A stretch of 39,711 nt of DNA, from NCBI GenBank assembly GCA_021781495.1, contig JAJXWS010000026.1, forward strand, positions 1 to 39,711, given 5' to 3'. Origin of the DNA: Acidobacteriota bacterium. Its GTDB lineage: Bacteria; Acidobacteriota; Terriglobia; Terriglobales; Acidobacteriaceae. Within the stretch, counting starts at the first letter, position 1. The number at the start of each line of letters is the position of its first letter. The notes beneath the pieces are model-generated. The model was given only the letters and a program-made list of their open reading frames with translations, searched no databases and was not told the origin of the DNA. A program made the translations under genes and the position numbers. Shown here in pieces: positions 1 through 39,711 of this stretch.

Positions 1-216
1 TGCAAAGCTCTCCTTGTTGCGATTGATGGAGTGGAACAGCGTGCTGTCGCCGTCCAGTTCCAGGTTGGAGATGTACAGCTGGCGGCAGAGGTCTCCCGTG
101 CGCGGGCGCTCAATCTTGATTACGCGTGCGCCCAGATCCGCCAGCCGCAGCGAAGCAGACGGTCCTGCCAGAAACTGGCTCAGATCTACCACCAGCAAGC
201 CTTCCAGCGGCCTCAT
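1..216 (-). CDS. Family III CoA-transferase (CaiB/BaiF type), N-terminal 72 residues only
   Basis: The first 72 codons of a minus-strand gene run off the left edge. The start reads [18 protein letters not shown], followed by a [18 protein letters not shown] stretch and then RPRTGD. This is the typical opening of formyl-CoA/carnitine CoA-transferases (family III), which move CoA between a donor thioester and an acid. The catalytic Asp lies further downstream in these enzymes and is outside the window, so substrate cannot be judged. Its ATG overlaps the TGA of the upstream solute-binding-like gene (ATGA at 216-213), which indicates translational coupling. With the divergent MaoC hydratase it suggests metabolism of a CoA-activated acid. 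The family call is firm; the substrate is unknown. Confidence 0.88.
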
Positions 217-1421
217 GGCTTCTCCTTTCCATCGGTCCTGTGCGCGTTTGCGAGCATCCGTTTCATCGCATCCAGCAGCTCAATCTCTGAGCCGCCCCGT
301 TGCAGATACGCATGCAGAGCCTGGCTGGCGTCATGCTGAAAATCCAGATAGCCATCAAAGCGCGGCCGCACCCAAGCCCGATCCAGCACCGGCAGCGTGC
401 GCGCAAAGAATCCGTTGCTGCGGCGATTCACCTCGTCGCTGAGCCATGCCGCGCGATGTCCTGGCTGCCCGCCCGCCTCAAAATACAGTGTGCTCTGGCA
501 TGTTGCAGAGGCCACGTACGCGGCATACTCTGCGGCAACATCCGCATGGCTGCACGTGGCCGATATCGCCAGCCCGGCTCCGCCCAGCGTGGAGCGCAAC
601 CGCTCTCCGCGCAGCGTCACAAGCTCACCGGCCTGCACGCAATGCCGCGCATAGCCCTCCCGGCTGTAGTTGGAGTAGCCATACGCAAACGGGCAATACG
701 CCGCGCGATCACTCGCGGCAAGCATCTCCCATATCGCAATGGGATTGCGTTCCAGGCAGGCGCGGTCGCAGGCATCCAGCAGCGCGCGCAGGCAGCGCAA
801 CGCCTCCACGCCGGCGTCTGCAGCCACAACGCGATCCGCGCTCTGCAAGGGCTCTTCGCCAAATGCGTGGCACAGCATGAAGAAGTGCATCAGGCTGTCA
901 ATCGCCAGCCCCGGCACCGCCACCAGCCCGCGCCGGGCCAGGTGCATCAGCTCCTCCCAGTTTGCCGGCTCGCGCTCGCCGGCGGCTGCCAGCAGGTCAG
1001 GCCGGCACGCGCTCACCGGCGTTGCCGCGTCAATCGGCAGCGCCCAAAGATGCCCTTCGTACACATAGCTCGCATAGCTCTGCCCAACTTGGTGCGTCTC
1101 CTGGTCCCGCAGGCAGGCAGCGTCCAGCGCCTCATTCAGCGGAGCCAGGCAGCCGGTTGCCGCGGCCAGCCCGCTGGAAGGATGGTCCACCACCAGAAGG
1201 TCATACTTCCGCGCCAGCACGTCGAGCGGCTCGTCCGCAAAGGCCTGCAGCGAGCGCGTCTCCCACGCGATCCGCACGCCCGGATGCGTCTCTTCAAAGC
1301 GTTGCGCTGTGGCCAGCATGGGCAGCAAGCCGCGAGTGTGCTTCCATGTAATGCCCCGCAGCAGGATCGGCGCAGGTTTCGCGCCGGCTGTGGCGGCAGG
1401 TTTGCAGCTTGTTGGGGTCAT
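213..1421 (-). CDS. Solute-binding-protein-like protein without recognisable signal peptide
   Basis: The 402-residue protein has the look of a family 1 extracellular solute-binding protein. Near residues 36-55 there is an [20 protein letters not shown] segment, typical of the first beta-alpha-beta unit, and near residues 73-80 a YDLLVVDH segment. The N-terminus ([18 protein letters not shown]) is short and lacks a hydrophobic core or lipobox, so export is not evident. No ABC permease or ATPase gene is adjacent. The gene overlaps the CoA-transferase start by four bases, so a cytosolic ligand-binding role linked to that enzyme is possible. No Shine-Dalgarno precedes the ATG. A TATAGC element lies only eight bases upstream, so the start may be leaderless or misplaced. 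Confidence 0.75.
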
Positions 1422-1532
1422 GGCTGGATGCTATAGTGGTGCCGGCCTGAATTTTATCAGCAAAAAGTAATTTTTACATTTGGAATCCGGCCGGAACGCC
1501 AGCACGCGCAACAGAAGGGAGCCGCTACCGCC

Positions 1533-2000
1533 ATGATCGTGAAAGAGAAGTTCTTTGAGGACTACGGCATCGGCGAGCAGCGCATCACCGCCGGCCGCAC
1601 CATTACTGAGGCGGACGTGGTTCTCCATGCCGGGCAGACCGGCGACTTTTACCCGCATCACATGGATGAGGAGTGGTGCCGCACGCAGCCGTTCGCGCGC
1701 CGTATCGCGCACGGCACGCTCATCCTCAGCGTTGCCGTCGGCATGACGGCCGGCGAGATGAATCCCCGCGCCATGTCCTACGGATACGACCGCGTGCGCT
1801 TTGTGCGCCCGGTCTTCCTCGGTGACACCATTCACGTCAAGGCCACCATCCGCGAGAAGCGCCGCGACCCCAGGCGCCCGCAGCACGGATTCGTCGCCGA
1901 GGCCGTCGAGGTCTTCAATCAGCAGGAGCAAACCGTGCTGGTCTGCGATCACCTCTACCTGGTGGAGCTTGCGCCTGCCGCCTCTGGCGCAGAGGGCTGA
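1533..2000 (+). CDS. MaoC-like hot-dog dehydratase/enoyl-CoA hydratase
   Basis: The 155-residue protein is the normal size for a single hot-dog MaoC domain. The hydratase-2 signature is visible at residues 37-61: GDFYPHH followed by IAHG. Asp38 and His43 are at the expected spacing for the catalytic pair. Such enzymes add water to, or remove it from, acyl-CoA double bonds, and some act on mesaconyl- or methylmalyl-type C4-C5 CoA esters. The gene is divergent from the solute-binding-like/CoA-transferase pair across a 111-base gap, and I infer shared metabolism of one CoA ester. The ATG at 1533 is preceded by GAAGGGAG as ribosome-binding site. trpC starts 54 bases after its stop. Confidence 0.88.
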
Positions 2001-2037
2001 TCGCCCGGTGCGCGAGCTGATGCGGCGGCTGTCCTCG

Positions 2038-2043
2038 TATACT
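2038..2043 (+). promoter_or_regulatory. Candidate -10 element for trpC
   Basis: TATACT lies 11 bases upstream of the trpC ATG at 2055. There is no Shine-Dalgarno sequence between them and no convincing -35 box. If it is used, the trpC message would have almost no leader. Support is by motif only. Confidence 0.3.
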
Positions 2044-2054
2044 CAAGCCAGCGC

Positions 2055-2867
2055 ATGAATACACGACTGGACGAAATTCTTACCACCACGCGGGACTCCG
2101 TGGCTGCTACGCGGCAGCGCGTGCCCGCGCAACTGCTGGAGCGGCTGGCAGCCGCGCACACGCCGCGCGGATGGGCCGCGGCCCTGCGTCGGCAGAGCGC
2201 CCTTGGCCCCGCCGTTATTGCGGAGATCAAGAAAGCCTCGCCCTCCAAAGGCCTGATTCGCGCCGACTTTGACGTGGCCTGGATCGCCGGCCGTTATCGC
2301 GCGGGCGGCGCCGCTGCGCTCTCTGTGCTCACCGATGCGCCCTACTTCCAGGGCAGCCTGCGCAACCTGGAGCTAGCCTCCTCCGCGGTCGACCTGCCCT
2401 GCCTGCGCAAGGACTTCACCGTGGACGAGTATCAGATCGTGGAGGCGCGCGCCAACCGGGCAGACGCCATCCTGCTGATAGCCGCCGCGCTCACCAATGC
2501 CGAGATCAAGCACCTGGCGCAGTCCGCGCGAGCCGCCGCGCTCGACGTGCTCGTCGAGGTGCACACCGCCGAGGAGCTGGACCGCGTGCTCGACTCGCTG
2601 GGCGAAACCGGCGCGGACGCCATCGGAGTCAACAACCGCGACCTCCGGACGTTCGACGTCCGCCTCGAAACCTCGCTTGAGCTCGTCCATCGCATTCCAC
2701 CCACCGTGGTGCGCGTGGCCGAGAGCGGCATCGCCACTCCGCAGGATATGGCCCGGCTGCGCGCCGCCGGCTTTGATGCTTTTCTGATTGGCGAGAGCCT
2801 CATGCGCCAGCCCGATCCCGGCGACGCGCTTGCGGCTCTGCTGGCAGGGGCGGCTGCCCTGCGATGA
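2055..2867 (+). CDS. trpC: Indole-3-glycerol phosphate synthase
   Basis: TrpC closes the indole ring, converting CdRP to indole-3-glycerol phosphate with loss of CO2 and water, the fourth step from chorismate to tryptophan. The 270-residue monofunctional TIM barrel shows the family motifs in order: AEIKKASPSKG at 56-66 with the expected Glu57 and Lys59, CLRKDF with the catalytic Lys, VEVHTAEEL, IGVNNRDL, AESGI and the phosphate-binding FLIGES. The stop overlaps the trpF start (ATGA at 2864-2867), so the two are translationally coupled. They are separate genes here, unlike the fused TrpCF of enterobacteria. There is no obvious Shine-Dalgarno sequence. The earlier pathway genes trpE, trpG and trpD are not in the window. 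Confidence 0.97.
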   Translation: MNTRLDEILTTTRDSVAATRQRVPAQLLERLAAAHTPRGWAAALRRQSALGPAVIAEIKKASPSKGLIRADFDVAWIAGRYRAGGAAALSVLTDAPYFQGSLRNLELASSAVDLPCLRKDFTVDEYQIVEARANRADAILLIAAALTNAEIKHLAQSARAAALDVLVEVHTAEELDRVLDSLGETGADAIGVNNRDLRTFDVRLETSLELVHRIPPTVVRVAESGIATPQDMARLRAAGFDAFLIGESLMRQPDPGDALAALLAGAAALR

Positions 2868-3520
2868 GCCTCTGGATCAAGATCTGCGGCAACACCACGC
2901 TGGAGGATGCGCAACTGGCCGCAGAGGCCGGTGCAGACGCGCTGGGTTTCGTCTTTGCGCCCAGCCCGCGCCGCGTCTCTTCCGCGCAGGTGGCGGCCAT
3001 TGTGCCGCATCTTCCGGCAGCCGTGGAGAAGATCGGCGTCTTTGTCGAGGCCACTCTGGACGAGATCTACGCCACCGTCCGCGCCTGCGGGCTCACCGGC
3101 GTGCAGTTGCACTCCGCCGCCGGGCCGGAGCTGCCCGCGCGGTTAAAGGAGTTGCTGGGCCACGGGCTGCGTGTGCTGCGCGTGGTGCACTTCAGCCCCC
3201 AGGCTGCGGCCCAGGCTGCGGACTACGCCCGCGACGCCAACGTGGATGCCGTTCTCGTGGACTCGCGCACCGCCACCGCCGTCGGCGGCACCGGCGTCGC
3301 CTTTGACTGGGTCGAGGCCCGCCGGAGCGTCTTCGGCGCGCCCGGCACGGCAAAGCTCATCGCCGCCGGCGGCCTCACGCCCGACAACGTGGCCCAGGCC
3401 ATCGCCACGCTGCAACCCTGGGGTGTGGACGTGGCCAGCGGCGTGGAAGCCTCCCCCGGATGCAAGGACCCGATAAAAGTCTGCGACTTCATCGCCAACG
3501 CCCGCGCCGCCCGCCGATGA
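2864..3520 (+). CDS. trpF: Phosphoribosylanthranilate isomerase
   Basis: TrpF performs the Amadori rearrangement of phosphoribosylanthranilate to CdRP, supplying TrpC. The 218-residue barrel carries IKICGNTT with the catalytic Cys8, GFVFAPSPRRVS, VQLHS, and LVDSRTATAVGGTG with the general acid Asp133. The phosphate-binding loops AAGGLTPDNV and DVASGVE follow. Length is normal. The gene overlaps trpC by four bases. A 186-base gap then precedes the antiporter gene, so the trp operon is either interrupted or read through at this point. Confidence 0.97.
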   Translation: MSLWIKICGNTTLEDAQLAAEAGADALGFVFAPSPRRVSSAQVAAIVPHLPAAVEKIGVFVEATLDEIYATVRACGLTGVQLHSAAGPELPARLKELLGHGLRVLRVVHFSPQAAAQAADYARDANVDAVLVDSRTATAVGGTGVAFDWVEARRSVFGAPGTAKLIAAGGLTPDNVAQAIATLQPWGVDVASGVEASPGCKDPIKVCDFIANARAARR

Positions 3521-3572
3521 GCGTTGCATCCCGTATGCACGTCTAAACGCTTTTGCGTAGAATCTCGGCAGG

Positions 3573-3622
3573 GGTGGCGGCAGCACCGCCCCGGATTCCC
3601 CATCCGGTATCCTTTCGATACC
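3573..3622 (+). other. Two hairpins between trpF and the antiporter gene
   Basis: Two inverted repeats sit in the 186-base gap. The first is GGCGG/CCGCC at 3576-3590 with a CAGCA loop. The second is GGTATC/GATACC at 3606-3622 with a five-base loop. Neither has a U-tract, so they are not clear intrinsic terminators. They could be part of the antiporter 5' leader or an operator. Confidence 0.35.
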
Positions 3623-3706
3623 GTTCGAAGCACCTTGCAACTTGGCCTGGTTCAGCATCAGATACCACCTGACGTCGATGGATAGCAGACAAAGGGGTAA
3701 GTCGGC

Positions 3707-5005
3707 ATGAATACGGCTTTGGTGATTACGTTCATTGGCGCCCTGGTCTTCGGCGCGCACTTTTTCCTGGGCATGTTCGCCAAGACGCGCATCCCGGATG
3801 TGCTGCTGCTCATCGTCATCGGGCTCATCCTTGGTCCGCTCACCCACCTCGTCTCCCCTGCGGCGTTCGGCAGCGTGGGGCCGGTCTTCACCACGGTCAC
3901 GCTGGTCTTCATCCTGTTTGAGAGCGGCACGGAGCTGCACATCGGCACGCTGCGCACTGCCCTAAGCGGCACCTTCATTCTGGCCTCGCTCAACTTCGCG
4001 GTCACCGCAGCCGTGGTGGCGGGGGCGGCATGGAAGTTCGCGCACCTGGGCCCCATGCGCTCGCTCATGCTGGGCGCGGTGCTCGGCGGAACCTCCCCGG
4101 CGGTCGTCATCCCCCTCTCGGCCCAGCTCAAGCTCGGCCGCGACGCCTCGGCCATCCTCTTTCTGGAGTCGGCCATCAGCGACGTCTTCTCCATCGTCAT
4201 CGCCATTGCCCTGCTGGACGGCATGCGCGTGGGCAATGTGCACTGGGGCACGGTGGTGGGCGGGCTGCTCAGCTCGTTTCTTATCGCCTCGGTCTTTGGC
4301 GCGCTGGGCGCCGTCTTCTGGTCAAACCTGCTCAGCCGCATGCGCGAGCTGCGCAACGGCATGTTCACCACGGCAGCCTTTGTCTTTCTGCTCTTCGGTG
4401 TGACGGAGATTCTGGGCTACAGCGGCGCCATCGCCGTGCTGGTCTTCGGCATCGGGCTGGGCAACGTGGCATGGCACGGCGTGCTGCTCTCCAAGCGATT
4501 CCCTTTCCTTGCGCCCGTCGAGCTGAACGAGCGCGAGAAGGGCTTCTTCGCTGAGATTGTCTTCCTGCTCAAAACCTTCTTCTTCGTCTATATCGGTCTA
4601 TCCATTCAGTTTACGAATCTTGGATGGATCACCTTCGGTCTCTCGGTCACCTTGCTCATCTTCCTGGCACGCATCCCCATCGTCCGCTTCGGCCTGCACC
4701 GGTCCATTCCCCGCGGCGATGCCAGCCGCATGGCCGCCATGACGCCCAAGGGGCTGGCGGCCGCGGTGCTCGCCTCGCTGCCGCTGGAGCAGCATATCCC
4801 CGGCGGGGACCTCATCCAGAACATCACCTACGCCGTGGTGCTGTTCAGCATTCTCATCACGGCCATCCTCATCTTCCTTCAGGATCAGACCTTCGTCGGC
4901 CGGTTCTATCGGCTTATCTTTGTAGGCTTTGCGCCCAATTCACTCCCGATCGCCGCTGAGGATGCCCCGCCCGCGTCCGCACCGGCTGAGCCCTCGGCCC
5001 CGTAG
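3707..5005 (+). CDS. Cation/proton antiporter (CPA family membrane protein)
   Basis: The 432-residue protein is hydrophobic throughout, with about 12-13 likely membrane helices starting at residue 5. It has the architecture of CPA-type Na+/H+ or K+/H+ exchangers: [16 protein letters not shown] at 29-44, GTELHIG at 74-80, GGTSPAVV at 127-134, and [13 protein letters not shown] around 152-164. The last motif is the ion-binding helix. It carries Ser158-Asp159 where electroneutral CPA1 members usually have Asn-Asp and electrogenic ones Asp-Asp. A charged segment, LNEREKG, links to the C-terminal helices. An Ala/Pro-rich tail ends the protein and no TrkA-N domain is present. AGGGG precedes the ATG. 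It lies between trpF and trpB in the same direction. Ion specificity cannot be read from sequence. Confidence 0.9.
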
Positions 5006-5103
5006 CGCCCGCCCTGCGCAGGGACTTGCCCACCCGCTTCCCTTGTACACTGGAAAGTTCTCCCATTTTCCCCGATGGGCGAGTGCAGGCAGGAGGCCCA
5101 AGC

Positions 5104-6321
<1,218 letters not shown>

Positions 6322-6330
6322 GAAGCAGAG

Positions 6331-7113
6331 ATGCCGATTCGTTTCGATCACAAGCCCGGCCTGGTGATTTATCTCACCGCCGGAGACCCCAGCCTGCAGG
6401 CCACGCGCGCCATCGCGCTCGAGGCCATCGACGCCGGTGCGGACGTGATCGAGCTGGGTGTCCCGTTCAGTGATCCGCTGGCCGATGGCCCGGTCATTCA
6501 GCGCGCCAGCGAGCGCGCCCTGGAGCGCGGCACCCGCCTGCGCGACGTGATTGCGCTGGCTGCCGAGATTCGCGCCGCGCGGCCCGCCGCCGGGCTGGTT
6601 CTCTTCACCTATCTCAATCCGATTTTGCGTTATGGCCTGAGCCGTTTTGCAGACGATGCAGCCGCGGCCGGCGCCGATGGCGTACTGGTCACCGACATGA
6701 TCGTCGAGGAGGCCGGCGAGTACCTGGCCCAGATGGAGCGCACCGGCTTGTCGCCCATCTTTCTGGCCGCGCCCACCAGCCCCGACGAGCGCCTGCAGGC
6801 CATCGCCACCCACAGCAAGGGATTTGTTTACGCCATCTCGCGTACCGGCATTACCGGCAAGCAGCAGAGCATGACCGGCGACGCGGCCACCCTGGTGGAC
6901 CGCATCCGGCGATGGACCACGCTGCCGGTGGCCGTGGGGTTCGGCATCTCCAACGCGGATCACGTCGCCCAGGTGGCGGAGTTCGCGGATGCCGCGGTCG
7001 TTGGCAGCGCAATCGTGGAGTTGATTGAGCGGTCAACGCCGGAGACAGCGCCCGGAGCGGTGGCACGATTTATCAAGGGTCTTCGACTGCCTCAGGCAGC
7101 GTTGACCCGGTAA
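6331..7113 (+). CDS. trpA: Tryptophan synthase alpha subunit
   Basis: TrpA cleaves indole-3-glycerol phosphate and channels indole to TrpB. The 260-residue barrel contains YLTAGDPS, then VIELGVPFSDPLADGPVIQ with the catalytic pair Glu41 and Asp52. ADGVLVTDM, FLAAPTS, YAISRTGITG and the phosphate-binding VGFGIS and VVGSAIV segments follow. Length is slightly shorter than the enterobacterial protein because the N-terminal helix is brief. It is nine bases after trpB and clearly co-transcribed. The 125 bases that follow contain a small GCGGC/GCCGC hairpin but no terminator-like U-tract, so transcription may continue into the chorismate mutase gene. Confidence 0.97.
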   Translation: MPIRFDHKPGLVIYLTAGDPSLQATRAIALEAIDAGADVIELGVPFSDPLADGPVIQRASERALERGTRLRDVIALAAEIRAARPAAGLVLFTYLNPILRYGLSRFADDAAAAGADGVLVTDMIVEEAGEYLAQMERTGLSPIFLAAPTSPDERLQAIATHSKGFVYAISRTGITGKQQSMTGDAATLVDRIRRWTTLPVAVGFGISNADHVAQVAEFADAAVVGSAIVELIERSTPETAPGAVARFIKGLRLPQAALTR

Positions 7114-7238
7114 AAACGCACCCCACGGGCGGCCGTTGCGCCGCTCTGCACCGTCCAACTCAAGTTCCCAGGCGCCCGCCTGCCGCGCACCTCGCTACCC
7201 TGCGATGCGGCCGGCGCAGAGCGCACCACGAGGTTCGA

Positions 7239-7580
7239 ATGACGCTGGAAGAATTGCGGAGAAGAATCGACGATCTGGACCGCCAGCTGGTGGAGTTGCT
7301 CAGCGAGCGGGCACGGGCCGCGCAGATGATTGGTCACCTCAAGGCAGCCACGTCCCTGCCGGTCTATGAGCCGGCGCGGGAAAAGGTGATCTACGCCAAT
7401 GTGCGCGCGGCCAACAAGGGCCCCCTGCCAGACATCGAGCTCACGCATATCTACGAGCGCATCATCGACGTGATGCGGGCGCTGCAGCGGAACGAGTTGG
7501 CATCCGAGAGAAATGCCCAGGCAGGCGTGCCGGGCCAAGGCACAGGCGCAGAGGCGCCCGAGACAGGGAATAGGCAATGA
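7239..7580 (+). CDS. Chorismate mutase, AroQ type
   Basis: This is a 113-residue all-helical chorismate mutase domain that rearranges chorismate to prephenate for Phe and Tyr. The N-terminus, MTLEELRRRIDDLDRQLVEL, gives the first long helix with the substrate-binding Arg. AQMIGHLKA supplies the conserved Lys. VYEPAREKVIY and the final helix ERIIDVMRAL complete the pattern. A Gly/Ala/Glu-rich tail of about 20 residues follows the domain. There is no signal peptide, so it is cytosolic and not the secreted AroQ-gamma form. GAGG lies about six bases before the ATG. The stop overlaps the DAHP synthase start (ATGA), a layout that favours a mutase/DAHP synthase complex. Confidence 0.93.
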   Translation: MTLEELRRRIDDLDRQLVELLSERARAAQMIGHLKAATSLPVYEPAREKVIYANVRAANKGPLPDIELTHIYERIIDVMRALQRNELASERNAQAGVPGQGTGAEAPETGNRQ

Positions 7581-8593
7581 TCGTAGCAATGCAGGAGAAG
7601 GCCACTGAAGAGCAGATTGACGCCGTCATCGACGCCATGGTGGAGGCCGGCGTAGGCGTTCACAGAACCACCGGAGCCATGCAGACCATCCTGGCCGGCG
7701 TGGGTCCCACCGCATCCCTTGACCTCAGCAAGTTCGAGCTGCTGCCCGGCGTCGAGCACGTCCACCGCATCAGCTCGCCCTACAAGCTCGCCGGCCGCAG
7801 CTTCCGCCCGGAGGGCACGGTGGTCGAGTTCCGCAACGGCGTCAAGGTCGGCGGCCAGCAGGTCATCGTCATGGCCGGCCCCTGCTCCATTGAGAATCAC
7901 GAGCAGATCTTTGAGACCGCCCGCCGCGTCAAGGCCTCCGGCGGCAGCTTCCTCCGTGGCGGAGCCTTCAAGCCCCGCTCTTCGCCTTACGCCTTCCAGG
8001 GGCTCGGCATCCCCGGCCTTCAGATGATGCGTGAGGCCGCCGACGCACACGGCCTGCTGGTCATCAGCGAAGTCATGGAGATCGCGCAGATCGAGCCCAT
8101 GCTCCCGCTCGTGGACTGCTTCCAGGTCGGTGCGCGCAACATGCAGAACTTCAACCTGCTGCGCGAGCTCGGCCAGGTCCGCAAGCCCGTCCTGCTCAAG
8201 CGTGGCATCGCCGCCACCATTGAGGAGCTGCTCCTCTCCAGCGAGTACATCCTCTCCGGCGGCAACTACGACGTGATCCTCTGCGAGCGCGGCATCCGCA
8301 CCTATGAGACGGCCACCCGCAACACCATGGACATCGCGGCCATTCCCGTCATCAAGAAGCTCTCGCACCTGCCCATCGTCGCTGATCCCTCGCACGGCAC
8401 AGGCCGTCGCGACATGGTGGCTCCGCTGGCCAAGGCTGCTGTGGCTGCTGGGGCAGATGCCATCCTCGTCGAGGTGCACCCCAACGCGGACAAGGCTGCC
8501 TCCGATGCCGCCCAGACCCTCTACCTGGAGCAGTTCGATACACTGATGAACGAACTGCGGGTCATCGCCGCGGCCGTGGGCAGAACGCTGTAG
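7577..8593 (+). CDS. aroF: 3-deoxy-7-phosphoheptulonate (DAHP) synthase, type I beta with N-terminal regulatory domain
   Basis: It condenses PEP and erythrose-4-phosphate, the first committed step of the shikimate pathway. The 338-residue protein starts with an approximately 70-residue ferredoxin-like/ACT-like domain (from MIVAMQEKATEEQIDAVIDA), as in the Thermotoga-type enzymes where it mediates feedback control. The barrel shows VMAGPCSIEN, FLRGGAFKPRSSPYAFQG, QVGARNMQN, LLKRGIAAT, ICERG-like LCERGIRTYE, IVADPSHGTGRRD and VEVHPN. The metal-binding Cys, His, Glu and Asp residues are therefore present. It overlaps the chorismate mutase gene by four bases and is followed by the TyrA gene after 25 bases. 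The symbol aroF follows common usage for this subtype and aroG is also used. Confidence 0.95.
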   Translation: MIVAMQEKATEEQIDAVIDAMVEAGVGVHRTTGAMQTILAGVGPTASLDLSKFELLPGVEHVHRISSPYKLAGRSFRPEGTVVEFRNGVKVGGQQVIVMAGPCSIENHEQIFETARRVKASGGSFLRGGAFKPRSSPYAFQGLGIPGLQMMREAADAHGLLVISEVMEIAQIEPMLPLVDCFQVGARNMQNFNLLRELGQVRKPVLLKRGIAATIEELLLSSEYILSGGNYDVILCERGIRTYETATRNTMDIAAIPVIKKLSHLPIVADPSHGTGRRDMVAPLAKAAVAAGADAILVEVHPNADKAASDAAQTLYLEQFDTLMNELRVIAAAVGRTL

Positions 8594-8618
8594 GCAAAAC
8601 GGAGCAAAGTCGGTTCGC

Positions 8619-9479
8619 ATGATCGAGCGCATCGCCATTCTGGGCACGGGCCTGCTGGGAGCATCCGCGGGCCTGGCGCTGCGTGCGGCCGGCTATCGCG
8701 GCGCCATCGTGGGCTGGAACCGCAGCCCGGCGCAGGCCCAGCTCGCGCTTGAGATGGGCGCGCTCGACAGCATCGCCGCCGACCCCGTCGAGGCCGCTCG
8801 CGAAAGCCAGGTGGTCCTGCTGGCCACCCCCGTCTACGCCATCCTCGACTGGATGGAGCAGCTCTCCGGCGTCCTCGGCCCCGATCATCTCGTCACCGAC
8901 GTGGGCAGCACCAAGGCGCAGATTACGCAGGCCGCCGGCAGGCTCTTCAACAGCCCAACCCGCGCGGCGTTTCTCCCCGGCCACCCCATGGCGGGCAAGG
9001 AGCGCGGCGGCGCGGCCCTGGCCGATGCCGACCTCTATCGCGGCGCCGTCTGGCTCTTTACGGATAACCCGGAGTGGCAGCGCTCCGCGCGCTCCGCTGA
9101 ACTCGTCCAGGCATGGCGGCAGTGGATCATCGCGCTCGGCTGCCGGGTCATCGACCTTGACCCCGCGCGCCATGACGAGTTGGTGGCGTGGGTCAGCCAC
9201 CTGCCGCAGTTTGTGGCCACCGCCCTCAGCGCGCTGCTTGAGGATGAGGTAGGCGACGCGCCGGAGCTGAAGAGCGTCGGCGGCCGCGGCCTCCGCGAGA
9301 TGACGCGCCTCGGCGCCAGCCCCTACTCCATGTGGCGCGACATCGCCCACACCAACAGCGACGCCATTGAGCGTGCCCTGCATGCGCTCGAGCAGCGCCT
9401 GGCCCACCTGCGCGAAAACCTGCGCACGCCCGTCCTGCGCGACGAGTTTGAAAAGGCCAACCGCTTCCGTCGCGAGTAG
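8619..9479 (+). CDS. tyrA: Prephenate dehydrogenase
   Basis: The 286-residue protein oxidatively decarboxylates prephenate (or arogenate) toward tyrosine using NAD(P)+. It begins with a Rossmann motif, IAILGTGLLGASAGLALR (G-x-G-x-x-G). LLATPVYAILDWM and VTDVGSTKA follow, then the substrate-site stretch GHPMAGKERGGAALADADLY and the helical C-terminal half with SHLPQFVATALSALL. There is no ACT domain or fused chorismate mutase. The mutase is instead supplied by the gene two positions upstream. It is the last gene of the aromatic cluster. Its stop lies only four bases from the stop of the convergent PIN gene, and no terminator is visible there. Confidence 0.95.
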   Translation: MIERIAILGTGLLGASAGLALRAAGYRGAIVGWNRSPAQAQLALEMGALDSIAADPVEAARESQVVLLATPVYAILDWMEQLSGVLGPDHLVTDVGSTKAQITQAAGRLFNSPTRAAFLPGHPMAGKERGGAALADADLYRGAVWLFTDNPEWQRSARSAELVQAWRQWIIALGCRVIDLDPARHDELVAWVSHLPQFVATALSALLEDEVGDAPELKSVGGRGLREMTRLGASPYSMWRDIAHTNSDAIERALHALEQRLAHLRENLRTPVLRDEFEKANRFRRE

Positions 9480-9483
9480 TCGG

Positions 9484-9948
9484 CTACGCCGGCAGTCCTT
9501 CCGCCGTTGCCGCGTCCAGCGTTGCAAAGTTCTCCGCCGTGGCGGCCTCCCGCAGCCGGTCGCAGGCGGTCACAAACACCATCCGCGTGTCTCCCAGCAT
9601 CTCGCGCGCCACCATCGCCGCGCCAAGTTGCAGAGCCTCCGGCCAGCGCAGCCCGGTGCGCTCCAGCAGTTCGCGCGCGGTCTCCAGCACGGCGTCATTC
9701 AGCGGCTGCTGCACGGTGCGCGCCGCCTCCGTTTGCAGAATCTCCACCGCGGCCGCCGCATCCTCCGCGCGAATGTCCCCCGCGCGCTCCCGCCGCCGGA
9801 TAGCCGCGTAAACCTCCAGCGGCGTGCACGCCGCAATCAGCCTGCGATTGTCTTCCACCGATTCCAGCAGCCGGATCAGTGCATCCGTCCCCGCCTCGCG
9901 CACAAACAATCCGGCATAGGCCGTGGACTCCAGGAAGTGGCAGTTCAC
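9484..9948 (-). CDS. PIN-domain protein (VapC-like)
   Basis: This 154-residue PIN-fold protein resembles VapC ribonucleases. The opening HFLESTAYAGLFVREAG aligns with the usual xDTSALVKLYVxExG, so the first metal-binding Asp would be Glu7. TPLEVYAAI supplies the second acid. LRWPEALQLGAAMVAR aligns with the LDALHLAxA motif, but Glu replaces Asp. FVTACDRLREAA supplies the last Asp. Conservative Asp-to-Glu changes at two acids make activity uncertain. The start codon overlaps the stop of the upstream minus-strand gene (ATGA at 9948-9945), as in a toxin-antitoxin operon, but the partner is much larger than a VapB antitoxin. Fold call is good; toxin role is unproven. Confidence 0.75.
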   Translation of the reverse strand: MNCHFLESTAYAGLFVREAGTDALIRLLESVEDNRRLIAACTPLEVYAAIRRRERAGDIRAEDAAAAVEILQTEAARTVQQPLNDAVLETARELLERTGLRWPEALQLGAAMVAREMLGDTRMVFVTACDRLREAATAENFATLDAATAEGLPA

Positions 9949-10658
9949 GCTTCTCCGCGCTCCTCTTCAATCGCTTCGGAGAGCGGACTGTTCTGCACCT
10001 CCACCGGATGAAAGCGCTGCGTCTCTTCCGCCATGCCGGCCTCGGCGCGATTCAGCCGGATGGTGGTCGTCGGATACGCGGGCGTCTTGGGATTCGCAAT
10101 CTTGCTGGTCAGCACCACCCCGCGCTGAATCGCCTCCGCCAGCACTGCCTGCCGCGACTCCGGCTGTAGATTCCAGCCATGGGACTTGCGCGGCAAAAAC
10201 GAGTCGCGGAACCACTTCAGCGCGATGAACGCGTGCCCGCCCCGCTCGGCCTCGGCCAACGCCGCGCACAGCTCCTTCACGCGCGCGTCCATGTCGGCAG
10301 GCGAAACCTCTTCGCGCTCCTCGTCTTCTTCCCTCGTGCGAGCCGCCGCGCGTGGTGCGCGTGCCGGTCGCGGCGCGGGCTCGTCCGCGTCAATCCGCTC
10401 AAAGTAGATGCGCACCTCGTCTTCTTCCGGCGACCAGGTATCCGCAGCGGCGTTGCGCCGCTTGCTGCGGCCGTTCTCGCTGCACAGCTCCACGATGGCC
10501 TGGTATCCGGGAGGCGCCAGAAAACGCAGTGCCCGGACCAGTCCCGGATCCGGCGAGAACGCCAGCTCGCTCAGCGCCTCTTCAATAATCTCTTCTGCGT
10601 CGGGAATCGTGATGGTGCTTAAATCCACGCTGCTCTGCGCTGCGCGCGTCGACTTCAT
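9945..10658 (-). CDS. Conserved-looking protein of unknown function, partner of the PIN gene
   Basis: The 237-residue start at 10658 (MKSTRAAQSSVDLSTITIPD) is preferred over longer forms because AGGAGA lies about ten bases upstream. Residues 10-60 form a helical segment (AEEIIEEALSELAFSPDPGL). A low-complexity charged linker, rich in Pro/Ala/Arg then Glu/Arg, runs roughly from 85 to 125. The C-terminal part (ALKWFRDSFLPRKSHGW to YPTTTIRLNR) looks like a compact winged-helix-like unit, an impression not tested by comparison. The protein is acidic and cytosolic. It overlaps the PIN gene by four bases, so it may bind or control the nuclease. I do not recognise a family. Confidence 0.65.
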   Translation of the reverse strand: MKSTRAAQSSVDLSTITIPDAEEIIEEALSELAFSPDPGLVRALRFLAPPGYQAIVELCSENGRSKRRNAAADTWSPEEDEVRIYFERIDADEPAPRPARAPRAAARTREEDEEREEVSPADMDARVKELCAALAEAERGGHAFIALKWFRDSFLPRKSHGWNLQPESRQAVLAEAIQRGVVLTSKIANPKTPAYPTTTIRLNRAEAGMAEETQRFHPVEVQNSPLSEAIEEERGEA

Positions 10659-11042
10659 TGTTCTTCTTCTCCTATAAGAGCGGCCCACGGCTTGCCAGGA
10701 TGCAGGCTTGTTGAAATGCGCCGCCGTCTCAGGCTCAGGCCTCAGGCTGCGAAACTCCCCCGCTGTACAAGCTGCTGTAACGTCGCTCGGCATGCGGCCT
10801 GCGACACTGCCTCGGTCCCTTTAAACAACCTCGGAGTGCGCTCCGGCCTTTAAGGTGAATACACAGTATTTGGAGTTACTTGCTGAAGGAATCCCTGCTT
10901 CCATTTGCGCTCGCACGGCCCTCTGCCATGCCCGGCGAATCTCGCCCTAGTGTATATGATGCGGCCCGGCCGGCCCTGTCCCTGCGTGGCACACTCGCCG
11001 CCAAACCATTCGCTCCCTCCTCCGTCTACGTACAATAAGAGT
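10659..11042. promoter_or_regulatory. 384-base divergent intergenic region
   Basis: This separates the minus-strand PIN operon from the plus-strand secreted protein. It contains a CGGAG/CTCCG hairpin with a four-base loop at 10832-10845, flanked by CCTTTAA-type sequences, and an AATAC/GTATT inverted repeat at 10858-10870. A TACAAT at 11031-11036, six bases before the next ATG, could be a -10 for a leaderless transcript. I see no gene in it. Confidence 0.35.
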
Positions 11043-13670
11043 ATGCGCCGTGGTTTTCTCTGGCTTGTCTTCATCGCATTCGCATTGCGGGGTTTGCCTG
11101 CCGTAGGGCAGGCCTTCGATCTCGCCGGGCCCAAGGTGGACGTGCACGTCAAGCGCGGTACCGTAACGCTGCCCATTGGCGAGGTGACCAACCTGATGCC
11201 TGGCGACCGCCTGTGGGTCCATCCGGATCTCCCCCAGAGCCAGTCCGCGCACTACGTTCTCATTGTGGCCTTCCTGCGCGGCGCCACCAATCCGCCCCCG
11301 CCGGAGTGGTTCACCCGCGTCGAAACATGGACGCGCGAGGCCCGCGAAGAGGGCGTTTTCGTCAACGTGCCCAATGAGGCCGAGCAGGCGCTCCTCTTTC
11401 TCGCCCCCGCCACCGGCGGCGACTTCAGCACCCTCCGCAACACCGTCCGCGGCCGCCCCGGCACCTTTGTCCGCTCCACCCAGGACCTGCAGGCCGCCAG
11501 CTGGGACCGCATGCGTCTCGACGCCTACCTGGCCGAGGTCAAGGTCACCTCGCAAACTGATCCCAGGCTGCTGAAGGATCGCGCCGAGAAGACCGCCCGC
11601 AGCCTCGGCATCAAGGTCAACATGGACTGCTTTGACAAGCCCGTCGACCAGCAGGCCACCTGCCTCTCGCAGCACACCGAGGGGCTCGTCATGGACGACG
11701 CCAACACCCAGTCCCGCGTGGCCCAGATCGCCAGCGGCTCCACCGTGGACCTGATGAACCAGCTCTCCTACTCGCAGATGGGCGGAGCCGGCGCGTACAG
11801 CCCCTACATTGGCGCCATCCTGGACACCGCCAAGATCCTCTCCTCGCTGCACACCGCCCGCTACCAGTACATCCCCGCGCTGGCTCTGCCCAAGGCAGAC
11901 ACCCTGAACCTGCGCCTCAGCGTGCCGCCCTCCTTCCGCGATCCCAAATCGGTTGTGGTCATCGCCCTGCCGCCCGTGGGCCGCGCCGTCTTGCCGCCGC
12001 TCCATCCCGTCAACCCGGCAGAGAACTTCTGCGCGCAGAAGCCCCACCTTGTGCTGCCCGCCGAGGGCGCTCCGCTGGTGCTGGCCACGCAACTGGCGCA
12101 CGACCTCACCCTGCACATCGAAGCCCGGTCCGGCTCCATCGATCTGCCCCTCGAGGCCGCCCCGGAGGAAGGAGGACTGCTGTTGCAGCATACCGCTCCG
12201 TCGCTACCGGAGAGTGACCTCACCGGCGTCGTGCGCGGCAAGTGGGGCTTTGACGACTGGGAGGGCCCCCGCTATCACCTCCACTGGGCGCAGTCCGGCG
12301 GCTGGAGCGTCGCCCCCAGCGATCAGTCCGCGCTCGTCGTCGGCCGCGAAGACACCCTGCACATCGAGGGCGAAAGCACCCTCTGCGTCGACAAGGTCGA
12401 GCAGGTCCGCGCCAACAGCGCCCCCGCCCAACTCACGTGGAAGTCGCCCAACCCGTCGCTGCTTGAGGTCTCCGTCCCCATGAAGGACGCCGAGCCCGGC
12501 CCCGTCACGCTGCGCATCCACCAGTACGGCCTCGACCAGCCCGATACTCTCGCGCTTACGGCTTACACTGAGGCAGCCTCGCTCGATCACGTCGTGCTCA
12601 GCGCCGGAGACGCCAGCGCAACCCTTACCGGCACCCGCCTGGATGAGGTGGCCCGTGTCTCGCTCGATGGCATTGACTGGTCACCCACCGCGCTCAGCCG
12701 CGTGCAGGACTCCGACCGCCTCGCCATGAAGACCGCCAACTCCACCGCGGGCCTTGAGCCGGGCAAGCGCTACTTTGCCGCCGTCCTGCTCCGCGATGGC
12801 CGCAAGCTCCGCGTGCCCGTCACCGTCAACCCGCCGCGTCCCCAGGTCACCCTGCTCAGCAAGGGCTCGCAGGAACAAACCTCCGCCGACGCGCCTTCGC
12901 CCGTGCATCTGGGCAGCCCCGACGATCTCCCCGTTGATCGCCGGCTCGTCTTCTTCCTCAAGTCCAGAACGCCCATGAATTTCCCGCGCACTGAGAAGGT
13001 GGAGGTCGCCGCCGCCGATGGCAGCTTCCACACCATGCTTTCCCTCACCGACGGCAGCCTCATGCTTGAGGACTCCAAGACGGCTCTCGGCGCCGTCGAG
13101 CCGCTCTCCCGCTTCGGTTCCTCCGCCTTCGGTCCCGTGCAGGTGCGCGCCGTTGCTGCAGACGGAGTCACGGGCGACTGGCTGCCCCTGGGTACGCTGG
13201 TGCGCCTGCCCGGCTTCAAGGAGCTGCGCTGTCCCCGCTCCGCCTCCCGGCCCTGCACTCTCACCGGAGCCAACCTCTTCCTGGCCGCATCCATCGCGGC
13301 CACGTCGGACTTCGCCTCTCCCACAGACGTGCAGCCCGACTTCACCGGCACGCAGCTGACCGTGCCGCATCCCGCCAACGGCGTCCTCTACGTTCGCCTG
13401 CGCGACGACCCCGATACGGTGCAGACGCTTACCCTGCCCGTCCTGCCTCTGGCTCCCGGCACTCTCACCCGAACGCAGCCTGCCGCCGCGCCGGCCGAGG
13501 AGCCTGAAGCCGCTCCGGAGAGCACGCCGGAGGCGCAGCCCCCCGCCCCGGCCCCCGCCGCTGCAACCCAGGCAGACGCAAAGAAGGCGCCGTCACCCTC
13601 TGCGCCCGGCCCGCAGTCGAGTCAGCCGGCCAGTCAGCAGCCCAGTCAGCAGTCCGGCCCGCAGCAGTAA
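11043..13670 (+). CDS. Large secreted/periplasmic protein of unknown function
   Basis: The 875-residue protein starts with a clear Sec signal peptide: MRRGFLWLVF, a hydrophobic core to about residue 19, and a likely cut after VGQA. The mature part begins with a segment on handling strands (KVDVHVKRGTVTLPIGEVTN) and a PGDRLWVHPDLP segment. The long middle is beta-rich with repeated Ig-like or Big-like stretches (for example TLTGTRLDEVARVSLDGIDW and LSAGDASATLTG). The C-terminus is a disordered Pro/Ala/Glu then Gln/Ser/Pro tail. The start is chosen because the signal peptide begins there; there is no strong Shine-Dalgarno. I recognise no catalytic motif. A cell-surface or periplasmic scaffold role is only a guess. 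Confidence 0.75.
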   Translation: MRRGFLWLVFIAFALRGLPAVGQAFDLAGPKVDVHVKRGTVTLPIGEVTNLMPGDRLWVHPDLPQSQSAHYVLIVAFLRGATNPPPPEWFTRVETWTREAREEGVFVNVPNEAEQALLFLAPATGGDFSTLRNTVRGRPGTFVRSTQDLQAASWDRMRLDAYLAEVKVTSQTDPRLLKDRAEKTARSLGIKVNMDCFDKPVDQQATCLSQHTEGLVMDDANTQSRVAQIASGSTVDLMNQLSYSQMGGAGAYSPYIGAILDTAKILSSLHTARYQYIPALALPKADTLNLRLSVPPSFRDPKSVVVIALPPVGRAVLPPLHPVNPAENFCAQKPHLVLPAEGAPLVLATQLAHDLTLHIEARSGSIDLPLEAAPEEGGLLLQHTAPSLPESDLTGVVRGKWGFDDWEGPRYHLHWAQSGGWSVAPSDQSALVVGREDTLHIEGESTLCVDKVEQVRANSAPAQLTWKSPNPSLLEVSVPMKDAEPGPVTLRIHQYGLDQPDTLALTAYTEAASLDHVVLSAGDASATLTGTRLDEVARVSLDGIDWSPTALSRVQDSDRLAMKTANSTAGLEPGKRYFAAVLLRDGRKLRVPVTVNPPRPQVTLLSKGSQEQTSADAPSPVHLGSPDDLPVDRRLVFFLKSRTPMNFPRTEKVEVAAADGSFHTMLSLTDGSLMLEDSKTALGAVEPLSRFGSSAFGPVQVRAVAADGVTGDWLPLGTLVRLPGFKELRCPRSASRPCTLTGANLFLAASIAATSDFASPTDVQPDFTGTQLTVPHPANGVLYVRLRDDPDTVQTLTLPVLPLAPGTLTRTQPAAAPAEEPEAAPESTPEAQPPAPAPAAATQADAKKAPSPSAPGPQSSQPASQQPSQQSGPQQ

Positions 13671-13701
13671 GCGGCGGGCTTTCTTCGCCCCGGCCGCCGC
13701 T
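13670..13701 (+). terminator. GC-rich hairpin after the large secreted protein gene
   Basis: AGCGGC pairs with GCCGCT, enclosing GGGC/GCCC around a TTTCTT-rich loop, immediately after the stop codon. There is no long U-tract, so efficiency is uncertain. Confidence 0.45.
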
Positions 13702-13762
13702 CCCGACAGCCGTTCCGACCGTCGTCCCCGGCCCGTCCTCCGGGCCGAGTATCGTACACGAC

Positions 13763-13791
13763 TTGCGCAACTCGATGTATACGATTACATT
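13763..13791 (+). promoter_or_regulatory. Candidate promoter of the GH35 gene
   Basis: TTGCGC (13763-13768) and TACATT (13786-13791) are separated by 17 bases. The spacer contains almost all of the LacI-type palindrome, so a bound repressor would block polymerase directly. Confidence 0.45.
13775..13790. promoter_or_regulatory. LacI-family operator, site 1 (GH35 gene)
   Basis: ATGTATACGATTACAT is a 16-base near-palindrome with a central CG step, matching in six of eight paired positions. It resembles the perfect ATGTAACGCGTTACAT at 16561 and the ATGTAACCGATTACAC at 16715. It lies 21 bases upstream of the GH35 start. Confidence 0.65.
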
Positions 13792-13811
13792 GCTCTGGAG
13801 GTACTCCACCC

Positions 13812-15437
13812 ATGCGCATGACCCCTTCGCCGAAACGCTCGGCCCTCCTCGCCCTTCTCTTCGCGGGCCTCTTCTGCCTTGCCGCAGCCCTGCCCGCCTC
13901 CGCCGCTGACGCCCCCAGGCTCGTCCAGAAAGACGGCCGCTACGCCCTCCTGGTCGACGGCAAGCCCTACCTCGTCCTCGGCGGGCAGATTCACAACTCC
14001 AGCGCCTGGCCCAGTGAGCTGCCCCAGGTCTGGCAGTCCATGGCCGCTCTCCACGCCAACACCGTCGAGGCCCCTGTCTACTGGGAGCAGTTTGAGCCCC
14101 AGGAGGGCCACTTCGACTACACCAACGTGGACCAGCTCATCCAGGGCGCCCGCGCTCACAACCTGCACGTCGTCCTGCTCTGGTTCGGCACCTGGAAGAA
14201 CGGCAACAACCACTACGCGCCCGCATGGGTCAAGAGCGACACCCGGCGCTTCCCGCGCATCACGCGCCCTGACGGCGAGCTCATCGACGTCTTCTCGCCC
14301 CTCGGCCGCAACACCCTGCAGGCCGACAAGACCGCCTTCGCCACCCTCATGCGCCACCTCAAGCAGATCGACGGCGACCAGCACACCGTGCTGTTCATGC
14401 AAGTCGAAAACGAGTCCGGCAACATCGGCAGCGTGCGCGACTTCTCCGCCGAGGCCAACCGCGAGTTCGCCGGGGCCGTCCCCGCCGATCTGCTCGCCGC
14501 CGCCGCCAGGCAGCCCGGCACCTGGAGCCAGGTCTTCGGCTCTGAGGCGGACGAGATATTCCAGGCCTACCACCAGGCCAAGTACATCAATGAAATCGCC
14601 GCCGCCGGCAAGGCGGAGTTCAACATCCCCTGCTACATCAACGTCTGGATCGACTATCCGCCCGCCGAGTTGCCGCAACGCCAGCTAGACCAGCCCGGCA
14701 TCGCCTATCCCAGCGGCGGCGCCGTGCAAAAGCTCGTCGGCCTCTGGCGCAAGCTCGCCCCGGCCATTGACATGATCGGCCCCGACATCTACACCGACGA
14801 CTCGCCCTACTATCGCGAGACCATGCACGCCTACCACCGCGCCGACAATCCTCTCTGGATCCCCGAGACCGGCCGCAGTGACAGCTTCGCCAAGTTCTTC
14901 TTCTATGCCCTCGGCGACGGTGCCATCGGCTTCTCGCCCTTCGGCGTCGATCAGAGCGGCTGGAACATCCTCGGCGACGAGCCGTGGAAGGCCCACTCCT
15001 ACAACTACTCCCTCATCGGCCCCATGGACCGCGAGATCGCGCAGCTCCAGTTTGACGGCAAGCTCAAGACCGCCGTCGAGGAGCCCGGACAAGCCACGCA
15101 GGAGCTCAGCTTCGACGGCTGGCAGGCAACCGTAGCCTTCGGATTCCCCCAGCCCGACGGCCGCCGCGCCCCCGGCACCAAAGATGCGCACGGCTCCGCG
15201 GTCGTCGCCCAGCTCGGCCCGGATGAGTTCCTGGTCACCGGCATCGACGCCAGCGTCGTCTTTCACCTGCCCGGCAAGCTGCCCTGGATTCGCAGCCAGA
15301 TCCTCACCGCCGAGCAGGGCGCCTATGAGAATGGCGTCTGGAAGCCCGTGCGCCTCTGGAACGGCGACGAGACCGACCGCGGCCTCAGCTTCCACAACAC
15401 GCCTGAAGTGGTGCGCGTCCGCATGCAGCGCTTCTAG
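13812..15437 (+). CDS. Secreted beta-galactosidase-like glycoside hydrolase (GH35 with DUF5597-type C-terminus)
   Basis: The 541-residue protein has a Sec signal peptide (hydrophobic residues 10-28, cut after ASA). A clan-A TIM barrel typical of GH35 exo-beta-galactosidases follows: LGGQIHNSSAWP at the first strand, then NTVEAPVYWEQFEPQEG. MQVENESG at 196-203 has the acid/base Glu201, and WIPETGRSD carries the nucleophile Glu352. The last 170 residues form a beta domain like the DUF5597 domain of Cellvibrio-type GH35 enzymes. Such enzymes release terminal galactose, for example from xyloglucan side chains. GGAGG lies ten bases before the first ATG; a second ATG at 13818 is possible. A LacI-type operator overlaps its promoter, linking it to the regulator and receptor downstream. 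Confidence 0.9.
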   Translation: MRMTPSPKRSALLALLFAGLFCLAAALPASAADAPRLVQKDGRYALLVDGKPYLVLGGQIHNSSAWPSELPQVWQSMAALHANTVEAPVYWEQFEPQEGHFDYTNVDQLIQGARAHNLHVVLLWFGTWKNGNNHYAPAWVKSDTRRFPRITRPDGELIDVFSPLGRNTLQADKTAFATLMRHLKQIDGDQHTVLFMQVENESGNIGSVRDFSAEANREFAGAVPADLLAAAARQPGTWSQVFGSEADEIFQAYHQAKYINEIAAAGKAEFNIPCYINVWIDYPPAELPQRQLDQPGIAYPSGGAVQKLVGLWRKLAPAIDMIGPDIYTDDSPYYRETMHAYHRADNPLWIPETGRSDSFAKFFFYALGDGAIGFSPFGVDQSGWNILGDEPWKAHSYNYSLIGPMDREIAQLQFDGKLKTAVEEPGQATQELSFDGWQATVAFGFPQPDGRRAPGTKDAHGSAVVAQLGPDEFLVTGIDASVVFHLPGKLPWIRSQILTAEQGAYENGVWKPVRLWNGDETDRGLSFHNTPEVVRVRMQRF

Positions 15438-15453
15438 CCCTGGCTTCCGTTCC

Positions 15454-15485
15454 GCTCCCGGCCGCGGTCCGCCGCTGCCGGGAGC
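15454..15485. terminator. Bidirectional terminator-like hairpin
   Basis: GCTCCCGGC (15454-15462) pairs with GCCGGGAGC (15477-15485), a nine-base-pair GC-rich stem with a 14-base loop. It lies between the convergent GH35 and LacI genes. The downstream T content is modest. Confidence 0.6.
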
Positions 15486-15496
15486 AGCCGCTTTCT

Positions 15497-16507
15497 CTAT
15501 CGCGCCGGCGCGGGCCCGGTCGATTTCCGGACGATCAGTTGGGTGGGAAGGGCAAACTGCAACCCCGTCTGCGACGCGTCTTCCTCGGTCTTCTGCAGCG
15601 CCTCAAACAGCATCCGCGCGTACTCCACCCGCGAGATCCGCAGCGTCGTCAGCGGCGGATACACAATGTCGCTCATCTCAATGTCGTCGCAGCCCACAAT
15701 CGAGATGTCCTGCGGAATCCGCAATCCCTTTTCGTAGATCGCGCGCAGCGCTCCGATGGCCATCAGGTCGTTGGCCGCCACCACCGCCGTAGGAATCTCC
15801 GGCTGCGACAGGATGCGGGCCATGGCAGCCGCGCCGCCATCAATGCGGTAGTTTCCCTCCTCAATCCAGCCCTCGCGCGAGGCCATGCCCAGCTTGATCG
15901 CCGAGTTCAGGAACGACTCCATGCGGATGCGCGAGGTCAGCGGCCCGGGGTTGCCGCCAATGTATCCCACATGCCCGTGGCCAAGAGCGTGCAGATGGTC
16001 CGCAACCTTCGCCATCCCGCCCTGGAAGTCTACGGCGATGTCGCTCAGTCCCGGGCCAACGCGATAGTGGTCCGTCGTCACCACCGGAATCCGGTTCTGC
16101 ATCAGCGGCGCCAGCGCGGCCGCCTCCTGCTCTGAGGCCAGAATCGCCACCCCATCCACCCGCCGCAGCAGCATCCGGTGCAGCGAGCGCTGGGCGCGCG
16201 TGGAGTGGAAGTCTGTGTTCGCCACCAGCAGGTCATAGTCGTTCTGGAACAGCAGCCCCTCGAAGAGCTTCACCACCTCGGTAAAGAAGGGGTTCGCCAC
16301 GTCCGGAATCACAATGCCGTAAATCTGGCTCTTGCCGCTCTTCAGGTGAACCGCGCCCTGATTGGGCACAAAGTTCAGATCCCGGATCACCTGGCGGACG
16401 CGCAGCGTCGTCTCCTCGGTCACCTTGCTGGACCCGTTCAGAACGCGCGAAACGGTGGCGCTTGAGACGCCGGACAGCCTGGCAATCTCCCGGATACTGA
16501 TGGTCAT
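15497..16507 (-). CDS. LacI-family transcriptional regulator
   Basis: The 336-residue protein has the LacI layout. The N-terminal helix-turn-helix is SIREIARLSGVSSATVSRVL at residues 3-22, followed by NGSSKVTEETTLRVRQVIRDLNF and the hinge helix. A periplasmic-binding-protein-like sensor starts near YGIVIPDVANPFFTEVV. Sensor motifs such as RRVDGVAILAS, GHVGYIGG and AVVAANDLMAIGALRAI are present. The ligand is probably a sugar, given the convergent GH35 gene and the divergent TonB receptor. GGGGGAG lies a few bases before the ATG. A perfect 16-base palindrome sits 54 bases upstream, near the -35 region, so autoregulation is likely. Confidence 0.95.
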   Translation of the reverse strand: MTISIREIARLSGVSSATVSRVLNGSSKVTEETTLRVRQVIRDLNFVPNQGAVHLKSGKSQIYGIVIPDVANPFFTEVVKLFEGLLFQNDYDLLVANTDFHSTRAQRSLHRMLLRRVDGVAILASEQEAAALAPLMQNRIPVVTTDHYRVGPGLSDIAVDFQGGMAKVADHLHALGHGHVGYIGGNPGPLTSRIRMESFLNSAIKLGMASREGWIEEGNYRIDGGAAAMARILSQPEIPTAVVAANDLMAIGALRAIYEKGLRIPQDISIVGCDDIEMSDIVYPPLTTLRISRVEYARMLFEALQKTEEDASQTGLQFALPTQLIVRKSTGPAPAR

Positions 16508-16560
16508 TCGCTCCCCCGGCTTCCCCTGCTCATGATTCTAGTACGTTGCGCGGGCGCAAA

Positions 16561-16576
16561 ATGTAACGCGTTACAT
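16561..16576. promoter_or_regulatory. LacI-family operator, site 2 (regulator autoregulation)
   Basis: ATGTAACGCGTTACAT is a perfect 16-base palindrome with a central CG step, the classical LacI/GalR form. It lies about 20 bases upstream of the TAGAAT -10 of the regulator gene and near its -35 position. Confidence 0.8.
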
Positions 16577-16658
16577 GCGATTTTTCTCGGAATTCTCAAG
16601 GCAAATCGATTGCCTGTCCCGGCGGGCGGCGACGCGAAAAAACTGCCTGAAAATTCTG

Positions 16659-16686
16659 TTGACAACGTTTACTTCTCCCGTATAGC
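16659..16686 (+). promoter_or_regulatory. Sigma-70-like promoter of the TonB receptor
   Basis: A consensus TTGACA (16659-16664) is followed after 16 bases by TATAGC (16681-16686). Transcription would start near 16693, giving a leader of about 155 bases that contains operator site 3. Confidence 0.7.
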
Positions 16687-16714
16687 TTACCCGTCGAGGT
16701 AAAAACAGCCCCGG

Positions 16715-16730
16715 ATGTAACCGATTACAC
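16715..16730. promoter_or_regulatory. LacI-family operator, site 3 (TonB receptor)
   Basis: ATGTAACCGATTACAC has a 14-base core TGTAACCGATTACA like the perfect site at 16561. It sits about 22 bases downstream of the predicted transcription start, where a bound repressor would act as a block. Confidence 0.7.
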
Positions 16731-16849
16731 TCCGGCAAAAGGCTAGGGCTCGGGCAACTTCGCATCTCGTTCCCCTGCAGCCTTGGCCGCCTCGTCAGAA
16801 CCACCAACGTAACAACGGCTACAACTTGAGCACCATTTGGAGGCAATAC

Positions 16850-19800
16850 ATGAAGTTCAAACGCCAATGGGCACTCGCAGCGTTCGCCATCTTTGCATTT
16901 CTGGCGACCGCGCAAGTCCTGCTGGGGCAGGCCGACCAGGGCACGATCACGGGTGTTATTCAGGACCCGTCCGGCGCTGTGATCGGCAATGCCAGCGTAA
17001 CCCTTACAAGCCAGGACACCGGCCTGGTTCTCAAAAGCAAGGCCGATGGCACGGGCGTCTATGTGTTCTCGCCCATCAAGATCGGCAACTACCAGGTAAC
17101 GGCCGCCGCGCCGGGCTTTGCCAAGACCACCCAGACCAACCTGCATCTCAGTCTGCAGCAGAGACTTAACGTCGTCATCACGCTCCAGCCCGGCGCCGCC
17201 AGTGAGACCGTAACCGTCTCCACTGAAGCGCCCCTGATGCAGACCCAGGAGAGCTCGGTCGGCCAGGTCATTGACACCAAGACCATCGACAGCATCCCGC
17301 TCAACGGCCGCAACTGGGTCTTCATCGCCCAGCTCGCCTCCGGCGCGGTACCGCCAGAGGGCTCCCGCGGCGCCGGCAAGGGCGACTTCAACGCCAACGG
17401 CCAGCGCGCCGAGCAGAACAACTTCATCCTCGACGGCGTCGACAACAACGTCAACGTGGTGGACTTCTACAACGGTGCCAGCTTCGTCGCCCAGCCTCCG
17501 CCAGACGCCCTCGCTGAGTTCAAGGTTCAGACCAGCGACTACTCCGCCGAGTTCGGCCACTCCGCCGGCGCGGTCGTCAACGCCAGCTTGAAATCGGGTA
17601 CAAACCAGCTCCACGGCAGCGCGTGGGAGTATCTCCGCAACACCATCTTCGACACCCACGACTGGAACGCCGAGCAGCTCCCCGTCTCGCCCTATCACGA
17701 GAACCAGTTCGGCGCTACGCTCGGTCTGCCCATCCTGCGCAACAAGCTCTTCTTCTTCGGCGACGCGCAGGCCAACCGCATCACCTACAGCGAAACCTCC
17801 ACCCTCACCGTGCCCTCGCTCCTGCAGCGCAGCGGCAACTTCTCTGAGATTCTTGACCCCACGCTCTCCGGCAACCCTGCCGTCCAGCTCTATCAGCAGA
17901 GCAGCAATGCGCCTCCGGTGGCGGTCCCGAACAACGATCTCTCCACCATGAGCGGTGTCGTGCTCAACCAGACGGCGCTCAAGATGCTCAGCTACTATCC
18001 CAAGCCGAACGCCAACAACGGCAAGCTCTACAACAACTACGTTGTCGCCCGTCCGGTCATCGATAACACCTTCCAGTGGGATACCCGCATGGACTGGAAC
18101 ATCAGCGCCAAGGACAGCGCCTACTCCCGCTTCAGCTACTGGAACGAGATGGGCCACAACGCTCCGCCCCTCGGCAACATCCTGGACGGCGGCGGCTTCG
18201 GCGATGACGGCAAGCAGAAGGATATGGGCCAGAACTTCATGCTCTCTGAGACCCACATCATCACCCAGACCATGACCAACGAAGCGCGCGTGGGTTACAA
18301 CTACATCCACACCGGCTTCCAGCACCCCAACGCGGACAACCTGAGCTTTGCGTCCAGCGTCGGCTTTGGTGGCATCCCCACCGCGCCGCTCAACGGCGGC
18401 CTGCCCTACGTGTCGGTCAACGGCATCTCCCACTTCGGCAGCCCCACCTGGTCCACCACAGACGAGCACGAGAACGTCTATCAGATCCTCGACAACGTAA
18501 CCAAGATCGCCGGCAACCACGCCCTCAAGGCGGGTGTCAGCTTCCAGAGCATCCGCTTCTCCACGCTGCAGCCGCAGCAGTCCCGCGGCAGCTACAACTA
18601 CACCGGCGTCTACACCAGCAACCTCAACGCGCCCAACACCGGCTACGGCGTGGCCGACTTCGTGCTCGACCAGCAGAACAGCGCGGGTCTCTCCAACGAA
18701 GTCACCAACGGCGATGCCCGCTGGGACGATGCCGTCTACTTCCAGGATGACTGGCGCATCACTCCCAAGATCACCGTCAACGCCGGCATCCGCTGGGAGT
18801 TCTTCCAGCCCTACAAGGATGTGGGCGGCCTGCAGGCCTCCTACAACATGACCGGTCCCTCCACGCTCAACACCTCCACCGGATACGGCAGCGGCAAGGC
18901 CCAGTACCAGATTCCGAGCGAGGGCAAGGCGTACGCGGAGAAGATCTTCCAGCAGACCAACAACGCATTCCCCAACGTGCTGGCCAAGGACAACATCGCC
19001 CTGGTCTACACCTCGGATCCGCACATCATCAAGGCGCAGCACACCAACTTTGCTCCCCGCCTTGGCATCTCCTACTCGCCGAATGAAAAGCTGGTCATCC
19101 GTGCCGGCTACGGCATCTTCTTCGGCGGCCTTGAGAGCACCGGCTACTGGCCAAACCTGGGTGAGAACTATCCCTTCCAGTACGCGGCCAACTTCCCGTC
19201 GCAGAGCTGCGGAACCTACTCCTGCCCCACCGACGGCATCACCATTGCGAACGGCTTCACCTCCATCATCGCCAATGGCTTTGCCAGCAACGTCACCAAC
19301 CTCACCATGCGCGGCTCTGACGCGGAAGCCAAGACTCCCTACACGGAGGACTACAACCTCTCCGTCGAGCGGAGCATCACCAACAGCATCGTCGCCACCG
19401 CCAGCTACGTCGGCAACTCCTCGCATCACCTGCAGGTGTTCCCCGATCCCAACAACCCGCTGGCGCTGCAGAACCCCAGCAACACCTCGCAGTACTCGCG
19501 TCCGTTGCCGGACTTCGGCGGCTCGTCCTACACCGCCTATGCCGGCGCCAGCAACTACAACTCACTCCAGACCAAGGTGGAGAAGCGTCTCTCCGGCGGC
19601 AACAGCCTGCTGGTCACCTACACCTGGGCGCACTCTCTTGACGATGCTCCCACGCCGCTCGGCACCACCGGCGACTGGGGCTATCGCCAGAACAACTTGA
19701 TTCCGATCAAGATGGACTACTCCAACACCGGCTTTGACACCCGTCATCGCATCACCCTCAACGCCTACTACGATGTGCCCTTCGGCGCCGGCCGCAAGTT

Positions 19801-20455
19801 CCTCAACCACCCCGGCATCGCGGACTACATCGTGGGCGGCTGGTCGGCCAACGCCACCTTCGTGGCGCAAACCGGCAACCCCTTCACCGTGGGCCCGTCC
19901 GGCATCAGCGGTCCGAACAACGGCGGCAGCCGCGCCATCAAGGTCAAGAACCCGTTCTCGACCGGCGGCACCTTCCAGGCCCCCAACCCGAGCCTGGTCG
20001 CCAGCGTGGACTGCGCAGCCAAGACGCGCAACCGCAACAACTGGTACAACCCCTGCTCGTTCAAGAATCCCTGGAACACCAAGGATGCTACCTACGAGCT
20101 GGCTCACTACATCCCCGTGGATGCTGCGGATGCGGCGGCCACCGGCGCCACCATGCCGGTCTACGTCACCGCTCTCTCTGACGTCCTGGGCTACCTGGGC
20201 GGCAAGCGTGACGAGGTCTATGGCCCCGGCTACGAGCGCGTCAACATGTCCATCTTCAAGAACTTCAAAACCTATCGCGAGCAGAGCCTCCAGTTCCGCT
20301 CCGATATCTTCAACGTCTTCAACACGCCTTCTCTGGGCCAGCCCAGCAACACCGGCATCAGCTCCACGGGCGGCGAAATCACGGCTCCGCGCAACCTCCA
20401 GAGGCTCACTCCGGACTCGCGCTTCATCCAGCTCTCGCTCAAGTACTCGTTCTAG
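16850..20455 (+). CDS. TonB-dependent receptor, Oar-like, with N-terminal carboxypeptidase-regulatory domain
   Basis: The 1201-residue outer-membrane protein starts at ATG 16850, preceded by GGAGG. A signal peptide (MKFKRQWALAAFAIFAFLAT, cut after LLGQA) is followed by a CarboxypepD_reg-like beta-sandwich (GTITGVIQDPSGAVIGNASV) at residues 26-105. A plug domain follows with VIDTKTIDSIPLNGRNW, FILDGVDNN and GAVVNASLKSGTN. The rest is a long barrel with repeated aromatic/Asp strands, ending in KYSF with a C-terminal Phe for barrel assembly. Such receptors import oligosaccharides using TonB energy. It is divergent from the LacI gene, with one operator between the promoter and the start, so galactoside uptake together with the GH35 enzyme is likely. 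Confidence 0.93.
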   Translation: MKFKRQWALAAFAIFAFLATAQVLLGQADQGTITGVIQDPSGAVIGNASVTLTSQDTGLVLKSKADGTGVYVFSPIKIGNYQVTAAAPGFAKTTQTNLHLSLQQRLNVVITLQPGAASETVTVSTEAPLMQTQESSVGQVIDTKTIDSIPLNGRNWVFIAQLASGAVPPEGSRGAGKGDFNANGQRAEQNNFILDGVDNNVNVVDFYNGASFVAQPPPDALAEFKVQTSDYSAEFGHSAGAVVNASLKSGTNQLHGSAWEYLRNTIFDTHDWNAEQLPVSPYHENQFGATLGLPILRNKLFFFGDAQANRITYSETSTLTVPSLLQRSGNFSEILDPTLSGNPAVQLYQQSSNAPPVAVPNNDLSTMSGVVLNQTALKMLSYYPKPNANNGKLYNNYVVARPVIDNTFQWDTRMDWNISAKDSAYSRFSYWNEMGHNAPPLGNILDGGGFGDDGKQKDMGQNFMLSETHIITQTMTNEARVGYNYIHTGFQHPNADNLSFASSVGFGGIPTAPLNGGLPYVSVNGISHFGSPTWSTTDEHENVYQILDNVTKIAGNHALKAGVSFQSIRFSTLQPQQSRGSYNYTGVYTSNLNAPNTGYGVADFVLDQQNSAGLSNEVTNGDARWDDAVYFQDDWRITPKITVNAGIRWEFFQPYKDVGGLQASYNMTGPSTLNTSTGYGSGKAQYQIPSEGKAYAEKIFQQTNNAFPNVLAKDNIALVYTSDPHIIKAQHTNFAPRLGISYSPNEKLVIRAGYGIFFGGLESTGYWPNLGENYPFQYAANFPSQSCGTYSCPTDGITIANGFTSIIANGFASNVTNLTMRGSDAEAKTPYTEDYNLSVERSITNSIVATASYVGNSSHHLQVFPDPNNPLALQNPSNTSQYSRPLPDFGGSSYTAYAGASNYNSLQTKVEKRLSGGNSLLVTYTWAHSLDDAPTPLGTTGDWGYRQNNLIPIKMDYSNTGFDTRHRITLNAYYDVPFGAGRKFLNHPGIADYIVGGWSANATFVAQTGNPFTVGPSGISGPNNGGSRAIKVKNPFSTGGTFQAPNPSLVASVDCAAKTRNRNNWYNPCSFKNPWNTKDATYELAHYIPVDAADAAATGATMPVYVTALSDVLGYLGGKRDEVYGPGYERVNMSIFKNFKTYREQSLQFRSDIFNVFNTPSLGQPSNTGISSTGGEITAPRNLQRLTPDSRFIQLSLKYSF

Positions 20456-20494
20456 CATCTCGCCGGAACCAGTACAGCGATCCGCTGTTAACAG

Positions 20495-20527
20495 GGAGAT
20501 CCGCTTCGGCGGATCTCCTCCGTTTTT
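20495..20527 (+). terminator. Intrinsic terminator after the TonB receptor
   Basis: GGAGATCCGC and GCGGATCTCC form a perfect ten-base-pair stem closed by a TTCG tetraloop, followed by TCC and five T residues. This is the clearest intrinsic terminator in the window. Confidence 0.92.
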
Positions 20528-20622
20528 GCGGCGCTCTTCGCCGTGGCCCTGCGGCCTCTGCCGCCCTCACGGCCGCGCGCATCGCGTCTTGTACCATGAA
20601 TCCAGCAGACGAGGAAGGGAAC

Positions 20623-22014
20623 GTGCGCGCAGGCATCGGCATTCGACAGGGAATCGCGTCGCTCGCACTCTGCTGTACGGTTGCCGTACTCCAGGCGCAG
20701 GCTCCCGCCGCGTCTCCCATGGAGCAGCAGTTCCAGGCCGCCATGGCCGCGCAGGACAAGGGCGACCTCGTCCGCGCCGAGTCGCTTCTCCTCGCCCTCC
20801 ACGCTCATCATCCCGGCCTCTTCGCCGTCGAGGAGTCCCTCGGCCTCCTCTACGTCGCGCAGGAAAAGTACCAGCAGGCCATCCCGTTCCTCCAGTCCGC
20901 AGCGCAGGCGCAGCCCTCGTCCGACGTGGCTCACGCCAACCTCGGAGCCGCCTATTACAAGCTCCATCGCAACCCGCTCGCCCTGCGCGAATTTCAAACC
21001 GCATCCCGGCTCAACCCGCGCAATGCGGAGACGCAGCAGGCCCTCGGCCGCCTCTGGATGGAGGCCAACAATCCCGCCAGTGCCTCCACGGCCTTTCTCG
21101 CCGCGCTCCAGCTCAAGCCGGACGATCCCGATCTCTGCATGGCCGCTGCGCAGTCCCTGCAGGATGCAGGCAAATCCGACGCGGCCAAATCCGTACTCGC
21201 AGCCATGCCCGGCGTCGACCAGTCCGCCCCAGCGCAGTCGCTCCTCGGCGACATCGAAGAGAAGCTCGGCAACGTGCAGCAGGCCGGCAAGCATTATCAG
21301 CGCGCCGTCGAGCTCGACCCGAGCGAGCCGAACGTCTGGATGCTCGGCGTCGAGCTGCTCCGCCACTGGACCTTCGCCGCCGCCGCGCAGGAGTTTGAGG
21401 CCGCCGCAAAGCAGTTCCCGCAGAGCCGGCGCATGCAGCTTGGTTTAGGCGCGGCCTACTTCGGCAACGGCAGTTACGCCAGCGCCATCCCCGTCTTTGC
21501 CGGCCTGCTCGATGCCGACCCCAACAACGCGCTCTACGCTGAGCTGCTCGGCATGTCCTGCACCGCCGTCATGCAGGAGGCGCGTCCCCGCTGCACATCG
21601 CTGCAGAGCTACGCCCTCGCGCATCCCCGCGATGCCCGCGCCGCCGTCTACGCATCCGCGCAGATTCTGCAGGGCTCACCCACCCAGCAGCAGCTCCAGC
21701 TCGCGCATCGCATGCTCCAGAGCGCCATCGACGCCGATCCCAAACTCGCCGATGCCCGCTTCCAGATGGGCGTCCTGCAACAGGCCCAGGGAGACTGGCC
21801 CGCCAGCATCCCCAGCCTGCAGGCCGCGCTCCGCCTCAAGCCGGACCTTGCCGCCGCTCACTATCGCCTTGCGCTTGCCTACTGGCGCGCCGGCCGCAAG
21901 CCCGAGGCGCAGGCTGAGATGAAGCTTCAGCAGAAGTACTACCGCCAGCAGCAGGACGATCTCGACCAGCGTCTCCGCCAGATCACCACGTTCCTCGTCG
22001 ACGTGCGTCACTAG
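20623..22014 (+). CDS. Secreted or periplasmic TPR-repeat protein
   Basis: I place the start at GTG 20623 because AGGAAGGGA lies just upstream, and the protein then begins with a normal signal peptide (MRAGIGIRQGIASLALCCTV, cut near LQAQA). An ATG at 20596 in the same frame lacks a ribosome-binding site. The 463 residues form successive tetratricopeptide repeats, recognisable from spaced A-x-x-x-L-G-x-x-Y patterns such as AHANLGAAYYKL, AETQQALGRLWM and LAAAHYRLALAYW. The sequence ends with an approximately 30-residue Gln/Lys-rich helix. TPR proteins act as scaffolds and the binding partner is unknown. It follows the receptor terminator, so it has its own promoter. Proteins of this type often accompany acidobacterial sugar-uptake loci. 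Confidence 0.88.
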   Translation: MRAGIGIRQGIASLALCCTVAVLQAQAPAASPMEQQFQAAMAAQDKGDLVRAESLLLALHAHHPGLFAVEESLGLLYVAQEKYQQAIPFLQSAAQAQPSSDVAHANLGAAYYKLHRNPLALREFQTASRLNPRNAETQQALGRLWMEANNPASASTAFLAALQLKPDDPDLCMAAAQSLQDAGKSDAAKSVLAAMPGVDQSAPAQSLLGDIEEKLGNVQQAGKHYQRAVELDPSEPNVWMLGVELLRHWTFAAAAQEFEAAAKQFPQSRRMQLGLGAAYFGNGSYASAIPVFAGLLDADPNNALYAELLGMSCTAVMQEARPRCTSLQSYALAHPRDARAAVYASAQILQGSPTQQQLQLAHRMLQSAIDADPKLADARFQMGVLQQAQGDWPASIPSLQAALRLKPDLAAAHYRLALAYWRAGRKPEAQAEMKLQQKYYRQQQDDLDQRLRQITTFLVDVRH

Positions 22015-22040
22015 CGCCCCGGCGCGAAGCCCGTCCGCGT

Positions 22041-23240
22041 TCAGGCCAGCAGCTTCAGCAGTCCGTCCATCGCAATCGGCTGCGCAGCCTGCGTGCCCTT
22101 GGGCAGCCCCGGCCCAATCGCCACCGCCTGCCCCGTCCGCTCGCACCATGCCAGGAACCGCGCACTCTCCGCGCCCGCCAGCCGGCTCTGGTTGATCCAC
22201 GTGTAATACGCGCCAAAGTCCGCATCCACCAGCGATCCGGCATAGTCCATCTCCGCCGCGCCGCCGGCAAACATCTCGTTCATGCCGCGCTGTTTCTGCC
22301 GCGGACCAAAGCGCACCAGCAGGCTCGTCGGCTCCGCGCGCCGCAGCAGCTCGCGTGCTGACCACTGCGCAAACGTCGTGCTGAAGATCTGCGTCCCCGC
22401 GCCCTCGCCGTATACGCTCAGCACAAAGCGGTCCACCAGCGCGTCGTTTGAGGCCCGCGCCGGATCCTTCGGCGTCCACGTGGCCATCCGGCTGCGCAGC
22501 ATCTCCGGCCCCGCGGAGCCGCTGCCGATCACCGTCTCCACCTGCCGCAGCACCGCCTCGCGCATCGCCGCGGACTCCGCCCAGCTGAAGCGCTTCACCG
22601 CATCCGACCGCACCTCGCGCGGCGCGCCTCCATCCACGTACCAGTGTTCATACGGCGCCGGGGTCTTCTCCGCGCGCGCCGCCAGATACTCCAGCAGCGT
22701 CTGCATCCCGTCCGCGCCCGTCACCTGTTGAAACAGCACGCCCTGCCCGGCCAGCTTGCGAAACAGCGGATACCCGTCCTTGCGCAGCTCCGCGCCCAGC
22801 ACCACCGCCGTCCAGCGCGGCGCGGCGGGCGTGGCCGCGGGCATCGCCCGGTGCACCGCGTCCACAAACTGCTCGCTCGTCCGATGAAAGCCGTCAATCT
22901 GGTGCGACGCCCACAGATACGCGCTCAGGTCTTCCTCAAACTTCGACGGCGACCGAACCCAGTCCTCCGCCACCAGCGCCGCCGGCAAATTCAGCTCCGC
23001 AAAGCCCTGCGTCAGCCGGTGACGCTCCTCTACCGGCAGCCCGGCCAGAAAGGCAAGCCGGTTCTCCACCGCCGCGCGCTCGCGCGGAAAGCTCGTATCC
23101 AGCCGGATTACGTCGCGCAGCAGCACCGCCGCCAGCACCACCGGCAGATCGCGCAGCAGCTCCAGGCGGTCCTCCGCCGTCTTGCGGGCCAGCGGGCCGT
23201 AGCTGCGAAAGTCGCGTGCATTCAGGTCGCGCGGCTGCAT
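22041..23240 (-). CDS. Unknown protein paired with the DUF1501-like gene (partner B1)
   Basis: The 399-residue protein has no signal peptide or membrane segment, so it is probably cytosolic. Its ATG (23240-23238) shares one base with the TGA of the upstream gene, so the two are translationally coupled. The C-terminal third contains a core (FVLSVYGEGAGTQIF, then QWSARELLRRAEPTSLLVRF) that matches the protein encoded at 25877-27139 (FVLNLWLSGNGALIF, EWTASEALRRARPRMLVARF). A YYTWINQSR/LAWCE stretch also corresponds. The first 250 residues are helical and more divergent. I do not recognise a family and no catalytic motif stands out. A role in maturation of the co-encoded Tat substrate is a guess based only on pairing. 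Confidence 0.7.
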   Translation of the reverse strand: MQPRDLNARDFRSYGPLARKTAEDRLELLRDLPVVLAAVLLRDVIRLDTSFPRERAAVENRLAFLAGLPVEERHRLTQGFAELNLPAALVAEDWVRSPSKFEEDLSAYLWASHQIDGFHRTSEQFVDAVHRAMPAATPAAPRWTAVVLGAELRKDGYPLFRKLAGQGVLFQQVTGADGMQTLLEYLAARAEKTPAPYEHWYVDGGAPREVRSDAVKRFSWAESAAMREAVLRQVETVIGSGSAGPEMLRSRMATWTPKDPARASNDALVDRFVLSVYGEGAGTQIFSTTFAQWSARELLRRAEPTSLLVRFGPRQKQRGMNEMFAGGAAEMDYAGSLVDADFGAYYTWINQSRLAGAESARFLAWCERTGQAVAIGPGLPKGTQAAQPIAMDGLLKLLA

Positions 23241-24415
23241 CACAGCACCTCGTTCAGCACGTTGCCCTGTGCCAGCGGGGTCGGAAATCCCAGCAGCCTG
23301 CCCACCGTGGGCACCAGGTCCAGCGAGTCCACGGCCCGCTCCACAAACAGCCCCTGCCGCACCCCCGGTCCCAGCGCCATCATCCACGTCGTCCGCGAGG
23401 CCCGGTCGCCCGTGCGATGATGCTGGAACCCGTTGCCCGCCGGGTTCATGTCGGAGTCGCGTCCAAAGTCCGGTAGCACAAACATCGTCGTCCTGCCCGC
23501 ATACTCCGCGTCCGCCTGCAGCGCATTCCATATCTCCACGCACAGCCGGTCCGTCCGCTGAATCCCGTCAATGTACAGCGAGTACGCGCCGGAGTGCGCC
23601 ACATCAATGTCGTGCAGCGTAATCCACATCAAGCTCGGAGCCGCCTGCCGCATCGCCTGCAGCGCCACCCATGTTGAAAGCTCATCGGCGCTCTGCATCG
23701 TCAGCGCCTGCTTCTGAAACTCTGCCGGCGAAACCCGCAGCATCTTCTCCAGCTGCTCCAGTTGCATCTCCGTCTGTGCCGTGCCTGCGTTCCAGTGCGG
23801 TTCTTCGTAGGTGTCGCGTAACAGCCGGTCCAGCTCCGCCCCGTTGCTTCCTGCTCCACCATTGCCCGGCTTCGTCGCCTGCAGCAACTGCTTCGGCAGC
23901 ACCACCTCCGCGCCGTAGCCGCTGCCAAAGCCGCGATACGTGCTGCAGCCCATGTTGCGGAACCCATTGCTCGGCGAGATCAGCCACGCCTCCCGCGCCT
24001 CCCGCTGCATCCCCTTGCGAAAGTACTCAAACAGCGTCGGATGCTCCGGAGCCACGCCGGAGAAGTTGTTGAACGTCTCATACACGCCCGTCGCCAGGCT
24101 CGTCGTCGCCACATAGTGGCCCAGGATGCCGCGATTGATCACCTGCCCGTAGAACGTGCTCTGCGGCAGCAGCGTCTTCAGCAGCCCCGGAATATTCTCC
24201 TGCCCGTCCGGCGCAAAGGTCTCCTCATCGCGCGCCCCGCCGCCAAAGGTCACAATCACCACCTTCTGGCCCGGCGAGCCCGCCAGCGCGTGCAAGGGCA
24301 GGGTAGAGCTGACTGCGGAAGTAGCCGTGCAGGCCGACGCCAGCCGCAGAAACTCCCTGCGGCTCCAGACAAGCGGGGAGCTGCCTGGCAAAGAAGACCC
24401 CTTGGGGAAGATCAT
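23240..24415 (-). CDS. Tat-exported DUF1501/alkaline-phosphatase-like protein (A1)
   Basis: The 391-residue protein (ATG 24415; a TTG at 24424 is an alternative) has a twin-arginine signal WSRREFLRLASA with Arg19-Arg20 and a hydrophobic stretch to about residue 45. The mature part has the alkaline-phosphatase/sulfatase-superfamily outline seen in DUF1501: VIVTFGGGARDEETFAP at the first metal-site loop, APSLMWITLHDIDVAHSGAY, then FVLPDFGRD followed by a QHHR pair. Gly replaces the first metal Asp and Phe follows the Asp in the DH motif, as in DUF1501 rather than true phosphatases, so activity is uncertain. It is homologous to the protein at 24699-25880. It starts the minus-strand pair and is coupled to the unknown partner downstream. 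Confidence 0.8.
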   Translation of the reverse strand: MIFPKGSSLPGSSPLVWSRREFLRLASACTATSAVSSTLPLHALAGSPGQKVVIVTFGGGARDEETFAPDGQENIPGLLKTLLPQSTFYGQVINRGILGHYVATTSLATGVYETFNNFSGVAPEHPTLFEYFRKGMQREAREAWLISPSNGFRNMGCSTYRGFGSGYGAEVVLPKQLLQATKPGNGGAGSNGAELDRLLRDTYEEPHWNAGTAQTEMQLEQLEKMLRVSPAEFQKQALTMQSADELSTWVALQAMRQAAPSLMWITLHDIDVAHSGAYSLYIDGIQRTDRLCVEIWNALQADAEYAGRTTMFVLPDFGRDSDMNPAGNGFQHHRTGDRASRTTWMMALGPGVRQGLFVERAVDSLDLVPTVGRLLGFPTPLAQGNVLNEVL

Positions 24416-24698
24416 GCCTCTCAATGCCTCGCATCCAGCCTATCACCGCAACACGTCCGTCCGATACAGCAAATCCCCGCATATTTACTGGCGAATTCGC
24501 ATCTTTCCCCGCCTCCCGCGCGCGCCTTCCACCGGCCCGTTTCGCCGCCCCGCAAAGCCTCGCTTACGCCCCGCTTCGCAACGCGCGGCAACCCTCACTT
24601 GGCAGTGATACGAATCACACCCAAGCGTGCATCCGGGTGTTAGATTCACACCCGATACTCGGTCGCGGCGAACCCCTCGCCCGCCATCCCGGTGATCC
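24416..24698. promoter_or_regulatory. Divergent control region between the two paralogous pairs
   Basis: This 283-base region separates the two mirror-image operons. It contains a GTGAT/ATCAC inverted repeat at 24605-24618. Three half-sites follow: ACACCC (24617-24622), GGGTGT (24635-24640) and ACACCC (24648-24653), the last two forming an inverted repeat with a seven-base spacer. No convincing -35/-10 pair is visible and there is no gene. Confidence 0.45.
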
Positions 24699-25880
24699 AT
24701 GGAAACCACCCGCAGGAACATCCTCAAGGCCGCCGCCGCGCTGCTGGTTGAGGGCGTAGTCGCCGCCCGTCATCCCGCCTTTGCGCAGCAGTCCCCGCCG
24801 CGCGCCGGGCGCAAGGTCATCCTCGTCACCTGCGGCGGCATCCGCCGCGAAGAGAGCTTCTCCGCCACCGGCGTTCGCCACATCCCCCATCTCTATCAGG
24901 ATCTGCTTCCGCAGGGCGTCTTCTATCCGCTCATCCGCAACAACGGTGTCACCTCCCACTTCAACACCATCTCCAGCATCCTTACCGGCCACTGGCAGCA
25001 TCTCGACGACTGGGGCAAGACCCCTCCCGCCAGCCCCACGCTCTTTGAGTACCTGCGCAAAGACCGCAATCTCTCGCAGGATCAGGCCTGGCTCATCTCC
25101 AGCAACAAGGCGCTCACCAACCGCATCGGCGCCAGCTCCGTGCGCGACTACGGCCAGCCCTACGGCGCCAACGTCGTCTTCCCCAAGCAGTTGCTCATCG
25201 ATGCCGTGGTGCGCGCCGCCCAGCAGGGCCGCGCCGTCCGCAGCGCCGACCGCGCCTCCGTTCTTCCTGAGCTCGAGGCCATGCTCGAAACGCAGAACTA
25301 CGAGGGCCTCGGCTGGTCCGTCTCCGGAGAAACCTCCGCGCTCAACCCCGCCGCGCAAAACGCCGTGCAGCAGGCCATCCACGATCTCGTCAGCGCCACC
25401 AGCGTCCCAGCCACCGGCGACGAGTTCACCTGGCTCGTCAGCGCCGAGGTCATGCGCCGCTTTGCTCCCTCGCTGCTCGTCATCACGTTCTCTGACATGG
25501 AAGTGGCCCACTTCGGCTCCTACGCCATGCACGTCGCCGGCGTGCGCACCGTCGATCGACTCGTCCACGAGCTGTGGACGCACGCGCAGTCCCTGCCCGC
25601 CTACCGCGGCAACACCACCCTCTTCGTCCTCCCCGAGTTCGGCCGCGACATGGACGGCTCCACCACCAACGGCTTCTTCAACCACCGCCAGAACGCCGAG
25701 TCCACCCGCAACACCTGGATGCTGGCTCTCGGCCAGGCCGCTGCCAAACCGCAGATCGTCGAGCAGCCAGTCGAGCAGATCGACATCTGCCCCACCATCG
25801 CCTCCATCTTCGATCTCAAAGCGCCAGGCCCTGCCGGCAATGCCCAGTCCGGCAAGGTCCTGCCGGGGTTGCTGCTATGA
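24699..25880 (+). CDS. Tat-exported DUF1501/alkaline-phosphatase-like protein (A2)
   Basis: The 393-residue protein opens with a twin-arginine signal (METTRRNILKAAAALLVEG, cut near AFAQQ). The body parallels the minus-strand gene: LVTCGGIRREESF, PTLFEYLRKD, AWLIS, YGANVVFPKQLL, APSLLVITFSDMEVAHFGSY, FVLPEFGRD, GFFNHR and STRNTWMLALG. These fit the DUF1501/sulfatase-like fold with an atypical metal site: Gly-Gly at the first loop, Glu-Phe where phosphatases have Asp-His. The protein is predicted to be periplasmic, with unknown substrate. Its stop overlaps the start of the partner gene (ATGA at 25877-25880). Only a weak GGTGAT precedes the ATG. Confidence 0.8.
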   Translation: METTRRNILKAAAALLVEGVVAARHPAFAQQSPPRAGRKVILVTCGGIRREESFSATGVRHIPHLYQDLLPQGVFYPLIRNNGVTSHFNTISSILTGHWQHLDDWGKTPPASPTLFEYLRKDRNLSQDQAWLISSNKALTNRIGASSVRDYGQPYGANVVFPKQLLIDAVVRAAQQGRAVRSADRASVLPELEAMLETQNYEGLGWSVSGETSALNPAAQNAVQQAIHDLVSATSVPATGDEFTWLVSAEVMRRFAPSLLVITFSDMEVAHFGSYAMHVAGVRTVDRLVHELWTHAQSLPAYRGNTTLFVLPEFGRDMDGSTTNGFFNHRQNAESTRNTWMLALGQAAAKPQIVEQPVEQIDICPTIASIFDLKAPGPAGNAQSGKVLPGLLL

Positions 25881-27139
25881 CCATCCCCGCCCAGCCCTCG
25901 CCTGCCGCCGATCTCGCCGCCTATCGCCGCCTCATCGCGCGCCTGCCCGTCACCCTGCGCCCCGAGCTCAATGCCCGCCTCGCGCAGTGGCCCACGCTCT
26001 TCCCGTTTGAGCAGGATCAGTTCGCCGCCTTCCTTCGCGGCATCCAGTCCACTCCGTCCTCTCAGCTCGACGCGCTCACCCGCCCCCTCTGGGATCTCGA
26101 AACCCGCATGGGCGTTGCCCGCTGGGACTTCTCGCAGTCCGAGAGCACCGTCGAAAACGCCTCGCTCCTCGCCCGCTCGCCCTACTATCCCGAGTGGCGG
26201 CAGCAGGTCGATCGCTTCTTCCAGGCCATGGAGCACAACGCGCAGCCGTCCACTGCAAGTCAGCCCGGCCCCGCGCAAAGCCGCCTCGTGCTGCTCCTCC
26301 TTCCCGAGCATCTCCCCGTGGACCCCGCCGAACTCGATCAGCGCTGGCGCTCCACCGGCCGCGCCTTCCGCATCGACGGCGATCCCCAGAGCCTCCGCCG
26401 TCTCGCCCTCCAGGGACAGCCCGGCACGCCTTCGCTCGCCTCGGTGCTGCACCCGGCAGAGGACACCTCCCAGCTCTGGCTCATCGACGCAGAAGACGCT
26501 CTCGCCCGCGACGCCGCGCCTGCTCTCGCCGCCTCCGCATCCTCGCTCAGCTTTACCGGCCTCGCCGCCTTCCGCCGCCAGTTCCTCGCCGGCATCAACA
26601 CCATCCCGCGCAACATCTCCGCCACCGATCAGGTCATCGCGCAGTTGCGCCGCCAGGACTGGAGCCCCTGGTATCCCGCCGCCCTCGCCGGCCAGCCCCG
26701 CCTGCAGCAGTTCGTCCTCAACCTCTGGCTCAGCGGCAACGGCGCTCTCATCTTTCCCAACGCCTTCGTCGAGTGGACCGCATCCGAGGCGCTTCGCCGC
26801 GCGCGTCCCCGCATGCTCGTCGCGCGCTTCGGCATGCAGACCCGCCCCAAGCCCTTCACCAGCATCGCCATCTTTGAGGATCAGCAGAAGATCAGCGCCC
26901 TGCCCAGCGTGGACGACCCCGAGAGCAGCGCACTCGATGCCGTCATGCTCTCCCACTACATCTGGCTCGCAGCGCTCCGCTATCCCCAGGGCGACAACAC
27001 CTTCTGCCTCTGCATCGCAGAGCATCCGCGCACCGCCTGGCTCGTCGCTCCGCCCAATCGCTGGCCCGCCTGGGCTCCCGGCCAATCCATCGCGCCCCAG
27101 CAGCTCTACCAGTGGCTCGCCGCCCAGCTCGCGTCGTAA
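25877..27139 (+). CDS. Unknown protein paired with the DUF1501-like gene (partner B2)
   Basis: The 420-residue protein starts MTIPAQPSPAADLAAYRRLI at the ATG that overlaps the A2 stop. It has no export signal. The N-terminal 120 residues are helical (FPFEQDQFAAFLRGIQ). The middle has a VLLLLPEHLPVDPAELDQRW strand-helix unit. The C-terminal third shares a clear core with the minus-strand partner: QFVLNLWLSGNGALIFPNAF, then EWTASEALRRARPRMLVARF and SHYIWLAAL. Identity elsewhere is low, so the duplication is old or the N-terminus has diverged. I cannot name a family. Same order, same overlap and same strand logic as the other pair indicate a functional unit with the Tat substrate. Confidence 0.7.
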   Translation: MTIPAQPSPAADLAAYRRLIARLPVTLRPELNARLAQWPTLFPFEQDQFAAFLRGIQSTPSSQLDALTRPLWDLETRMGVARWDFSQSESTVENASLLARSPYYPEWRQQVDRFFQAMEHNAQPSTASQPGPAQSRLVLLLLPEHLPVDPAELDQRWRSTGRAFRIDGDPQSLRRLALQGQPGTPSLASVLHPAEDTSQLWLIDAEDALARDAAPALAASASSLSFTGLAAFRRQFLAGINTIPRNISATDQVIAQLRRQDWSPWYPAALAGQPRLQQFVLNLWLSGNGALIFPNAFVEWTASEALRRARPRMLVARFGMQTRPKPFTSIAIFEDQQKISALPSVDDPESSALDAVMLSHYIWLAALRYPQGDNTFCLCIAEHPRTAWLVAPPNRWPAWAPGQSIAPQQLYQWLAAQLAS

Positions 27140-27260
27140 CGCCAACCCCGCACTGCGCCAGCCCCGCGCTGCGGCTGCTATCATCCTTGCTGTCCCGTTC
27201 GCGCCAGGCGCGCCGCGCGCCGGCACACTTCTACAGGAGACGTTCCCCGCAGTCGCTGTC

Positions 27261-27944
27261 ATGGAAAAGGTACTCGCCCCTCCGCCCGTCGCGGCCACCC
27301 GCATCGTTCCCCGCCTCATCCGCCATCACGCCGCGCTGCTTGCGGTCTCCGTCCTCAGCGTGGCCGCGCTCTACTTCACCCGCCCGTATAAGGACTGGAT
27401 CAGCCGCCTCAGCTTTGCCACCGCCTATCCCGCGCTGGCGCTGCTCGTTGCCACGCTCCTCATCGGCCCCTGGAACCTGCTTCGCAAGCGCCGCAATCCC
27501 ATCTCCAGCGACCTCCGCCGGGACGTCGGCATCTGGGCCGGCATCCTCGGCCTCCTGCACGTTGCCATCGGCCAGAACGTCCACCTGCGCGGCCGCCCCT
27601 GGCTGTACTACGTCTACTCCGCGCCGGAGCATCACACCGGCCTGCGCCACGACGTCTTCGGCCTCGCCAACTACACCGGCCTCATCGCCACCCTGTTCCT
27701 GCTCGCGCTGCTCGTCACCTCCAACGACGCCTCCATCCGCCGTCTGGGCACGCCGCGCTGGAAGCAGTTGCAGCGCTGGAACTACGCCATCTTCGTGCTG
27801 GTCGCCGTCCACGGCATCGGCTATCAGACCATCGAAAAGCAGAAGCTTCCCTTCGTCTCCACGCTCGCCGTCCTGCTCCTCCTCGCCCTCGTCTTCCAGT
27901 TTGCCGGCGTCCTCCGGCGGCGTGCCGCCGCTGCGCGCACGTAG
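27261..27944 (+). CDS. Ferric-reductase-like transmembrane protein
   Basis: The 227-residue membrane protein has about six helices: LLAVSVLSVAALYF, LALLVATLLIGPWNLL, IWAGILGLLHVAIGQ, YTGLIATLFLLALLVTS, YAIFVLVAVHGIGYQ and TLAVLLLLALVFQFAGVL. His in LLHVAIG and VAVHGIG are candidate haem ligands, as in ferric-reductase-like/MsrQ domains that carry electrons across the membrane. No FAD or NADPH domain is attached. The ATG at 27261 is the first in frame; AGGAG lies about 22 bases upstream, further than usual. It follows partner B2 after 121 bases and could be co-transcribed. No MsrP-type gene is adjacent, so the electron acceptor is unknown. The 3' end contains one copy of a 25-base repeat. Confidence 0.8.
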   Translation: MEKVLAPPPVAATRIVPRLIRHHAALLAVSVLSVAALYFTRPYKDWISRLSFATAYPALALLVATLLIGPWNLLRKRRNPISSDLRRDVGIWAGILGLLHVAIGQNVHLRGRPWLYYVYSAPEHHTGLRHDVFGLANYTGLIATLFLLALLVTSNDASIRRLGTPRWKQLQRWNYAIFVLVAVHGIGYQTIEKQKLPFVSTLAVLLLLALVFQFAGVLRRRAAAART

Positions 27945-28009
27945 CGGAATCACGTGGGACCCGAAGCGCCCGGCCAGCCGCTGGGCCGCCGCTGCGCGCT
28001 CATAGCGGA
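27924..28009. repeat. Imperfect 25-base direct repeat, two copies
   Basis: Copy one is 27924-27948 and copy two is 27985-28009, differing at two positions. Each contains GCCGCCGCTGCGCGC followed by TAGCGGA. Copy one includes the stop codon of the ferric-reductase-like gene and copy two lies 61 bases downstream, so it looks like a short local duplication of the gene end. Confidence 0.8.
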
Positions 28010-28061
28010 GCCCGCGCCGCGCGCAACGTCTTCTGCGCATAGGGCTTGCAGCGAGAACATC

Positions 28062-28077
28062 CGGTAATCGTTTACCG
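28062..28077. promoter_or_regulatory. LacI-type operator candidate upstream of the second TonB receptor
   Basis: CGGTAATCGTTTACCG matches as a palindrome in seven of eight pairs around a central CG step. The half-site GGTAA differs from the TGTAA of the first regulon, so a different regulator is likely. It lies 77 bases upstream of the -35 box. Confidence 0.5.
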
Positions 28078-28154
28078 CAAAAATTCGGCGATTTCGTCAA
28101 ATCCAACATTTTGTACGAAGTCCGAACTTTTTCCATTTTGAGCGCAAATTCTTC

Positions 28155-28183
28155 TTGACAATTTTCCAGGAGGGTCATTAGCT
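28155..28183 (+). promoter_or_regulatory. Candidate promoter of the second TonB receptor
   Basis: TTGACA (28155-28160) is followed after 17 bases by TTAGCT (28178-28183). The -35 is consensus and the -10 is weak. Confidence 0.55.
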
Positions 28184-28250
28184 TTGGTTCGCAGTTCGAA
28201 CAATATGCTCGTTCGATGTTTCACCTGAAGCAACTTCTTGGAGGCACGCT

Positions 28251-31200
28251 ATGAATCTACGCCGAGTATCGAGAGCCCTTCTGGGCCTCATGCTCACTCT
28301 TCTCGTGTTCGGCTTCTCGCGGACACTGCTCGGCCAGGCCGTGAATGGCACGGTGCTGGGCACAGTCAACGATGCTACCGGCGCGGCCGTTGCCAACGCC
28401 CACGTCACTGCCACGGAAAGCGCCACCGGCGCCGTTCACGACTCCGTCACCAACGACAGCGGCAACTACACGTTCCCCGGCCTGCAGCCCGGAACCTACG
28501 TCATCACGGTGGAAGCCAAGGGCTTCAAGCGCGCCTCGCAAGCCAACATTCCGCTGCTCAGCAACACCACCAACCGCGTCGATATGACCCTGCAGCCCGG
28601 CGACGTCTCTGAGACCGTGACCGTCACCACCGCGCCTCCCCTCCTGCAGACCGACCGCGCCGACATCAGCACCAAGATCGAGGCCCAGGCCGTACTGGAA
28701 ATGCCCCTCGGCACTAACCGTAACTTCCAGTCGCTCCTCAACCTCGTCCCCGGAACCGCGCCCGCTGTCTTCCAGCACTCGCAGTTCTTCAATGCTTCAA
28801 GCAGCCTGCAGACTGAGGTCAACGGCCTGCCCCGTCTCGGCAACCTCTACCAGATTGAGGGCATCGACGACGACGAGCGCACCGGCCTGCTCCAGATCAT
28901 CATCCCCCCGGCCGAGGCCATCGGCTCCGTCGACATCTCCACCAACAACTTTGAGGCTGAGCTGGGCCGCGCCACCGGCGCCGTCACCAACGTCACCCTC
29001 AAGTCCGGCACCAACCAGTTCCATGGTTCGGCCTTTGAGTTCATCCAGAACAACGCCACCAACGCCCGCTCCTACTTCGGCGGACCGCTCGGCCATCTGT
29101 CCTACAACTACTTCGGCGGCAGCATCGGCGGCCCCATCCTCAAGGACAAGGCCTTCTTCTTCGGCGACTATCTGCGCACCGTGGACCACGAGGCCATCGG
29201 CAGCACCTTCACCATGCCGGACGCCCGCTGGTACACCAACGCCGGCGTCACCTCCGGTTGCTCTGACCCGAATGGCTGTATCGACCTCAGCGCCGCGCTC
29301 GTCGGCACCACCGGCCAGATCTACAACCCGTACACCGGCGATGGAACGTCTGCTAACCCCCGCACGCCCTTCACCAACAACCAGGTTCCCATCAGCATGG
29401 TGAATCCAGTCTCCCTCAAGATTCTCCAGGGCATCAACGCCGCAGCGGCCAAGTACGGCACCCTCAACTCCAACAAGTCGCTCTCGAACTTCTCCAACAA
29501 CTACACCACCAACCTGCCCTTCACCAAGACCACCGACAGCTTCGACACCAAGCTCGACTACGCCTTCAATGAGAAGAATCATCTCAGCGGCCGTTGGAGC
29601 TGGCAGCGCGTCGTCACCTTCCAGCAGGCGGCCTTCGGTAACTTCTTCGGTGGCCCCGCCGGCGGCGGCTTTGAGGGCAACGGCAACCAGACCGCCTACA
29701 GCACCGGCCTCAACTACGACCACGTCTTTTCGCCCACGTTCTTCACGGAGGCGCGCTTTGGCGTAGCGCACCTGCGCAATACGGCGTTGCCCAACGACTA
29801 CGGCACCACCGATGCCACCACGCTCGGCATCCCCGGCGTCAACATCAGCGGACAGGCCTTCACCACCGGCCAGGCGGCCATCACCATCAACGGCGGCGTC
29901 TCCAACCCGATCATGGGCTACTCCGCCTCCGAGCCGTGGATCCGCGCCGAGGCCAACATCGACTTCGTCAACAACTGGACCAAGATCGTTGGCAACCACA
30001 CCATCAAGTGGGGCCTCGACCTTCGCCGTGTTCGCGACGACCTCCTGCAGGATCAGACCTTCAGCCCGCGCGGCGCCTTCACGTTCTCTGACCTGCAAAC
30101 CTCGCAGTCCGGCGCAAAGACCAACATCGCCAATGACATGGCCAGCTTCCTGCTCGACGTACCCAGCCAGGTGGGCCGCGACCTCAACACCTTCTTCCCT
30201 GCCTATCGCCAGTGGTGGATCTTCTCCTTCATCAGTGACAAGTGGCAGGCCTCGCCCAAGCTCACCGTGGATCTCGGCATTCGCTGGGAGCTCTATCCGC
30301 CCGCCACGCCGCGTCACTCCGGCGGCTTCTCTAACTACGATCCCACCACCAACAACCTCGTCATCGCCGGCATCGGTGGCAACCCGCTCAACCTGGGCAT
30401 GAAGACCCGTTACCGCTACTTCGCCCCGCGTACCGGCTTCTCCTACCGCGTCACAGACAGCACGGTGATCCGCGGCGGTTTCGGCATCAGCTACGCGCCC
30501 TACCCGGACAACAACTACGCCTTCAACTATCCCATCCGCTCCAACAACGCGTATGGCCCGGTCGGCACGTCGGCCTTCACGCCTGCGGTTCTGGCAGACG
30601 GCGTAACCGTTGCCACCTTCCAGGCGGGCTTCCCCGCGCCGGTTCCGGTCTCCATCCCCTCCAACGGCATCATCGCCGCCAACACGCCCACCCTGATCAA
30701 GCAGGTCTACTCCTACATTCCCAAGGACTTCAAGAATCCCTACGTCGAGTCCTGGAATGCGGCCCTGCAGCAGGCGCTCCCCGGCGACATGTCCTTCCAG
30801 ATCGCCTACGTGGCCAACCACGGCGTCGATATCGCCGGCGGTCAGAACATCAACCTGCCCCAGACCTACGGCGGCGGCTCGGCCTCCGATCCGGAGAACA
30901 TCCTCTTCGGGCGCACCGCGGCCACCAACCAGTACTTCCTGGGCTTCTCGTCCAACTACGAGTCGCTCCAGGCGCAGCTCACCAAGCGCTTCTCCCACAA
31001 CCTCAGCTTCACTTCGGCATTTACGTGGGGCAAGGGCATGGGCTACATCGGCGGCGACGACGGCGGCCTCATGTTCTACGCCAACTGGCGCCGCAACTAC
31101 GCCCCCAACGACTACGACCGCGCCAAGAACTTTGAGCAGAGCTTCACCTACGAGCTGCCCTTCGGCCACGGTCATCAGCTCTTCACCAACGGTGTCGGCG

Positions 31201-31712
31201 ACGCCGTCTTCGGCGGCTGGAGGATCTCCGGCATCGTCTCCGCGGTCTCCGGCACGCCCTTCACGGTCAGCGCCAACGGCGGCACGCTCAACACCCCCGG
31301 CACCAACCAGACCGCCAACATCACCGGCAGCCTGCATGTTCTGCATGGCATCGGCACCAAGACCCACTGGTTCGATCCCAGCTCCTTCTCGCAGCCGTCC
31401 GGTTGCACGTCTACGCCCTGCACCAGCCCCGGCCTCGGCAACACCGGTCGCAACCAGTTCCGCGGACCCGGCTACCTGCAGGACAACGTATCGCTCTTCA
31501 AGAAGTTCACCGTCTATCGTGAGCTGGCGCTGGAGACCCGTCTCGACGTCTTCCAGCTCAGCAACACGCCGCAGTTCAACAACCCCAACAGCGGCAGCAT
31601 CACGGCCTCCAACTTCGGCCAGATTACCAGCACCCTCGGCAGCGGCCAGGGCAGCGTAAACGGCGTCGGCGGCGGTCGTACTCTGCAGGGCTCGGCCAAG
31701 TTCACCTTCTAG
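28251..31712 (+). CDS. TonB-dependent receptor, Oar-like, with N-terminal carboxypeptidase-regulatory domain
   Basis: The 1153-residue outer-membrane receptor is preceded by GGAGG eight bases before the ATG. It has a signal peptide (hydrophobic residues 9-27, cut after LLGQA), and a CarboxypepD_reg-like domain (VLGTVNDATGAAVANAHV to PGTYVITVEAKGF). A plug segment follows with MPLGTNRNFQSLLNLVPG, IEGIDDDERTGL and TNVTLKSGTNQFHGSAF. The barrel ends in KFTF with a terminal Phe. It differs widely in sequence from the receptor at 16850-20455, so the two are not a recent duplication. It precedes three Tat-exported sugar enzymes in the same direction and probably brings their substrate into the periplasm. 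Confidence 0.93.
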   Translation: MNLRRVSRALLGLMLTLLVFGFSRTLLGQAVNGTVLGTVNDATGAAVANAHVTATESATGAVHDSVTNDSGNYTFPGLQPGTYVITVEAKGFKRASQANIPLLSNTTNRVDMTLQPGDVSETVTVTTAPPLLQTDRADISTKIEAQAVLEMPLGTNRNFQSLLNLVPGTAPAVFQHSQFFNASSSLQTEVNGLPRLGNLYQIEGIDDDERTGLLQIIIPPAEAIGSVDISTNNFEAELGRATGAVTNVTLKSGTNQFHGSAFEFIQNNATNARSYFGGPLGHLSYNYFGGSIGGPILKDKAFFFGDYLRTVDHEAIGSTFTMPDARWYTNAGVTSGCSDPNGCIDLSAALVGTTGQIYNPYTGDGTSANPRTPFTNNQVPISMVNPVSLKILQGINAAAAKYGTLNSNKSLSNFSNNYTTNLPFTKTTDSFDTKLDYAFNEKNHLSGRWSWQRVVTFQQAAFGNFFGGPAGGGFEGNGNQTAYSTGLNYDHVFSPTFFTEARFGVAHLRNTALPNDYGTTDATTLGIPGVNISGQAFTTGQAAITINGGVSNPIMGYSASEPWIRAEANIDFVNNWTKIVGNHTIKWGLDLRRVRDDLLQDQTFSPRGAFTFSDLQTSQSGAKTNIANDMASFLLDVPSQVGRDLNTFFPAYRQWWIFSFISDKWQASPKLTVDLGIRWELYPPATPRHSGGFSNYDPTTNNLVIAGIGGNPLNLGMKTRYRYFAPRTGFSYRVTDSTVIRGGFGISYAPYPDNNYAFNYPIRSNNAYGPVGTSAFTPAVLADGVTVATFQAGFPAPVPVSIPSNGIIAANTPTLIKQVYSYIPKDFKNPYVESWNAALQQALPGDMSFQIAYVANHGVDIAGGQNINLPQTYGGGSASDPENILFGRTAATNQYFLGFSSNYESLQAQLTKRFSHNLSFTSAFTWGKGMGYIGGDDGGLMFYANWRRNYAPNDYDRAKNFEQSFTYELPFGHGHQLFTNGVGDAVFGGWRISGIVSAVSGTPFTVSANGGTLNTPGTNQTANITGSLHVLHGIGTKTHWFDPSSFSQPSGCTSTPCTSPGLGNTGRNQFRGPGYLQDNVSLFKKFTVYRELALETRLDVFQLSNTPQFNNPNSGSITASNFGQITSTLGSGQGSVNGVGGGRTLQGSAKFTF

Positions 31713-31834
31713 CCGCGGCCTTTCATCCTCCACTGCAACGGCCGGTCGCCACGCACCACGGCGGCCGGTCGTTCCAGCCCCTCGTATCCGCAAGTTGAGT
31801 CGATCCGGGCCTTCCAGTCATGACAAGGGGTACC

Positions 31835-32809
31835 ATGAATCACACTTCAAGGCGCAGCTTTCTTCAGGCAGCAGGTCTGGCTGCCACTTCCTTCGCCATT
31901 CATCCCATCCTCAGCCGCGCGCTGCCGCTCCAGTCGCCTTTTAAAGTTGCCGTCATCAACGATGAAATCTCCCAGGACTTCGATCACGCCTGCTCCGTCG
32001 TCGCCCGCGACTTCGGCTTGAGCTGGATCGAGCTGCGCGGCATGTGGGGCAAGAACCTCATCGACCTCGACTCCGCACAACTCGCCGAGTCGGAAAAGAT
32101 CCTCGCCAAATACAACCTCCAGGTCACAGACATTGCCAGCCCGCTCTTCAAGGCCGACTGGCCCGGCGCGCCGAAAACCCGCGCCGATACCGGCAATGAC
32201 ATGCACGGCGCCGCCGAGGCTACCTTCAAGCAGCAGGACTCCATCCTCGAGCGCTCCATCGCCCTTGCCAAGCGGTTCAAGACCAACAAGGTGCGCTGCT
32301 TCGACTTCTGGCGCCTCGACAACGTGGCCCCCTACCGCGCCGCCATTGACGACAAGCTCCGCGCCGCCGCCGAAACCTGCGGCAAGAACGGCACCGTGCT
32401 CGTCCTCGAAAACGAGTTCGAGTGCAACACCGCCACCGGCCGCGAGTCCGTTCGCACCCTCAACGCCATTCAAACCCCGCACCTCGCACTCAACTGGGAT
32501 CCCGGCAACGCCGTCATGCGCGGCGAGTTCGATGCCTTCCCCACCGCGTGGGACATGCTGCCCAAGCACCGCATCCACCACTGCCACTGCAAGAATGCCG
32601 TCAAAAACGCGGCCGGCAAGGTCGAGTGGGCCCCCGTCGACAAGGGTTACATCGACTGGGCCGCGCAGTTCCGCGCCCTCAAGCAGGCCGGCTACCGCAA
32701 TGCCGTCAGCCTGGAAACCCACTGGCGCGGCGGCGGAACCCCCGAGGCTTCCACGCGCATCAGCTGGGCCGGCATGAAGCAGCGGCTGCAGGAGGCAGGG
32801 TGCCTCTAG
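31835..32809 (+). CDS. Tat-exported sugar isomerase/epimerase-family TIM barrel
   Basis: The 324-residue form starts at ATG 31835 behind AAGGGG; an ATG at 31820 is possible. A twin-arginine signal (HTSRRSFLQAAGLAATSFA) predicts periplasmic location. The xylose-isomerase-like/AP-endonuclease-2 barrel shows the usual metal ligands: Glu in VLVLENEFE, Asp in LNWDPGN, His in HHCHCKN and Glu in VSLETHW. Family members isomerise or epimerise sugars, and some act on 3-keto-glycosides. The next gene is a Tat-exported Gfo/Idh/MocA oxidoreductase 68 bases downstream, and a second barrel of the same superfamily follows, so the three probably act in sequence. Exact substrate is unknown. Confidence 0.9.
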   Translation: MNHTSRRSFLQAAGLAATSFAIHPILSRALPLQSPFKVAVINDEISQDFDHACSVVARDFGLSWIELRGMWGKNLIDLDSAQLAESEKILAKYNLQVTDIASPLFKADWPGAPKTRADTGNDMHGAAEATFKQQDSILERSIALAKRFKTNKVRCFDFWRLDNVAPYRAAIDDKLRAAAETCGKNGTVLVLENEFECNTATGRESVRTLNAIQTPHLALNWDPGNAVMRGEFDAFPTAWDMLPKHRIHHCHCKNAVKNAAGKVEWAPVDKGYIDWAAQFRALKQAGYRNAVSLETHWRGGGTPEASTRISWAGMKQRLQEAGCL

Positions 32810-32877
32810 CGCCCCGCCGCAGCCCCTCCGGTTCCAAACACACCAACGCAAACCTCAGCTGTGGAGATGGAGAAACA

Positions 32878-34197
32878 ATGGTTACGCGACGTGAATTTCT
32901 TGACACTCTGGCGGTAGGAGCCGCGGGCCTGGCCATCAGCTCAACGGCCAAAAGCTACGGCCAGATCATGGGCTCGAATGACCGCCTCAACTTTGCCGTC
33001 ATCGGACTCAACAGCCGCGCCTACGCGCACCTGTCCGCCCTCAAGGCCAACAAGCGCGATGCGCGCATCACCCATGTCTGCGACGTGGACAGCAACATCC
33101 TCGCCAAATTCGCTGCCGCCACACAGCAGGAGATGGGCGAGCCGGCCAAGCCGGAGAAGGACTTCCGCAACGTCCTCCAGCTCAAGGAGGTCGATGCCAT
33201 CACCATTGCCACGCCCGACCACTGGCATGCGCCCATGGCCATCCTCGGGCTCCAGGCCGGCAAGAACGTCTACGTGGAAAAGCCCTGCAGCCACAACCCC
33301 GCTGAGGGCGCATTGCTCGTGCAGGCGCAGGCCAAGTACGGCAAGCTCGTCCAGATGGGCACCCAGCAGCGCTCCTCCAAGCACACCATTGAGATCGTCG
33401 ACAGGATCCACAACGGCCTCATCGGTCGCGCCTACTACGCCAAGGCCTGGTACAGCAACGTGCGCAAGTCCATCGGCATCGGCCACGACATTCCCGTGCC
33501 CGCCTCGCTCGACTGGGATCTCTGGCAGGGCCCCGCGCCGCGCCGCGCCTATCGCAGCAACGTCCACCCCTACAACTGGCACTGGTTCAAGATCTACGGC
33601 ACCGGCGAAACCCTCAACAACGGCACTCATGAAATCGATGTCTGCCGCTGGGCGCTTGGCGTCGACTTCCCCAACTCCGTCGCTGCATCCGGCGGCCGCT
33701 ATCACTTCAAGGATGACTGGCAGTTCTACGACACCCTGCTCACCAGCTTCAACTACGCTGACAAGATGATCGCCTGGGAAGGGAAGTGCTGCCAGGGCAT
33801 GAAGTTCTACGGGCGCGACCGCGGCTCCGTCATCATGGGCACCACCGGCTCTGTCCTCGTCGACCGCGACGGCTATGAGATCTACGACCTCAAGGGCAAC
33901 AAGACCAGCGAGTTCAAGACCGGAGGAGAAACCTCATCCGCCGATCTCACCGGCCGCGACTCCATGACGGACGCCCACTTCGCCAACTTCATCGCCGGCA
34001 TCCGTCACGGCGAAAAGCTCCACGCGCCCATCAACGTCGGCAACGTCGCCGTCACCATGCTTCAGCTCTCCAACATCGCCTGGGAGGTCAACCGTCAGCT
34101 TGAGCTCGACGCCAGCAACGGCCACATCCTCCGCGACGCGGATGCCATGAAGCTGTGGGACCGCGATTATGAGAAGGGCTGGGCGCCTCATCTCTAG
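32878..34197 (+). CDS. Tat-exported Gfo/Idh/MocA-family oxidoreductase
   Basis: The 439-residue protein has a twin-arginine signal (MVTRREFLDTLAVGAAGLAI). The mature form starts with a Rossmann fold whose loop reads VIGLNSRAYAH instead of the standard GxGxxG. VEKPCSHN at 133-140 supplies the catalytic EKP lysine (Lys135), and NNGTHEIDVCRW has His251 and Asp254 in the usual HxxD arrangement. In this family NAD(P) oxidises or reduces a sugar hydroxyl, and exported members are thought to carry a tightly bound cofactor. GGAGA precedes the ATG. It sits between two isomerase/epimerase genes, which fits an oxidation/rearrangement scheme for a periplasmic sugar or glycoside. Confidence 0.92.
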   Translation: MVTRREFLDTLAVGAAGLAISSTAKSYGQIMGSNDRLNFAVIGLNSRAYAHLSALKANKRDARITHVCDVDSNILAKFAAATQQEMGEPAKPEKDFRNVLQLKEVDAITIATPDHWHAPMAILGLQAGKNVYVEKPCSHNPAEGALLVQAQAKYGKLVQMGTQQRSSKHTIEIVDRIHNGLIGRAYYAKAWYSNVRKSIGIGHDIPVPASLDWDLWQGPAPRRAYRSNVHPYNWHWFKIYGTGETLNNGTHEIDVCRWALGVDFPNSVAASGGRYHFKDDWQFYDTLLTSFNYADKMIAWEGKCCQGMKFYGRDRGSVIMGTTGSVLVDRDGYEIYDLKGNKTSEFKTGGETSSADLTGRDSMTDAHFANFIAGIRHGEKLHAPINVGNVAVTMLQLSNIAWEVNRQLELDASNGHILRDADAMKLWDRDYEKGWAPHL

Positions 34198-34204
34198 TGT
34201 CCAT

Positions 34205-34237
34205 CTCCGCGGGCGTCCTTGCCTGTCGTCCGCGGAG
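34205..34237 (+). terminator. Hairpin after the Gfo/Idh/MocA gene
   Basis: CTCCGCGG (34205-34212) pairs with CCGCGGAG (34230-34237), giving eight base pairs with a 17-base loop eight bases after the stop. There is no U-tract, so it may only stabilise or attenuate the transcript. Confidence 0.4.
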
Positions 34238-34311
34238 CCTCACCCGCCATCCTCGTTCACACCGGTTCATTCCGGTTTGCAGGAACCGCATCATCCAGGG
34301 AGTCGGCACTC

Positions 34312-35187
34312 ATGAAAACTACTCTTTCGCGTCGCAACTTCGTCCAGTCCGGAGCGCTGCTGGCCGCGGCCTGCGCCACCTCCGGCGCGGTCTCGTCCGT
34401 CGCCCAGCCTGCCACGGAGCAGGGCAAGCCCTCGCCCGTGCGCCTCGGCATCGCCAGCTACACCTTCCGCAACTTCACCCGCGCCCAGATGCTCGGCTTC
34501 CTCAAGCAGCTCAACGTCTCCGCGCTCAACGTCAAAGACATCAAGGATCATCTCCCCATGGACCCCCAGCAGGAGGCCGCCGCGCTCGCGGACTACGCCT
34601 CCGCAGGCATCAAGCTCCACGCCGCCGGGGCCATCTACTTCGCCAAGGACCAGGATGACGACATCCGCGCCAAGTTCGAGTACTGCAAGCGCGCCAACAT
34701 CCCCGTCATCGTCGCCGGCGATCCCACCCCGGAGACCCTCCCGCGCATCGAAAAGTTCGTCAAGCAGTACGACATCCGCATCGCCATCCACAACCACGGC
34801 CCCGAGGACAAGCTTTGGCCCTCGCCGCTCGACATCCTCAAGTCCCTCAAGGGCTTCGACCCCCGCATCGGCTGCTGCATCGATGTGGGCCACACCGTCC
34901 GCGCCGGCACTGACGTTGTGCAGGCTATCCACGAGGTCGGCCCGCGCCTCTTCAACGTCCACATGAAGGACCTCACCGACTTCCACGACAAGCAGAGCCA
35001 GGTCGCCGTCGGCGACGGCCTCATGCCCGTCCGCGAAATCTTCCAGGCCCTCGCTGAAATCCGCTATCCGGGCTTCGTCGATCTCGAGTACGAGGTGCAT
35101 GGCGACGATCCCATGCCGGGCGTCATCAGCAGCATTGCTTACATGCGCGGCGTGCTCACCGGCATGGGCTACACCACGCGCGCCTGA
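34312..35187 (+). CDS. Tat-exported sugar isomerase/epimerase-family TIM barrel (second)
   Basis: The 291-residue protein starts at ATG 34312 with a twin-arginine signal (TLSRRNFVQSGALLAAACA). The barrel has GIASYTFRNFTRAQML at the first strand, IAIHNHGPED, CCIDVGHTVRAG, LFNVHMKDL and VDLEYEVHGDD. The metal site thus keeps Asp, His and Glu ligands, but the first position reads IHNHG where many relatives have LENHG. It is only weakly similar to the barrel at 31835-32809. Together with the oxidoreductase between them it suggests a multi-step periplasmic sugar modification. The next gene, a ROK regulator, follows after 231 bases. Confidence 0.9.
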   Translation: MKTTLSRRNFVQSGALLAAACATSGAVSSVAQPATEQGKPSPVRLGIASYTFRNFTRAQMLGFLKQLNVSALNVKDIKDHLPMDPQQEAAALADYASAGIKLHAAGAIYFAKDQDDDIRAKFEYCKRANIPVIVAGDPTPETLPRIEKFVKQYDIRIAIHNHGPEDKLWPSPLDILKSLKGFDPRIGCCIDVGHTVRAGTDVVQAIHEVGPRLFNVHMKDLTDFHDKQSQVAVGDGLMPVREIFQALAEIRYPGFVDLEYEVHGDDPMPGVISSIAYMRGVLTGMGYTTRA

Positions 35188-35359
35188 TCGCCTCCGCCGC
35201 TGCGTCGCGGCCCGGCCCTTGTTCGGCATGGCCACGGCGCGGCAGGCGGCACGGCGTGCATCCACCGCAACGCACCATCGCAACCACCCCCATTCCCCGG
35301 CCGCGCCCGTTGCGACAGTGGACTGGCTGCACAGTAAAACGCACTCCCGGCTTCCTCGT

Positions 35360-35379
35360 TGCCCGCCGTCTCGCGGGCA
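35360..35379. other. Inverted repeat upstream of the ROK gene
   Basis: TGCCCGC and GCGGGCA form a seven-base-pair stem with a six-base loop, 40 bases before the ROK start. It may be a leader hairpin or an operator. The rest of the gap 35188-35418 shows nothing else clear. Confidence 0.35.
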
Positions 35380-35418
35380 GCCGCCCTCCGGGTCTGCCTC
35401 AGATGGGAGAAAGTCACC

Positions 35419-36579
35419 ATGCCGGCGCCGCGCTTCTACATGGATAACTACCTCAGCGCCACCAATCGCATCGCGCGGCAAATCAACCGCAATCTCATCT
35501 TCAATCAGATCCGCACGCGCCAGCCCATCTCCCGCGCCGACCTCGCCCGTTCCTCCGGCCTCCAGCGCAGCACCGTCTCGCTCATCGTGGAGGAGCTCCT
35601 GCAGGAGCGCTGGATCGTCGAGGGCTCCGTCGGCCAGATTCCCCGCGGCCGCCGCCCCACCTTCCTCAATCTCAATGTCCAGCGCAGCGTCCTCGCCGTG
35701 GACATCCACCCCTCGCAAACCACCCTCGCCGTCACCGATCTCGGCGGAACCATCCTGGCCCAGCGGCACATCCAGCTTCCCGCCAATCCCGCCCGCGTCG
35801 TCGGCGCCATCGTCACCGCCATCCGCCGCAAGATCGCCGCCCACCCCGACCTCCGCTTTGAGGGCATCGGCATCAACATGCCCGGCCGCCTTGACCCGCA
35901 GATGGAAAAATTCATCTTCGCTCCCAACGTCGAATGGCCAATCGGACATCTCAAATCCCGCGTCGAAAAAGCCACCGGCCTCCCCGTCGTCGTCGATAAC
36001 GTCGCCAACGCCTGCGCCCTCTCTGAGGTCTGGTACGGCTACAGCGACGGCCACCACGATCTCGTCGTCGTCAACGTCTCTGAGGGTGTCGGCACCGGTA
36101 TCTACGCCAACGGCCAGCTCCTGCGCGGCGCCGGCGGCGTGGCCGGCGAGTTCGGCCACGTCCAGATGGAGGCCGAAGGCCGTCGCTGCGGCTGCGGCAG
36201 CCACGGCTGCTGGGAGACCATCGCCTCCAATCGCGCCGGCATGCGCTACTACGCTGAGATTACCGGCAAGACCCTCGCCTCCTTCGACGAGCTCCTCCGC
36301 CTCGTCGATACCGGCGACTCCGCCGCCACCCGCGCCTTCCAGCAGATGTGCCAGGCCCTCGGCCGCGGCATCCACATGATCGCCCTCGCCCTCGCACCGC
36401 ACGAGATCGTCGTCGTCGGCGACATCACCTCCCACTGGAATCTCGCCGGGCCGCTCATCGAGCAGGAGATGATCAGCCACCGCCTCGTCAAGGTGCCGCT
36501 CCTCCGCCCTGCGCATGGCGGCAGCACAGCGCTACTCGGCACCGCCGCCGCGCTCATCATGAGCGGCAAGCTGCTCTGA
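35419..36579 (+). CDS. ROK-family transcriptional regulator
   Basis: The 386-residue form starts at ATG 35419, preceded by GGGAGAAAG. An N-terminal winged helix (QPISRADLARSSGLQRSTVS at residues 36-55) is followed by a ROK sensor domain. The zinc-binding motif CGCGSHGCWE is intact. The first phosphate loop reads VDIHPSQTTL rather than DxGGT, so sugar kinase activity is unlikely and the protein is a regulator of the NagC/XylR type. GEGVGTG-like SEGVGTGIYANG and GVAGEFGH are also present. It most likely senses a sugar product of the upstream enzymes. Its target could be the palindrome at 28062 or an undetected site. Confidence 0.93.
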   Translation: MPAPRFYMDNYLSATNRIARQINRNLIFNQIRTRQPISRADLARSSGLQRSTVSLIVEELLQERWIVEGSVGQIPRGRRPTFLNLNVQRSVLAVDIHPSQTTLAVTDLGGTILAQRHIQLPANPARVVGAIVTAIRRKIAAHPDLRFEGIGINMPGRLDPQMEKFIFAPNVEWPIGHLKSRVEKATGLPVVVDNVANACALSEVWYGYSDGHHDLVVVNVSEGVGTGIYANGQLLRGAGGVAGEFGHVQMEAEGRRCGCGSHGCWETIASNRAGMRYYAEITGKTLASFDELLRLVDTGDSAATRAFQQMCQALGRGIHMIALALAPHEIVVVGDITSHWNLAGPLIEQEMISHRLVKVPLLRPAHGGSTALLGTAAALIMSGKLL

Positions 36580-36638
36580 TCTTCCATTGCAAAAAAGTGT
36601 GTGTCCGTTTTCGCCCGCGTCTTCCCGCGCGCGTCAAC

Positions 36639-37121
36639 TCAGGTGGAGGGAAATAGCTCCCCGGTCGTCGCATGCAGCGCCGAGGCTCGCGGCCGCCTCC
36701 GCGGCGGCTGCGGAGCAGGATCCGACAGCATCCCCGCGATCTCCCGCAACTCCGCCCGCGCGTGGCCAATCGTCGCCGCCACGGCGTCTTCGCCCATCGG
36801 CGACTGGCTCTCTGCTGCCGGGCTCTTCGCGGGCTCGCTCCGCCGTCCCTGCGTCAGCACCTGCCGCGCGCCGGGAATCGTATAGCCCTCGTCGTGCACC
36901 AGCCGCTTGATCTCCAGCGCCATCTCCACGTCGCGCCGCCGGTACAGCCGCTGTCCCGTCCCGCTCTTGTTCGGCTTCAGTTGCGGAAACTGCGTCTCCC
37001 AAAAGCGCAGCACATACGTCTCCACTCCACAGATGCGCGCCACGTCGCCGATCTTGAAGTACAGCCGATCGGGGATCGTTGGCGCGTCGGAAACGTGTTT
37101 GCGGGCAATCTGCGAGGCCAT
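36639..37121 (-). CDS. MerR-family transcriptional regulator
   Basis: The 160-residue protein has a MerR-type winged helix at residues 21-90: LYFKIGDVARICGVETYVLR, FWETQFPQLKPNKSGTGQRL, YRRRDVEMALEIKRLVHDEG and YTIPGARQVL. The C-terminal 65 residues are short, Pro/Ala/Arg-rich and lack cysteines, so it is not a metal or redox sensor of the classical type. Genes of this short form are common single-copy regulators in acidobacteria and deltaproteobacteria, often near translation or recombination genes. Here it is alone. It converges with the ROK gene. A TATACT -10 element lies about 53 bases upstream (37179-37174 on the minus strand). Confidence 0.92.
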   Translation of the reverse strand: MASQIARKHVSDAPTIPDRLYFKIGDVARICGVETYVLRFWETQFPQLKPNKSGTGQRLYRRRDVEMALEIKRLVHDEGYTIPGARQVLTQGRRSEPAKSPAAESQSPMGEDAVAATIGHARAELREIAGMLSDPAPQPPRRRPRASALHATTGELFPST

Positions 37122-37173
37122 CTCTATCGCTAAGGCTTCCCCAGCCGTCCGGGGGAGTTCCCTTGTTAGACGC

Positions 37174-37179
37174 AGTATA
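37174..37179 (-). promoter_or_regulatory. Candidate -10 element of the MerR gene
   Basis: TATACT on the minus strand, 52 bases upstream of the ATG at 37121. A TTCACA 19 bases further upstream is a possible -35 with long spacing. Confidence 0.4.
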
Positions 37180-37278
37180 GGCCAGTTTTTGCACTATTTG
37201 TGAAGCAAAATTGGTGCAAACCCGCTTCTTTCCTGCGGAAATTGCACCGCCCGCCTCGCAAGTGCCCTTCGTTGCAGG

Positions 37279-38388
37279 CTATTTGTCCAGGCGCCTCACC
37301 GGCTCCCGCGCCGTGCTGTTCCGTGGCGCGGCCCGCAGATACTGCTTCGGCCAGCGCATCGGCTCCTCCAGCGCTGCCGCCGCGTGCAGCGGCCAGTAGG
37401 GGTCGCGCAGCATCTCCCGCGCCAGCAGCACCAGGTCGGCCTCGCCCTCGGCCACAATCCGGTCGGCCTGCTCCGGGTCGGTAATCATGCCCACGCTCGC
37501 CGTGGCTACGCCCGCCTCCCGGCGAATCCGCGCCGCAAACGGCACCTGGAACCCCGGCCCCACCGGAATCTTCGCATCCGGCACCAGTCCGCCCGTCGAC
37601 ACATCCACCAGGTCCACGCCGCGCTCGCGCATCCCCTGCGCCAGCTCCACAGACTCGTCTGCCGACCAGCCGCCCTCCACCCAGTCTGTCGCCGAAATGC
37701 GCGTCATCAGCGGCAGATGCTCCGGCCACGCCGCTCGCACCGCCTCCACCACCTGCAGCGTCAGCCGCGTCCGGTTCTCCAGGCTTCCGCCGTAGTGGTC
37801 GGTGCGCTTGTTTGTCAGTGGCGAAAGGAACTGGTGCAGCAGGTAGCCGTGCGCCGCATGAATCTCCACAAAGTCAAAGCCCGCCGCCAGCGCCCGCCGC
37901 GCCGCCTGAGCCCACGCCGCAATCACCGTATCGATGCCCGCCTGGTCCAGCGCGCGCGGCATGGCATAGTCGGCAGAGAAGGCAACCGCGCTCGGCGCCA
38001 CCGGCTCCCATCCGCCCTCGTGCGGCTTCAGCAGCCGCTCGCCGCCAAACGGCGCGGCCATGCTGCCCTTGCGCCCCGCATGCGCCAGCTGGATGCCCGC
38101 CCGCACGCCCTGCCCGTGCAGAAAGCGCACAATCCGAGCCAGCCCCTCCACATGCTCGTCCTTCCAGATCCCCAGGTCCGCCGACGAAATCCGGCCCTCC
38201 GGCACCACCGCCGAGGCCTCCAGCAGCACCAGTCCCGCCCCGCCCTGCGCGCGGCTTCCCAGGTGTACCAGGTGCCAGTCATTGGCAAACCCGTCCACAG
38301 CCGAGTACTGGCACATCGGCGAAACACCAATGCGGTTGGCAAACTCAACAGAACGAAGTCGAAAAGGCGAAAAAAGAGGATGGCTCAT
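37279..38388 (-). CDS. NADH:flavin oxidoreductase (old yellow enzyme, YqjM-like)
   Basis: The 369-residue FMN barrel belongs to the YqjM-type old yellow enzymes that reduce activated C=C bonds with NADPH. Motifs in order: GVSPMCQYSA with the redox-tuning Cys, QLAHAGRKGS, EIHAAHGYLLHQFLSPL with the substrate-binding His pair, NKRTDHYGGSLENRTR, TRISATDW, and ADLVLLAREMLRDPYWPLHA at the FMN phosphate site. The ATG at 38388 is preceded by AGGAAAG; a TTG one codon earlier is less likely. A short basic tail ends the protein. The palindrome GTCCGGACCGGAC lies 36 bases upstream. Role may be detoxification of electrophiles; no metabolic partner is adjacent. Confidence 0.95.
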   Translation of the reverse strand: MSHPLFSPFRLRSVEFANRIGVSPMCQYSAVDGFANDWHLVHLGSRAQGGAGLVLLEASAVVPEGRISSADLGIWKDEHVEGLARIVRFLHGQGVRAGIQLAHAGRKGSMAAPFGGERLLKPHEGGWEPVAPSAVAFSADYAMPRALDQAGIDTVIAAWAQAARRALAAGFDFVEIHAAHGYLLHQFLSPLTNKRTDHYGGSLENRTRLTLQVVEAVRAAWPEHLPLMTRISATDWVEGGWSADESVELAQGMRERGVDLVDVSTGGLVPDAKIPVGPGFQVPFAARIRREAGVATASVGMITDPEQADRIVAEGEADLVLLAREMLRDPYWPLHAAAALEEPMRWPKQYLRAAPRNSTAREPVRRLDK

Positions 38389-38423
38389 CAATAGGTCTTT
38401 CCTGTCTGTATAGCGATGCCGCA

Positions 38424-38436
38424 GTCCGGACCGGAC
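38424..38436. promoter_or_regulatory. Palindrome upstream of the flavin oxidoreductase
   Basis: GTCCGGACCGGAC is a perfect 6+1+6 inverted repeat, 36 bases before the start codon. It may be an operator for a redox or electrophile regulator, but GC-rich DNA yields such palindromes by chance. Confidence 0.35.
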
Positions 38437-38510
38437 GCGGTCTTTCCTTTGGATGAGCCAACCCCGAATCGGTTGCAGTCGCGCAGCGCGCGATCCCGTC
38501 GCGAATCGTC

Positions 38511-39338
38511 CTACCGCTGCACCATCGTCGTCACCGGCGCCTCCAGCCGGAAGCGCAGCCGCGACTCCGCCGGAATCACAATCGGCCGGTTCCCCGTGAA
38601 CGCCGCGCCCGCCGTGCCCGCGCCGCCGCCCACCAGTCCGCCAATCAGCGCGCCTTCGCCGCCGCCCGCCAGCGCCCCAATCAGTGCGCCACCGCCCGCG
38701 CCGCCGCCAATAAAGCCCAGCGTGCGCTTGCCCTTGCCCTTGGCCGTGATCGCATAGTCGTCGGTGGAAACCGGCTGGTTGCCAATCTGGTCCAGCCGCA
38801 GCGCCAGCACGCCCGCGCCCTTAAAGCGTCCGCGGTTCTTCGCCGCCACCACGGACCCCGTCACATTCGTCCCCCTCGGAAACGCCACCTCGCCATCATT
38901 CGCCAGCAGCGGAGCCATCAGCTCTCCCGTAAAGGTCTCGCCCACCCCCGCCGTCCGCGTGCTCAGCGAGTGGTCAATCCGCACCTCCACCATCGTGCCG
39001 CTGTCCACCGTAATCGGCACCGGCGAGGGCTTCGCCTGCCCGCTCGGCGCATACGGCCCGCCGCCCGGCCCGCCCTGGGCATACGGCCCGCCCGGTCCTG
39101 CTCCACCCGGTCCTGCTCCGTCCTGTCCCCCACCGTTCTGCATCGCGCCCGGCCCGTTCGCGCCCGCTCCGCCGTCCGGGCCGCCGCCCGGCTGCTGCGC
39201 ATTCTGTGCGGAGTTGTCCGCCGCCGGCGCATCCGTGCGCCTGCAGCCTGACCACGCCAGTGTCAGCATCAGCACCGCCGCGCATAGCGCCACCCTCTGC
39301 AACGCGAGCAACCTCCGCGAGGTAGCAAGAATCACCAT
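38511..39338 (-). CDS. Glycine-zipper lipoprotein
   Basis: The 275-residue protein has a lipoprotein signal ending in LAWSGC, with Cys32 as the lipidation site. A low-complexity Gly/Pro/Ala/Gln stretch runs from about residue 40 to 105. A beta domain follows (VPITVDSGTMVEVRIDHSLS and FTGELMAPLLANDGEVAFPRG), as in proteins that present a substrate-like SH3-type surface. Near residues 205-245 there is a glycine zipper (GGGAGGGALIGALAGGGEGA and similar), which usually inserts into or crosses a membrane. The sequence ends in a short beta strand, LRFRLEAPVT. AAGGA lies six bases before the ATG. It is probably an envelope protein with no assigned activity. Confidence 0.8.
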   Translation of the reverse strand: MVILATSRRLLALQRVALCAAVLMLTLAWSGCRRTDAPAADNSAQNAQQPGGGPDGGAGANGPGAMQNGGGQDGAGPGGAGPGGPYAQGGPGGGPYAPSGQAKPSPVPITVDSGTMVEVRIDHSLSTRTAGVGETFTGELMAPLLANDGEVAFPRGTNVTGSVVAAKNRGRFKGAGVLALRLDQIGNQPVSTDDYAITAKGKGKRTLGFIGGGAGGGALIGALAGGGEGALIGGLVGGGAGTAGAAFTGNRPIVIPAESRLRFRLEAPVTTMVQR

Positions 39339-39599
39339 AATGAGTCCTTAAAAGAAGATCAGAGTGTCGCCGCGCATCGTGCGCTCCACCATCCCGTGAG
39401 CCTGCCGCGGCCGTGCGCGCTCTGCCCTGCGGCAGACGCACACACATATCTCGCCGTCGCCGCCACGCATGCGCCGACCGGCGTCACTGCACCGTGCTGG
39501 CTGTTTGGATGCGCCGCCCGCCCGGCAAGGTTGCCGGGTCAGGTTGCCGAACTGGATTGCCGGGCTAAATTGCCGCGTCATCTTGCCCGCCCCGCCGCG
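39339..39599. other. Intergenic region with no gene
   Basis: These 261 bases separate the lipoprotein gene from the fragment at the right edge, both on the minus strand. Apart from the 13-base-period repeat I see only GC-rich sequence. No convincing promoter for the lipoprotein gene is visible. Confidence 0.5.
39521..39588. repeat. 13-base-period TTGCCG repeat with hairpin
   Basis: TTGCCG starts at 39531, 39544, 39557 and 39570, and TTGCCC at 39583, a period of exactly 13 bases with otherwise variable letters. The first unit is also the right arm of an eight-base-pair inverted repeat (CCCGGCAA at 39521-39528, TTGCCGGG at 39531-39538). It lies just downstream of the minus-strand gene ending at 39600. 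Confidence 0.7.
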
Positions 39600-39711
39600 C
39601 TACTGCTTCTTCAGCACCGCCACTCCGCGCTCATCCGCCAGAATCGCCGTCTCCAGCCTGCGAAAATCCCCGGCCCGCTCCGCCGGAATCTCCACCTGCC
39701 GCACCGTGTAC
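39600..39711 (-). CDS. C-terminal fragment of an unidentified protein
   Basis: The last 36 residues of a minus-strand gene enter from the right edge and end in VAVLKKQ with a TAG at 39602-39600. The visible part (TVRQVEIPAERAGDFRRLET, then AILADERGVAVLKKQ) is charged and probably helical. It is too short to name; a distant DUF3857-type C-terminus came to mind but cannot be supported. Confidence 0.5.
   Translation of the reverse strand, partial: YTVRQVEIPAERAGDFRRLETAILADERGVAVLKKQ

Follow-up and report, generated by a model that had tools for sequence, protein, structure and literature searches.

The window analysed here is the whole 39,711-nucleotide stretch of contig JAJXWS010000026.1, from an Acidobacteriaceae draft genome. 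It contains two divergent gene pairs, each made up of a gene for a protein with a twin-arginine (Tat) motif (A) followed by a gene for a partner (B). The pairs and their surroundings are laid out as follows:

13812..15437, + strand: glycoside hydrolase (GH35/GH42-like, DUF5597)
15497..16507, - strand: LacI-family regulator, with homologs recurrent near A-B loci
16850..20455, + strand: large outer-membrane beta-barrel protein (CarboxypepD_reg and OMP_b-brl_4)
20596..22014, + strand: TPR-repeat protein, with a hydrophobic stretch at its N-terminus
22041..23240, - strand: B1, partner without signal, type 1, 399 aa; 1-base overlap with A1
23240..24415, - strand: A1, predicted alkaline-phosphatase-superfamily protein with Tat motif (SRREFLR), type 1, 391 aa
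24416..24698: gap between the divergent A1 and A2 starts, 283 bp
24699..25880, + strand: A2, predicted alkaline-phosphatase-superfamily protein with Tat motif (TRRNILK), type 2, 393 aa
25877..27139, + strand: B2, partner without signal, type 2, 420 aa; 4-base overlap with A2; divided in the AF2 model into a helical N-terminal part (residues ~1-130) and a stripped alkaline phosphatase (ALP)-type fold (131-420)
27261..27944, + strand: membrane protein, ferric-reductase-like/MsrQ-like, following B2 (context only)
28290..31712, + strand: second large outer-membrane protein, in the same sequence cluster as 16850..20455 (context)

The four open reading frames lie where a preliminary description of this DNA had placed them, and the two overlaps and the divergence from the gap have been borne out. 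The single base 23240 is common to the A1 stop codon and the B1 start codon, while B2 starts four bases before the end of A2 (overlap 25877-25880). The motifs named earlier as common to A1 and A2, and to B1 and B2, are present in their alignments. As had been claimed, the copies are diverged: by BLASTP, A1 and A2 are identical at 133 of 381 positions (225 bits, E = 1e-74) and B1 and B2 at 43 of 163 (60 bits, E = 2e-14). Each query finds two places at E ≤ 0.01 in the source draft genome (95.75% complete), all inside the window. The two gene pairs are old, diverged copies of one two-gene unit.

The preliminary description saw a mirror-image duplication with one control region. The geometry of divergent starts around a 283-bp gap agrees with a shared control region, but a scan of 24380-24720 found no sigma-70-like promoter and no intrinsic terminator; the sigma-70 model may not hold for this phylum. 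Similarly, the mirror image stands as a layout but not as an origin or a conserved arrangement. In the relatives L051, L052, L056, and L059 both pairs are in tandem, and in L039 (with two genes between), L047, and L048 they are tail-to-tail. Because these layouts are found in relatives, the mirror layout is probably a rearrangement of an old pair of pairs. A repeat-driven inversion of A1-B1 has been dropped, since the inverted repeats that might explain it amount to just two weak pairs, with all four arms inside genes.

The pairing of A and B recurs beyond the source strain in the neighbourhood survey that had been suggested. B lies directly downstream of A, with its start overlapping A or coming after it, in 57 of 59 distinct A reading frames, of which 30 are type 1-1, 27 are type 2-2, and none is mixed. 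These counts were made after removal of L216 (a duplicate of L035) and take in a broken copy (L225, A 165 bits) and a short A frame (L062). The unpaired A frames are those of two far relatives, L206 and L224; a B-like gene near either, or fused within the 692-aa L224 protein, has been ruled out (best E = 0.29). Distances among A proteins of one type follow those among their B partners (r = 0.905, n = 30 and r = 0.935, n = 27; 0 of 999 permutations each), a correlation that also tracks species descent. If A and B were mere operon co-members with no mutual contact, neither such adjacency nor exceptionless type matching would be expected to persist despite varying surroundings and orientation, and we regard this explanation as highly improbable.

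Beyond the phylum, the searches covered plasmids and one scan of genome contigs that reached close relatives only. In plasmids, A has just three partial matches, two of them annotated as sulfatase-like, and B has none. A viral origin of the four proteins has been rejected, as A1, B1, A2, and B2 gave no PHROGs match at E ≤ 0.1. A truncated B without an adjoining A has been observed at L207. Among open-licence PMC papers judged by title or the start of the abstract, no description of the A-B pair was found.

A frequent gene order at A-B loci is outer-membrane protein (OMP), TPR protein, A, B. Of 60 A rows, in which one locus appears twice, 19 have a homolog of the TPR protein immediately upstream of A, and 25 have either a TPR or an OMP gene there. 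The 60 rows include L216, L206, and L224, and unlabelled neighbours are perhaps undercounted, the B at L221 having been missed by gene calling. Going by the neighbours only, the A-B units belong to carbohydrate loci of Acidobacteriaceae. The source genome also has a separate DUF1800-DUF1501 pair.

By its predicted fold, A is an alkaline-phosphatase-superfamily protein; it is distant kin of DUF1501 and the sulfatases. The AF2 model of A2 (pLDDT 79.0, pTM 0.81) gives 423 Foldseek matches at E ≤ 0.001 (best E = 2.2e-9), and its best VIA match is PafA (Z 26.9, rmsd 2.9, 293 aligned). YejM, a non-canonical member of the superfamily, is also among the Foldseek matches. The earlier view of A as an exported DUF1501-like protein agrees with the Tat motif and with hhalign (probability 94.7, E = 5.9e-8; EFGR, D-x-H, and DH motifs align), but A stays below the Pfam cut-off for DUF1501 (PF07394, 27 bits), and the sulfatase profile is as close to A as the DUF1501 profile. 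PF07394 has no match to the A proteins P0001 or P0003 at E ≤ 1. At E ≤ 0.1, it matches eight of 38 aligned A sequences (best 0.002) and PF00884 matches three (best 0.00092, below the Pfam cut-off). The aligned twin-arginine columns of 38 A sequences contain RR in 32 and KR in four, with two rows beginning downstream of the columns, and 15 of these sequences match Pfam TAT_signal at E ≤ 0.1.

The active site of A appears to have been rebuilt. The alignment used here has 57 A homologs, excludes near-duplicates and the far A-like matches L107-L114, and differs from the set of 57 A-B pairs. In all 57 sequences the nucleophile position is occupied by His87, and in 56 an Asp metal ligand is replaced by Gly46, the remaining one having a gap. 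His271, His329, Lys163, Asp317, Asn324, and Arg330 are invariant, and Arg49 is present in 56 (one gap). The A-like L224, which has no B, retains a canonical site: Asp, Thr, and His at the positions of Gly46, His87, and Phe314, with His at those of His271 and His329, and DHG where 54 of the 57 homologs have [DE]FG. L206, likewise without B, retains most of the altered residues. By sequence alignment, A keeps one metal site, formed by an acid at 266/268, His271, and His329, and the second has been lost through the changes of Asp to Gly46 and His to Phe314. A lacks the canonical two-metal ligands with a Ser/Thr/Cys nucleophile. The nucleophile motif of sulfatases is of the CxPSR type, and the His in all 57 homologs sets A apart from these as well. 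In a profile alignment, the DUF1501 position matching His87 also carries a conserved His.

The replaced nucleophile and second metal site would also fit an A that is not an enzyme. In such a case, A would be a pseudo-hydrolase that serves as a binding subunit in the periplasm or at the surface, in a SusD-type role alongside the OMP and TPR proteins, and B would be its structural partner. The TPR and OMP genes immediately upstream of A and the match to the non-canonical YejM point in this direction. On the other hand, the invariance of His87, Lys163, Asp317, Asn324, His329, and Arg330, together with the nearly invariant Arg49, suggests retained chemistry, and a similar residue set is kept in DUF1501. 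We consider a purely binding role unlikely.

B reaches no Pfam or NCBIfam cut-off, which agrees with its earlier label as an unknown partner, but its predicted model resembles a stripped alkaline-phosphatase-superfamily fold. The suggestion that it is not a DUF1800 protein holds, with no Pfam DUF1800 match and an hhalign E of 0.52. Weak Pfam matches are scattered among 37 B homologs; SelB-wing_2, DUF2064, Piwi, and VMAP-M1, each in one or two of the 37, have been taken as chance, as has a PDB sequence match at E = 0.45. The AF2 model of B2 (pLDDT 90.2, pTM 0.90) has iPGM as its best VIA match (Z 14.1, rmsd 3.4, 189 aligned). Among the 50 VIA matches listed are sulfatases, phosphatases, NPP-type phosphodiesterases, iPGM, phosphonoacetate hydrolase, MCR-type transferases, and YejM/PbgA, all of which we take to be superfamily members; four matches with uninformative titles are presumably YejM/PbgA. 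By Foldseek, the matches are weak: none reaches E ≤ 0.001, the best has E = 6.3e-3, and TMq is 0.27.

The strand and helix order corresponds between the A and B models, and a loop of 24 residues after A strand 306-313 compares with four residues after B strand 375-381. The A-B profile alignment is collinear, with an hhalign E of 1e-4 and a probability of just 57%, which falls to 33% with more sequences. With a larger set, the alignment scores 37.4; no score from 100 column shuffles exceeds 26.4, and reversal gives 14.8. B against the DUF1501 (E = 0.37) and sulfatase (E = 0.21) profiles is at chance level. In its predicted model, B begins with a helical N-terminal part and continues as an ALP-type fold that lacks the active-site loop. 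B has no signal motif either, and it is probably a degenerate paralog of A.

A loose Tat-like expression matches the first 35 residues of one of 37 B proteins. The B protein P0002 has an N-terminal hydrophobic stretch with a 15-residue KD mean of 1.80, inside the range near the A N-terminus (0.50-2.09); it is read as signal-less because the stretch aligns with residues inside the fold of the other B proteins. The preliminary description had proposed a two-component periplasmic system. The Tat motif agrees with this for A, but B carries no such motif, so that "periplasmic" does not extend to it. The missing signal, the B start overlapping or following A, the strict type matching, and the helical N-terminal part would all suit a cytoplasmic folding or proofreading chaperone dedicated to its own A, like the redox-enzyme maturation proteins of Tat substrates. 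However, chaperones of the TorD kind are all-helical, the main part of B resembles a degenerate ALP fold, and no B stands beside the A-like L206. We find a chaperone role for B rather unlikely.

The explanation that we favour, tentatively and at somewhat less than an even chance, is an A-B heteromer exported on the Tat signal of A, with B as an active-site-deleted paralog of A. A and B would be co-translated and assembled in the cytoplasm, and the complex would cross the membrane as a "hitchhiker" heteromer. In the periplasm, A, with His87 in place of the Ser/Thr/Cys nucleophile, may act with B on phosphorylated or sulfated substrates, putatively delivered by the OMP and TPR proteins encoded next to the pairs in carbohydrate loci. 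Each of the two types would be a specialised form of the unit. The pairing, the type matching, the Tat motif on A but not B, and the altered A residues are read at the sequence level; both folds, and the descent of B from an A-like protein, are predictions. A wider proposal, conceivable although doubtful, is a heteromeric superfamily system in which a catalytic subunit with a one-metal His site carries a degenerate paralog through Tat, and in which DUF1501 may share the altered chemistry.

These results assign a probable fold and a partner to two families that neither Pfam nor NCBIfam names, along with an active site that can be tested. If the exchange of the nucleophile for His is true and common to DUF1501, it would provide a concrete activity test for a large uncharacterised family. 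A pseudoenzyme paralog that regularly partners a Tat-exported enzyme would, if true, make this an unusual Tat pair.

Among known systems, A resembles DUF1501 in the conserved His at the place of His87 and in the aligned D-x-H, EFGR, and DH motifs. DUF1501 has been described with a twin-arginine motif and in operons that also carry DUF1800 (PMC5122149). The A-B pair differs from DUF1501/DUF1800 (PF08811) in that A is below the Pfam cut-off and B is not DUF1800. The alkaline phosphatase/sulfatase superfamily (PafA, NPP, iPGM, sulfatases) is matched by the predicted fold of A, and more weakly by that of B, and by one metal site in A; A differs in having neither a Cys/Ser/Thr nucleophile nor the second metal site, and B in having no active-site loop. 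Hitchhiker Tat export exists in E. coli, and HybOC and PaoABC have the Tat signal on one subunit and a partner without it (PMC4273604). These hitchhikers are redox enzymes, whereas A and B are apparently of one fold type and their co-export is putative.

The two gene pairs each join A, a protein of the alkaline phosphatase superfamily with a Tat motif, to B, a partner without a signal. Types 1 and 2 denote the two versions of the pair. The genes and the features around them are:

11043-13670, ORF of 875 aa lacking Pfam matches at E<=1e-5
16850-20455 (+), OMP, outer-membrane beta-barrel protein
20596-22014 (+), TPR, TPR-repeat protein
22041-23240 (-), B1
23240-24415 (-), A1
24699-25880 (+), A2
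25877-27139 (+), B2
27261-27944, membrane protein of ferric-reductase-like/MsrQ-like type, immediately downstream of B2

The four ORFs, their overlaps and their divergent arrangement are as the preliminary description gave them. Its duplication of a two-gene unit is also borne out, since both genes are homologous across the two pairs: 133/381 aligned positions are identical between A1 and A2 (E 1e-74) and 43/163 between B1 and B2 (E 2e-14). Searches of the 3.6-Mb draft genome, of which the window forms contig C24, found no further copy of A or B at E<=0.01. The order OMP-TPR-A1-B1-A2-B2 has been observed at three related loci (L051, L052, L056) and OMP-A1-B1-A2-B2 at another (L059), while the pairs lie tail to tail in L039, L047, and L048. 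The simplest reading of the mirror layout is an inversion of A1-B1 within the tandem order; no flanking repeats supporting this inversion were found.

The A-B pair is real and conserved, and it recurs beyond this strain. In wide loci fetched for a match to A or B, 58 of 60 A ORFs have B next to them on the same strand, or 57/59 after removal of a duplicate (L035, titled as an uncultured Acidobacteriaceae, and L216 from G221 are one and the same locus, the genome search placing G221 in the window's genus). The two A ORFs without an adjacent B are the distant A-like L206 and L224. The pairs are matched by type (30 type 1-1, 27 type 2-2, none mixed), and within types the A and B distances are correlated (r 0.905 for n 30 and r 0.935 for n 27; 0/999 permutations each), a correlation that also follows species descent. 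An even draw of 297 phylum genomes, including the window's own, contains B in 23, with 21 in the window's family and 2 in other families. A at E<1e-100 adjoins B in 22 of these, the 23rd being G244, and no genome of the 297 has A at this level without B. Including weaker matches (down to E 3.7e-6) raises the A count to 40/297 genomes; most of the weaker matches are confined to the C-terminal third and may represent other members of the superfamily. The ten relatives from one contig scan are all Acidobacteria or Acidobacteriaceae MAGs, with one Granulicella sp. Signs of a decaying unit are seen in L225 (G205:C4), a broken second A-B copy counted among the 57 pairs, and in L207 (G244:C33), a truncated B with no adjoining A.

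TPR homologs lie directly upstream of A in 19/60 rows and OMP homologs in 6/60 (one locus counted twice), and in L063 and L064 there is a four-base overlap between the TPR gene and A. Other recurrent neighbours are LacI regulators, glycoside hydrolases, an SSF symporter, and UnbV/FG-GAP proteins, which suggests that these are carbohydrate loci.

No Pfam or NCBIfam family matches A at its cut-off. Among 38 aligned A sequences, including the window's own two, 8 match Pfam DUF1501 (best E 0.002) and 3 match Sulfatase (best E 0.00092) at E<=0.1. The predicted A model (pLDDT 79.0, pTM 0.81) matches the alkaline phosphatase superfamily (best Foldseek E 2.2e-9), with PafA as the best VIA match (Z 26.9, rmsd 2.9, 293 aligned), and profile comparison gives E 5.9e-8 for DUF1501 and 6.3e-9 for sulfatases. 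A is therefore a separate family close to both. DUF1501 has been termed uncharacterised (PMC4452313) and has been described as bearing a twin-arginine motif and occurring in operons with DUF1800 (PMC5122149). The window's own genome also has a separate DUF1800-DUF1501 pair (L176 and L115; G000:C33:4837-6798, 6935-7969).

The active site of A has been compared, in a 57-row alignment, with L224 (6618-8696, -), a 692-aa protein encoded in a different family of the phylum; its canonical ALP-type N-terminal part resembles A and is followed by ~390 aa without similarity to B. L224 has MDG, D-x-x-x-H, NDHG, and EHG, with a Thr ten residues ahead of the Gly of TG, and over residues 160-294 its D..H, DHG, and H positions line up with those of a solved iPGM (E 0.00074). 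In A, Gly46 replaces the Asp (56/57 rows, one gap), His87 the Thr (57/57), and Phe314 the His (54/57; Leu in 2, Met in 1). Acidic residues at 268 and 313, His271, and His329 are each present in 57/57 rows. The metal-site roles of these residues are presumed from what is generally established for the superfamily. The ligand could be the likewise invariant Asp266 instead of 268, given a one-residue difference in the spacing to His271. The DUF1501 profile shares with A a conserved His at the His87 place and the EFGR and DH motifs. L206 (6999-8174, +) keeps most of the altered residues without B, and its next gene resembles a membrane protein.

B has no Pfam or NCBIfam match at cut-off. A DUF1800 identity, which the preliminary description doubted, is ruled out (hhalign E 0.52), and the B profile matches neither DUF1501 (E 0.37) nor sulfatase (E 0.21). 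Its predicted model is confident (pLDDT 90.2, pTM 0.90). It gives weak Foldseek matches (none at E<=0.001; the best has E 6.3e-3) and a best VIA match of Z 14.1 (rmsd 3.4, 189 aligned), the VIA matches spanning residues 131-420; we take the matches listed in both searches to be alkaline phosphatase superfamily members. The strand and helix order corresponds to that of A, and the loop carrying FGRD...NHR has 24 residues in the A model vs 4 in the B counterpart. The profiles of A and B align collinearly (E 1e-4, probability 57%), and their alignment from a larger sequence set scores 37.4 (probability 33%) vs <=26.4 in 100 shuffles of the columns and 14.8 when reversed. B is probably a degenerate paralog of A that carries an additional N-terminal part.

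The twin-arginine columns of A hold RR in 32/38 and KR in 4/38 sequences; the remaining 2/38 have no residues there, a later start having been chosen for them. A loose Tat-like expression is matched in the first 35 residues by 1/37 B sequences, and B start codons either overlap the A stop or come after it. Over the first 60 residues, hydrophobicity (median 1.34 in A, 0.89 in B; 1.80 in the B protein P0002) cannot separate A from B because the ranges overlap.

Adjacency, type matching, the restriction of the Tat motif to one partner, and the probable shared fold fit an A-B heteromer in which B would be exported as a hitchhiker on the Tat signal of A. B as a cytoplasmic chaperone fits nearly as well. 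No description of the pair was found in the titles and abstract starts of the papers retrieved from open-licence PMC literature. Hitchhiker export is established for HybOC and PaoABC (PMC4273604), and the proposed A-B heteromer would be exported likewise, with the Tat motif on A only.
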